Origin: Ulva prolifera
Lineage: Eukaryota; Chlorophyta; Ulvophyceae; Ulvales; Ulvaceae
Assembly: GCA_023078555.1 (NCBI GenBank)
Contig: CM041196.1
Coordinates: 6,211,658 to 6,275,657 of the forward strand
Direction of reading: 5' to 3'
Length of the DNA stretch: 64,000 bases
In this document: positions 1 to 64,000 of the stretch, in pieces
Numbering within the stretch: position 1 is the stretch's first letter
Layout: each line of letters starts with the position of its first letter
Position numbers and translations under genes: made by a program
Notes under the pieces: generated by a model
The model's database searches: none
The model's input: the letters and a program-made list of their open reading frames with translations, nothing else
What the model was told of the DNA's origin: nothing

Positions 1-184
1 TGCGCTTTGGGGAATCAAAACGGCCATGCGTGACCACCTCGCTTAGCACAGGAGGAGGCCCGGCGAGTCGCGTACGGTCGTCTGAGGGGGGTCTCCAGGT
101 GGTTCACCCCTTATGTGGTCCTGTTAATGCGGAGTTGTCAATGTCCTTTAAGAATACGGCTCAGTAAATTCAAGTTTACTTGAC
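1..184 (+). mobile_element. tRNA-derived SINE, copy 1 (5' head cut by window edge)
   Basis: The first ~184 bases match, nearly base for base, the reverse complement of 16267-16460. Shared blocks include GACCACCTCGCTTAGCACAG, TACGGTCGTCTGAGGGGGGT and GGAGTTGTCAATGTCC. This copy lacks a 6-base segment (CGGCAT) that copy 2 has. It ends in a degenerate 5-base repeat (TTTAC TTGAC TTGAC), a typical SINE tail. The tRNA-like head, visible in copy 2, would lie left of base 1. The kinase exons downstream are on the same strand, so this copy probably sits in an intron of that gene. Confidence 0.75.
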
Positions 185-676
185 TTGACAGTCAAGCAAT
201 CCTGGATTCATCCAGCGGGGAGCTTGAGGTGATATGAAAACGTGTTCGTTTGCAGCGCTGCAGCAGACTGATCTAACCGCGTGTACTCCGACGTTTCGAT
301 TTGTGTATGCATGAGCGCTGGTACATCGCCATGTGCATACGGACAGCAATACCATTTGTGCTCCGCACGTCGTAGATGACCACTGGCCGGGGGGACTCCA
401 TCTGTGTACCCCGGGGCCGAGTGTTTGTTTTTGAGGTGCGGATGTGTAGCGATAGGATCAGACCGCTGCAGGGTTACATGTGGTCACGATGTGATGCGGT
501 CCGTGATGGACGGTGCGCCGCGCACATGTAGCCACACCTGGCACGCTCGGCAACAGTGCTGGGTCCGCTGGCCGAGCGAACTCCAGCTCCCCCCTTTTAG
601 AAGACTTTCACCACAGTTTTTTTCCGGCATGCATGATGACGGCACTCGTCAGTGAGGTGCATGGGTGTGTGTGCAG
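185..676. other. Probable intron of the kinase gene
   Basis: Between the SINE tail and the AG acceptor at 675-676 (GTGTGTGCAG) I see no kinase-like coding segment on the plus strand and no other gene. The simplest reading is intron sequence of the kinase, whose earlier exons lie off the left edge. Confidence 0.45.
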
Positions 677-2059
677 AGATGGCGACGGTAGGGTACACCC
701 AAGCGGTGAAGACCGACATGTATGAGATGACGGGAGAGACCGGATCCTACATCTACATGGCGCCGGAGGTAGTTCGCTCTCAGCATTACAACGAAAAGGC
801 AAGCCCCCCCCCCTTTGATTTCTCGCCCTGCTGGATATCAGCAGACCGGATTCCCGTGGTGCCATGCATCACCTTGTCTGGATCGCCATGCCTTGTGCCC
901 GACCACATGTGACGCAGCGCCCTCATGCCGCAGTGCGGTGAATCCAAATTTACTCTGCTTTACTGTACACAATGCCTGTCAGGAGGGGCTCTCAGGAGAG
1001 GTTCTTAGGAGAGGCCCTCCGAGGGGGCAGGAGGCCACGTGAGTGCGCGGGCGGGTGCAGGTCGACATCTACAGCCTCGGGATCATCACGTACGAGCTCT
1101 TCATGATGTGCCCCCTCTCTATCCGCGTGCACAAGAGCGGCGAGCCCGACGAGTTCCCGAACTACGCCTGCGCCGTCGCCGCCGGCCACCGCGAAACCCT
1201 GAAGCCCTCGTGGCCACAGGAGCTCAAGGTGATGCCCCCTCCCCCCCCAAGCAGCGCTGCTGCCTCCGGCTGCTGTGGCTGCAATCAGGCGCACTCACAC
1301 GCGTATGGCTGCTCTTTCATTCGGCAACGCGTGTGCTCCTGCGATGTCGGCAGTGTGGCATGTGTCTCGAGCCGAGAGTGAACCCTGTGAGGCCTGGGTG
1401 TGTTACAAGGATAAAGGTGGCGAGGGCGGCAGTACCGCGAAACCAGCAAGCAGCGTAAGCACACAAACCCGAATGTGTCTCCTGAAACCTGGATCTGTCT
1501 TCTGCATCTTCTTCACATGAGTGTGAATGCCTGGCTCGCGCTGTCGCCCTCAAGGGTCGCGCATGTTGCAATGGATGTACCCTGTATTACGGGTGCACTG
1601 TGGAACCGCAGCGGCGCTGGCATAAGGCGTACCATTTACACAGCATCAGGCCAGTGCATGGCAGAGCACCAAATCGCAATACAGAGTACGGCCATCGAAA
1701 TCAGTGACTCCGCACGCACGCATGCACACTACACCCACCGTCTCCGGACGGACCGCCCCAATTGACAATCCTTGCTCCGGCAACAGGGGGCCGCTTCGGC
1801 GCACAGGCGGTGCCGCGCGGCGCGGGGCAGAGCGTAACGGCGCCCCATCATGCAGGACATCATCAGCCAATGCTGGCACGCGGACGCAACGGAGCGGCCG
1901 GCGGCGCGGGAGCTGGTGCAGCTGCTGGCGGCCGCGGCGGAGGCTGTCGGGCAGATGGAGGCCGCATGCAAGCGCGGGGTTGTGCCGCTGCAGTCCGGCA
2001 CGGCCGCCGGGAAGTCCGGCGCCGCGTCGGAAGGCGGCGGCTGCTGCGTCATCAGCTGA
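677..2059 (+). CDS. RAF-like (TKL) protein kinase, 3' exons, with C-terminal CaaX box
   Basis: This is the C-terminal half of a serine/threonine kinase of the RAF-like MAPKKK (TKL) type; the N-lobe and catalytic loop lie left of the window. Exons are 677-798, 1061-1228 and 1856-2059, and all joins keep phase. Exon 1 carries the activation segment with TGETGSYIYMAPEV (the APE motif) and ends in HYNEK. Exon 2 opens VDIYSLGIITYEL (subdomain IX). Exon 3 carries QCWHADATERP, the subdomain XI Trp and Arg, then an Ala-rich helix. The first intron starts GC (AAG then GCAAGC), matching the GC-AG intron class. The protein ends GGGCCVIS before the stop: CVIS fits a farnesylation CaaX box, with a second Cys before it. 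The family gives cytosolic signalling kinases; membrane anchoring through the lipid is my inference. No upstream kinase exon is visible in 185-676. Substrate unknown. Confidence 0.9.
1399..1442 (+). repeat. Dispersed 40-bp motif, copy A
   Basis: The sequence from GTGTGTTACAAGG to GGCAGTACCGCGAA lies in the kinase intron 1229-1855. It matches copies at 7874-7913 and 23285-23324 (same orientation) and at 8219-8258 and 24227-24265 (reverse orientation). The most conserved parts are TGTTACAAGGA near the start and GGCAGYACCGCG at the end. No function is known to me. Confidence 0.65.
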
Positions 2060-3629
2060 CATGGCACGCGTGAGATGTTTCGCTGGGGCTCCGCGCCCCG
2101 GCATCCGCGCCAGCAGGGTGTGGCGTGGTGTGGTGTAGAATTTCCCGCGCCCATGGTTAAGCTGCACACGATCGTGCTGCATGGTGGGGAGGCCTTGGGG
2201 GGGCCAACGGTGGGAGTGCTTGGATTAGTGTCGGAAGGCAGCTCGATGAGGCAGAGCGGCTTGCTTTGAAGGTTTAGCTCATGTAGGGTACTGTTCAGAT
2301 GTCATCGCGTGCGTGTTAGTATGCTGGAGAGACATGGCCAGAGGCGGGCTGGACACACGCAGGCGCGTATCATATGCATGAAGGTGGCATGTGTGGCTGG
2401 AGGCGGGAGGGTAGGGACCAGTGTGCACGCTGAAGCCGACTGCCAATGGTCTGGCAGCAAGCTCATCATCGTGTGTGGATGTGATACCGCAGCGTAGCAT
2501 GGCGTCCAGGAAGTCGTGACTTATTGGCGAGGTGCTGAGCAGGGTAGCGTGCGCATGTCGAGCTGCAGGCATACACCCAGCTATGACTGACTGGTAGATG
2601 ACCAAGGAAATTTTGGTAGCTAGGTGATTAGTGATGTAATGTGAGTGTGCAGGTGGTGTCTTGCATCACACCAGGTTGGTGCACTCCCATGTGGACTGAG
2701 GCACCCTTGCTTACAGCCTCTGGGCTGTGCGTCAAGAATGTTTTGCATCAAACAGATTTTATTGCATGCATGTGGTATGGAGAGACACATCCTGGAATGG
2801 CGACATGGCCCTGGTCCCTTCACAAGGTGTCGCCGAAACCCAGAGGTGCTCGACCGCATCATATCCGATTACAATGCCCATGCCTTAACCAACCAGCATT
2901 GAAGACAAAACAGCAGGCGTTAAAGCCCTTTCGACATATGATGCCATCACGAATACTGATGACTCGCACGCCACACAGTTTGCGAAATGGCCCCAATTAT
3001 TCCGCAACACACCTGACCTAGGCATGCTCTGTGTCGCGGTGGTATAACTCAGCAGCCTGCTCCGAGCGGGAGCATTGACCTTGTCAGCAACCCACAGCAA
3101 GACTGGCAGGCGGCTCTGGCAAGAAGCTGCTCCCCAAACTACAAACCGACAAAAACGGTCCAGTGACCGGTGTTACTGGAGGTACGGCCGTCCACACATT
3201 CCGCGACTCCCCACCACGCCCACATGCAGCGGCGCTGCCATGATTCGATGTGCCGTGGTGTGCACAGCTGTCCCCATCAGCACACCAAGCGTGCCGCTGC
3301 CCACTTGCTCTTACATCCCCGCCCCACATGCGCCCCGGGGTGGAGGCTGTGGCTGCCAGCCCTTGTCTGTGGCTTCCAGCCGGACAGCCGTACGGGATGC
3401 ATGATAGCCACGGGGGCAGGTACGTAGCCCACTAGTTTATGTCCTGCATGCACAGGGACACCTCTTCAGCCAGCGGCAACAGCGCACGAGCAGGGTCAGC
3501 TTAAGCAACATGACTCGCACACAGGGCTGCACCCTGTCACGACCTCCACACGCGTGCCCAGGTGCCAAAGCGGTGCCACTCCGGCATTGCAGATCTGGCC
3601 TCGCCACATAAGGTTCCAGATAAAAAGGG
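2060..3629. other. Intergenic, between convergent genes
   Basis: The kinase and the minus-strand secreted-protein gene converge on this stretch. Only short, poorly biased open frames are present on both strands, none with a recognisable motif. It must contain both 3' ends, but I see no clear polyadenylation signal. Confidence 0.5.
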
Positions 3630-5346
3630 CTATGTTTGTGTCAAGGAGCAGCGGTGAGGCCGCACCAGCTTTGCGGTTGAGCCGGCGGTGGTGCCGGACG
3701 CGTCCCCGTCGGCCGAGTCGTCGCGCTGGCAGCCCTCGATGACGGTGTACGCCGTCTCAGTCACTGCGCTCACAGCCGCAAGTGCCTTGCCGTCAAAGCA
3801 GTCGTGTGCGACCATCACCTCTGCGTACGCCTGCATGTGAATGAACCTGTTGCACCATTTCATTGAGCCCCCCCTTGGAATCTGCGAACACATGCGCCCA
3901 GGCACTCTCTCAATGTGCACAACATACCAGGGCGATCAAAGGGCGGGGGGGGGGGGGGGGGGGGGCAACGTCGCAGTGGGAGTGTAGCAGGGCCTCCACC
4001 ACCCACTGGGCGTACGTGACGCCCATCATGCAGTCAGGGAGATCCGACATAGGGTTCCGAGCAGCTATTGTCGAGCCGGAGATGCCAATGGACACAGCAG
4101 GCACCGACTGGGGCATCACCCCTGCGCCGCGTCCGTCGGCCTCAACAGCCTTACGCCGGTCACATCACAATCACAGAACCCGCCCACCACCGCAGGGACG
4201 ACGCTGGTGGACCCCCCACCGGACAGCAGAGTTGGCAATGCCTCGATAAATATGGCTGCGCAACCATGCATATATTCATGCATGCGTCCGACCGCGCACA
4301 GGCCGGAGAGCACGGACCTGCACAAGCAGCCGCGCGTATGCCTCCGCGACACACGCGGAGTACGCGACCGCAAACGCCGTGTCGTCGCCGCTCGCGCATG
4401 CCGTCACCTCCGCGCGCGAAAACGCGCTCGCCACGAGCTCCGCAAACTCCGCGCTGCGGCCCACCGACAGCGCCTCCGCCGCGTCGAGGCACGAGCAGTC
4501 CCCCTGCGCCCGCGCCACCGCCGCCGCGTGCGCCTCCACGGACGCCTCCGCCCACGCCTGCGCGACCGCGCTCGCACGCGCACAGCCAAACGCGGTGCCC
4601 TCCGACACGCACGCCGCCTGCGCGTCGGCGACCGCGCCGGCGATCACCTTCCCGGCGCCTTCCGCCGCCTTCTCGGCGGCCGGGAGATCCGGCGCCGTGC
4701 CGGGTGAGCAGAGCCCGAGGATGATCTCGACGGTGGCGGCGGTGTGTGCGTCGGACATGATCTGGTAGGTGCGGCTGCTGGCGGTGCTGGTGCAGTGCAC
4801 GCTGGATCTGCGCGTGGTTTCGAATCGCCGGAACCCGTTGCCGCCCTCGTTCCCCTCGTTACCCTCGTTGCCTTCATCGCCGTTACTGTCGCCGCCCCTG
4901 CTGCTTTGTGCACGATTGCCCCCACCCCCCTCGTTGCCCTCATTGCCCTCGTTGCCCTCATTGCCCTCGTTGCCATTCTTGCCGTTGTTGTCCGCATCTT
5001 GATCGTGGCTCGACTTGCGGTGGCCTTTCTTACGACCTCCACCGCCGCCCTGGTTGCCCTCATCGCCCTCGGTGCCCTCATTGTCTTCATCGCCCTTACT
5101 GTGCTCTGTCCTTCGCTTGCCTCCCGTGCCACCTTCGCCGCCGCCGTCGCCGAACTGTGCGAAATATGCATCAACGCCCTCGTCGCCCTCATCAGCTTGG
5201 CTGTGGGCGAACAAGGGATTTAGAGTGAAGTGAAGGGTGCGGCCAGGGGTGGCGGAGACCGGGGCGGCCGCAGAGACAACCGCGATGGCGCCGCTGGTCA
5301 CGCGGGAGAGCAGAATCGTGCTGCACAGGACTAGGGAAATAGCCAT
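3630..5346 (-). CDS. Secreted Ala/Cys-rich protein with NEG/DEG tripeptide repeats (family 1)
   Basis: There are two exons, complement(4318-5346) and complement(3630-3830), joined in phase 0, giving about 409 residues. I chose the ATG at 5346 because it opens a signal peptide (MAISLVLCSTILLS then small residues to about residue 26). Next comes a Gly/Glu/Asp-rich region with NEG and DEG tripeptides and basic RKKGHRK patches (about residues 50-170). After that is an Ala-rich domain with spaced Cys (AACVSEGTAFGCA, GDCSCL, TACASGDD). Exon 2 adds HDCFDG and TVIEGCQRDD. The gene at 27150-28703 has the same layout, the same intron site and the same AACVS, FGCA, TACASGD and TVIEGCQR blocks, so the two are paralogues. 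I recognise no named domain. An extracellular or cell-wall location is inferred from the signal peptide and paired Cys. The intron (3831-4317) holds a 21-base G run. Confidence 0.75.
3945..3965 (+). repeat. Homopolymer of 21 G
   Basis: An unbroken G run, preceded by GGGC, lies inside the intron of the minus-strand secreted-protein gene, so the transcript carries poly-C. Runs of this length are unstable and easily miscounted in sequencing, so the exact length is doubtful. Confidence 0.9.
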
Positions 5347-7800
5347 GGCTTCTTTGTTGGCCTGGACGGACAGATGGACAGATGGAGGTGGATCGAGGAA
5401 GCGAGAGGGTGCCTGTACCAAAGGCAGAGTGAGGTTGACTCATTGGCTGTGTGTGCACCCGCACAATATGGTTGGAGTTGCATGTTGGTGGCCTGCAAAT
5501 TTCAGGTGGACGGGCCCGTTGTGAACTGGTTATCATGACATGTCAGCTGTCCTGCAAGCTGGACTGTGTGCAGCACGCCTTTGACAGGGCTGGAGGGATG
5601 GCATTGTGGCTGGGCACATGTTGGTGTGGCCCCTTGTGGGTGTGTGAAAGCCTGGAGGGCACCTGGCCGCATGCATATCTGCTAAATGCTGGAAGTATGC
5701 ATGGCACAACCATCCTTCAGCACAGCAGATGTCAAGACAGTCAAGGGCGAGGAGAGGAGCAGTCAAGGCCTCAAGGGAGTCCATCTTGCAACAGGTGGAG
5801 TGTTCTGAACTTGAAGATGCGGTAGCAAGGCGGTGCACAGGATGTGGTGCACCGGTACCACCGGTGTGAGGTGTGAGGAACAGAATAACCAAGCAACTGT
5901 GTGCATGAAGGGTGGATGCTCAGTGCAACACAGTCAGGCGAGCACAGCAGGCTGCTACAGACTGAGCATCAGCCCAGGCTTCAAAGTCGGGCATGGTTTG
6001 TGAGGGGTGCTGCAGTGAGGACACAACTGGACAGCAAGACCAATCACTGCGACTAGAGGCAGCATGTGCACACAACTCCAAGTTTCCGACCACCCCAGGC
6101 TGCACAATGTGATACCTTCCGAATTAATGGACTGACAGCTGACTTGTTTGGTTCACCGAAGCGATCGTGTGTGTCGTGTGTGTCTTGTCGTGGTCTGCTG
6201 CACTGGGCTGAGGTTTATGAGCAGATCGAGGGTGAGCATCGCACCGTCTTGCACTTGTGCGTAACGCCAGCCTTGAGATGTTTTGAACTGCAAAGTTCTC
6301 AACGAAGAAAATGATGTCGCAAAACGTGCATTGGCTATTTACCTTGGAAGGGAGCGACATGGGCTAGCTGCCATGATCGCCCAGCCGGCCTATGGGTCTC
6401 AGGTCGGGTGCATGCTGCAGTAACAATGCATACCGATTTCAGCCACATTCGGGATTGTTCGGATTCTGTGTTGGCCTGTCATCTCTCGGCGACATGCCTG
6501 GAAGCGAAGCCAAGCATGTTCAACGGCCATGTGCCAGTGCCTGTACCTGGCCTGCAGATCCATTGTTCAGACCAAACAATCCAGAATCTATGGCCAAGCA
6601 TGATCAAACGAAGTTGTCACCGCTTGCCAGTGCACACAGCATGCTAGCTGGACGCTCTCAAGACGACGCGCTCTACCTGCAGACCGTTCGAACCTGGCGC
6701 GGTGCATGCACAAGTGCAGCTACACGTACTTGGTAGCATGTGGCAAACAAACAGCTTATGTTGTCTGAGCGCTGCCATAAAGTACGACCGGCGCTGACCG
6801 AGAGCTGGCAGTCCCAAAAAAGTGCTGTTGCAGATCGCCAGGTGCGCATCTCGTCGCGTGGAAGGGTCGCCCTGCATCATCTCTAAAGTGATGAAAGTGA
6901 CCATTTTGGCGGTCAACATGGCATAGTCGGTAGTGGGGCGTAGTGCTATGCAGTGCATTGGCCCTCGAGCTTGGCATGCATATCGGCGAAAGCGTGGCCG
7001 TGCTCGGGCTTGTGAGTCCTGCAGGGACATAGGTTGCAGACGGCCGATTCTGAAGCGACAGCTCGCTGTGCATACATCACTCCGATGATATTTCCATCAT
7101 GATGCTCGGAAGACCAGGCAAGCTGCCTTTCCGATCTGCTGCATGCATGCGCGACCTCAAAGTACGGCATGACGATTGATCACATACCACTCAGCATTGG
7201 CTCTCAGCGCGAACAGCACGGAGGCAACGATGTCGACCCAGCTGCGTCAAACCGGACCCCAGCGGTGCACCCCGCGGTGCTTGACATCGATCGATGAGCG
7301 CGCGTGAATTAATGTTGGAGCCGGCACATGGCGCACGTATCTCGAGATAACCGGAGGTTGGGGGCCATGCATAATATTCAATCGCAAGCAGGAGACCACA
7401 AGTTGACTATTAAGAGCACACAAGTTGCAGTCGTGGGGGACGTCCGCACGCCAGCGGCGCGTCATTGCGCCTCATCACTCAGCTGAGCACAGCCCATGCC
7501 GAAAATAGTATATAACCACAGCCCGAGGCCTAGACAGGCCTGCATGCAAGCAGTGCAATGTTGCAATATTCATGATTTGTGCCACAGTCCTGCTACTGTA
7601 GCCATGCTGCACTGCAGGTGGGCAACGGTATGCATACGGCTGACTACATGTATACGTACCGTGAATGGCCGATGGCGCACATCTCAGATATCTGTGCCGA
7701 ACTCGTTCTACCCGTACGTATCTGACCTCTTGCCCGCTTCCTGAAATTTCTTTGAAGGCCTGCATGCATGCATGCCAGTGTGTCGGAATTCTAATTAGAC
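5347..7800. other. Intergenic, no gene recognised
   Basis: This is upstream of the minus-strand secreted-protein gene, so its promoter should be near 5350-5700. Frames here are short and without motifs. At 7337-7350 is GTATCTCGAGATAA, a palindromic motif that recurs at 31903, 32074 and 62362. I see no RNA gene. Confidence 0.5.
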
Positions 7801-7852
7801 TACTGAGACACAATATGTCTTGTGTTAACACAAGACATATTGTGTCTCAGTA
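7801..7852. repeat. Perfect 52-bp palindrome
   Basis: Twenty-six bases are followed directly by their exact reverse complement, with no spacer. The left arm begins TACTGAGACACAATATGTCT and the centre is GTGTTAACAC. It forms the left edge of the candidate insert 7801-9292, whose right edge carries a decayed version of the same structure. Confidence 0.95.
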
Positions 7853-7856
7853 CCAG

Positions 7857-7890
7857 TGCCTTTGTCCCTGTAATTACAGGGACAAAGGCA
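7857..7890. repeat. Perfect 34-bp palindrome
   Basis: The sequence is a perfect, spacer-free palindrome centred on TGTAATTACA, only four bases after the 52-bp one. Its right half (TTACAGGGACAAAGGC) is the beginning of dispersed motif copy B, so the palindrome looks like a mirror duplication of the motif's start. Confidence 0.95.
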
Positions 7891-7913
7891 GCAAGGCGGG
7901 CAGCACCGCGAAA
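7874..7913 (+). repeat. Dispersed 40-bp motif, copy B
   Basis: It runs from TTACAGGGACAAAGGC to GGCAGCACCGCGAAA. It overlaps the right half of the 34-bp palindrome and faces inverted copy D about 350 bases away. The DNA between is a CA/CACACC-rich simple sequence. Confidence 0.65.
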
Positions 7914-8218
7914 GAAGCAAACAGACGAAGCAAACACACAGCCACTGGCACCCACCACGCCCAGAACACCCATCACCGGCGCAGCAAACGACACAGATCC
8001 GCAGACCCGGCGGGCCGCCAAGCACACACCCACACACCCATACACGCACGCACAGACCCCACGGCCCACACACAACAACACAGTGTGTGGTTCGTGTGGT
8101 AGTGTGTGGGAGCGTGGGGGTGTGTGGGTGCTGGTTCTGCCTTGGCGTTGGCTGCAGCAACATGTTGCTCTCCTGCTGCGTGCGCTTTGCGTTGTTCGTG
8201 CTCTCCCTTTTGGTCCTG

Positions 8219-8258
8219 GCGGTGCTACCGGCCCCTCCGGCCTTTTCCTTTGTAACAC
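8219..8258 (-). repeat. Dispersed 40-bp motif, copy D (inverted)
   Basis: On the minus strand it reads GTGTGTTACAAAGG and later GGTAGCACCGCC, matching copies A to C. Copies B and D together form an inverted pair around 7914-8218. Confidence 0.6.
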
Positions 8259-8703
8259 ACAACAACACAGCCACCAACACCACAACGCCGCCGTACGACA
8301 GGGCCACGCCCAACACACTGCTGCCTGAGGTCGCCCATCATTGCCGCCCGGTTGCCGGGGGCCGCCCTAGCCCCAAAACCCACCCCCACCCCCCGAGCCA
8401 CAGCACACCACGCCAGCCCGGCACACCGCCGCGCAGCCTCGCCGGCCCACGCCGCACCGTACGTACCCAGGACAATGCATCGCCCAAGCCGTATCCGCAA
8501 TCCCTGCACATGCCAACGAAGGCATCCCGCACGCCCATCGGACCCGGCCTAGCTGGAGTAAGAGGCCATCGGTTGGTGGCGTCAAGCGGACGGGGCTCCC
8601 GAGGGGCGCCCCACCGCTCAGGCCGGATAGCCTGTAAGCCGCGAGAGGTCATCAGACGGGACTGTGCGGCCCGCCAAAACTGCCTTGCCCGCGTGACGTG
8701 CCA

Positions 8704-9237
8704 TCAGCGGAGCTGCGACGCGCACCTGGCGCGCTCCAGGTGCGCCACTGCATGACAGAGCGTCGTCGAGAGATTGCGCATTGGGTTCTCCAAGAATCGC
8801 CGCCGAGAGGCCGCGCCAGACCCTGCAGCCACACCAGCAAGCCTGTTGAGGGATGCAAAGGCGGCCGGGCCAACACGGCCGAACGTCTCATGCGACAGCG
8901 GGACCAGCGTGAATGCACCCGCGCCGGCCCGGCCGTACTTTTCGCGTTTGCGCCGGTCGGTGGGCTCTGCCGAGGCACCGTCGTGGAGCGCCGTGGCGCT
9001 GGCGTTTGAGGAAGCCAGCGGGTGGGTGACGCCCACGATGGCCGGCGCGCCCGGGAAGAACGCGAGGATGTCGCCCCGCTGTGCGGGTCTGCGGGACCGG
9101 GGCACAGCCGGCGACGAGGCAGCTGGTACCTGGACCGACTGCTGCGGTGCTCGCGGCACCGCCTGCGCAGTGCGGGGGGCGGCCGCACCAGCGGGGGCAT
9201 CGGCGCCGGTCGCCGTTGTGGCAGCACAGGAGGACAA
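8704..9237 (-). pseudogene. C-terminal fragment of a reverse-transcriptase-type retroelement protein
   Basis: A 177-codon open frame reads GDILAFFPGAPAIVGVTHPL, then RRKREKYG, then FTLVPLSHETFGRVGPAAF, then FLENPMRNLSTTLCHAVA. This order (a 'GD.L.F....A.V.VTHPL' strand, a basic KREKY segment, a 'F.PL..ETFGR.G..A...LN.LA' helix and a final 'R.LS..LCR/H' helix) is the pattern I know from the extreme C-terminus of RT-bearing retroelement polyproteins in algae and protists. There is no RT core upstream on this strand (9238-9900). It is therefore a truncated remnant, and the assignment rests on recall of the pattern, not on a search. Confidence 0.6.
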
Positions 9238-12200
9238 TATGTCTTAAGCTTAAGACTATCTAGACAGAGAGAATATCAATTGTGTCTCCGTAGGAACAGG
9301 CCCTCGGCACAATGCTGAATTGACGCATGCATGAATTGCGATACTTGCGAAGCTCGCCTGACATGACTGAAGCAGGGAACCCAATGTAGAAGTGAGGTGA
9401 GCAGGAGCAGCTGCAATTCTGCCGTCTGTTCATAGACTGCTGATGACACGAATACTTGCCGCAGCCACGGGCCTGAACTAACAAATCTATTGCGAAAGAC
9501 TTCTCTGAAACACAATGGACTTTTGCAATGCATTCCTGATGTTTTTTTCTGTTCGCCAGCCGATTGAGCCATGTACTCGTTCGTGCTAGCTCGTTGACGA
9601 GACCATGAGCAGTACTTGCACGCCATGCCGCAAATCGAGTGTAGCGCTCACACAGTCTTTGACAGGCAAATTGAGCTTTCAAATCTTGCGCAACCGTGCG
9701 TCGCTGAGCACCTGTGGTCGTTTATAGGTCCACGGCGAGCTTAGTCGCACACAAAAACGTCCACAGGTCGAATTTTTTGACAGGAACACTTGCCACAATC
9801 CGCAAACATGTTTATCTATCATATGGCACCTTAACAGTCGTCAACAGAGTTCATTCTAGCTCGAAGATGGCCAAATCGGGAGATTAATCGGGATTTTTCT
9901 CATCGGGCCCGATAAATCGGGAAATTTGCCCAATCGGGCCCGATCACCCAACCCAGCTGTTCACATACATTGGCTCATGTTTGTCACCGTCAGGAGGCTT
10001 CCTGTCTTCCTGCATCAATGTGGCCCTCTGGGATCTTACAAATTTGCACAGATCTGACAAGTACTCTCGATTGAGTGGTGTCTACTTGTACATGTACATC
10101 AATGCATTGATGTGAATCTGGTTGCTTCGAGCCGTAAGCTGAGAAGCTCGCAGGAGGCACCATGCCTGCATCATTGCCTGCATCATTACATGTGCGGGAT
10201 CATGATTCACATTTGCGAGTTCATGATCTCACACACGTTGACCTGCTGGCAGTTCTGTTGTCTGTGAGCTTCCTAGCTCAGAGCGTGTGCAGTGTCTCTG
10301 CACTCACTGAAAGCACGAAAAGACACCTCAGGCTAGCTATTGGAGCAGGCACTCGAGCGATGAGTTGTCTTGCTGAAGAAAGACAGCTGACCATCTGTCT
10401 GCAGACGAATGTAACAAAGGATCAGGACACAAACATGGTAACGTAACAGGACACATCCGGAGCTGAAGTAACCATAGCAATCCTGACGGGCCACCTGTTT
10501 GTCCACCCAGAGTCATGTCCATCCCCAGAGTCATGCAGCAGGCGGCCAGAGGCTGTCCCCAGGACTTGCCACGATCGCAACATCATATGAGATCATGCCT
10601 GGCACTTGAAAGTTCCAGTCACATGACAAGGTTCAGTGATTGGCTGGTGAGCCAGTGATGTGGCTGTGCAATTATGACACAATTGTGACACAGCCATGCT
10701 AGCTCGTTTTCTGTGGATATGCTTAGGAGGACGCTCGCTCGATGACTGTGGCGCAACGCAGACTGTGTTGTCGTGAACGCAATGGTGCAGTCTACATGCT
10801 GCAGACATGGCCATGCATCCGTGTGCAGGTGCCGTGCTAGGAGCATGTGGAAGTTGTACATGGTAGGGAAGGCAAGTTGGGAGCAGGAAGCAGTGGCGAC
10901 TGTGGTCCACGATCTCCGAGAATTTAGCTGCAGCATTATACGACAGGGTCTCCGCGATCGCACGCGAGTGTGTTGTGTGAAGAACAGCAGAGATGCATGT
11001 GAGCTCTGTATGCGCTAGCCACGCAAATTGGGATTACTGTGCAGCGCCACTCCCCTGCAAGTCCATGACACAGCGCTTAGAATGACGGCTGCCTGGTCTG
11101 TGCATGCTCACGCCATTGCCGTCATGTGACTCGCGGTGGAGTTGACGGAGATGTCAGCTTCGGCAGCGGCCTTGCATCTGCGCACCAAGCGATGCATTGC
11201 TCGGTGCTTGGCGACTGGAATCCAGGAATTCAGTTAAGAAACGTCTTTGTCCCGGAGCTTTAATTGGATGCTGGCTGTGGTGGGCATTCATTGTGCCCCG
11301 CTTGCCAGGATACGTCAAATTCGTGATGCTGCCTCAGCAGCAATTTGAACTCGTTGCGCTATGCCACACAGGGTCAACTGACCTCACTGCCCGCACAGCA
11401 AGACGACTCGCTCAGATATTGACATTGAGGTGATTCCAGGCCGAAAGCATCAGGTGTGTTGGCCCTCGGCCTCTGAAAGTCCAAGCCCGGACGGCACAAA
11501 CTTGTCGATGTGTAAAGCAAATTGCCCTTGCAAACTGGTATGTCGATGCTACTTCAGCAAGGTGAACCAATGTTTACCAATCTTGTCGTCTCTTCGATTC
11601 TGAGCTGACGATTGTATCGGCCTGCTTTTGAGTCGCGATAGCGGGTACCTCAGGAGATATGTAGGAGACGCCACTGCCAGGCAGGCCACGATGCAGTTGA
11701 CAGGGCAATTTGATGGCTATTGTCTGCCGCAGACTCGAGTGCCGTTGTACAGAACGTGCGCAATGAACTACATATTGTGTGTCTGTGCTCTCGCGCTGCA
11801 CTGGCACTGTTTGACGCTTGGCTGCCCACGTTGATTGATGCAAGTGCTTGCGAAGTTGCGGTGGTGTTGGAGATGGCTGCTAATTGCAATTGTATCATGG
11901 GATATCCCTGTGATGGATGCAGACGGTCCTCCCACAGTACTAGAAGCTGCAGCAACTGCCACATGTGGTCTTTGTGCTTTATTGCAGGCACCCTGGGCCA
12001 TGTTGTGGGTCAATATATCTATCGTTGAGGTAACCGGCCACAGAAATGGCAGCGTAGCCGACACATCCATCCACCTGTTCAAGTGTGAGCGGTGCAGATT
12101 TGTCAGCAGCCACAGCTAGTGTACTTGCAAAAGCGGAACTCTCGTTCACATCCGATGAACATATCTGACCTTCAGCAAGCATGTTCATTCACCCCTTTCG

Positions 12201-13142
12201 ACAGCATCAGATTTTTTGCATGTTGCCGGTGGACGGACGTGATCGTGTTGACAAGCATTGGGCGGTGGTTACGGAAGAGTGGACGGGTCCAAACATCCAA
12301 GTACAGCGTTAGTACATCTCCCTAAACAGTTTGTACTGAACAGTACATCCGTTGCGACGTGACTCAGCCATGCTGTGCAGCTAAGGCTCGGACAGCTCGC
12401 TGTCGAGCACTGCACGTCCGGAAACTTTCGACTAACTCACGCAGACCGCAGACATCTGATGAAGCCCTTTGACAAGACCGAAACCAGCAGCGTCCGTGAC
12501 TGTCATTCAATTCGCTATATGCAGGGACATGTCTGCTTCATATTGTTTATCGCGCGCGGCATGCGGCTTGCAACTGCGATATGCATGCGCAGGTCACTTG
12601 TAGCCACCAATGCTTTGAGCCAAATTTGCCTTATGAAGTAGCCTTATCTCCGATGTTGTTCGCGCGATGCCGCTATGTGTGACAATATCAGGGTCGTTGC
12701 GCATATCGCATCGTCGATCAATTGGCTATTGCACGAAAGTACCGTAAAGGCGCATGCACAGTATGCACGCAATTGCACGTGTACAGCACACGCGCATGAC
12801 TCGGTCGCGGTGTAGACACCGCTGTGCACAAAGGATCGCGTGGGCACCCCCTGCTGACTGCAGCTGCCAAGGAGTGCAGAGAGGCTTTGCAAACTTCCAA
12901 TGTTGTAGCCATGTCCAACGACCTGATGATGCATAATTTGTGCATCACCCCTGTGCCATCACACAGATGTGGGCTCCTGCAGGCATGTCTGCTGCAACAC
13001 GTTCACAGCTCTGTGTGGACAGCTTTACATGATCTAGCGAGATGGTGCTTTGGGCCCAGCTGTCAGGTGACTGGGGGTGTTTGTTACACTGACAAGAGAG
13101 GAGGCAGAGGGTGTTTGTGGTTTCCAGTTGCATTTACACAGG

Positions 13143-13172
13143 TGCAGTAGTACTCTATAGAGTACTACTGCA
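13143..13172. repeat. Perfect 30-bp palindrome
   Basis: Fifteen bases (TGCAGTAGTACTCTA) are followed at once by their exact reverse complement. It shares its last four bases with the next palindrome. About 60 bases upstream, GTTACACTGACAAGAGAGG (13083 onward) loosely resembles the start of the dispersed 40-bp motif. Confidence 0.95.
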
Positions 13173-13196
13173 TCATCCAGTATACTGGATGATGCA
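13169..13196. repeat. Perfect 28-bp palindrome, overlapping the previous one
   Basis: TGCATCATCCAGTA is followed at once by its exact reverse complement. With 13143-13172 it makes a chain of two spacer-free palindromes, the same arrangement as at 7801-7890 but with unrelated sequence. Confidence 0.95.
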
Positions 13197-13859
13197 TGCA
13201 CGCATGCCTGCAGGTTTTTCTTCTGCTTGTCCCCCTGTCACCTGCAACATGCATATATGGTCAACTGACACTATGAATCGGGGCAGAGCATCAAAGTAGA
13301 CCACAAGGCATTGCAACCATTAGCGTTGGATTGATTTCCACCTGACACACTCACTTCAAGCACTCATCAAACAGGACTGGCGTGAGGGGCCTACTTGGTG
13401 TCCACGAGGTAGACCTAGCGTATGCAGGCAGGCTGCATGGCCAGCACTCCGCACAACCCCGCCACTAGTATCTGAGCTCACATCTCAAGCAAGCAACTCT
13501 GTGCACAGCTGCAGACAACGTTCCCGGCGCTCATGCACATTGATCTGGGCTCCACTCGCCTGACTCCATCACATATATATATACGAAGCCCAATCACTGC
13601 AGCTCTACCTGCAAATGCACAGCCCCAACAACAAGAAGCAGCGATCCATCTGCCGGCTGCCCACTGAGTTGGCGGACGTGGATGTGCCGTTGTCGCGCCA
13701 TTTGTCCACAAGAAATCTCACAAATGTACGCCTCACATTGCGTCGATATGCGCATATGGTACCAGTTGCTGCAGGCCCCTCTCCAGTCACGCGCACCACA
13801 GCAAGGCCGACCCCCATCCCCCCTCCCCCCGACCGCGGCAGCGGCCAGCAACCGCCTCC

Positions 13860-15417
13860 ATGTGGTCTCCACGCCTTTCCATGCTGTGCGTGCTGCTCAC
13901 GCTGGCCATCGGCGCTGCGGCGCTGCCGCCGCCGTCCCCCCGGCAGCGCGAGAGGCGCCCGAGGCACACTGTGCTCACGGTCCAGGAGGAGCCTGCGGGC
14001 GGGGCTCACCCGGCAGCGCCAGAGACGCCCGCGCAAGACGCGGACTCAGGTGGGGCTGTACAAGAGTGGGTGGAGTATGCGGGTGATGCATCGGGTGGGG
14101 CGTACATGCGGAAGCTGCTCCACGGCTGCCACCGCCGCAGGTGTGACACCCCTCCCCCCCCCCCTCCCCACGCCGGCGGCAGGCCTTGATTTGTTTTTCC
14201 TTCGGCTTCTGTCATCCTGTCAGGAGCGGCTGACTCTCAGTGTTTGACCATGGGACCCGATTGAGATCCTCCCACACCGATGCACGTAGTGTGTCATTGC
14301 TGGTTTCTGGTTAACCAGATCAGATTAACCAGGAGTTCCAACTTTAAGGTGACAGCGCCGACACGTCAAGGCAGTCACCCACCTGCACAGCCGATTCCCC
14401 TCGTGCCATTGTTCATCCAGCAGCCGCCCACGAACAGCTGCCGCGATGCATTTGTGCCTGTATGTACGTGCAAGGGTAATGTGTGCACCGCAGGTGCAGG
14501 TGTCGATCACCGGCACCCGCAGCTGGCATGCAGTGCCACTTCTCCATCATGTAACACACGCATTGCATGCATGCAGCTGCATCGGGAGGTGCCCGCGGTG
14601 CGTCTTCCCGCCCGGCAGCGACGTCGGCCACTGCCGCCGCTCCGGCCGCATCAACGCGTGCTTCCGGCGCCGCGTCGCGTGGGGCAGCACCGCCTCCGGC
14701 ACCGCGACGTTCTCCACGCTCCCCGCGCCGCCCGTGTCCCCCATGAACGACCCGGACAACGGCGACGAAGGTGACGAAGGCACGGTGCGGAACGAGGGCG
14801 ACGAGGGGAACGAGGGAGAGGAGGGTGATGAGGGGAATGAGGGAGATGAAGGGGACGAGGGGCTGCAGGACCTTGATTACGAGGGGGGGGAGGAAATCCT
14901 GGTGCCGGTGGAGAACGTTGAATATGATCTGACGTACGAGTACGACCCGGAGCTGTCGCTGGAGGACGTGCTGCCGGACGGGGTGCTCGAGATTCCGCCG
15001 CCAGGCGCGAAGGGGAAGGCCGTGGGCAGGCCGTTTGCGTTCGCGGGCGGCGCCGGCAATAGCTCGGCGGCTGAGGCGGCGGTGGAGCGGCGTGGGGGCG
15101 GGAAGGGGCGGGGGGCGTCGGTGGCGGCGCAATCGAAAGGGGAGGGGACGGAGGCGTTCGTTGAGGATGATGAGGTGAGGGCCGGGGAGGATGTTGGAGA
15201 GGGCGATGGGGATGGGGGAGATGACAGTGGTGTTGAGGGTATTGACCCTGATGTGGAGGCCGATGAAGGGGATGATGTGGAGGAGGAGGAGGAGGAGACG
15301 GATGAGGAGGACGGCAGTGATGGGGAGGGTGATAATGGGGAGGGTGGTGGCAAGGGGGGAAACGGACTGGGCGTGACCGGGCGCGGATTCAAGCTTGGGC
15401 TGCAGCGGCAGCATTGA
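13860..15417 (+). CDS. Secreted acidic protein with DEG/NEG repeats (family 2)
   Basis: Exons 13860-14140 and 14577-15417 join in phase 2, giving about 373 residues. The ATG at 13860 opens a signal peptide (core MLCVLLTLAIGAAAL). Exon 1 ends ..MRKLLHGCHRR. Exon 2 starts CIGRCPRCVFPPGSDVGHC, a small Cys cluster, followed by DEG/NEG/EEG tripeptides (about 14761-14862), LQDLDYE, YEYDP, and a very acidic Asp/Glu/Gly-rich tail ending in a basic GRGFKLGLQRQH. The gene at 19702-21148 has the same two-exon layout and the same HGCHRR, CPRC.FP, GHCR, LQDLDYE and YEYDP blocks, so they are paralogues. No named domain is recognised. Secretion is inferred from the signal peptide; acidic repeats could bind cations, but nothing proves it. 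The intron holds a C-rich tract and ends in GCATGCATGCAG. Confidence 0.75.
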
Positions 15418-16263
15418 GTCTGTGGCGGGGCGCTGATTTCTGCAAAGGTTGCCGACGATTGGCTGAGCGTAGCAGCTTGCCGTCAAGGCGCGCGATCACC
15501 GCCACAGGCAACCTGCCATGGAGATGCTCACCATGGGGGTGAGCCGGGGTGGGGCCCACCGCCATGCTCGCCTTGTGGATGCTCACTGTGATGTACCTGC
15601 AGAAGGCTCGCGTCAACGCAGCCAACGCGCCGTATGTATATAGGCATGGCCGGTGGGCACGGGGCCGAAGATGGGACGATGTGGAGGGTGTGGGTGGGGG
15701 GTGCCGAGAGATTCTCAATAAACCTGCTTCAATTCCTGCAGGCAATGGTCCACTGGTGCTCACATGCGTTGGCAACGCATGCTGCGTGCTGTGGAGTGCG
15801 GCATGCGTGTGCTTGCCACACGCATGGGGGGCCCGTCAGAGCTCCACTGAGCTGTTTCCATTTCCAACACCTGTAGAGGTTTTCTTGGGTATGGGCCCAG
15901 GGAGGCCGGGTCCGCGGCGAGGCGCATCAAGCGGGCTGCAAGCTCGCTGGCACCATCGCCACCGACCCTGATGCGGGATCTTGATTTGCTTGCCCGTCGC
16001 TGCTTTCGCCTTTTAGCTTCCCTGGACTAGTTTTCTTTTGCTGACACCTGTGCCTCTGCCGTTGGCAAGGCACATGACATGGCGTGCGGTGCTGTCTGAT
16101 GTCGGGGCTGCTCTGAGCTCTGACCGTGGAGCCGCAGGTGGCTGCGCCGCACGCGCCTGTTTACGTTCCATTACTTTTAACGTTTCTTTCTGAGGCTGAC
16201 TGCTATGCCGTTCGTAGCTCCTGTTGATGCTGGCTGCGGTGAAACTGTAATCCTGCATCACAT
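15418..16263. other. Intergenic, nothing recognised
   Basis: This is the downstream region of the acidic secreted-protein gene. It contains CATGCGTTGGCAACGCATG (about 15766), a 9-bp-arm inverted repeat, but no coding segment I can support. Confidence 0.45.
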
Positions 16264-16540
16264 GTTGTAAAGTAAAGTAAATCTAAATTTACTGAGCCGT
16301 ATCCTATTGGACATTGACAACTCCGAATGAACGGGACCACATATGCCGAAGGGGTAAACCACCTGGAAACCCCCCTCAGACGACCGTACGCAACTCACAG
16401 GGCCTCCTCCTGTGCTAAGCGAGGTGGTCACGTACGGCCGTTTCGATTTCCCAAAGCGCACGCAGAATCGAACCCACGACCTCCTGAAACGGAGGGGGTA
16501 GCTTTTAATCCGTCCTCAACCCATTGGACCCATTGTCATG
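16264..16540 (-). mobile_element. tRNA-derived SINE, copy 2 (complete)
   Basis: Read on the minus strand, the element starts near 16540 with a tRNA-like head. GGTCCAATGGGTTGAGGAC is a D-arm with an A-box-like stretch, and GTGGGTTCGATTC (about 16466-16478) is a good B box. The T stem does not pair properly and the anticodon arm is irregular, so this is not a working tRNA. The body (16460 down to about 16280) matches 1-170 of the window. It ends in three copies of TTTAC (plus strand GTAAA, 16267-16281). Head, unrelated body and short-repeat tail are the standard SINE plan. The element would be transcribed by RNA polymerase III and moved by a partner LINE; this is family knowledge. I could not find convincing target-site duplications. 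Confidence 0.75.
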
Positions 16541-19500
16541 CAGCACAGAAGGGGCTGGCAGGCTTGAGGTACAAGGACAATACTTGTTTGCCAGCCTGAT
16601 CTGTGGGCCAAATTCCCAAGAGGACATGGTTTTGCTATGTATCAATTATAGATGCTGCCATAAATGAGTTGGCTGGGGATCTGAAAGGTGGTGTGCCCGA
16701 TGAAGAACAGGCCTGAGCCGATGCCATACTCTGCACCAGATCAGAATCAATATCAGTGGGGCTCAAACGGTGCTATTGGGCAACATAGACGATGAGGCCA
16801 CTTTCAGCTCCTGCTGCAGCATTAGTTGTAAGCATGTCGGTGATGAAGGCTTGCTGCTTAATGATACCAAGATTGCTGCGCGACTCACGTGCTCTGACAC
16901 GCTGACATGACGGACGAGCTCGTCGCAGAGGCGCTGCAGAAAGTATGACCGCAAGGATCTGGAGTGTGCTTTGGTGTGCATGTCGCTGTTTGCCAAGGGT
17001 GTGCTGACATGTTAGGCACTCAGTGCCAAGCATGGTCCGGACTTGCGCCGGTGCAAGGGATTTCGAAGTGCAGTGTGCGGCCCTTGCGTCAGAAAGAACT
17101 GTGTGTACTTCTGGAGCAATGGCGCATGAGTTCAGCGCAAGGCGGATAGCCTGCTTTCAGACACGATCCTTCAGGCCCCTCCACCCAAAAACACTCAAGC
17201 CATGGCTGAAGGCAAGACGAAGTCTAAGTAAGTATCTTCTCAGACTGGGTCCCCTGGCTCCTCAGGACGCATGCAGCATTGCATCAGGTTTGGTACAGTG
17301 TGAGTGAGCCAGACACGGGCCGATCCGGAGCTCGAGTTGACTACCAGTGCCTGACAAGTTACTTGACCCCATGCGGAATTTATGGAACATTTGTGTTCAT
17401 GAGCGTCGATCAGTGACATTTGGTGGTGCCGTATGACATGCACTGATGAGCCTTGTCCTGTGCATTGCTCCCTTAAAATCGCAGCGACGCAACAGCAATG
17501 CACTGCAGAACAGAGGTTCACAGAATACACTATGGAGACCCAGGCTTGCAATGACCGAGTGGATTGTAGAAGCTTGGCTCAAATGACAGCGATGCAGACT
17601 GCAGTACGCTACCCAACTGCAAGGTGTTACAGGCACGCTCGAAGGGCTGGCCTTGTACAGCGCCTGTACAATCATGAATCTGTACACTCTAAAGTGCAAA
17701 TCGATGGGTGACTTCACCACAACACATCTCTGGGCCCTGGAGCGAAACTCACAAACCGGAACGCACAGGTGAACTGTTCAGCTGCAAAAGCTGGTGCCGC
17801 GCAGAAATGCTGAATTGAAGAGACAAGACGTACAAGCATACAGGAGCAAATTAGCGGGACTGCTGAATGTTGTCCACGTACACGCGTTTAGCCGGAGTAT
17901 TGCCAACGTCAACTAATGTGAGGTCTAACGAACACCGCTTGATATCTGGCCGTGGCCTCGCGCGTGCTGCCGCGCTTCGATGATCCAAGATCATTGGAGA
18001 AGTTTAATCTTAATGAGATAAGCATTCATTTGCTGTAGCATCTGCTGATGATGGTGCAAGTGGGCGCCATTCTAGATCTCGAAAGAGATACGAGCAGCAC
18101 GATCATGGCCTTTGCCGTGAGCTGTACGAGCGTCATAACAAGATCAGGTTTGATCACGACATGTGGCTCTAGTCAGAGCAAACAGCCAATCGAAGCAGCT
18201 CCACGCTGACCGGACAGTCCACGGTAGATTGGCCTGCAAGCGGTTTTCATCAGACAAGATCACAGCGCGCATTCGGACCTGGTTGCAACATATGCAGTGC
18301 ATAGTATGTGATCACAGCTAGCACACCACCGTTTCGGTGGTCCAAGAGTACTGTCGCCGACCTAGGCTTGTCTGCATTCACATCTTCCATGAGCCGGGAG
18401 TGAACAGGTGCCAGGTTCTGACAGCTTCCTGCTGTCCAGGCCAGTCTAGACCAAACAATCGTAGACCTGCCACCAGTGCAGGCCCACTATGCTATGCAGA
18501 CTTTTGCACAGTGTCCAGATCACCATGGCTCAGCACATTTCATAGCACAGCTGGAGAGCCGCCCCGCTCAGAGACCGCAGTTGCTGTGTCCATCCCACCA
18601 GACGTCGCCGCAGCGACGCGTCTTGGGTTTTCAAATTGCCTGCATGCATGCGGGCCTCCACGGGGATTCCCGGACGCATGCAAGCTCTCCTCTGCACCAT
18701 GCTGCACACATCTACATCCAACAAATAAGCAGCCTCATTCTGCCTAGATACGTTCAGCCCTGCACTGATCCTCCAAACTCACGTGGAGTGCCAGATCAAG
18801 AGAGGCAGCTAGTCAGCTGCAGAAGACTGAGGGCGGACGAACGCCACAGCTGCAGCCCGTGCCGCGGCCGGAGGGGGTCGCGCAGGTGCGAACTCCACCT
18901 CGACGGCACCGGCTGCACAGCCCGAATCGTGGCAGTTGTCACCTATGAAGCATCGTCAATGATTATGTCGAATTCTTAAGGTTGTCTTCCACCCTGCCAC
19001 CTGCCGCAACGCTCTAACCGCAAGCGGTGTACTGGAGCGCAATTCAAACACAACGCCGAACCGTCGATCGACGTCGAGGGCTTGTACCTCTGGTCCCTTC
19101 AAGCAAGTTTCTCATTCAAGCATCACCCGACGCGAGAGTCACATATTGCATAACATGTTTTCATGGTTGTTGGTAGCTGTGCGGAGATTTCTGCGAATCG
19201 CGACGTCCGCGGTGCTCGGAGGCGTGCGCTGAGGGCTCATGGGCCATATGATTCATGGCTCGCGTGCCGCCCGCTGGTCGACGACGCGCGCGCGTCGACG
19301 TTGCGGCGTCGACACGTGGCGGACGGCATCAGGCTCAGCCCCGCTATAGCGCGCGCTACACACTCGCACGCTGCAACATGTGTGGGAAGCGCGCGTCTCA
19401 GAGGCGTACAGCGTAGATGATCTGGACCAGATCTGGTCACAAATTGGGTAAAATGAAATATGTTGGGATGGTCGTGTTTCTGTGCAATGGCGGCGCACTT

Positions 19501-19701
19501 CAACGTGCACTCGGGGGCGCATGCGCGCCTGCGGCCTAGATGCATTCCATGACGGTATCGATGCGGCCGTATATGGGTGGATTGGGATTGTTAAGCGTAT
19601 TCGTGTGTTACGTTGAGCCGATGCATGCTGATGCAGGACACCCCACCCCGCCCTTGCAGCTACCACCGGACGGACAGCCACCATCGCGGCTCCGTCGCAG
19701 T
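16541..19701. other. Intergenic, no gene recognised
   Basis: Short frames only. A start-like ATGGCTGAAGGCAAGACGAA at about 17202 runs into a strong GTAAGT donor, but I found no matching next exon and do not annotate it. No RNA gene seen. Confidence 0.45.
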
Positions 19702-21148
19702 GCCGCCGGGGGCCGCTTGCGATCCGCATCGCGGCCCTCCTGCACCTCCTCTGCTTAGCCAGCACAGCAGCCACAGCACGGCGGCTGCCGCACACGCAGC
19801 ATGCATCTCTGGCGCCCCACAGCATGGCTCACAGTGCAGCGTACGGCGCGCCATACAGCGGCGCCGGCTGGCCGCCGCAGCTTGGCTTTGCGGCGGAGGG
19901 AGGCAAGCATACGCGGAGCCTGCTGCATGGCTGCCACCGAAGAACGTGCGCCCCTCACCCTCACAGTGTTTGCTCGTTCAGACACCCACTAGCTCGCAAC
20001 GCCGCCGGCGGATGAGTGCCATTCCTGATCGAATTCGAATTAATGCACGTGCTTGCGGGACCTTACCCTTTTAAATGGTCCGTTAAGCATTCGGTGGCAG
20101 AAGCCAGTTGTGTTTTTGCGTGGGAGAATGCAAAAATGGTGCACAGGTAGCACATTCTGGCCGCCTGCTGCGCAACAGATCTTGCGCGAATCAGACGCAC
20201 ACCCTGACAAATAGTCCTCCGACTTGTACACCTCAGGATCACAACGCAGCACACAACGCCGGTGTGGTTGACATGCATGTACACCCGGGCTGCGCTCGGC
20301 ATGCACCCAACATCGGCGGCGAGTGCAGGTGCATGCCGCTGTGCCCGCGGTGCGCATTCCCGAAGCGCAGCCGCGGCGTCGGCCACTGCCGCGCGAACCG
20401 CGTCATCCACCCCTGCACACCACGCATCTCCACCCGCTCCCTGCAGCCCCCCCGCACAATGCCGCGCATGGAGCCTGAGGTTAGCCCCGGCATGCATGCG
20501 GACGCCCGTGGCTACAACGGCAACGAGGGAGATGAGGGGGACGAGGGGGACGAAGGCAACGAGGGGGACGAAGGGGACGAGGGCAATGAGGGTGACGAGG
20601 GTGAGGAAGGTGACGAGGGCGACGAGGGGGATGAGGGCGATGAAGGAAACGAGGGGGATGAAGGCGATGAGGGGGAGGAAGGGGATGAGGGGAATGAAGG
20701 AGATGAGGGGGACGAGGGGCTGCAGGACCTGGACTATGAACCGAGTGCATTCTTCGCGGCGGCAGATGTGAACTATGACATGGGGTATGAGTATGACCCA
20801 GATGTCGTGTTTACAGACTTGGACGGGAACGAAGGCGATGAGGGTGGCGATTGGCACGATCAGGACGGGCAGGACGAAAGCGCCGCAGGGGATTCGGGTG
20901 ACAAGGGCTACACAGGGAACGAGGGGGGCGGCAGGGGGAGTGATGAACATGGTGGCGACGAGGCGGGCGGAGGCAATGCTGGGGTTGTCGGTGAGGAAAT
21001 AGACACCAGCCACAGAGCCTTCATGCTGCGCCGGGAGGAACGGCGCAGAAGCGTTGACAGCCATGCACTGCAGGCGGCAGATGGCGGCCATACGGGCGGC
21101 TACGGGTACGGGGACGGTGCGCCAGACGGTCTGCCGGGCCTCCGATGA
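19702..21148 (+). CDS. Secreted acidic protein with long DEG repeat tract (family 2 paralogue)
   Basis: Exon 1 ends at 19945 and exon 2 is 20329-21148; phases agree. Exon 1 encodes a hydrophobic signal-like segment (AIRIAALLHLLCLASTAATA at 19719-19778), then ..HTRSLLHGCHRR. No in-frame ATG lies between the upstream stop near 19635 and this segment, so the true start is in an unseen upstream exon or a start I cannot place; the left coordinate is approximate. Exon 2 starts CMPLCPRCAFPKRSRGVGHC. It then carries 22 uninterrupted tripeptides of the form NEG, DEG or EEG (20522-20719), LQDLDYE, YEYDPD, a second short NEGDEG group, and a Gly-rich end with basic RREERRR. It is a paralogue of the gene at 13860-15417. 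Function unknown; an extracellular acidic protein is inferred. Confidence 0.65.
20522..20719 (+). repeat. 9-bp minisatellite coding 22 (N/D/E)EG tripeptides
   Basis: The unit is RAY-GAR-GGN (Asn or Asp, Glu, Gly) with three GAG/GAA-GAG variants giving EEG. All 22 units are in frame with no interruption. Shorter versions of the same unit lie in the three other secreted-protein genes (about 4850-5100 minus strand, 14761-14862 and 27298-27540). Confidence 0.9.
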
Positions 21149-23284
21149 AAAGCGATACCAGCGAAATAACGACGAGATACGTCTGAATGCGGTGGCCTGG
21201 GATTTCCAGCCCGAGCAGTGCCGCTCTGGGCCTGCTGTCTACTTGACCATGGTGCCTGAAATAAACGCAATTTTGCCTGAATGTGACTGGCTGCTGGAGC
21301 GATGTGGAGGCGTGGCAATCAGAGCTGGGAGCGATGCTGCAGCTGTTTTGTGGATGTGTTGTTTGGTCACGCGGGCCTGTGTGAGCACAAGGTGCAGGCG
21401 CATTGCATGACATCACTGCTCGAGAGCCATGAGGTAGGCGGACACCACACAGACGCAGAACATGGGCTGCTGGCGCAGAAGCCTAGCCTTCACCCAACAC
21501 TGCGGGTGGGCAACAGGGTAGTGCCCGGGCCAGCTGAAGAAATGATGTTGTGTGATGATTGACCTGAAGCAGTTATTTGGCTCCACGGGCCCATTGTGTA
21601 ACAGAAGCACTTGCTTGTTCTTTTGGAACACAGCACAGCGGTCCTTCCTTATGTGCCAGCATGTGTGGATGGTGCTGTCAAGGAAGCATCATCGGTCGAA
21701 AACCATTGTACTCACCCCATTTTCGCTGATTTTCAACACGGTTGACGGCTCGTTGTTCCAATCTTGTGTGTGTTGGCATGGGCGTTTGCCAACGACAGTG
21801 CACCCAGATTGGAAATACAAGCATCTCTGCAGGTATCAGCACCCCAGCGCAGCGGTGCTTCTCCTGATCAAGCAGTATTGGATCATATTCTACATGGTGC
21901 AGCTTCCAGGCAAGCGCACACCTTGCCAATGGCATCTCTTTGGACAGTACCTTCGCGATTGTGGCGATTTTCTGTGTTACCAGGACATAGCCGGAGGGGC
22001 GATTATCTGTGTGGAACAGAGTTCTGACTGAGGATCCAGAAGACCTTGACATTCCACGTGTCAGACCAGCGAGGCATTTTTCATGCCGCGATTCGTATGC
22101 TTAATAATGTGCTAGCTAGCGTGTGCGTGTGCTACTCTGGCCTGTGGCTCCTCCGATCCGAGGTGTGCAAACAGCGTCAACAGCTCATCACAGGACGAGT
22201 TGCGGCACCAGGCAATAACATAACCAGCTGTCCAACAACTCAGGACGGCCAGCGTGATATTTAGATGGCCGAAGCTGGTGCTGGCTTGGGCTCCGGCGTT
22301 GGATTCCGGCTTCACGCATCGACAGCGGAAGCATGCAGTGTGCCCGACATAACCAACAGATTAATTGAAAACAAGTCAGCTCCGTGTGAATGAATACGAC
22401 GCAATGTGCAGCACTCACGGGGGGCACCTATCTCCAGGAGATAGTGGATAGTCCGCTACGCATTTGTCCCAACGCTATAACGCAAATGTATCTCGTGGCC
22501 ATGCATGCATCAGTACTCATTACAGCGCCGAAACACTGAGGAAGCGTTGTTCGGTGCAAACATCAACCTGACATGCACGCTCTCAAGCAATTGGACCTGT
22601 CTGGAGGCCGAGTGTCAAATGTGTGAGGCTCAGCAGCATGGCAGCGTGGCAACTGCCAGTCCGGCGATCGAGAAAGAACAAAAAGGACAGGATGTTGTTC
22701 TTTGTGACGGCTGCGACGTGGCTGGGCTCTGCTGGGTCCTACATAATTCCTGCTGCGCGTCCTGCTCCCTGCCCCTCCAAGTCCGTCCTTGTAAAAAAAT
22801 GTGTGAGCACACGCATGCAAGGAAAGAAGGACACCTGCAAGCCCATGTACATTGTCAGTTCAGATCTGCTACTTTGGCTGCTATCCTACGCAGCATGCGT
22901 GGACGTCATTGGCCAACGCACATGGACATGCACATGCAATTGCTTCAGCCCAGTGCAAATAATGACTGATGGAGGGTCCATGGCGTGTTTGCTCTCAACC
23001 TGATCAGGAAAAGACTGCGCAGCAAGCTGTCTGCTACAGCGAGTACACAAAAAAGAACACAGCATGAGGAGCTCCTGAATGAGGAAGCTGGCAATCTGCG
23101 TCAGTGACGGCATGAACTCCCAACGAGAAGGCTACCATGCACCAGTACTCAGCTGAATCGATAGGCTGTAACATTAATGTGATGAAGAGTGGGGACTCTG
23201 CTGCATGCAGTGCAGCGGCTCCACAGACACCTGTGAAGCCCTCCAACGTGTCTGCGCAGTGTCATGCATGAGCGTGATGCACAT

Positions 23285-23324
23285 GTGTTACAAGGACAAA
23301 GCAAGCAAGGCAGGTAGCACCGCG
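23285..23324 (+). repeat. Dispersed 40-bp motif, copy C
   Basis: The sequence from GTGTTACAAGGACAAAG to GGTAGCACCGCG matches copies A and B. It faces the inverted copy E at 24227-24265, about 0.9 kb away. Confidence 0.65.
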
Positions 23325-23472
23325 AGCAGCGACCGTGATGCACGTGTGTGGCGTGCCTCGCAGGCCGACGCCCTCGACCTCGCCTGTGCACGATGCACCT
23401 TAAGACATTTCACAGTTGTTGTCCAGCCCACTGGCAGCCCATGGCCACTTGCAGTCTCCGGCAGTCGAGAAC

Positions 23473-23517
23473 TGTGGCAATCCAGTGGTATAGCGGCCAT
23501 ATCACTGGATTGCCACA
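23473..23517. repeat. Hairpin, 15-bp perfect stem plus extension, 7-base loop
   Basis: TGTGGCAATCCAGTG is mirrored by CACTGGATTGCCACA. One G/T mismatch and three more pairs extend the stem towards the loop AGCGGCC. It lies 150 bases after motif copy C and inside the C/E inverted pair. Confidence 0.9.
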
Positions 23518-24226
23518 AGAACCCTGTGTAGCACTGTGCAGTACTGCAGGGTCGGCGGGGCGGAGGCCGAGGCAGCTGCGCCTGGGCCCAGGCCGCGGGG
23601 GGCGCACAGGCGTGTCTGACCAACGCTCACACCGGGAGTCAAGCCTCCACCAAGCTGGCATCTGCCTCAGCACCCCCAGCAGCACATGCATGGCCGGTGC
23701 AGGGCGGGGGGGAGGGGGAGGGGGCTGGGCGCTGTAGAAACACAGCTGTAAAAACTAGCCGTGCTGTAAAATTGTATGTCTGCAGGGCCGCAGATTGCGG
23801 AGGGTGCCAGCAGGGGATGCGGGGCAGGAGATGCAAGTATGCAAGAAGAAGACATATTTCAGGACGATACGTGCACAGGAACATTGACAGCTCCGAACGG
23901 AGCCTATTACGTAGGCCTGCCTTGATGGCCTTGTCACTGGGAACCGTTTTGTGAAGGTCATGTTGTGTGTGTGCACGATTCGGAAGAGAGTGTTTGGCTG
24001 TATCTGTCTGCGCCCTCGTTTAAACCGAGAGCTTTGTCTCTCTGATACGATGAGTAAATGTAGATGTAGTGCTGCATGCTTTTCCCCATTGCAACACGTG
24101 TCGTACTAGAGATGCAACCTCACAGGTACTTGTTCTTAGTTTGAAAGCACCTGTCCTGCGACATACGCATGTGTTAGGCAGAGCAGCTCACGCCCGGCCT
24201 GCGTAGGAGTCCGCTGTTGGGTTCAT

Positions 24227-24265
24227 GAAGTGCTGCCCGCCCCTCGCCTATCACCTTGTAACACA
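24227..24265 (-). repeat. Dispersed 40-bp motif, copy E (inverted)
   Basis: On the minus strand it reads GTGTGTTACAAGGTGATAGG and later GGGCGGGCAGCACTTC, the most diverged of the five clear copies. With copy C it could bound an element of about 980 bases, but no target duplication is visible at the outer ends. Confidence 0.5.
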
Positions 24266-27149
24266 CCTGGGGCGGTGTTGGGTGTTAGCGCACATGCATG
24301 GGCGGTGCTGTTGTGCACCGGTACAGGTGCCGGTGGTGTCCGTGGTGTCCGTTTGGCAGGCGGTTGCATGCGTTTGTGGTGCCCCTGTTTGTGCCCTGCG
24401 GTGCTACTCGCCTCTCTATGTACTTACAAGGCCTTGCAACACATATTGGGCTACAGCAAGCTTGTGGCAGGCCTCAGATCAGCAAGGCAGCCCAGTCAGC
24501 TTCATGCCCAGTCAGGCTCCAGTGCATGCTCCAGTGCTCTGCAGATATCAATCATGAGCCCACACCTACATCACAGCACTGCATGGACATAGGTCATCCG
24601 GCTTACACCTGCCAGCTGATTGGGTGCGAAGGGCATCCGTACCAGTCACAAGTCCGGAGAGCAGCAGTAGCACGCGGCGCCTAATGAGAGGCAACTGATC
24701 ACACGGATCAGGATTGGCACCGGATGCAGCAGCACGTCGAAACAACCCATACGGAATCGCATTGCGCGCCATATGTGGACAGCATGCACTTTTGCGTGAA
24801 GCGTGTGAACGTCACACATGCTCTTACGTGTGATGTCGCCACAGGCGCATTATGCAATGTACATGGGTGGCAAGCACACAGAACATTCTGTGGCTAGAGC
24901 GCCCAAGCAGGTCGCCAGCGACGCCGTGAACTTGAGAATTTGTATCGCACGAAGCCAGTTTAAAAGCATAATCTACTCCAGACTGCAATACTGCAGCGGA
25001 TTGATTGAAAATAGACAATTTCTGCTAGTTATCGAGACAGGCTACCAGATAGACCGAAATGTGCGGCCCTTCTCAACACATGCCTGCACCCGTGCAGGCG
25101 AACGTTGTTTTCTACGAATCGGGTCACATCAGTGAGCTTCAGAACCGCCTCAGAGGTGAAAAGTATATCTTGTGAACCGGAGGTAATCTGGGAGGACGTT
25201 TGAACTTGGCGTTGGCGAGTCTCGTCATTGTGCCGGCAGTAAGCGTGCGTTCGGAACCCGACGACCGAGTCGAACGTTGCACCAGAGGCTGAGCGATACA
25301 TACAAGTCGACAGCAGTTACAGCTTACAATTAATAGTATGTACAGGGCAGCAATCATGTGTGTGGTTCGCTGTTCCTGTTCGCAAGCCCTGATATCGATG
25401 TCCTTGGTCGCCAGTTGCCTGAACAGCTTCATTGCGCTGCATGGCGCTAAACACCCGTCTTGTGGACTACTCTTGAGGCAGTAGCAGCCTGGGTTTTTTT
25501 TTTCTGTGCTTCGGGTGCGGGCGCTGCGGCAGTGGCACGCGTGCAGGGCCGTGTGATTGGCAACGGCCTCGAGCACAGGTCAACGGCGCTGTCCGCTGCC
25601 TTGTAGGTAAATCTCGCAGTTGTAGCTCTGCTCTTCGATGGTACAGTAGCCGTTTCGCCGGTCCATGGGTTGGGCTATCGTTGGCTGCACATGTTCGTTG
25701 TCACCTCGAGTGGTGGTGCCGCCTGTTTCTGTTGATCGTCAACCAAGCTGTCGTAATACCATTGTTCTCGTTTGTGGCACCACCTTTGCATCCCGACATT
25801 AGAAATGCTTGATCCATGACACACATGCAACACGTGGCCTTGTGGCCTGCGTCTTGACCATGCATGCCTGCGCATCTGGCATGCGAGCAACGGCGTAATT
25901 CGGATCACAGCAGAGACCGCGAAGAAGCTGCGACGCTAGGGAGACCGGGGCAAGGCGGAAAGGGTCATAACACAGCCTGCAACACATGTGTGTTCCAAAA
26001 AATCACAGTCGGAGAGGTATATCCATCGTAGGGACGATCATCTGCCGCCTGTGTGTTTGAAAATGCTTGTCACGACAACGTGTGTGGAACGTGCGCACGG
26101 TCAATATTGTCGTATCGCCGCCCTGGCCCGCGTCAGTACGCAGGTCTGTCTTGCAGAAGCGTGAACGGGCACTCACAAATACACCAGGAAACTCTATCTT
26201 CAAGCAGCTTCCACGCTCGCCTGGCTGTACGCCCTCACACATCGCTCAGGTCCCGCAATTGCACAGGGACCACCCGCGACGTGCCTGTAGACCGCTGCAG
26301 CGGGTGCATACCTAGTATGTCAGAGACCCACCTGTTCGGGCTGCAGAGCCAGCCCGTGCGCTTTGCATCAACCATGTGAGCAACGGAACTGGCGTGACGG
26401 ACATAGCTTGCCGAGTGTGCTCAGTGGCCTGACCATGCCGCGCCATGGCAGTTGGCAAGCTGAGCTCCCCGCTAGAACATCCAGCGTAGCAGTCTGCAGT
26501 TAACAGCCTTTCAAAAATGGTCACCATTGCACTAGCCTGTTGACTGGGAGCCGCGTATTACGGTGGCAGCTCGCGTATCCGATTCGTACAGCTGGACCCG
26601 TCGCAGTTTGCTTTCCGCATGTTTGCCTCGAGTTACTCAGGCATGGCACCCCGTCAGCACACACAAGGCCCGGCATGCAATGATGTCTCGATTTCACTGG
26701 AATATGCGGTAGTGACTGTTCCCACTGCATTTTGTGCGGGCCGGGCCATCGTAGCTAGACGGATACGTCGAGTATGCTCCATACTTCACAGGCAATGGCT
26801 GCCGGGATAAGGGAGAATAGCGTCTTTACCGCCCCGGCATAGAATTATGTGTCAAACAGCTATGCGCTATCGGCGAGTATGCTGATGTTCGGATGCAACC
26901 CGGCCTCCGGAGCTACGTCCATTGAAGGCATGCACAGTGCACCTCTGCCGCCGAGCATACCACTTCTGTCAGCCTCACAACAATCCAGATCACCAAGTTG
27001 CTGCCACCAGGCGGTTGCAGAGCACAACTGAGGCCTCGAAACACGTCGCACCTGCATGGCAGCATACCTGGCTCACCTTAACAATTGTCACCACTGCATT
27101 GGCTTTCTGGTGCCTTCAGCCCACCACTCTTGCTGGCCACTACACCTGA

Positions 27150-28703
27150 ATGGTATCTGTGGAATGTAGGATCTACGCAGTTGCTACCCTTGGAGTGGCG
27201 GTCGTCGGCTCCTTCGCCACCCAGCCAGCCTCCGCCGCCGTCGCCACCGGCTCCTCCGCATCCGCCCGTGACCTCCTGTTCAAGGTCAAGACACCTGAAA
27301 ACGAGGGCGATGAGGGCGATGAGGGCAACGAGGGCCTCGACAACCTCCGCAGCGGCATGTTTGCGATGATGACCACCACCGAAGGCAGCGAGGGTGACGA
27401 GGGCGACGAGGGCAACGAGGGGGACGAGGGCGACGAGGGCGATGAGGGGGGCGCACCCGTCCCGGTTGACGATAACAACGAAGGCGACGAGGGCGATGAG
27501 GGCGATGAGGGGAATGAAGGTGATGAAGGTGGCGAGGTGATCAGGACCACTGGGTCCACGTTCTCTCAGGTGTACTGTGCGAGCAAAGCAACGGCGGACA
27601 GCTTCACCGTGTCTCGCAGCGCACACGTCGTGGCAACTGTCGAGGCGGTCGCCGATGCATGCGCGCCCGACTTTGACGGCAGCACGGTAAAGATCGAGAA
27701 GCTGTACTACGACGCCGGCCTCGTCATCGCGGACGCGTTCGCGGACTCGCAGGCGGCATGCGTGTCCGCCGGCAACGCGTTTGGCTGCGCGTCCGCGTCC
27801 GCAACGGCGACGGCGTGGGCGCAGGCGACCGCCGAGGCACACGCGACGGCCTACGCGCAGGCGATCGACGAGTGCGTGTGCCTGAAGACCAACGCCGGGA
27901 CCCTCGCGATCGGCGTCGCGTCGACGTTTGTGGAGCTGGTGGCCGACGCGTTTGCGCGCGCGGAGGTGACGGCGTGCGCGAGCGGCGACGCCGAGGCGTA
28001 CGCCAAGGCCTGGACGTCCTGCTCTGCAAGCGCCTACGCCCGCGTCTGGACTCAGGTGCGCACCCGGCGGGATTGAAGTGTGCTGCGTGCATGCCGTGCG
28101 TGTACACCGACGGCTGCTGCACCTCGGCGCGCTCGTGTGCACGCTTTCGACGCGCTGCGCGTCCATGCATGCGCGGTCATGTGCGGCGGGGAGGTGGCCA
28201 CTTCCCCACGGCCTCACCGTGCGGGGCTCGTCGTGGATTCCGTCACGTGCACCGCCCGTTGGACTGGTGCGCTGTGGCATGGGTATCAGCAACATGGGGT
28301 ATGGCGCGGGCCTCCGGGCGAGCGTGTTGGTGCTACAGCTGATGGGCAGCGCATGGCGCGTGCCTGCGGGCGGCGCAGGATGCTGCCGCACCGCCGCGAC
28401 TCTGTGCATGGAGCCGCCGCTGCGATGCGCGCAACGGCGGTGTGTTCACCGACATCAAGTAAACAAAACGCCATGGGGCGTGAGCCGTGTGTCCCGCGCG
28501 TGCAGGCACTCGCGTCTGCGATGGTGAGCGCAGACTGCTTCGCGGAGGCCTCCACCTCCATCATCGCCGCCACCAAGTCCGAGTTCACCGTCATCGAGGG
28601 CTGCCAGCGGTTCGATGAGTCCCTCGGGGATGCCTCCGGCTCCACCGACGGCTCCACCGCCGAGGGCGTACGCTCCCCCCTGCCTCGCCCCCTGCCCAGC
28701 TGA
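27150..28703 (+). CDS. Secreted Ala/Cys-rich protein with NEG/DEG repeats (family 1 paralogue)
   Basis: Exons 27150-28055 and 28506-28703 join in phase 0 (WTQ then ALASAM), giving 367 residues. The ATG at 27150 starts a signal peptide (VATLGVAVVGSFATQPASA). Two blocks of NEG/DEG tripeptides follow (about residues 50-65 and 75-130), then an Ala-rich domain with Cys at AACVSAGNAFGCA, ECVCL, TACASGD and SCSASA. Exon 2 carries SADCF and TVIEGCQRFD and ends in a Pro/Arg tail. Domain order, intron position and Cys spacing match the gene at 3630-5346. The Ala-rich part alternates small residues with Cys and is likely helical. No named family recognised; extracellular location inferred. A paralogue pair 22 kb apart on opposite strands implies inverted duplication or independent insertion. 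Confidence 0.78.
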
Positions 28704-30212
28704 ATTTACATCCAGTGATGTGACGAGCAGCCTAGGGCATGCTTCTTGAGGCTACTTTTACAGGCCGCGTAGCATTTGTGACATATGTGCTGCCACGCCT
28801 CCAGGTGCAGCGGTGCTGCGCACGGCTCTGCTAGTGCTGTGCTGCGAGTATGCGCTGCTCTGCCAGAATGTAGTTACAAAGGACAGAGGCCGGGCAGCGA
28901 GCCGTTGCTAGGGCTTCACACAACCAGAATGCATGCATGCATGTATGCATGATGTGCCGGTGGGGCTCCTGGATGGTCCGCATTGCTCATACTGCACAGC
29001 ACTGGTGCCTGATGCAAAGGCTTCGGGGGAAGTTCCCTGTTGCGTGTGGTAGATACCGTGACATTGCATCTCTGGCAGCCCTGGACGAGTGTCCTCCTAC
29101 AAGGACCTTTCGCACATGAGCCACAGATCCCTGCTGGTGTCTGACATGCACCGCTGCCATGCAGCAAGCCAACGAGAACTAAGTCCCAAGATCCTGAGGG
29201 CTCTCCTGTAGATGCGGCTGGGCGGTCGTACGCGGGATTGCTTCTGATGGAAGTGATGGTGGCCTATCTTGCCCTGCTGGAGAGCAACAGGGCGCCAGGA
29301 ACGGGTCTTCTGTGGGGCTGGCAGCTCACGCCGTGGCTGTGACAGGGCCAGTGTCGGACAGCGGCTGTTCTACAGGTTGTGCGGTGCAGGGCCAGTGTCG
29401 GGCAGCTGCTGTTCTACAGGTTGTGCGGTGGTGATGGCACTTCTTGTGTGGGCTTTTCGCCCTTGCTTTCCCAGAGGCTCTGAGCATGGGCGCGCTTCAA
29501 ATATAAGCACATGAGCACTTCTAGGTCTCATGTCCTCAGCCTTGTAGCTGTTTAGACGCTTTGTGCAAGCCATGCGCAGGCGGCATGATTTGATTGGTCC
29601 TTTCAGCTTCCGTTGAATCAAGCATTTTTACGTTCCATAGCCTTGTGTGGTGTGAGTAAGTTGGTCTTCAATAAGGCAAAGCCTGCTTGGTGACATCCGG
29701 TAAAATAAATGCTGCAATCCGTGCCGTTGATCCCAGTGTCAGTCCCGCTTGATGCGCAGTGTTCGCTCTGAGGCATGGCAGTGATGCTGGACTGTGTTAT
29801 ATACGGCGATGGGGCCAAGGCACTGCGTCGATGGCTACAGCAGCCTGCACTGGCGTGCCAGCATATGAAAACTCCCATGTCAGAACGGCAATGTAATTGC
29901 AATACTTGAGCACTCATGTTCTGCCACTCGTCAAAGAAGAGCATGCAGCAGCAGCAGCACAGAACACTTCATGTTCACTTTATGCACGCGGATTCAGGTG
30001 CATCAATACTCCCCACCCACAAGTGTGGCGGTACTTGAGAGCAAAAGGCACAGTCTTTGAACAACTCACTGCTCATGTGGACGTCCTCGCACAATGACTG
30101 TGAGCAGAATCTTGATCTGACCCAGCCAGCCGGGGGGTGGAGCAGCCACGGGCGAAGCATCCATCTGCTTCATCAGCTGCCTCGCCCACCGCCAGAGCCC
30201 GGCCCCACCCCC
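28704..30212. other. Intergenic, convergent gene ends
   Basis: No gene recognised. A 44-bp tandem duplication lies at 29343-29430. At about 28871, GTTACAAAGGACAGAGGC resembles the first half of the dispersed 40-bp motif but diverges afterwards. Confidence 0.45.
29343..29430. repeat. 44-bp tandem duplication
   Basis: Two head-to-tail copies start CAGGGCCAGTGTCGG and end GGTTGTGCGGTG, differing at two positions. The high identity suggests a recent event. Confidence 0.9.
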
Positions 30213-31517
30213 TCACTCTGTCACCTCTGCGCTGGACAGCTCGGCGTCTCCGATCTCGACGACCTCGCCGCTGGTCTCCGAAGCAACGATGTCTGCCACA
30301 ACTTTGCCCATGGCATAGTTTGAGAACTTGCCCTGGCTGGCGGCCTCCTCGTGGCGGGCCACGAACGACGCCAGCCGGCACTCGTTCACACGAGGAGCCT
30401 TGTCAGCGTACTCGCCCCGGGCAGTGACGGAGATGCCGAACAGAGCCGACGCGCCGACTGTCAGCAGGCAGGCCTTGGGGATGTAGTTGGCACCTGCAGC
30501 CAAGGATCTGTGAAAGGCTCAGCGACCAAAACACAGCGCCGGCGGGGTGCTGTGGCCAGGCTGAACGAGGTGGGTGGTTTACTGCCGAGCGCGGCCAGCA
30601 TTTCTGGCCCCGCGTGGCCAAGGCAAATATGACCAGGCCCGACGACCCAATGCCCGTGTGGAGGCTGTTGTGCTGGAAAACGCTTTGCGCATAGCTCACA
30701 CCAACGCCACTGGACGCGGGCCGTCCAGAACTCACGTACGACATTGGTACAGGAGATGAGCTGAAGCTGAGGTAGGCTCATCTCGTGTACAGAGTTTCAG
30801 TGCAGTCCGGGTGGCCCATGTCAGACCGCAGTAGCAAGTGGCAGCTATCATCAGAACACCAATGTTTGACTTGGCAATCAGTGAGCATACCTCCAGCCCC
30901 AGAAATGAAATTGAAGCTACTTGCGGGGTCGTCCTTCAGAAGAGGCGCCAGATGCTTGAAGTGCAGGAAGTGCGGTACAGCGAAGGTGTTCATCTGCTTC
31001 TGGAACTCCTCTAGCGATTGTTGTGATATTTCCCCTGCGCACTCTCCACTAGAATAAGAACGCGTACAGTGCTATACATGATCCAAAAGGTACTGTCCCA
31101 CCCCCGCGGTGTGCACTGTCGGGGGCAGGGGGCTCCGGCGTGCTGCAGCACATCATGTGGTGGACGGCCTTCAAGCCACAATTGTCCAGTCAGCTCTGCA
31201 GTCGGTCAACAGCACACACCTCCTTGCCACCATCCACCGGCAACAGACACGACGTGATCGATGTTACCATATTTGCTTTTGAGCGACTCAGCAACAGCAG
31301 ACCCGGACTCGTCGTCCGCGATGTCGGAGACCAGTATCTCCAGCCGGTCTGGGCCTGCGGGAGCTACATGCTCAACAACGGACTCCGCAGATTTCGGGGA
31401 CCGGACAGGAGCCACAACTCTAGCTCCTTCTAACAGAAATTGTCTTGCTATTCCGCCGCCGATCTGGCCGGATGCGCCGGTCACCAACACGACTTTCTCA
31501 GCGAAACGCGCCATCAT
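30213..31517 (-). CDS. Short-chain dehydrogenase/reductase
   Basis: Three exons, complement(31220-31517), (30891-31034) and (30213-30493), join in phase to 240 residues, normal for a single-domain SDR. Two ATGs stand in tandem at 31517 and 31514. Residues 8-20 read VVLVTGASGQIGG, the glycine-rich NAD(P)-binding turn. VSDIADD is the usual acidic cofactor segment, and HVVSVAGGWW stands for the NAG motif. FISGAGG supplies the catalytic Ser. The active-site segment reads ANYIPKACLL: a Tyr followed three residues later by Lys (YxxK), one residue shorter than the classical YxxxK. The splice phase across this point is clean, so I do not think it is an annotation slip. The substrate cannot be told. 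The middle intron holds a worn copy of the hAT-like MITE. It probably forms a small Rossmann oxidoreductase in the cytosol or an organelle; no clear targeting peptide. Confidence 0.85.
30566..30658 (+). mobile_element. Degenerate hAT-like MITE in an SDR intron
   Basis: GTGGGTGGTTTACTGCC, CAGCATTTCTGG and GGCCCGACGACCCAATG follow the same order as GTTGGGTCGCTTTAC, CAGCATTTTCAG and GGCCCGATGACCCAAC in the intact element at 57132-57233. The ends are too worn to define a target duplication. Confidence 0.45.
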
Positions 31518-32206
31518 CACCACTGAGCAGGATACTCGGGCAATCAAAAGTGCATACGGAACTGCGTCTGCACGGAATTCTGATAAGCGTACATTCTTGA
31601 GACATGTTCTCCCGTCCGCAATGCGGCAAACAAACCTCGTTCTCGCGTGAGCCCATTTGCAGAGTGTCGTGACGCGCGGCCTCGGTGAGATATGAGACCG
31701 TCCACGCGCCCTACACGTGCAACAACCAGGTGCATGCACTGATTACTCTGTTGCCACTACCACGAGTAATCAGTGCCACGAGTAATCAGTGCACGGGTGG
31801 TATGGGCACTTGCGGTGACACCAAACCTGGAGAGGCGACATGTCCGAATTTGCTTAGACATGACACCGACCTCGCGCATGTGTGCTGGCTGTGGAAGGCA
31901 GATATCTCGAGATACCTCTCAAGGTACCCTCGAGGTATTGGTACTCGCCCTTTTTTTTTAAGATTTTTTGCAATAAGCAAGACGGGGAGAGTGGTGGGAG
32001 CAACTTCATACCACGCGCTAAGACATCAAATGCACACACAAGGCTCTTCCATTCGACAAGCAGCACGGACCACGTATCTCGAGATACAGCAGGTGATCAT
32101 GGCAATAGACAGTCAGTTACTGATTCAGCTTCATGAAGTCGAGTGCAGCTCACCTCCAGTGTTGCATGCTTCATCTCCCACATCCCCGATGATCTCCAGC
32201 ACTCAC
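31518..32206. other. Intergenic between SDR start and SUVR3 end, with hairpin and motif repeats
   Basis: Contains the upstream region of the minus-strand SDR gene. TGCACTGATTACTC (31735-31748) is mirrored by GAGTAATCAGTGCA (31780-31793). The 16-base unit CACGAGTAATCAGTGC is duplicated head to tail at 31761-31792, so the left arm can pair with either copy. TATCTCGAGATA occurs at 31903-31914 and GTATCTCGAGATAC at 32074-32087. No coding segment seen. Confidence 0.6.
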
Positions 32207-34051
32207 CTATCGCATAGGCATGACGCCAGTGCACAGGTCACTTCCACAGCGGCAGACCTCCCGCCAGGTGCCCTCTCCTGCGTCCACGGTGCTCATGTCC
32301 CCCTCCCTTGCAGCCTGCACGGCCCTGGTGTCCACAGGATCTCCCTCCCGAACAGCCGCTGCAGGAGAGCACGAAGGCTCCCCATAGCTCCAAGTGACTT
32401 CCTCCCCAGCCTGCAGCGCACGCCGCGCGACAAGCGCGACGACCGGCAGGAACTCCCCGCAGCGCCACACGATCGCCAGTGTGGCGGAGGGGTCCCCGCA
32501 GCGGTGGTTCACAAAGCGGGCGACGTTGCCGCGCCTGGTGGCATCGATGTTGAAGCGCAGAGCGGCGCGGCCAGACGGCAGGTGCTGCCGCACCACCTGC
32601 ACCCGGACCTCGATAAAATAGTCTCATGTGCCATAAGCCCTGGGCGGTGCAGCGGTAAACAGGAGCCTGGTCAGTGCTGCTGCGGTGCCCACGTGGATGG
32701 CAGGTGCGTCTCCAGGTCGCGGCCCCGGAGCTGCGGAGCTGCAACCAGGGACCAGCCGCGGCAATCCTGCCAATGCGGACAGAGAGTCATGCACACATAA
32801 GCTCTGCCACGGGTGCCAACGCTGGGGGCATTCGGTACTGCAGCCGTTCCGTGTCTGAATGTTGGCGGTGACACTGGCAGGGCAGCACACCAGGAGGGCG
32901 TGCCCGAGGCGGGCAGCGTCGTAGGCCCGCAGCCGCGCGTCCGCCTCGCGGTTCGACAGCCGCTCTCCAGCGTACGTGAAGAGGGCAGATCCCCGGGGCA
33001 CCGCCGTCGCGCAGTGCACGCCCCAGCCCTGCAGGCCAGCACACACACACTGCTCTCGCCACGGCTCAGCTGGCGAGTGTCAGCGGCAGCGCTGCGCCGC
33101 GCTGTGGGCTTCGCTTGCGCATCGAGCGGCTGCCTGATTGAGCTGCACTGCCGCCCCGGAATGCACCGAGCAATCTCTCCTGTGAAGATTCTGTCAAAGC
33201 AGCTGCATTGCAGCCGGAAACCTGGCAGCCTCGGGAGGACAGATCATGGGCAGGCTAGCGAAGATCGCGATCACTAGCCAGTGGCTACAAGTAGGCATGC
33301 TATACACAGCAGCTCACCTTGTTACTCGATTGCAGAGTGAATGGGAATTTTGCTCCGGTGCCAGTGTAGCTTGAAGAGCAGCTGCCCTGCCAGCAGGCAC
33401 AGGCGGGCCCGCACTCACTGACACATGCGACCTCTGCATCAGGATCCTGCAGCACGTGCGTTTTTCCCACGCATGCGTTGGGTGTGCTTTCAGTCTCACT
33501 CGCTGAGCGCTCACTCATTGACTGCACTGTTGGCCTACATGCTGAAACTGAGGAGGGATTGCTTTGCTGAACATGATACGCCCGATGTGCAACGCAGCAA
33601 TGCAGCAAAGGGTACCTGCATCATACCTGCTGCAAGGTTGACCAGCTTGAGTCGCGCCCGAAGCGTGTGTGGCATGGGCAGTTTGGCTCGCCACCACCTG
33701 ACCAGACCAAAGTCCCTGCACGATCAGCAAACCAGGCATGGACAACTGTAAATGAGATGTTGTATCGCGGCACCAACATGATTTGCACCACATGCCAGGC
33801 TGGCACATGCAAAACTATGAAACATGTACATGCAGTACAAGGCGGCGTACAAGCTGTATGGTGAAACAGACAAAGAAACAAACGACAATCGTACAGGCAG
33901 CACATCGTTGATCGCATGGCGGCTATCTTGATCAGGAGTGTGGTGCACACCATCTATGCATGAGCATTCGCTGCTGCATCCCACCTGTGAAGCGGCCATA
34001 GGTGCCGGAATGGTATCACGTATGTATTCAAACTCCCAAGATCTGGCCTCT
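32207..34051 (-). CDS. SUVR3: SUVR3-type histone-lysine N-methyltransferase (SET domain), 5' end open
   Basis: Five exons read on the minus strand: 33951-34051, 33627-33697, 33318-33446, 32891-33028 and 32207-32596. All phases agree. The first carries FEYIRDTIPAPMAASQVGCS and the start of the pre-SET zinc cluster. The next two give EPNCPCHTRFG and SECGPACACWQGSC. SET follows: GWGVHCATAVPRG, FTYAGERLSN, ALLVVRQHLPSG, FNIDATRRGNVARFVNHRCG, EEVTWSYGE. Post-SET is CRCGSDLCTG at the C-terminus. The run VVRQHLPSG..IDATR.GNVARF is the signature I know from plant SUVR3. These enzymes methylate histone H3 lysine using S-adenosylmethionine in the nucleus. One oddity: the usual NHSC reads NHRC here. N-terminal exons should lie between 34052 and 35340 but I could not find them. 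It is divergently arranged with STIL. Confidence 0.9.
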
Positions 34052-35340
34052 CTGCATGGCAAGGTCGTGAAGGCCAACAGCTACGGTTGAGGCATCCAGT
34101 CAACTATTAACTGTTGACCTATGTTGTGCTTGTGCATGCGCCGGACCAACAATGCACATCTATGTCGGAAATCAGCACCTATCACCAGTCACAAGCAGCG
34201 GATAGGTCTCCTTTCCTTGTGCAACGTCCATACCCAGGTGTTCCCTGACACCTCCCAAGTGTAAGGCCTCAAGTTCAGCACATCAAATCGCATGCATAGC
34301 ACAATGACAACATTAAGCTGTTCCCAAAAACAATCTCAATTTCAAATTTGCATCTGTTTGTGCGACCAGGCCGGCTTGCCCCTGCGGCACCGCAACCAGG
34401 CGAGCTGATCATGAGGTGATTCACCGACAGAAATGCCGAATCAGAACAAGAAAAGATAGTATTCAACGAGCATGTGTAAGTTATGTGTCAGCTCACATAC
34501 ATCGTCCCCGATCGCTCGAAATCAGCCCGACGAAGGCGCTCATTTGCCGTGTTATAGCGCGGCAGCGACACAGCGCGATGGTGCTGTTTGGAACTGCTGG
34601 AAGGCCCAGCCTCTGCCACAGCCGTCGCAACGACTCAACAAACGGCTCTGGCGTTTGCGAATTGTTTGTGCTTCAATGGTGTGGTTCCGACACCGAGTTT
34701 ATCCGCATCCCTGTTGCGTTGGCCAACACCAAGACATGGCAAGCAAAGACAGACCTGTAAACATCGACACAATCGTGGGACCTATACGACATTGTACGGT
34801 CTGCGGAATTTAAATTCATCATGGCGCGACGGTGTACAATGATGTGCCATCGTGCCCAGATCTATTGCTGCATGAAAAGCGGTACGGCGGGGTATGTTCC
34901 TTCGTCAACACAACGTCTTGAACTCTGATAGCTGTAGACTGCACTGGGCGTGACAACGCCACATGGTAGCCTTCTGTTTGTTCGGCGGACTTCATCTGCG
35001 TTGTTACAGCACTGCTTTCTCATCCGCTGCACTATGCTCAGGGGCAGATAGTCTATTCAGCATATATACATCCGTCAATTTGTTTTATGGAGCCATTTGC
35101 GGAAGATATCATGCCCGGCACCCTTCGACAAGGCACTGACATAGTGAGTCGACTGCACCGGCCCAGCTGCTCGACTGACGCGCCAGCTCTGACAGTATCG
35201 GCAAATTTGACCTGAACTGTGTATGTCAAATGCAAGGATGGCAGCATGCGCACACATGCGTTCATGCAACCGCTGAAGCAGCTTATGATTGTCGCAGATA
35301 GGCACCGCAGGATCTGAACGTCGGGTAGTCTAAGATCAGC
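34052..35340. other. Region between head-to-head SUVR3 and STIL
   Basis: It must hold the 5' exon(s) of SUVR3 (minus strand) and the promoters of both genes. I see no frame matching the N-terminus of SUVR3 proteins, which is poorly conserved. No repeats stand out. Confidence 0.4.
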
Positions 35341-38300
35341 ATGTCTTCGTGGGATCATTCGAGTTCGTCACGATGGATCGGTTTGAATCAATCAACATCG
35401 GGAGGCGGAATCCAGCCTCAAAGCGATTCAGCATGGCCACCGTACCGGCTCCCATCCGAACATACGCATGGTACAGCGCATATGGCGAATTCAGGGTCTA
35501 CAGAGCCTGTCAGTCGATCAGGCCTTGCGCTACAGCCGTTCTCCCGTTCTGAAGGGGTCGTAGTCAGCAAGAAAACATGTCCAGTGGCTCCTGGACTGTC
35601 GTTCCAGTCCACCAGCTCACGTGTGCCCGTTCCTACACCTCTCCAGTCCTCAAGCGCCTACAATGCTAATCAGGGCAGCTTCGAAACGGGTGCTTCACGC
35701 AAACATAGCTTTGATGAAAGCTCGGCCAAGAGTGACCTGTACCACATGGCACACCTCGACTTTCCAAAGACCTGGGTGCACCTATGGGACAGAGCCCCTC
35801 TACGCGAATCCGAGACGTTCCTTTCAACGGTGCTTCTCACCTGCTGCCTTCAAATCCAGCAGCTTGTTTGCCTACCGCTGTCCTTGTGCAACTCTGCCAT
35901 CAGTATGCCCTGTGACATGTTCCATTCCTGGTAGCAAGCAGTTTGTTTTGGGGGACCAGCCAAGATGCGCGAACAACGCATGATGCACTGCAGGACCATT
36001 CCCTGGAGATGCTGGTACATTCATCTGCATTTAATACGATTCGTCTGGTTGCCGCTGAGAACAGAGACGTGGTTCCAATGCTTGCAATCAGCTGCAGCGA
36101 AGATGTTGTCACCAATCGTGTCTGTATTTCAATATATGGCGAGTCTTTCCAAGGAAACGGCAAAGAGCCGTTCAAGGTTGACAGCTTCGTCAGACTGCGA
36201 AAGACACCTGCACCTCATTACAGCGTGCGCTTCCTATGCTGCCAGCGCTGCTTCAATTCCTTGATCGTCTGTCAGCCTGTTTCAAATGCAGCTGAGGCTG
36301 TAGATGTCAATTTTCGGTGCTATCACCTTCCTCGAGTTTTTCTCTATTCAATGAACCACTCGGTCATATAGACATGCCATCAATGGATCGCTGGCCGCAC
36401 GAGCTGTTCAACATTCCATGCGTCAGGAAGTATCATGTCGATGCAGTCGCAGCGTTTATTGTATTTTGGAATTGGGTGTTGTAGTGGAAAGGATGGCATG
36501 CAGGACGAGCGGACAACTGTCAACGGTCTGGCAGCATCGTTTCAGGCAGCTTGTAACACATCTTCTACATTGAGGATGTGCCACGTGCTACCGCTTGTTC
36601 TCACAGCGGCTCCTGCACAGCCAGAGGCCAACAGTGAGGCAGCCCCTGATGGGTCCCCTGGTGCTGTCCTCTCAGGCATGCTGCTGCAGCCGGCTGCACC
36701 ACTGAAGCTCACACAGCTGAACCGCATGCGGGTGCTGGAGAGCATGTTGTCGGCAAGGCTCATGCAACCAGCAGCATACATGGGTGCTTCAGGCGATGCC
36801 TTCAGAACCGGCCTCCTGAGCATTGAACAGAGCCGGGAGCTTGTGCCATTGCTGCACAGCGATCCAATGGTGTGGTCCTGACTCCTGTTTTTTGTCCTTC
36901 AGCCATTGCTGCTGTGTAGGACCCATCACGCCGGAGGTAGTTCAACGATTCTCGGGACTGTCGTGCAGCTATGTGCATTGTGGCAGTGCAGGCCCTGGCC
37001 GCAGGCGATAGGGCAAGACTACATGTTGGCTGTTTTGTACAGTATGATCAACACTGTCTTGCCAATGTGCTAGCGCATTGCTGTGAGTTGCTCCATGCAC
37101 ACCATGGAAGAGTGTCCCCATAGTAGGTCTACTGCCGCTCATTGACATGTCCAAGGCAAGCCACCGTGTGTAGGCGGAGCGTGCGCCGCTGGTCGGCGTC
37201 TGGGTGGCCGGTGTCACCAAAGTGTGGCACCCATTCACGGTGGCTGCTGCGATGGCATTTCATGCCCATGCTTCCAACCGCCGCTGCAAGGCGGTGGCCC
37301 CAGATGGGTCCTTCCTGCTTCTCGTCTTCCCCTCTGGCACAGGCAGCCGCCAGCCTGACCTCTTTGAGGCTTTTGTGGACGCCCCCCATGGCTTGCCCTT
37401 GCTTCCCCACGACATCTCCCTGGAGGTGCCAGCTGGGGCCCCACACGAGCAGCGCAGTGGTGACGCTGCTGCCAGCAGGATCCCCTCCCCCCATGCCAGT
37501 AGCGTCCCGCAGGAGGTGCTTGTGGCAGCACTTGTTGAGCGGTCCACCCTTACGCACTGCCTGTCGAGCACGAGCAGCACGCCCGCCGCTGCTCCTCCTC
37601 CAGCCACGTCCGCGGCGGAGGGCAGCCGGGGCAGTTCGCCAGGTCCAGCTGGCCGATGTGCCACTGGCGCCATATCAGCGATGGCCGGCGCGCGGACGTC
37701 GCTCGCAACATGGCAGAGTGACCCGCCCCTGAGCGTACCGCCAGCAAAGCAGGGCGCTACACATCAGCCCGTGCCTGCCGTGCCTGCGCAAGGGGCCCCG
37801 GCAGCAGCGTCAGGCAGCAGCGGGCGCAGCTCGTCTATGTCTCAAGTGGGCTCCCGGGCAACGTCTCGGAGCGCGCTGGCGGCGTGGAGCCGAGAGTTTG
37901 CGCCGCACGGTCAGGGTGCCGGAAGCGGCTTGCGCACCGGCACTCCAGTCGGTGATGCCGCCCCGGCAGTGGGCCCCCGGGGCCACAGCTACAGCCAGAA
38001 CCTGGTGACGCCGCGCCTGCCAGGCTTCCATCCTGCTGCCCCGCAGCCGCATCAGCCTGCAGGGACTCACCTGGCCGCGCCCTCGGCCCGCGGCGGCATG
38101 CCGGTCGTTCCTGCGCCCTCGCCAATGGTCGCAAACTCTCTCCACGGTTACACGCAGCAGGGAAGGCCGGATCTCGGCCAGGGTGCCCCGACTTCGGTGA
38201 AAGATCCGGACGTACGTCGCATTACCGCGCGGTGGGGTGCAATGCCTGCAGCGTCTGTGACCGGTACCGGCCCGCTGTCCCTGGGCTCACTGCCACCGGT

Positions 38301-41300
38301 GGGTGCGACGCCCTCGCAATTCACAGCCGCTTCTGCCGTGGGGGGTGCTGGCCATGCAGCTATGAGAAGTGAGTGCACCACGGCTTTGCTGCCGCCACCG
38401 CGGGACGCCGCAGGTGGCGTGGCTGGCTGCGAGGATGCGGTGGCAGCAACGGCCGCGCCACTGCCGGCCAGCGCCTTACCGCCTGGAATGCCTGAGTGGC
38501 TCACCAGCGCGGTCGGGCGGCACCCGGAGCTAGCAGTGCTGCTGGAGCGCAACAACATAGAGCAAGCGGCAGATGACGCAGCTGAACCTGTGGGTGAGCA
38601 GGTGGAAAATAGTGCGGCTAGGGAGCCTGTGGCAGGTCAGCCCAAAGTAGAGGATGATGCTGGTCAGGATTGCGGACGGCAGGACCCATCACGGGCGGCC
38701 ATCAAGCGGCAGCGGGACGGTGACGAGGGCCACCGCAGCGGAGATGAACCGGGTGGGGGTGGTGCGGCAGCCGACGATGCGGACACTGCTGTGCTCGCTG
38801 CGCTGCTGGACGGCGATGCTGGGAGCAACGCAGCGGAGGGGGAGGCTGAGATGGACGGCTCGCTGCATGCTGCGCTTGCCCCGGGGGGCATGTCCGAGGC
38901 TGAGCTGGCTGCCATGGCCACGCGGTCGCCCTCGCATGCGAGCCCAGTGCGACGGCCTGCAGACGGGACTGGGGTTGCCTCTACGAGGATGCCAGCGGAG
39001 CAGAAGGCGGTTTCTATCGGGGCTGAGGCCACTGCGCAAGCGACGGAGCAGCCGGTGGTTCAGGGGGAGTCGCAGGAGTACCCTTTGACACCGCGGCACC
39101 CTCGCGGTCCATCTGAGCCGCACCGAGCTGTGAAGAGCCCCCGCGTCTGCCCGGCGGCACTGGGAGGCCACCCCGGACCGTTTCATGATGATCGCAGTGT
39201 GGCCGGTGCGCAGCCACCGGCAACGGCTGTTGGCGTGCCAGCTGTGGGGCAGGCGGTACCTGGAGCGGTCATGCATGCCAGCGCGTCGGAGGCTCTATCA
39301 CACTTGATGCCGATGCCGGCGCTGCAGTGCGCCGATCCGGAGGCTTTGGCGGCGCTAGCACCGCTGTATTCATACATCTCCCGCCTGCAGCGCCACATCG
39401 AGGTGCTGCAGGCTCAGCTGCACACCGGCCATGTGCCGCCGCTGCCGCATGTACAGGCGCAGCTTGTCCAGAGACTACAAGCGGGAGGGCTTCAACCTGG
39501 ACTCGCGACAGCACCGTTCCCGGGCGCGACGTGTGCTGTCCCCCACACTGCAGCGGCAAACCCCACTGCTCCAGATAGCCCCCCTGCCATGCAGCCGGCC
39601 TCGATTGTGACTGGTGCATCCGCATTAGCAGGTCCACATCAGAGGCGCGTGACTTCCAGCGCGGCGGCTGACAGCACAGGCGCGTCGCCAGTACAGCATG
39701 CATTCAAGGTAGTCCGTGCGTCAGGGCGCCACTCAGCGGTCTCGCCGTCTGTCGACCCTCTACAAGCGCATGGTGAAGGTGCGGGTGGCGATGGTACTGG
39801 GGGCCAACGTGACGGAACACGACGGCCACAGCAGCAAGAACAGCGCCTTTCCCCTGAGCGCCGTGGACGGCGTGCAGACCGCTTGCGCGACTCCCTTGAG
39901 GCAGCAGCCGCCAGTTTCCTGATGCCCGGGCATGATGCGTCGGAGCAGGCACCGGCGAGCAGGCCGGCTGCAGCCGGCGAGGCTCTCAGCGATCAATATG
40001 GGCGTAGACCTGCACGACGTGAGGGTGCAGCGCAGCAAGCGCAGCGGGACGGTGCTTCGTTGCACCACCTTTCACAGGCAGCACATGAAGGCAGCGAACG
40101 GAGTGAGATTCTGGCGTCGTGGCCGGCACAGCGGGAGCTGTTGGGACCTGGTCACCAATCACGGGCCTCCAGCCGGGCGCCGTCGCGGCAGCTGACCGGC
40201 GCGATGTTCGGAGGCAGCCCTGACAAGGTGTTTTCGACGGATGAGCTGAAGGCGGCCGTCGCCGCTGCAGAGGCTGCGGCGGAAGCGGCGGGGGGCGGGA
40301 GCGCGGTCCCGTCAGGGCGGGCCGCGATGAGCGAGGATGTTGCCGATGCAATTGTCGACAGCTTCCTCGTGGCTTCCCACTCCCCGACCCGCAGCCCCGG
40401 CAAGGTCGACCGGCGGAGGTCCGACACGGCGGCGGGCCGTGGGGCCGTGGTGCGCACATCGCTTTCTTCAAAGCGCCGCACTGACGTTCGCCCCTCGGCA
40501 GAAGAGGCGGACTGGGACACTGCGGCTGGGGGTGCCGCAGAGCACACAGATGACACTGCGCGCGCTCATCAGTCAACGCATGGGCGGGGTCGGGATGGCG
40601 GCGGTGGTCAGGGGTCGCCGGCGCTGCTGCGGCGGCGGCGGCCGGGCCGGAGGGAGGAAGCGACTGGGGCGAGGTCTCGGGTCGAGCCTGCACCTGTAGC
40701 CGCGGCCGCATCGGCGCTGGATGCGTCGAGCGTGTGTCCTGAGACGGAGGCCCCGAGTACCCCTGCTGCGCTATCTCATGGGCGGACTCAAGGAGGCAGC
40801 ACAGCCTCTGTGGCGGCCCGCGGGGACCGCGCCCCGCACGGCGGCCGTTCGCCCGGCTGTATTCCGGTACGGCAGCTCGTGATGGTTTCATGTCTGCTGG
40901 TGTTGCTGCTATGAGGAAACGTTTCAACAGCGTTTCTCAGGATTGTTACCCATACGTGTGCATGGATGTCATGTATGTTGTGGTGCAGGACAATCGGAGG
41001 GCGTCCACAAGCGACCGCGGCAGAGCCACCTGCCTCTCGCCAGAGCTGGCCGCACTCATCGCGGATGCGGCAGTGGAGCACTGCACATCTGGCGCTCCAC
41101 CTGCGGCACGTCCTACCAGTCGTGCGCTCGTCTGTGTTGCTGGGGAAGACACGGCGCACCGTCACACACGGGGCGAACACGAGCTGCATGCCCCGGCGGC
41201 TGAGGGGCTGAATCACCGGCCGCCATCACGGTGGGCGCTGTCGTCACAGCATGCAGGCGCCGCGCCCATGCAAGGCATGCATGGGCTGGAGGGGGGTGGT

Positions 41301-41919
41301 GGCTATTATGGCTCTGCGTGGGCGCCATGGTCGACTGCAACCGGTTCGACACTGGGGGCTCTGCCGCTGGCGCATCACATGGCCGGTCCACCCCGCGTGA
41401 TGCCAGAAATCCCGCGGATAAAGTTCCCAGAGACAAAGGCAGGGAGAAGGATCCAGCGCAGGTGTGGGGCGCAGGGGTCTCATGCTGTTGCTGCTGTGTG
41501 AAGTGCTGCCCAGGCACTGGTGCCAGGCGGCGACTGGCGATGTCTAGGCTGGTAAATGGCTTTCCGAAAAGCTGATGTTGAATTTGGCTTCGGTGGCAGC
41601 ATCACACTCGGCTCCCCCAGTTCTGTGCGGAAGGGGTAAAGCTGCTGTGGGTCGACGCTGATCTGGTGCACCCATATATCACATCACATCATATGCATTC
41701 ACACTTGACTTGGGAGCTGGTGTTTACGATATGTATAGTAAATCTACTGACTTTACACGGACTCATCTCATCAGGCCACCGTGTCTCAGTCTGGTATTGG
41801 TGCTGTCCAGGTATCTCAGGAAGAAGGGGCAGGCAGTGGATACCAGCACGTCGGCGTCAGCCAGCGATGACACCGACAGTGACGATGACAAGCTGGAGCG
41901 CAAGTATGGAGTGCGGTGA
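35341..41919 (+). CDS. STIL: STIL/SAS-5/Ana2 homologue, centriole duplication factor
   Basis: Proposed exons: 35341-35829, 35994-36224, about 36372-36460 (borders unsure), 36546-36869, 37174-40878, 40989-41461 and 41811-41919, about 1,800 residues. The firm joins keep phase. The N-terminal block follows animal STIL in order: FPKTWVHLWDRAP, NTIRLVAAE, PHELFNIPC, then GLLSIEQSRELVPLLHSDPM joined to AERAPLVGVWVAGVTKVW and GSFLLLVFPSGTGSRQPDLF. Human STIL has GYLTMDETRK, LLESDPK and PLVGIWLSGI at the matching places. A long Ser/Pro/Ala/Gly-rich middle contains YSYISRLQRHIEVLQAQLH, positioned like the short STIL coiled coil. After the last join the C-terminus reads IQRRYLRKKGQAVDTSTSAS then DDTDSDDD, like the STAN motif (ATxKYLxRYG and acidic run). 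STIL binds PLK4 and recruits SAS-6 to start procentriole assembly. This fits an organism with basal bodies. The middle has diverged entirely. Confidence 0.83.
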
Positions 41920-42302
41920 AATGTACCCACAGCACAGCCAAGAATCCTTTCGCCTGGTGCATCAAGGGCTTCAAGATGGGGCCTATCGACTAGGCCTACT
42001 TGGCGGCGAGGCAGGACCTCTAACGAGCAAATGGCAGATGGGCGCATGAATAAGACGGCACAGCGCCATTCAAAAGCTGAGAAGATTTGCCATGCCATGA
42101 GAAAGTTTCAGCTTTGAGATGTGACCTGCGATTGTTGACCGGCTTCTGAGCCAAAACACAACATCAAAATATGGTTCACTTTGTGATCTAATGAAGATAT
42201 CGTGACAAGCTTATGCAGTTTCTTCACAACAGGGCACATCTCTAAAGTAACAGCCATGAGTCGAGGAGGTTGTGATGTGGGTTTGCTCTCTGTTACCCGT
42301 CT

Positions 42303-42399
42303 GGATCACTTTGACTACTGCTGGTCCATACTGCTCATAAATCGCATCTTGGAATCACTTTGACTGCTGCTGGTGCATACTGCTCATAAATTGCGTCTT
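42303..42399. repeat. 48/49-bp tandem duplication
   Basis: Two copies start GGATCACTTTGACTACTGCT and GGAATCACTTTGACTGCTGC and both end in ATACTGCTCATAAATYGCRT CTT. They differ by one inserted base and a few substitutions. Confidence 0.9.
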
Positions 42400-43405
42400 G
42401 TGATGTCGGGAAAGACAGAATCATGTGTCCCACTTCCTGTTAATGCTGGTCCCAAGTGGAGTGGAGTCATTGATGCCATCATGTGGTTTCGCTTGTGCAT
42501 GTGATGTGTCAGAGGAGGCGCTGGTAGTATTTCATGAGTCAAGAGATTCGTTTGGACAAACTGGGTCTAGTGACCAATACCTGTTTTTGTGGTACAACTG
42601 CCTGTCGCAAACATGCTTGAGGGCTTGTGGCAAGCCTCTATGTGTTCGTCGAAAGGATTGTCCAGATATACCAAATGGATCATTGCTTGATGGACACTAA
42701 AATGTTTGTGTCTCTGCAAGCTATATCACAATCTGTGACTGGATGTGCTGCAATGCGGATGTGCCGCAGAGAAGTGGACTCGCTGCCAACTTCTGTCAAC
42801 AATGTGCTTGCTGCTGCATTCCTGAACCTGGGCTATTTGCTACGTACGCAGCAGTGTATTTGCAAATCTCAATCAGTCGAGAATGCCCAAGACTTTCATT
42901 GCCGCAGTCACATGCGCAACAAAGATAACGATCATCAGGTTTTGTAGGACAGGGAAGCTTTCAACTGTGAACTTGAACAGTGAGATGCACATGATGCACA
43001 CAGCACGCTGAAGGTACTTGACTAACACCGATTTCTGTCTGTACGTGGGAAGCTTTGTCACATGTGTGCAAGAATTAAGACGACCACGCAATCGATGTTG
43101 AGTGACGATTGCGCTGCATCTACCACCACCGCGTACTTAATATAAGCTAACGTTCTCGACCTCAGATGGGTTTGGGTGATGTGCATACCATGATGTGCAT
43201 CATTCTTTGTAAAGAATCTGGCAATCATATATTGTTACTTGCCACACATGACGCTATCTTGCTGATGCTGTTACCAAACCATATGATCACAATGCAGAGC
43301 CTGTGCTCCAAACCGTCCTACATAATCCATGGGCACGGATGTAATCGAATGGGTTTGATTTGTCTTGGTTTCATGAGTGTGTGTCAGGTATGACTGAGGA
43401 ACGCC

Positions 43406-43439
43406 ACTTGCATATGTTGTTTTCACAACATATGCAAGT
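43406..43439. repeat. Hairpin, 15-bp perfect stem, 4-base loop
   Basis: ACTTGCATATGTTGT, loop TTTC, then the exact reverse complement ACAACATATGCAAGT. It could be a cruciform-prone site or a small-RNA precursor; nothing around it tells which. Confidence 0.9.
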
Positions 43440-44266
43440 AAAAGCAACATACTTACTACAGTTTATTGTCATTGTGAGCATGATAAGTCTAACACACATG
43501 AGTAACATCTTATCCTCTGGTGCTGATGCAGAACTTGTTGCACAACTAAGTATTGTCATCAAGCCATGAGTGTCTGAACGTGCACAGCACAGAGTGGAAG
43601 GCGAATCCAGTGAGCCTGGAAGATATCACATTTTCTATATGAATGGGTTTCTCGAGATGAAGCACTTGTGGATTTGCATTGATCACCACACACATGCATG
43701 ATGGACCATAACACCTTGGTACAATCATAGTGTGCAGGCACTGTACAGGTTACAGGAAATATTTACATTAAACCCCACCAACATACGTGCACATCTGTGC
43801 AAACATTGTCATGGCGAACAGAGGTTTCACTAACACAGGCAAAATACATCCTAAAACCTCAGAATAGACCAACTAGAAATCATCAAGTTCCAACACTGTG
43901 TAAATCGACAAACATCTATGACGTGGATATCACCACTGTATTGCCCCGCGGCAGCAAAGACAAGTAAAGCAAGACAAGGACTCTAGAAGCAAGAAGGTAT
44001 CATCCTCCACTATCATCCTCCATTCCCACAAACACCCTCCCCGACCCGTTCTCTTGCACAGCGCCTCAGCTGCCTAGAGAAGCTGCTCACAGCAGCACAC
44101 GCAATCAGCAAGATAGCAGCTAACACCTCACATGCCATCACCTGTGGCTTCGACGACAAACCAACACCAGGTGCCACACTATCAACACATCCTCTCTCCC
44201 AACTCCCACCCCCCACAGCCCTAACGCATCGGGCTGTTCTACATCACCTCGCGCGCAGTTTGCGCC

Positions 44267-47200
44267 TCAGAATCGGTGGTTTTTGACAGGGTTTGGGCAG
44301 GACGCGGCGACAGGCGCGTTGTGGCGTCGCGCCTTCCACGTGCCCTGCGCCAGCTCCTCGTCCAGGTCACACGCAAGTCTACTCATGAACACGTTCCATT
44401 GAGCCTCGGACAGACCCGAGAAAACATAGTTCGCCTTATCCGGATGGACGGCCTCGAGAAGCGGCGGGTACACACTCGTCTGTGCACCCTGCCGCCGCCC
44501 CTCCCACACGGTCCGCCGCAGGCCCCCCGACCGCCCTGGCCGCGCCTCCGACGGCGCTGACATCAGCGCTGGCGGCATGCAGAGCTCGTGGCTCGCAAAC
44601 TCCTCCCCATCCCCCGCCGAGCCGCCAGCAACCGGCGTCTCTGCCTCGCTACGCAGCCCCGCAAACGCAGCCGCACCCCACTCGCTCGTGTCTGTGCCGG
44701 ACGAGGCCAGGGGCGCGGTGCACAGCCACGACGGCTCCACCGCCCGCGGCTCCGATGCGGCCATGCATGGGCTCTCTGAGCTCGCGCCGTCATCGCCGTC
44801 GCCGCCGGCGGCTGGGAGGCGTTGTGGTGAGGAGTCACTGCAGATGCCGAGGGAGTCGCCGAGGCCGGACATTGCGAGGGAGCCACTCTGCGCGGCGTCG
44901 CCGTCAAACTGGCTGAACAGCGGCGCAGAAAGGCCGCTGCTGACGAGGGCCCCCGACTGCAGCGCCGCCTCGCGGGCGTCCATGCACAGCGCCTCGAAAT
45001 CGCTCGGGGCGCTGTCCATGGGGCGGGTCATCATAGCTGCCATCTCGAACAGCGTCAGCCCCGCCGCAACGCCCTTTTTCAACACCTGCATCACGGTCGC
45101 CATGAGACATTGATTGCAACCGGCCTCACCAAAACTCAGAATGAGAAGGATTCCGAAATGCCTCTATAAAGCAATCTGATACTGGACCCACATCGTGGTC
45201 CTCTGCACAATCGCAAATGCTACAATAGGACAGCCTTGTGCAAATACACGCAACAATACTGCACACACTCGGGACTGTATTGCATGTCACTGCGCCTACA
45301 GAGTTGCACACATTACAATACACATGCAGAAACAGTTCTTGCAGCACAACTGCATGGGCACAGAGAGGAGCGCACCATCGTGGTGACCATGAGGCAGCGG
45401 AGGCTTTCGGGACGGAGCTCTGGGAGGCGGCGCGCGAGCATCGCCGCGTCGGCTGCGCCGTCAAGCCGCGCCACATACGCCTTCACCTCATCACTGAACG
45501 GCACACTTGCCTGCGGCCAGTACTGCCACTCAAAGTACGGGTTGTGCAGGGCCTCTGGCAGCGCGTAGCCGTGATCGATCGGCACGAGGGCGTGCAGCGC
45601 CGGCCCCGCGGTCGACTCGATGCCGAGCCGCGCGCAGCTACGTGACACATCGAGCACGAGGAGGTTGCCCGCGTGGCGGTCGAGGTTCAGCAGCCGCAGG
45701 TCCAGCACGCCGATGCGGTGCACACTGGCGGAGCAATACCGCGACGGCGCGACGTCGTTTGCGTCGCTCTCGTGCGCCGCAAACGCCTGCAGCGACCCGA
45801 GCTTCAGACCGCCCGGGGGAACAGGGGCCATCAGGCGCTGGTCCGGCGCCGCGCTGAAAAAGTCCGGCAGCCCGTCGCTCCCCAGAGATCCAACGCACGC
45901 AGCGCCGGTGTCGCTGGTGTCGCCGCTCACTGCACCATACGAGAGCGCGGAGTGCCGCATCGAGACGAGACACGCCGGCGGGACGCCTGCAAAGCCTTCG
46001 TGGTCGATGAGGTATGCGGCGACCTCCCGGAGCGCAGCTTCGCCGACGCGGACGCCAGGCTTCATGCCGGGATCGCCCATCGCGCGGCCCGACCAGCCCT
46101 TCGGGTTGTTCGGCGCCATCGGCTCCTCGTCGCACGGTTTGAAGATGCCGACCTTGGTGCCGGAGGGGTCGCTGACGAAGTAGGTGCCCCCCATGCCCTC
46201 GCGGGGGACCTCCGGTACGCGGCCTGCCTTGAGCCCCGCCGCGGCGCGGGAAAGCATCGCAGCAGCCTGCACAGCACAGCTACCGATGATTCACTGGTGG
46301 AAATTCATCATGCGCTGCTGGAAATTTTCGTATGAACGACACCACACCAAGATGGATCCATCCACACAGCGATAGACCGAGCGTCACATCGAGGTCAAGC
46401 ATAAACAAAGATGCACCGAGAGACGAAACCATCCCCAAAGCAACAAGGTAGCACCACAGTGAGGTCAACACAGAGTTTGCATGGATATGGCACCTCATAA
46501 CTGGCAGACTATTGTGGCAAGCATATGGGCATGCCTCATCTCGCCGCTATGTGCTCCGCATACAACAGGCACTGCTCCCGATACCACATGCCACCAGTCA
46601 TGGGCCATGCGCCAAGCAATTGAGGAGGGATGGTCCGCACCGCCCGGTCATCGCGAGTGCCCCGGACCGCTTCCAGGTGTGGCTCGCAGGACATCACAGC
46701 CGGGCCGTCCTTGCTCTGAATGCGCAGAGCACTGGGCACAGCCCGCAGTGCAGGCGGCTGGATCCGTGCCTCGCCCGTCCCGGGCGAAGACAAGTCCGTG
46801 GACTCCCCGCCGGGGGCGAGGTTGAAACCCATCTGGGTGCGGACAGGCTGTGAGATGGAGCTGTTGCGGTGAAGTCCACTCCTGCCGGGCAGACTCGGCG
46901 AGTCGATGCTGCCCACGACGGAAAGATGTACCGAGCCGAGCTGTGCGGACAGGAGGCTGATGGAGCCCCTGCGCATGCTTGAGCCAGAGCGCTGCCTGGG
47001 TGGATCCAGGCCTTCCTCGTCGCTGGTTTCAGCCATATCTGCCCACGGCTGTGACAATTCTGCAGCGCTGAGCGTCTGCCATGGTTCTCTAGTGGACGGC
47101 GGAGGTGCCTGTGGCGCAGTCGGAGAGGGGTCTGTGTCGGGAATCAGGGAAAGCCCTGGTGGGAGGTTGCTCAACTCGAATTGACCTGCTTCAGGCGCGT

Positions 47201-47354
47201 TCGACAGCACAGCTGCAGCCGCGTGTGTCGCGACGCTGTTTTCAGACCGAGATCGTGGTGTGGCCCGAGAGTCTGCTGGTATTGTCATCATATTGCCACG
47301 GATGGATCGACAAGCTGGAGCTGGAGTTGAGGTGAATGGACGACCGCGACGCAA
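44267..47354 (-). CDS. PI4KG: Phosphatidylinositol 4-kinase gamma (type II-like)
   Basis: The exons are complement(45376-46266) and (44267-45085), joined in phase 0, plus a 5' exon, probably complement(46641-47354). About 807 residues. The kinase core reads GTYFVSDPSGTKVGIFKPCDEEPMAPNNPKG (split here for brevity as the lysine-bearing FKPCDEEP and PNNPKGW motifs). It continues with VRVGEAALREVAAYL, VHRIGVLDLRLLNLDRHAGN (catalytic Asp) and LVPIDHGYALPE (metal-binding DHG), then FEWQYWPQASVPFS. That is the layout of plant PI4K gamma. The join VTTM/VLKKGVAAGLTLFEMA rebuilds the conserved helix after the core. The N-terminal part is Ser/Pro-rich and I see no ubiquitin-like domain, which several plant members have. 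The 46640 donor (GTGCGG) is chosen by phase; the start (47354 or 47291) is uncertain. Family members phosphorylate phosphatidylinositol or, in some plants, proteins. Located on cytosolic membrane faces. Confidence 0.88.
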
Positions 47355-49330
47355 GCGCCGTCCTCAGACGGAACGATGCTAGTTCGCACGTCTCCACTGG
47401 TCGTTTTGTTGAACGAGCTGGCTTGAACGCCTGGTGCCGCGGACGCCTGCAGAGGTCAGATGTGAGCAGAAATGTAAGCAGAGCGACTGCATATCAAATG
47501 CCGCGTTCAATGTCTTAAACATATGTAATGGCAACGTTGGGGATTGCTGGGTCTCTCGCACAGGTGCAACCATGCGGGAAGTGGGAATACGTGTCAACGG
47601 ACGTGTACCACCCCGGCACGAGCTGAGTCAGTACGATTCGTTTCTAGAAGGCAGACAAGATATTCCATGCTGAAGCACATTGGCTCTGATCATGTCACCG
47701 CCCCTAAAACTCCGTCTATCCGACAGAAACAAGGCAAACAAGCATTCACAGATACAGCTGATCGACAGCCAAGTGCAAGAAACTTCCAGCGCAAATGCGC
47801 CTGATGCAGAAACCAGCGGCATAAAGGAGACACACGAGCGCCGTGCCAAATCTTTCAGTGACTAGAATGCCGTATTTGCCACTTTGCGCGGTAGACACGT
47901 TGGATCGGGCATCCGCGACACGAGCCGGTGTTCACGATCAGATCGGCCAACATTTACAACAGCCAGCATCAACACCTGCGCTCTTCAACATACAACGCCT
48001 AACAGCTGCAATACTGCGGCCTCTGTGAACGGTTTTGCCTGGCCTCTGTTTAGTGACTACGACGCAGCACGCCAGCATGGAGGTGGTGTAGAACTCGCAA
48101 CCTCAAGTTCCAAGCCACGGCCAAAGCTTTGAGACTTCGACGACCACAGGTTTACACACATTCACGCACTTGCGGGAAATCCCGAAAGCCTGCCGGGTGG
48201 GCGCCGTGACGAACAACGCCCACTCCGCTGCGTTCTCATTGCACAATTGCTCCATATCCCCGACCACTGTCCGGAAAAGCACTTTACCACACTCGAAAGA
48301 TTCGGAAACGGTACCCGACAGCATTGTACTTCAGGAGGATGGAACGTGGCGAGCGTTCCCGAGCGACACGGTGCATACGGATTTGCTAACTCCCTCATCG
48401 CAGCACCATCGTACAATCATATTTTATCATAGCTACGGCATGAAAAGAAGCTGGGTCTGCAGTGGTGCGTACCGCTGTTGGGCCGTGTTATGTAACGAAG
48501 TTTGCGGCAGATACGAGTGCCTGGCGAGACAATGCCCAACCAGTGACCAATGAATAGTCTAACAGGTATCCGATCTCTTTGCCCTTCGATAAATGCTGCA
48601 GAAGCCTACCAGATCAACGGCGATATTTGGCAGGCAGAGACTTCACGCGAACAGCAACTGTATCCACCGACGACTTCGGCAACAACTGACAGCAGAGTTG
48701 TACTTCAATCGCAAGCTGCGGCATTAAGAACCATATTGCTGATACTTGTTTAACGTTGCCAAGGCATGGCTTCAATGCATGTTGTGGCTTCTAGGCCTCT
48801 CGATGCAACGCGAGATCCCATGTACATGCGCGACGTGGCATAGAAGGCGTCACAACCGGTTGCAGGTCGGCGAGGGTCTCGCCAAGAACAGCCCGTATCT
48901 CCACTACCATGTGTTAACGCGACGCTGCCAGGCACGTCCCTCTGTGTCAACGTAGATCTATCACAGGTAGGACACCCACATGAACACATTGTGGGTGCAG
49001 CCTCAGGATACGCAAGATTTCGATACACTGCGCAATCGGAGTCAGGAGTACGCCTACGTGCATTTTGAGCGACGCCACATGATTCAACAGGTGCATACGC
49101 CAAGTTGACTTTACGAGAGATGTCTTGGGAAGTGCCGCATCATGACTAGCATGTGATGGGCTCACGTTGTATCTGTCTACAGCGACGTCTACGGAAACGT
49201 CGGCGAGAAGCCTGCAAGATGAAAGTCAAAGGTGACCTTTCCACAAATGACCACCCCCACCACAGATACGACATGAAAGTTCGCGAGATTTTATATCTCG
49301 GAGATGGGGACCTTCATAGAGTTCCTAGGC
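47355..49330. other. Intergenic, nothing recognised
   Basis: Upstream of PI4K gamma and downstream of RPT1, both on the minus strand. Only short frames of no clear bias are present. ATTTTATATCTCGGAGAT near 49290 lies just past the RPT1 stop and may be part of its 3' untranslated region. Confidence 0.45.
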
Positions 49331-52300
49331 TTAGTTGTACACCATATACTTTGGCGTAGCGCTGAACTTCTGGTACCCCTTAATGACCTTTTGGACAGCA
49401 TCCAGGAAGTCTTTTTCTGTCACCGTCTTCCTTCTTGCCCGAATCGCAAACATCCCAGCTTCTGTGCATACTGATCGGATATCTGCTCCTGTTGAATTGG
49501 GGCACAATCTTGCCAGAAGCTCAAACCGAATGTCCCGCTCACAGTTCATAGTCCTGCACAAGCCCGGTGATCTTGACGTTCTCAGGTCTTAATAAAAGTC
49601 CGCAAGATTCATGGAACGGTGTCCGAATGAAACCACGGCCCGGGGGCCACGAGGCCAGCCGCTCATCTGCATTGCTCGTAGCATTGGCATGCTCGACGGG
49701 CGCACCAGGTGGTCAACATCGTGCACCAGCAATCACACCAGCATGTGGGCCGACCGGCCATGTTCACGGGCGACATCATGAGCACGAACTGATCACAGCC
49801 AGAGATGGACCCATGCAGAGAAATTCTGGACCTCAAGTGTGCAGCTTGAAGCAACCATATGTTGCCAACAGACGAGTGCAGGCAGGCTGCACTGCACCTG
49901 GACAGGGCCGCACTTTGTATGGATCTTGAAGATCTGTGTGCGAGCCTTGAGGTCAGGGAGGCCAAACTCGATCTTACGGTCGAGCCGGCCTGGCCGCAGA
50001 AGGGCAGGGTCGAGGGTGTCAGGCCGATTGGTGGCCATGAGGACCTTGATGTTCCCCCGGGCATCAAATCCATCCAGTTGGTTGACGATTTCGAGCATCG
50101 TCCGTTGCACCTCATTGTCCCCTCCGGCGCCATCATCAAAGCGCGCACCCCCGATGGCATCGACCTCGTCAAAGAATATGATGCATGCCTTTTTGGACCT
50201 CGCCATCTGTACCAGCACCCCACACTTGCCACCTGAGCTTGCTACTGGCAAGACCATATCATACCACATCACAGCTGGCATCTGGGCCTGGTCTATTTGG
50301 AAAGGTTTAATCTGGATCATGAACATAGAACTGACCAGACATAGCCACAGAAGAGTGATGATGGCTGCAGTGGAAGGCAATCATGCTGCGCAGTCCTTGG
50401 ATGTAGGAGTCACTGGACGTTCTCTACATGCAATGAAAGGAACCACAGACTCTGCACCTACGATGAAGAAACCATGCCATGCGCTTCCCATCGCAAGCAC
50501 TGTGCCTATCACATTCTGGCCAGCGACACTGTATGCCTCTGATGAATGATGGACTTGCTGCGTCAATTGGGCAACATGTGACTGCAAAAAGCACAAATGC
50601 AGGCATCTTGTGATTCGCTGCATGAAAGGTGGGAATGGTACGCCAGGGGGTTGAAGCGCACTTGGAACAGCTCTCGGACCATTCTGGCGCCCTCTCCCAC
50701 ATACTTTTGTACCAGTTCAGAGCCAATGACACGAATGAAGCATGCATCCGTACGATTGGCGACTGCACGTGCTAGCAGCGTCTTGCCTGTGCCTGGTGGG
50801 CCGTAACAGAGTACACCTTTGGGTGGGTCGATGCCAAGATTAGTGAACTTTTCAGGTGACAACAGAGGGGTCTCCACAACCTCTCGCAGCTTGTCGATCA
50901 TGTCCTTGCTGCCACCGACATCATCATACGTAACGTCTGGCTTCTCTTCTACGGTCATCATTGTGACCGAAGGATCTATCTTTGGTGGAAGTGGGACCTG
51001 AAATGCAACTGTATGCTAATGATTTTATCGATTTACCTGTGGACTGCTATGAGTGAAATAAGCACTATGCAGAGTTTAGGGCGCATGATGAGAGAGTTTG
51101 GTAGCGAGTTTGCTTAAGGATCTGACATGATGAATGTTGCCTGACGGCCTCAAACTGAACACGGACCGAGGAGAGCACATGAACGAAAGATACAAGAAGA
51201 CGATGGTCCCAAAACAATGGATAACTGTGTACATACAGAGGCTTGGGTTCGCTGAACCCCGCTTACTGCACAACATTTGCATGCCTATGGCCAGCGGGCA
51301 CTGAGGTGTCCTCAGGTCCTGATACAGCAAACATAACGAAACGCCTGATAATTTGATCTATTGCACTGTGATGATGGTTTCAGAGCATTGGAGTACACGA
51401 GCAGCTCCGGGGACCAGGAGCAAGGCCACAATATGGCAGCACGTGCATCACATTGTCTGGAAAGCCAGTGAATTGATGCAGCATGAATGCTGCGGACAAC
51501 AAACTTATAACATACGCAAGGGTTTTATTGCAAGCCGCATCTGCACGGGTTGCTTCATGACCGCCATGAAGTGTAATGAGCAGGCAGATCACGTATGGCA
51601 TGAGCAAGGTCGTTGGCGGCAGTCACAACCACACCCATCTCAAAGCAGCGTAATTAATTCCAGGCTGTTTTGTACTTGAGCAGGACTGTTTATGACATAT
51701 GTCAACGTCATACCTGTATCTGATACTTGGTCCGATCTACACCGACACGCATTCCCTCCTCAATGTCTGTAGGAGCGACTTTGTCGCCAAGGCTGACAAC
51801 AAATTTCGCAATTTGCTTGACATTGATCATGTATTTGGCGTCTTCTGTGTTTGGATTGATGATCTTCGTACACCTGGCAACCTGCAATGCATTTTGCTCT
51901 TGTCAGAATTACATGAGCGTGCAAGACACGCCTTGCCAACAAATTCCATATTCTCGGCACCTTTCTACAGTTCTGTACATGCAGAGCCTGTGAAGTTGGG
52001 ACGCAGCGGGAGACATTCCGAACACAGGCGACGTGCATATGCTGAGCAACTCAGACATGCTGGCTGAAACATGGCACAGCAACAAGAAACATGCAGCAGC
52101 TTTCAATGATAGTCTAGCTGCAAGGAAGCTGTTTGAACTGCCTTGCGATGCCCGGTGTGATTGTCTTACGTGTTCGGTCAGCGGGCTCAATCTGAGTAAA
52201 ACAAGAAATGACTTCACCTGTAACGGTTGCTCTTCGTATAACATTTGCTTGTCTGCGACGATATCCCAGCGACTCGGAGGCGCTAGACCTGTGTCTGACT

Positions 52301-52475
52301 CCTTGATACCAATCGTTTCCACCACTCTCTTCTGCACATCCTTAATATCGCTCTCGGTACTGTTGATCGCCGCCGCATATGGGCCCAGGCCGTATGTCTT
52401 CAAAAATCGGATATCCTCTGCATCTAGCACTTTTGCGGGCTTATCCTCCGCGGGCTCATCAGCTGGTGCACCCAT
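49331..52475 (-). CDS. RPT1: 26S proteasome regulatory ATPase subunit RPT1
   Basis: Five exons, complement(52218-52475), (51714-51881), (50662-50997), (49914-50206) and (49331-49553), join in phase to 425 residues, the normal RPT1 length. The N-terminus has [20 protein letters not shown] and [13 protein letters not shown], followed by the OB-fold part [20 protein letters not shown]. Walker A is GPPGTGKT at residues 208-215. Walker B is IIFFDEVDA in exon 4, followed by [20 protein letters not shown] and the arginine-finger stretch [11 protein letters not shown]. The lid domain runs through [20 protein letters not shown]. The C-terminus KYMVYN ends in a HbYX-type tripeptide, by which RPT tails contact the 20S ring. 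RPT1 is one of six AAA+ subunits that unfold ubiquitinated substrates in nucleus and cytosol. All key residues are present. The ATG at 52475 is the first in frame. It is divergent from the helical-repeat gene. Confidence 0.97.
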
Positions 52476-53442
52476 AACGTCAGATACAGCGAATTAACAG
52501 CAATTAAACTTCAAAACATGGGCTTGACCGCGAAGGTTATGCTGGCTGTGTTTTGCTTATCCAACCGCATTGTCGAGAAATGTCACCGCCTCAGACCGGT
52601 CTCACTCGCATGCGCGCGTGGCCTGCTTTTCAGGCATCCGCACCCAAGCCACGGTTGGCCTGCTGGGCCACTGCACCGAACGACTCCACATCGCGACAGC
52701 ACAATTTCTGGCAGCACTGAGAGAAGTGAGAGTAACCTGATTGCCCACACAGCAGACATACGCTGATGCAGTTGACGGTGCTGCGGAAGAAATTAGATCC
52801 TTTGTTCCGGAATCGTTTTCGACGTGCACGTACCCGTATGTGTATGTAAGTAGTAAAATAACGTCAAATTCTGCTGAAATTCTCAAATTTTGGCTTTCCT
52901 TCCACCTAGCTTCAGTTGACACGCCTACCGCAGGTGTCGATGGTCGTGCACAGTGGTTCAGCGGCACCGCCTACAGCCCGGAGTGGTCCTTTCAGATGCG
53001 TGGTTACGGCAAGGGCTTTACCACGACATTACATTCACGGTATGTGTCAATGTATAGCTGGGGATGTACCTTCGCCACACCTGTGTGTGTGCCATGTCTG
53101 CTATGGTCGTTCCACCTGTGCTGGTGTGCCGTCGCTGATCGCACCGGAGCTCGTCCAAGTCCAACTATCATCACATGCCACAGACGATGACACATGAATA
53201 TGTTGATGCGTGTAGCAGTTAAAGATGCGCCCGCAGGAGGGAACAGGCGCGCGTGTGTGTCGCAAGCAGCCAGCGCGGCACAGAGCGCGGAAGGAGTACC
53301 GGAAAGGGTCGACGGCAGTGCAGTCTACGCGTACGCTTTTGCACGATCAAACGTCATCACGTCAATGCTCTGTGTATGCGCTGAAGGCGTAGCTTCATAC
53401 GCTGTACTGACGTCGACTCCACACTTGGATTCTGTTGTGCAG
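52476..53442. promoter_or_regulatory. Shared upstream region of head-to-head RPT1 and helical-repeat genes
   Basis: RPT1 starts leftward at 52475, and the next plus-strand gene has its first confident exon at 53443, so this stretch carries the RPT1 promoter and the 5' end of the other gene. An ATG at 53194 opens a frame of 85 codons that could be its first exon, but the donor is not clear. No TATA-like element could be fixed. Confidence 0.4.
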
Positions 53443-56400
53443 GACAGCTGATTCGCTTCTGAAGGAGCGCTTCGGACGGCGCAAGCATGAAGCTGACCCG
53501 GAAGCCATTGGAAAATGCATGAACGAGTATGAGTCCACTTGCTTCGCGTTTCTGGCACAGCAAGCCAGCCAACCAGCGGTGAGCTTCTGCGGACTGGGTG
53601 CCACCATGTCAGTACCGTTGCCAGTCACCATCCGCCACCTCGACAAAATTTGACTCCATGCAACCAACCTGCAGTCATTGACATTCATAATGCTTTCCGT
53701 GTGAAGGTTAATTCCGCATTTTTGCGCTCGAAAACCACGTGTGCTGCAGTCCCTGGCTCTGCTGGCTGCGTCCTTGAAGCGTGTGCCAGTAGATGACATG
53801 CCTCGCTTGGGGAAGCAGCTGGAGGATGCCTGCATTGCACAGAGCCATAGGTTCTCTCTCCAGGAAGGATATGAAGTCGTGAACAACCTACAAAGGTACG
53901 TTTTGTCACTTCGAGCGGATGCCTCGACTCATGCATTCACCACACAGGCGTAAGCGGGCGAGCCCTGGATCCTTAGATTTCCATACAGCTGTCAGAAGGT
54001 TGGTACTCGGCCCAAATTTTCAGCCTAGTCTGGTCTTCGCAGGAAGATGTGGTCCAAACAGTCCTCACGAGTGCAAGCTAGCCATTTTGACATACTCTAG
54101 GGGTGCAGGCAGAGGGCACCGTAGCTTTAGTGGCACTTGCATTGTTGCAGCCACGTCTGCTGAGGCTGCGCCGGGTGCAACCGCGTGTCTGCAGAAGCCC
54201 AGTCAGCGGCCTACCGCCTGCTCTGCACGCTCCGAGTGCCACTAGCGTCGAGCACAGACTCTGCCTGCTGATCAGTGTCGGCCCGAGCGCATAGAACAAT
54301 TCAGATAACTCAGGTCCAATCTCGGGATGGGAGCCCCAACAACGCCGCATCGCGACCCAACACTGCTGCTGACCTGCCGTGCCATGCAGTTTCAGCAGCC
54401 CAAGGCGTGGCACCCACGGCGCCACCCTGGCGGCGCGGCTCTGCTCCCGCTGGACCACAACCCGCGGCCTGCGGGAGCTTTCCGATGCACAGAGCCTCAA
54501 GCGTGTGCTGGAGCTGTGCATTGTGGCGGCCCGTAATGAGCAGGCGACCCCAGAGCAGGCAGCGGCCCTGCTCGGCCACATGCAGAAACACCCGGTGCGC
54601 CCCGCTCACCCGCTCCCCTACCTCCTTGCGCATCCATCAGCTCCATCCATCAGCTCCAAAGTACCCTCGTGGAACGCCGCCGACCAAGTCCAATGACATC
54701 CGATTCTTCAGATTCTGATCTCGATGGTCTGGATTGCAGTGTTCTGACATGCAATAGTTCCTGCCCGTGTGATGTGTGGTCATCACGCATGTGCGCCGCG
54801 AGCCTGTGTCACCCTCACCTGCATCTGCACCCGCGTGCATGATCGCGAGGCCACGGTGCAGGACATCGCGCACATGGAGCTTGTGGCCATCATGCTCGAC
54901 ATCACCGCCCGCCTCCGCCCCACCGACGGCCGCGCAGCTGTGCGTGCGCTGTTGTCCGCGGTGCAGCAGCACCACCGCGGCAGCGGCTCAGAGGCGCCGC
55001 CGTGCAGCGGCACCGACGCCGCGCTCGTGCTGCACCGCATGCTGCGCCTCGGTGTCCATGAGGGCGCGCCGGCGGCGGCCGCGGGGGCCGACGGCGCCGC
55101 CGCCGGAGCGGCGGAGCCCGCGCTTGCGCGGCAGCTGACATGGCGAGTGGCCGCGGAGCCGGGGGAGGTCCACCCGGCGCTGCTCGTCCGCGCCATGCAT
55201 GCATCTTCGCAGCTGCTCGGCTTCGTGTTTGTGCCGTTGATGAAGGTGCGGATCAGGCCTCCTCTATGCAGGCATGCCTGTGCGGACATGCTGGCAATGC
55301 AAGAGACCCGATGTGCGCATGAATGCGACTGAGTGGCCGCTTTCCGAGCGTGTAAAGCGTCGTGCATGGCAACGGAGGCCATTTATCCTCACTTCTTCCG
55401 CTGTGCTGATTTGGGCGTGCGCGAGGGAATGGGGGTGCATGTGCCAACGTGAGTATGCTTGATCACGTAGGTGTGTCCAGAGGGGCGCCGACAGCCCCGG
55501 CATGCATGCAGGTGGTCGTCGGGCGGCTGTCGCATCCGACGGGAGCGCGAGTCCTCAGCATGGACGCCGTGTGCACCGCGCTGCAGGTGCTGCGCAGCGC
55601 GAAGCAGCTCGCATCGTACAACAAGGCCTCAGGCACCATCCTCAAGTCCATCTTGCAGGGCGACAGCGAGGGGGGCACGGCGGCCTCCGAGGAGGACCAG
55701 CGTGCTGGTGCGCCTCTAGCCACCTCTGGGCCTGCCATCCGTGCACTCAGTACACTGCAGATCTGAGAGCTCGGCGTCTGCGGGTAGTACCTTCTGGCCG
55801 TTGGGAGTCTTGTGTGCTGTGCCGTGCTGTGGTATATCCCGGCCACTGCTGCGCCGACATAGACTGCAGGCGAAGCATGCAGTCATGCCAAACACGGGCT
55901 TGCCTGCTCCTGTGAGCAACCCGGCAGCGTTGCATGCGGCTGTTTGTCCGTGCACATCTCCCAACGCAGGAAGTGCGCACCGTGAACGTCGTGATGCATG
56001 CAGCACGTAAGGCCGCCGACTCGTCGGCCCTCGCCATCCCGCGGGAGCGCCTGTGCGACGCCATCTGCAACGTCCTCGCCGTGCTGGCCCTGCACCTGCA
56101 GCGGGTGCTGCCGGAGGAGCACCTGTCGGCGCTGCCGCCGCCGCCGCGCTCGCTGCAGCAGCGCGTGCGCTACCTGCCCCCCCACATGCAGGCCTCCGCG
56201 TCCGCCGTCAGCACGCATGAGTGGATCGAGACGCTGTTTGAGACTGTGGTGCTGGACAACTGGTGCGCCCCTGTGGCGCATGCCACCACTTCAGCCGAGT
56301 TGCGCCTGGCGATGTATGCCGGGAGCCGTGCTGGTGGAGTGTTGCTGGCAGGTCGGCGGCTGTGGTCGCGCGCAGCCTCCGTCCTTCACGCAAATCGCAT

Positions 56401-59400
56401 GTGAATAAACGTGTAATTCTCCTAGCCAGTGCCCATGCGTATGTGGCGGTGCATCATTAGCGGCGGTTGCGTCTGAGGCTCTGAGCACAGGGCACACGTC
56501 ACACGTGCCGATGCAGAACATGCACCGAGTCCATGCAAGTACTCCGCAAACACATGCATTCAACACCATCAAGAGTGCAGAGGGCACTTCATGCCAGCAT
56601 CCCACAGCAATCTAAACAACCCAGGCTCCAACAGCAGCCCGTGCCTACCAAGATTGATACACGGTGCAGGGTGGTGGGGCATGTGGCCGTCGGCGAGGAG
56701 CTGGTGTGGTCACAGGCGGCGACGCTGCGTGTGGTGTGGCGCGCGCTGGTGGACGAGGCGCGCACGCCGCCGTCGCCCGCTGCGCCCCGCACCTCCGGCG
56801 TCATGCTGCAGCGCCTGCTGTACAGCCACGCCCAGCACCAGCAGGCCATCCCGGAGGCCGCATCCAACATGGTCGCCTCGCTGCTTGTGGCGCAGGTGCA
56901 CTCGCTCACCGCCGAGCAGGTGCGATCACCACACCCGGCACTCAATGCCCCTTGTGGCGGCTCCTACCAGAATTCTGCTGCAGTAATGTGTAAGCACCGT
57001 TGCGGTCCTGGTACCACCGCAGGGTATGTGGCATGCTGGTGTGCCCAGCATGAGCATATCGCAGTCAATTCTGTGTGACAACGTACATAACAACGCGCAT
57101 GCGGAAATCCTCAGGCCTGCCTGCTCCCCACCAGTGTTGGGTCGCTTTACAGCATTTTCAGGGCTGCCACCCAAAAAATAGACCTGGATGTTGGGAATTG
57201 TTCTATGTGATCGGGCCCGATGACCCAACACTGCTCCCCATGCCGTGCATTGAGGCATGCAAGCTCGGTGCACGTATCAGCGCGGTGGTCTGCGCGGGTG
57301 GATCGCCGAACTACAGCGGTGACGCGCTGCGTCGCTGTGCAGCTGTCGCACACGATCTGGGCGCTCGGGCGGCTGCGGCTGCGGCACGCGGGCCTCGTCG
57401 CCGCGCTGATGCAGGCGACCCGGCGGCACCTTGGCTCGCTGCAAGCGGAGCAGCTCGCGCACATCCTCTCTAGCCTCGCGATTCTTGCCGTGAACGACTC
57501 ATGGCTTGTGCGCGCGCTCGGCACGGCGATGCTGAACCGGCTGCACCAGGGTGCGGGGCTGCGCGTCGCGCTCGCGGTGCAGGCGCTGAAGGCTCTCGCT
57601 GAGGTGCGCTGCTCCTCACACTGGCCTCGTCTGCGGCATCATGATCCGGGGTGTCTGAGAATCCGTTTCTGCGTGATCCGTGCCGACCGTGCTCTGCATG
57701 CCAAAGGAGTCTAGCAGATTTCTTCCTTTGCTGGCACATTCGAAGATCTTACACATTCCCGCAAATCAGAGAATCCGTACAGACATGACCCATTGGGATA
57801 TCGTGTGTGATAACTACTCCACCTATCAAATGCACTTGCCTCGACCATAGTGCAGCGGCTATGTAATCATGCATGCGTAGGGCAGCGCTGCGCTGGCATC
57901 ACTCCCTTCCCAGGCTTAGACACGCTCAGGCACCGGCCCGGCGCGCTTGTGTTCTTCCATGCATGACAAGGGCAAAGGTTGGAGCGAGCAAGGTGCTGCA
58001 TGTGCCACTGTCACAGTGTGACGCCCCCACCTGCTGCAGTACCGCGAGGGCCACCCGCAGCTGGTGGCGGCTTTACACCACCGCGTCACGCACGCCACGG
58101 GCGGCGGCGTGCCGAGGCCGCGGCGGCTTGCGCCACACCTCCTCGCCGACCTCGCGGCCGCCGTTGGCGACCTGCACACGTACTGCGGCGCGGCGCTCGC
58201 GCCCGTGCCGCACGTCCTTGCCCTGACCACCCAGGCCGTCACCGAGGCAGTCTGTGCGCTCTCCCCCCTCTGACCTACAGATACTCTCTGAGTCAAAGGC
58301 AGCACACCAACATCTGACAGATGACGTTGGATTGACTGACTGACTGAAATTGACTTGTTTCATGTCACGAATCATCGGCGACTGACATTTTATACACTTT
58401 GGTCGGTGGCTTGCAGCGGGCGGGCGCACGGAGTTTGTGGCGGAGGATCTCGACAAGATTCGCCACTTCTGCGTAGCCACCGGCGCCCGCGAGCTCCTCC
58501 CAGACGTCATGCTGCTCCTCAAAAACGTGGCTTCCGCTCCCCCTTCCGCCCCCACCGACGCCGTGCGCCCGCGGCAGCACCGCAGCGTGGAGGATTACCT
58601 CAGCAGCTCCCGTGGCCAGCAGGTCCGCCGTGAGCACGAGACGATGCCGATGCATAGTCGCCCGCTCGGGTTCCAGGACGATGCGTCGTTTGTGGTGGCC
58701 CCCCGGCCGGGCGGTGACCCCCGCCGGGTGGACGCCACGGTGTTGCCAGACAAGCCGGCTGTGAAACCGGTGGTTGTATCAGTCGGTCGCGTGCCGACAC
58801 CGGCGCCGCCGCGGGTGCAGGCGCCGGGGCGTCCGAAGGGTGCCCGTGCGGCGGGCCCGCAGGTGCCGCCGACGGGCACGGTCGACACGCGCCCCAAGCG
58901 CGCACAGGGTGCGGACAGCACGCAGGCAGCCGTGCCGGAGATCCGGGGTGCGCCGGCCCGGCCAGCGCAGGCGGCGCCTGTGTTGGCGCAGGTGCCGAGA
59001 GCAGCGGTGGCGGCGCAGCGCGCGGGCGATATGCATGAGACACATGCACCTGCGGCCAGCCGCGAAGCTGGGAGCGGAAAGAAGCTCAACACTCGGGACC
59101 TGAAGCCACGGAAGATCTTAGACCCTGACGCAATTCACATAGTCGAGGAGTTCCACAAACTCATGCATAGCCACACGCATGGGGGGAAGTACGCAGAGGC
59201 AGAATCTGGCGCTGCTGCGGCTGAAGAGACCGTCGCAGCTGACCCCAGCGTGCATGTACAGCATGCACAGCAGTCAGCAGCGGCACCGGACACAAGTGTT
59301 CTGGACTTTGATGAGGCGCAGGTGGCTGAGGAGGCGCTACAGGCGCTGCACCACCCGGCAGCGCAGCATGCGCACCATGATTCACCCGCCGGCGCATCGG

Positions 59401-61634
59401 GCCCTGTGAAGGTGCATCCTATAAAGCGTGCCGCGCCGCTTAAATCCCGCCCAGAGCACCGCGGCACTCCAGAGGCGGAGGCGATTTCACAGGCCGACAT
59501 TGACGCAGCGGCCGCAGAGTTTGCGTTTGCGGGCGTGGGTGCGGAGAAGGCGCAGACTGCTGCGATTCCGGGGCAACAGCAGCAGCCTGGTGCGGTGGAG
59601 GAGGCGCTAGAGGCTGCTCTGCTCGCGCCAGTGGCGGGCGGCTCATCGTGGCTTGACGAAATCAAGAGGCAGACCCGGGCCGACAAGCCCAAGGGGAAGA
59701 AGAAGGGTAAGAAGGCACAGGGTGGCACGGAGCCCGCGGCGGAGGCCCCAGCGCAGAGCGCAGCCGCGGAGCATGTGGCCGCCGGGGTGACGGCGGCAGC
59801 CGTGGAAGCTGCGGAGAAGGCGGAGCGGCAGGCGGCGAAGGCGGCGAAGGCGCGCCGGCGGCAGGCAGCGCGGCCCGGTGACCGGGCGTCTGCGGTGGCT
59901 GCAGTGATGAAGGCCGTCGATGCCGCGACGCCGGGAGATGCCGCCGGCGCTGCGGTGGGGACCACAGAGCCTGCTGAAGGTGGGGCAGCTGAGAAGGCGG
60001 AGGCTTCACGGGTGGAGGCTGGCACGGCGGCAGGTGCTAAGAGACGTGGCGGGGCCGTGGCTGCGGCGGAGGGGCTTCGGTCGCATCCCATCGATGCCAT
60101 CAGGAGTGTCGGCAGCGGCGCTCGTGGCCCGGCGGAGACTCCCGAAGCGGCAGCTACAACAAAGGCGGCTGCTGAAGCCATGGCATCTGGACGGGTGGCG
60201 GGAGAAGCTGCTGCAGCTGAGGAGGCTGATGCAAAAGCAGCGGCTGACGCGACTGCGGCAGCAGAAGCAGCTGCAGCAGAGAAGGCTGCTAGAGAGGAGG
60301 AGGTGGCTGCAGCTGCGAAGCAGGCTGCTGTGGATGCTAAGGCGGCAGCGGTGGATAAACTGCAAGTCGCGATGAATCAGCAGGCTGGCAGGCTAGACGT
60401 GTTCGCTGAGAAGGGTGCCATCAATGCAGCGGCGATTGAGCAGGCTGCTCTGCAAGCAGCGGCCGCAAAGAGGACGGCCGGGCGAGCGGCGGCCGCAGAA
60501 CAGGCCGTCATGCAAGCTGCAGCCGTGCAGAGGATGGCTGTAGCGGCAGCAGCAGCAAACAGGGCCGCTGTGAAAGCCGCAGCGGCAGAACGGGCAGGTG
60601 CGGCTGCGGCCGCTGATCAGCAGGCAGCAGCAAAGGCAGACGCCGATCAGAAAGCCGCTGAAGAGGCAGCAGCCGCAAAGAGAGCAGAAGTGAAAGCGGC
60701 TGAGGCCCAGCGTGCTGCGGCAGAGGCCGCCGCCGCGGACGGGGCCAAGGCCGCTGAGGAGGCAGCGGCAGAAGAGAGGGCACGCGAGAAAGCGGCTGCG
60801 GCGCAGCGATTTGCTGCAGAGGCCGCCGCCGCGGACGGGGCCAAGGCCGCTGAGGAGGCAGCGGCAGAAGAGAGGGCACGCGAGAAAGCGGCTGCGGCGC
60901 AGCGATTTGCTGCAGAGGCCGCCGCCGCAGACAAGGCCAAGGCCGCTGAGGAGGCAGCGGCAGAAGAGAGGGCACGCGAGAAAGCGGCCGCGGCTCAGCG
61001 ATTTGCTGCAAAGGCCGCTGCCGCAGACAAGGCCAAGGCTGCGGAGGAGGCAACGCAGCGGGAAGCAGCGCGCCGCCAGCTGGAGGACCAGCCGCAGGCA
61101 GTCGAGTGCGAGGTCATCACCGATGAGCAGTTCTCGCAGGCCCAGCGGCGTTGGGACGACGCCGAAACGCCGGCCATGGAGCAGCACGCCCAGCATGCTC
61201 AGCACGGGGAAGTCGGCGATGGTGACCAGGGAGTGTGGGTTGATGTCGCGCAGATGATGTGGGACCTCGCAGAGGAGGACCCGGAAGTTCACGCTGTGCT
61301 ACAGGAGATGGCAGGGGAGGACGGTGAGATCCCCCCTGAGGCGCTGGAGTTCATCGCGCAGGGTTTGATGGCGGAGGACGAAGTGCCTGCTTTCGGCGGG
61401 GCGCAGGGGCGGCCACGCTCCCATGGGAGCGGGAGCGGCGGAAAGCCGGGGAGGGGGCCTGGACGGGGGTTCGGAGGGGGGGCGCAGAAGCGTGGTGGGT
61501 CGCGGAAGCGCGCGCGGCAGGCCGCGCAGCGCATGGCAGAGGGGGTTGTTGAGGTTGAGAGCGTGGTAGAGGAGCGTAATGGGGGCCATGGGGGCGGCTG
61601 GGAGCATCCGCTACCCCCTGGCCTGAAGTTGTGA
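53443..61634 (+). CDS. Large helical-repeat protein (OPR/FASTK-like) with Ala-rich coiled tail
   Basis: Exons with agreeing phases: 53443-53578, 53750-53895, 54390-54594, 54862-55245, 55512 to about 55700 (3' border open), 55970-56262, 56670-56919, 57343-57603, 58040-58253 and 58417-61634. The first exon is not placed. The first ~700 residues are helical hairpins such as LSHTIWALGRLRLRHAGLVA and AEQLAHILSSLAILAVNDSW, the 'WALGRL' style seen in OPR and FASTK-type organellar RNA-binding proteins. The last exon alone codes 1,072 residues: a folded start (EDLDKIRHFCVATGARELLP), a Pro/Ala linker, then a very long Ala/Glu/Lys/Arg region predicted by eye to be helical or coiled, including 96-bp tandem repeats. 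It ends with an acidic patch, a Gly/Arg stretch and GGSRKRARQ. The OPR/FASTK assignment is inference from repeat style; no RAP domain or catalytic site is seen. Introns carry two hAT-like MITEs. Confidence 0.7.
54273..54365 (-). mobile_element. hAT-like MITE, 93 bp, with 8-bp target duplication
   Basis: It starts CAGTGTCGGCCCGAGCGCAT and ends GCGACCCAACACTG. It is flanked by CTGCTGAT (54265-54272) and CTGCTGAC (54366-54373), 7 of 8 bases alike. It aligns in reverse with the element at 57132-57233 (shared CATAGAACAATTC, CAGGTC, GCGACCCAACACTG). It lies in the intron 53896-54389 of the helical-repeat gene. CAGTGTTGGG ends and 8-bp duplications are typical of the hAT superfamily; at under 110 bp it has no coding capacity and depends on a transposase elsewhere. 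Confidence 0.8.
57132..57233 (+). mobile_element. hAT-like MITE, 102 bp, with 8-bp target duplication
   Basis: The ends are CAGTGTTGGGTC and GACCCAACACTG, a perfect 12-bp terminal inverted repeat. Flanks are CTCCCCAC (57124-57131) and CTCCCCAT (57234-57241), 7 of 8 alike. Inside, ATCGGGCCCGAT (57210-57221) is a palindrome also found at 9902 and 9933. It lies in the intron 56920-57342 of the helical-repeat gene and is the best-preserved copy in the window. Confidence 0.85.
60735..61022 (+). repeat. Three 96-bp in-frame tandem repeats
   Basis: Units begin at 60735, 60831 and 60927 (GCGGAC or GCAGAC), and a partial fourth begins at 61023. Each codes 32 residues containing AKAAEEAAAEERAREKAAAA and QRFAA. 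The units are almost identical at DNA level, synonymous sites included. Looser copies lie upstream (60670-60734). Ala/Glu/Lys periodicity suggests one long charged helix. Confidence 0.92.
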
Positions 61635-64000
61635 GCCGTTCTCTCGGTGTCGGGGCGACTGCGCTATATGAAGCCGAGGTAGCGACGCGGCGCGTGTAGA
61701 GATTTCGTCTGTTTGGAGCAGCACGCCCGTGCGCTGCGCATTCCATGTACCCAGTTTCAGGTGCAGAGCTCAACAGCGTGAGCCTGGTGTGTAGGGCCTC
61801 AGCCTGTGCAAGCAGAGCGTGCTGGCTGTATTCAGAGATGTTCAGTGAGGTGGGGCGATGAATGGATGAACAAATTTGCTCAGGGCAAGATGAATGGGTG
61901 GGGATCGTCAGCGTTGTGGCATGCATTGCAAGCAATGCATTGGCGAGCCTGTCGGGGTTGGGGCAGTGTGGTCACTGTGGCAGTGTGCTGCTGACAGGTC
62001 AAAACGCTGACGCTGGGGGTTTGGAGGGGTCTCAAGTAAATTGCGTGCCAGCAGCAGATCGTGTATGTGTGTGGTCTGGGTCCAAGATATGCAGGAAGTT
62101 TAACAAGTGCATGACCAGCTCTGTGGCACATTCTCACATTCGTGGCATCGCGCTGTGCGTCGGTACACGGCCGCATGACATAGCTTCACAGTCAGACTGC
62201 TTGATGCAACCGGGATCTAACAGTCAAACTACTCGGGATAAAGAGTCGAGAATCTGAGTCAGAATACCTGGCTGACGTGTGGTGGCAGCCCTATATACCT
62301 TTGATGCTCCGAGGCAAAGCAATCTGTGAGTGCCTGGAACACAACGGCACAGCGCTGCAACTCTCGAGATAACGAAATATGCTTACAGCTGCAGCGAATT
62401 GCATCACTGCTGTGCTGATGTTGATCAGCCGGCTTGGTGCTATCGTGTGCACCTGCTCATTGCACCACACAGATCATCTGTGTGCGGCTTGGTTTTGGCC
62501 TGGACTCGATCTAGATCAGATTGTGCCCCAATAGGTGGCTCTCTCTGTAAACAGCAGACCTGTCCCTTGTTTTATATTGCATACCCATCAGTGGTGTGGT
62601 GTGATCTCTGGCCACTGTCCTACCATGTAGCACTCCACCAAAAGACTTGCCATTGCATTTGTTGTGCACACATTTGCGAGACACACCCACCCGCCCTGAC
62701 GGAAGTACGTTATGGATGTACATGCTCTGCATGTCTTGGCTGATCTTCCCTTCCACTTGAATCAGATGCTGCGGTCAAGTGGAAGATTGTGAGGCTGGAG
62801 ACACAAGCCCAAAAAGACTAGCAGGCTTGTCTCGAACCATTGCCGACTCAAGGATGCGTGCAGTGGGTCGTGCCATGGCCACACCTTTGACGATTACATG
62901 TCGGCAGCAGCGGTCGTAGTGCACCATGTGTACACCATATTTGCACCTTTGACAAATGCATGCCTGCATCGGTGGTTGTGGCGACATGAAACAGTGCCTG
63001 AGGATCAGGCCACAGCTCCATCATTTACACTGTCCAGTCATGTCGCATTGATCTCCAATACAACAAGGCTCATCACGATATGTACACTAGATTGGGTACT
63101 CCATCGCGCATATCAACAGCACCCCCGGCCAGATGGCTGGGCTGCGCACACTCAGAGAGGTTACATCAAGCAGGCAGGTGTCATGATGATGTGTCCGTGT
63201 AACGCATGAAAAACAGTGGGCAGTGTGACAATGAGTTCCAGCAACTCAGCTGTAGTGTTTGAACCCTTTGATCAGGTTCGAGGCGTTTGATGCCTCGACA
63301 TCCTGTGACCGCAACATCGTGTGGTCTGCGAGACACCACACAGGCGCAGCCTGCATCGTGCAAGACTTATGACATGACATGATTGATTCAGCGACACAGA
63401 TTTACAAATACGCAGATAGCTGTCACATGATTGCTTCTGGTTTGTGCCATCTCAGCAGCTGCAGCATTTTTGGCTCACGGCCATGGCAGTGCTCACCCCA
63501 CACACCCAAAATTGGCCAACCATCGCCTTCCCAATCAATAGCTCAATGCGGCTTGAATCATCATCGCGCACACGCTGAACTCATTATCAAAATCACTTCA
63601 TCACCATATACAAGCCGATACCAGCGGCAGCAGCCCGCGTTGCCTACACACCCCTCCTGTCCCACGAATTGCAAGCATTTCAACTGCATGTTCACCAAAA
63701 AAGATGCGGTGGCTTCGCACCCTCAGCACTTGCTGCTCGAACCTGCCAGAGCGCAAGCGCCGAGCATGCAGACAGGGTGCACACGAAGATTGTGTCTGTA
63801 CCGTGCCCGCCGTGGTCACCCGAAAGCAGCCACGCAGGAGGTAGCACACCATGAATGTTGCAGACCGAAAAAAAAGGCCGTACAGTACAAGAAACACCTC
63901 CGATGCTGTTGCCAACGCCCAGCCTCAAAGTCTCCACCAGCCCACGAAAACCACATCTCTCCTGTCAGGACGATCGTCATCGAGAGGCAAGAATGTGGCC
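61635..64000. other. Intergenic right end, no gene recognised
   Basis: After the stop of the helical-repeat gene only short frames occur. TCTCGAGATAAC at 62362-62373 is another instance of the recurrent CTCGAG palindrome motif. CTTCCACTTGA (62750-62760) and TCAAGTGGAAG (62775-62785) form an 11-bp stem with a 14-base loop. Confidence 0.5.

What the first reader, a model, noticed from the sequence alone, without database searches (positions are those of the whole stretch)
35341..41919. STIL/SAS-5 homologue with STIL_N block and STAN-like C-terminus in a non-animal genome
Seen: in exon order the predicted protein has FPKTWVHLWDRAP, NTIRLVAAE, ELFNIPC, GLLSIEQSRELVPLLHSDPM, then APLVGVWVAGVTKVW and GSFLLLVFPSG, and at the very end QRRYLRKKGQAVD with a DDTDSDDD run. 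Known: animal STIL has these elements in the same order (LTMDETRKLLLLLESDPK, PLVGIWLSGI, a short coiled coil, and the C-terminal STAN motif ATxKYLxRYG). The join at 36869/37174 restores the exact residue spacing seen in human STIL. Inference: this alga uses a true STIL with PLK4-like and SAS-6 partners, and the ~1,000-residue middle has been replaced by low-complexity sequence. STIL is usually discussed for animals, so a full green-lineage gene model would be useful.
Basis: partly seen in the sequence, partly recalled or inferred. Interest (0 to 1): 0.8.

Follow-up and report, generated by a model that had tools for sequence, protein, structure and literature searches.

The report
Centriole-builder gene STIL in green alga
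This stretch of a green alga's genome holds a divergent relative of STIL, a protein studied mainly in animals that helps start new centrioles, and it sits in a genome where the animal kinase that controls STIL could not be found.

Summary
The gene is real and is a STIL homologue. A seven-exon model (35341-41919, 1,817 residues) joins exons at 36869/37174 so that Pfam STIL_N scores 52-53.5 bits (cut-off 27; E down to 2.5e-14). The only PDB match of its N-terminal part is the Trichoplax STIL N-terminal domain (E 6e-9). STIL_N hits the 88.9-Mb genome once.

The certain homology is to the second half of that domain. The first half (FPKTW, TIRL, NIPC anchors) is invisible to profiles, but the anchors in order are matched by only 0-3 of 1000 shuffles. 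I placed a coiled coil (39364-39426) that resembles part of human STIL-CC (1 of 200 shuffles as good) and keeps the critical leucine L736. The STAN claim is only suggestive (7 of 500), without S1116 and T1119. The CPAP-binding PRxxPxP motif is absent from the modelled protein.

The same genome has a Chlamydomonas-like SAS-6 and a CPAP TCP domain. No PLK4 polo box was found, so the 'PLK4-like partner' is not supported. Best reading: a green-lineage STIL scaffolding SAS-6 and CPAP, probably without PLK4. Novelty is modest: a divergent member of a known family in an informative place.

The parts
35341..35829 (+). exon 1: ATG start, Ser-rich leader, then FPKTWVHLWDRAP (STIL NTD subdomain 1 anchor)
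   Evidence: open frame, donor acg|GTGCTT phase 0; anchor supported only by the ordered-segment test
35994..36270 (+). exon 2 (3' end uncertain; donors from 36118 to 36300 possible): NTIRLVAAE, counterpart of human TIRL(64)AYR(67)
   Evidence: acceptor TGCACTGCAG at 35993; alternatives enumerated; L64 kept, R67 is Ala
36372..36460 (+). exon 3 (both ends uncertain): HELFNIPC, counterpart of human GDFLIPC
36546..36869 (+). exon 4 (5' end uncertain): first part of the conserved STIL NTD subdomain 2 block, ends ...LLHSDPM
   Evidence: STIL_N profile from about 181-183 when joined to exon 5; no family when alone; donor atg|GTGTGG
37174..40866 (+). exon 5: PLVGVWVAGVTKVW... end of the STIL NTD, then a long Ala/Pro/Gly/Ser-rich, presumably disordered region with an embedded coiled coil
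   Evidence: STIL_N 28.5 bits for its first 287 bases; 1231 codons without stop, longer than in any of 500 dinucleotide shuffles (max 898)
37477..37494 (+). RIPSPH, a CR2-like peptide in the right place but not the PRxxPxP consensus
   Evidence: 0 PRxxPxP in the modelled protein; similarity not beyond chance over residues 471-1100 (172 of 500)
39364..39426 (+). central coiled coil LYSYISRLQRHIEVLQAQLHT, candidate STIL-CC
   Evidence: best heptad score among 21-residue windows without Pro and with at most one Gly; best ungapped local match to human STIL-CC, 1 of 200 shuffles as good; 5 of 8 core positions keep a hydrophobic or aromatic residue, L736 kept; no PDB hit by itself
40989..41461 (+). 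exon 6: linker with CLSPELAALIADAAVEH (possible, unproven counterpart of the S1061 part of STAN)
   Evidence: acceptor GTGGTGCAG, phase 0; the STAN N half is not beyond chance and its best local match lies elsewhere, at residue 473 (175 of 200)
41811..41919 (+). exon 7: (R)YLRKKGQAVD + DDTDSDDD run, stop TGA; STAN-like end
   Evidence: acceptor GTGCTGTCCAG; 7 of 500 and 8 of 500 shuffles as good

Best explanation
The locus encodes a STIL/Ana2/SAS-5 homologue of a green alga, the only one found in its genome. Shown: a STIL-type N-terminal domain (its second subdomain clearly, its first weakly), a long low-complexity region, a short central coiled coil with the leucine pattern of STIL-CC, and a basic-then-acidic STAN-like tail, in the animal order, in a genome that also encodes SAS-6 and a CPAP-type TCP domain. 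Inferred: the protein works as the cartwheel-initiation scaffold. [quoted passage not shown] Because no PLK4 polo box was found and the STAN residues S1116 and T1119 needed in human cells are not kept, recruitment and switching are probably done by something other than PLK4. The confidence given is for the STIL identity; I would give the scaffold role about 0.7 and the PLK4-free part about 0.5.
For: STIL_N 51.9-53.5 bits, E 7.7e-14 to 2.5e-14, cut-off 27; the only PDB match up to E 10 is 5OI9, Trichoplax STIL NTD, 38.8 bits, E 6.2e-9; one genome-wide STIL_N place (24.9 bits, below cut-off because exons are scored apart). A 49-residue block is 18/49 identical to human and 20/49 to Trichoplax, against 25/49 for human-Trichoplax. 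Ordered subdomain 1 anchors: 0-3 of 1000 shuffles as good, over 3 of the 36 splice variants. Coiled coil. SAS-6_N 90.4 bits, nearest solved chains include C. reinhardtii SAS-6; TCP domain 45.4 bits, nearest solved chains CPAP/Sas-4. PLK4_PB1/PB2: none, in line with a review's statement on Chlamydomonas (PMC4888484).
Against: Subdomain 1 gives no profile match, a human+Trichoplax model scored it below many shuffles, and plain local alignment gave 292-352 of 500 shuffles as good (48-95 of 500 when both were cut to the FP..IPC part). For the full 32-residue human STIL-CC without gaps the best placements are elsewhere (residues 334 and 1137), and the coiled coil finds no PDB chain. STAN N half, full STAN C half, CR2 and CR4/TIM are not beyond chance; no PRxxPxP and no KEN box. 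No transcript, no algal orthologue and no functional data were available; exon 2/3 borders are not settled. Absence of PLK4 rests on six-frame, exon-by-exon searches without a positive control.
Confidence: 0.85

Rival explanations
1. A STIL homologue that has kept only the N-terminal domain and perhaps the coiled coil; the rest is unrelated low-complexity sequence, and the protein no longer binds SAS-6 or CPAP through STAN and CR2.
For: CR2 (154 and 175 of 200; 172 of 500) and the STAN N half (175 of 200) are not beyond chance, CR4/TIM is not found (210 of 500), PRxxPxP is absent, S1116 and T1119 are not kept.
Against: The tail pattern (basic YxxKxG-like, then acidic run, at the very C-terminus) beats all but 7 of 500 shuffles; SAS-6 and CPAP are both in the genome.
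Confidence: 0.3
2. A shared N-terminal fold only (the STIL NTD resembles the N-terminal domain of ATG7), in a protein with another function.
For: The paper on the STIL NTD structure reports its global similarity to the ATG7 N-terminal domain (PMC5928214, passage).
Against: The match is by sequence to STIL_N and to STIL 5OI9; no other Pfam family except MoaC at E 0.28 in 2 of 7 variants, and no other PDB chain up to E 10; domain order and partners fit STIL.
Confidence: 0.06
3. Animal DNA in the assembly, or a recent transfer of an animal STIL gene.
For: The STIL papers listed are nearly all about animals.
Against: The gene lies inside a 12.7-Mb contig; alga-Trichoplax identity (20/49) and alga-human (18/49) are below human-Trichoplax (25/49) in the best block, so neither animal sequence tested is close.
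Confidence: 0.04
4. Two neighbouring genes joined by the model: a STIL_N gene and a separate downstream gene for the C-terminal exons.
For: Exon 5 to 6 and 6 to 7 joins rest on splice signals and open frames only.
Against: One open frame carries the NTD end and the coiled coil (37174-40866), so any such split could only remove exons 6-7.
Confidence: 0.1

Closest known systems
Vertebrate STIL (SIL, MCPH7)
   Same: STIL_N domain, exact spacing across SDP..PLVG, central coiled coil sharing LQAQ, disordered linkers, basic/acidic C-terminal stretch
   Different: no PRxxPxP (CR2), no KEN box, no detectable CR4/TIM, STAN residues S1116 and T1119 not kept, coiled coil seems about one heptad shorter, R67 of the CEP85 face is Ala
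Trichoplax STIL (PDB 5OI9/5OID)
   Same: only PDB chain matched; 20/49 identity in the core block
   Different: subdomain 1 not recognisable by profile in the alga
Drosophila Ana2 and C. elegans SAS-5
   Same: coiled coil plus C-terminal SAS-6-binding end in the general plan
   Different: the Ana2 paper says Ana2 lacks CR1 (PMC4471874), whereas the alga has that domain and lacks a clear CR2; in this respect the alga is nearer to vertebrate STIL than the fly is
Chlamydomonas SAS-6/BLD12 pathway
   Same: same SAS-6 type, no PLK4 found
   Different: the 2016 Chlamydomonas review lists SAS6, SAS4, BLD10 and others as present; STIL is not named in the passages seen (its one 'stil' match is the word 'still'; PMC4888484)

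Membership tests
STIL/Ana2/SAS-5 | STIL_N / CR1 N-terminal domain | tested here: met
   52-53.5 bits over cut-off 27, profile 181-285 of 404; PDB 5OI9 E 6.2e-9. Subdomain 1 only by ordered anchors, not by profile
STIL/Ana2/SAS-5 | central coiled coil of the STIL-CC type (sequence) | tested here: met
   best heptad window, 1 of 200 shuffles as similar in the best ungapped stretch, 5 of 8 core positions kept; full-length placement not best there
STIL/Ana2/SAS-5 | coiled coil self-associates and binds PLK4 PB3 | not testable with these tools
   needs biophysics
STIL/Ana2/SAS-5 | STAN motif binding SAS-6, with S1061, S1116, T1119 | tested here: inconclusive
   tail similarity 7 of 500 and 8 of 500 shuffles, core 35 of 200, N half 175 of 200, longer C half 166 of 200; S1116 and T1119 positions are R and Q
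STIL/Ana2/SAS-5 | CR2 PRxxPxP motif for the CPAP TCP domain | tested here: not met
   0 matches in the modelled protein; C. elegans SAS-5 is also reported to have no unambiguous one (PMC3776556), so it does not exclude membership
STIL/Ana2/SAS-5 | CR4/TIM at the C-terminus | tested here: not met
   recalled human tail, 210 of 500 shuffles as good; a further exon beyond 41919 is not excluded
STIL/Ana2/SAS-5 | partners SAS-6 and CPAP/SAS-4 in the genome | tested here: met
STIL/Ana2/SAS-5 | PLK4 in the genome | tested here: inconclusive
   no Plk4_PB1/PB2 match, POLO_box only below cut-off in a C5orf34 homologue; no positive control
STIL/Ana2/SAS-5 | needed for centriole formation | not testable with these tools
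   needs localisation and knock-out

The most novel reading that the evidence does not exclude
STIL is older than its animal controller: the SAS-6/STIL/CPAP module was already in place in the ancestor of animals and green algae, and PLK4 was added later on the animal side. In this alga STIL is switched without PLK4, possibly through another polo-box-like protein such as the C5orf34 homologue found here, with the coiled coil as the old docking site.
Probability: 0.35. Interest if true: 0.75.

Novelty: new member of a known kind. Interest (0 to 1): 0.55.

Why it matters
PLK4 phosphorylating STIL is the described trigger for making one new centriole (PMC4220463, passages), but papers seen describe PLK4 as confined to metazoans (PMC10425847) or perhaps to opisthokonts (PMC4819266). 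A green alga with STIL, SAS-6 and CPAP and no visible PLK4 would let one ask what STIL did before PLK4, and which STIL parts (N-terminal domain, coiled coil) are the old core. The N-terminal domain, reported missing from fly Ana2, would then be ancestral rather than a later addition.

Tried and rejected
Species identity by 18S rRNA: five requests got no answer; I used PsaF and SAS-6 instead. Relatives in viral contigs and genome contigs: 9 and 217 pattern hits, 0 confirmed by tblastn. PDB search with the CR2-like peptide and with the coiled coil: 0 hits each. Global alignment of FP..IPC gave 0-1 of 500 shuffles as good over 5 variants but is biased, because I cut both sequences at the anchors; I do not rely on it. 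A human+Trichoplax profile of subdomain 1 failed. CEP85 coiled coil: 18.5 bits, below cut-off, also rings in 4 of 14 control genomes, so taken as chance; RTTN_N: none, nothing rang in the controls. CR4/TIM, KEN box and PRxxPxP: not found. Papers joining C5orf34 and polo-box: 0.
Full report
What was checked. The window lies in an 88.9-Mb genome of 44 contigs, on a 12.7-Mb contig. The quoted peptides are all present. I enumerated splice sites and built the model 35341-35829, 35994-36270, 36372-36460, 36546-36869, 37174-40866, 40989-41461, 41811-41919: 5,454 bases with the stop, 1,817 residues, no internal stop. All six introns are GT..AG, 85-349 bases. Thirty-six combinations for introns 2 and 3 were made; of the nine intron-2 choices shown with the first intron-3 choice, two carry an internal stop. 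The borders between about 36118 and 36545 are therefore not settled; the outer exons and the 36869/37174 join do not depend on them.

Is it STIL? Pfam STIL_N was the only family over a cut-off, at 51.9-52.2 bits in 7 of 7 splice variants (cut-off 27), matching profile positions about 183-284 of 404, and 53.5 bits (E 2.5e-14) for an exon 4-5 fragment; a hand-typed reversal gave nothing. In 2 of the 7 variants MoaC appears at E 0.28, which I take as chance. The exon piece from 37174 alone gives 28.5 bits and exon 36546-36869 alone nothing, so the join adds about 24 bits. Against solved structures the algal N-terminal part has one match up to E 10: 5OI9, 38.8 bits, E 6.2e-9; PMC5928214 (passages read) identifies 5OI9 as the Trichoplax STIL N-terminal domain, built of two subdomains. 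The algal match lies in its second half. In 49 ungapped columns the alga shares 18 with human and 20 with Trichoplax, human and Trichoplax share 25, all three 13. Local alignment of this part to human scored 129 against a maximum of 37 in 500 shuffles. A six-frame search of the whole genome gave one STIL_N place, this one, at 24.9 bits (E 2.8e-4), under the cut-off because exons are scored apart.

The first half of the domain. No profile sees it: 0 families for two versions of exons 1-3, and a two-sequence human+Trichoplax model scored -2.8 to -3.2 bits over 5 variants where shuffles reached 5.8. Plain local alignment was also not significant: 292-352 of 500 shuffles as good for the whole upstream part, 48-95 of 500 for the FP..IPC part, over 4 variants. 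However, the conserved segments FPPSKCALWNPTP, TEKTIRLAYRHA and GDFLIPCKV, placed in order, score 50-51 against shuffle means of 21-25; 1-2 of 1000 shuffles are as good over 3 variants, and 0-3 of 1000 when the CFLLGSL..DRFDPGR segment is added. The TIRL anchor falls on human L64, a residue at the CEP85 interface; the second one, R67, is Ala in the alga.

The coiled coil. Among 21-residue windows without proline and with at most one glycine, the best heptad score in the whole protein is at residues 1124-1144, LYSYISRLQRHIEVLQAQLHT, 39364-39426. Human STIL-CC (letters confirmed by PDB 4YYP, and by the wild-type peptide printed in PMC4830966) has its best ungapped local match there, 18 residues, score 38, reached by 1 of 200 locally shuffled versions. 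Against this: when all 32 residues are placed without gaps the best places are residues 334 and 1137 (same call), and the algal stretch finds no PDB chain up to E 10. PMC4830966 (passages) names eight core residues; opposite L718, F725, L726, L733, L736, I740, L743, L744 the alga has A, Y, I, I, L, L, G, H, so five keep a hydrophobic or aromatic residue and the helix seems to end about a heptad earlier. L736, whose change to Glu shared the null phenotype in that paper, is kept.

CR2, STAN and tail. PRxxPxP occurs nowhere in the modelled protein. RIPSPH at 37477 lies where CR2 should be and resembles human IPSPH (42 of 500 shuffles of residues 471-560, 172 of 500 over 471-1100; the 4LD3 CR2 chain gave 154 and 175 of 200), so it is a lead only. 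The C-terminal RRYLRKKGQAVDTSTSASASDDTDSDDDKLE aligns with the recalled human [31 protein letters not shown]; 7 of 500 and 8 of 500 shuffles do as well, and the acidic run helps. The short core alone is matched by 35 of 200 shuffles; the longer C half (166 of 200) and the N half (175 of 200) of STAN have their best ungapped matches elsewhere in the protein. PMC4220463 (passages) found S1061, S1116 and T1119 needed for SAS-6 binding; the algal positions opposite S1116 and T1119 are R and Q, while an LSPE in exon 6 could stand for S1061 but has no statistical support. No CR4/TIM similarity and no KEN box were found.

Middle region. Exon 5 is open for 1,231 codons, more than in any of 500 dinucleotide shuffles (mean longest run 305, max 898). 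Ala, Pro, Gly, Ser, Thr, Asp, Glu, Arg and Gln make up 77-81% of two tested stretches. PMC4830966 describes human STIL as generally disordered too, so nothing needs to have been 'replaced'.

Partners. SAS-6_N: one place, 90.4 bits; the nearest solved chains include 3Q0X, named as C. reinhardtii SAS-6 in PMC4471874, at 174.7 bits against 72.9 for zebrafish SAS-6 2Y3W. TCP repeats of CPAP: three neighbouring matches on contig C8, best 45.4 bits (one control genome rang, below cut-off), nearest solved chains CPAP and Sas-4, 86.8 bits. Plk4_PB1 and Plk4_PB2: no match; POLO_box: one place at 17.8 bits, below cut-off, which turned out to be a C5orf34 homologue, its three Pfam domains each over cut-off in neighbouring open frames. 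None of the polo-box searches had a positive control, and genes are searched exon by exon, so PLK4 is 'not found', not 'absent'. PMC4888484 (passages) says Chlamydomonas has no PLK4, CEP152 or CEP192 by sequence; PMC10425847 (passages) says PLK4/ZYG-1 drives centriole assembly only in metazoans, and that STIL tends to be missed in orthology searches because it diverges fast.

Which organism. PsaF, pieced from three exons, is nearest to green algal photosystem I chains (best 6jo5, 262.6 bits; that 6jo5 and the next entries are green algal is recalled). With the SAS-6 result this makes it a green alga, probably a chlorophyte; I could not name the species.

How it most likely works. Shown: sequence, order of domains, presence of SAS-6 and CPAP. 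Inferred from animal work: oligomerisation by the coiled coil, SAS-6 contact by the tail, docking by the N-terminal domain. Least certain: how it is recruited and switched if PLK4 is truly missing.

Novelty. In the searches run (capped listings, in some of which 'stil' also matched 'still', plus passages of 15 papers, none read whole) I saw no description of a green algal STIL gene. Against novelty: PMC4554922 (passage) states that the five core C. [quoted passage not shown] the library holds only open-licence papers, the 2010 comparative papers were not seen, and sequence databases may already carry automatic STIL_N labels for algae. So this is a new member of a known family, useful because of where it sits.

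Noticed in passing
L008 (G000:C3:806000-815999), minus strand; POLO_box place C3:811085-811225: A C5orf34 homologue in an alga: three C5orf34 Pfam domains (43.9, 46.9, 31.9 bits) in three neighbouring open frames; its N-terminal domain also gives a weak polo-box score. A polo-box-like protein in a genome where no PLK4 was found.
   Followed up: partly
4928-4974, 14794-14862, 20523-20718, 27380-27450: Four minisatellites built on a related 9-base unit (CGAGGGCGA-like, one written on the other strand), all inside open frames of 230 codons or more; one frame (20108-21145) scores as collagen repeat.
   Followed up: no
60654-61052: A 96-base unit repeated 4.2 times inside a 1,065-codon open frame (58437-61634); no Pfam family up to E 0.01.
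   Followed up: no
42305-42400: A 49-base tandem duplication about 0.4 kb downstream of the STIL gene.
   Followed up: no
45316-46272 minus strand: PI3/PI4-kinase domain in an open frame, 110 bits, about 3.4 kb downstream of the STIL gene.
   Followed up: no
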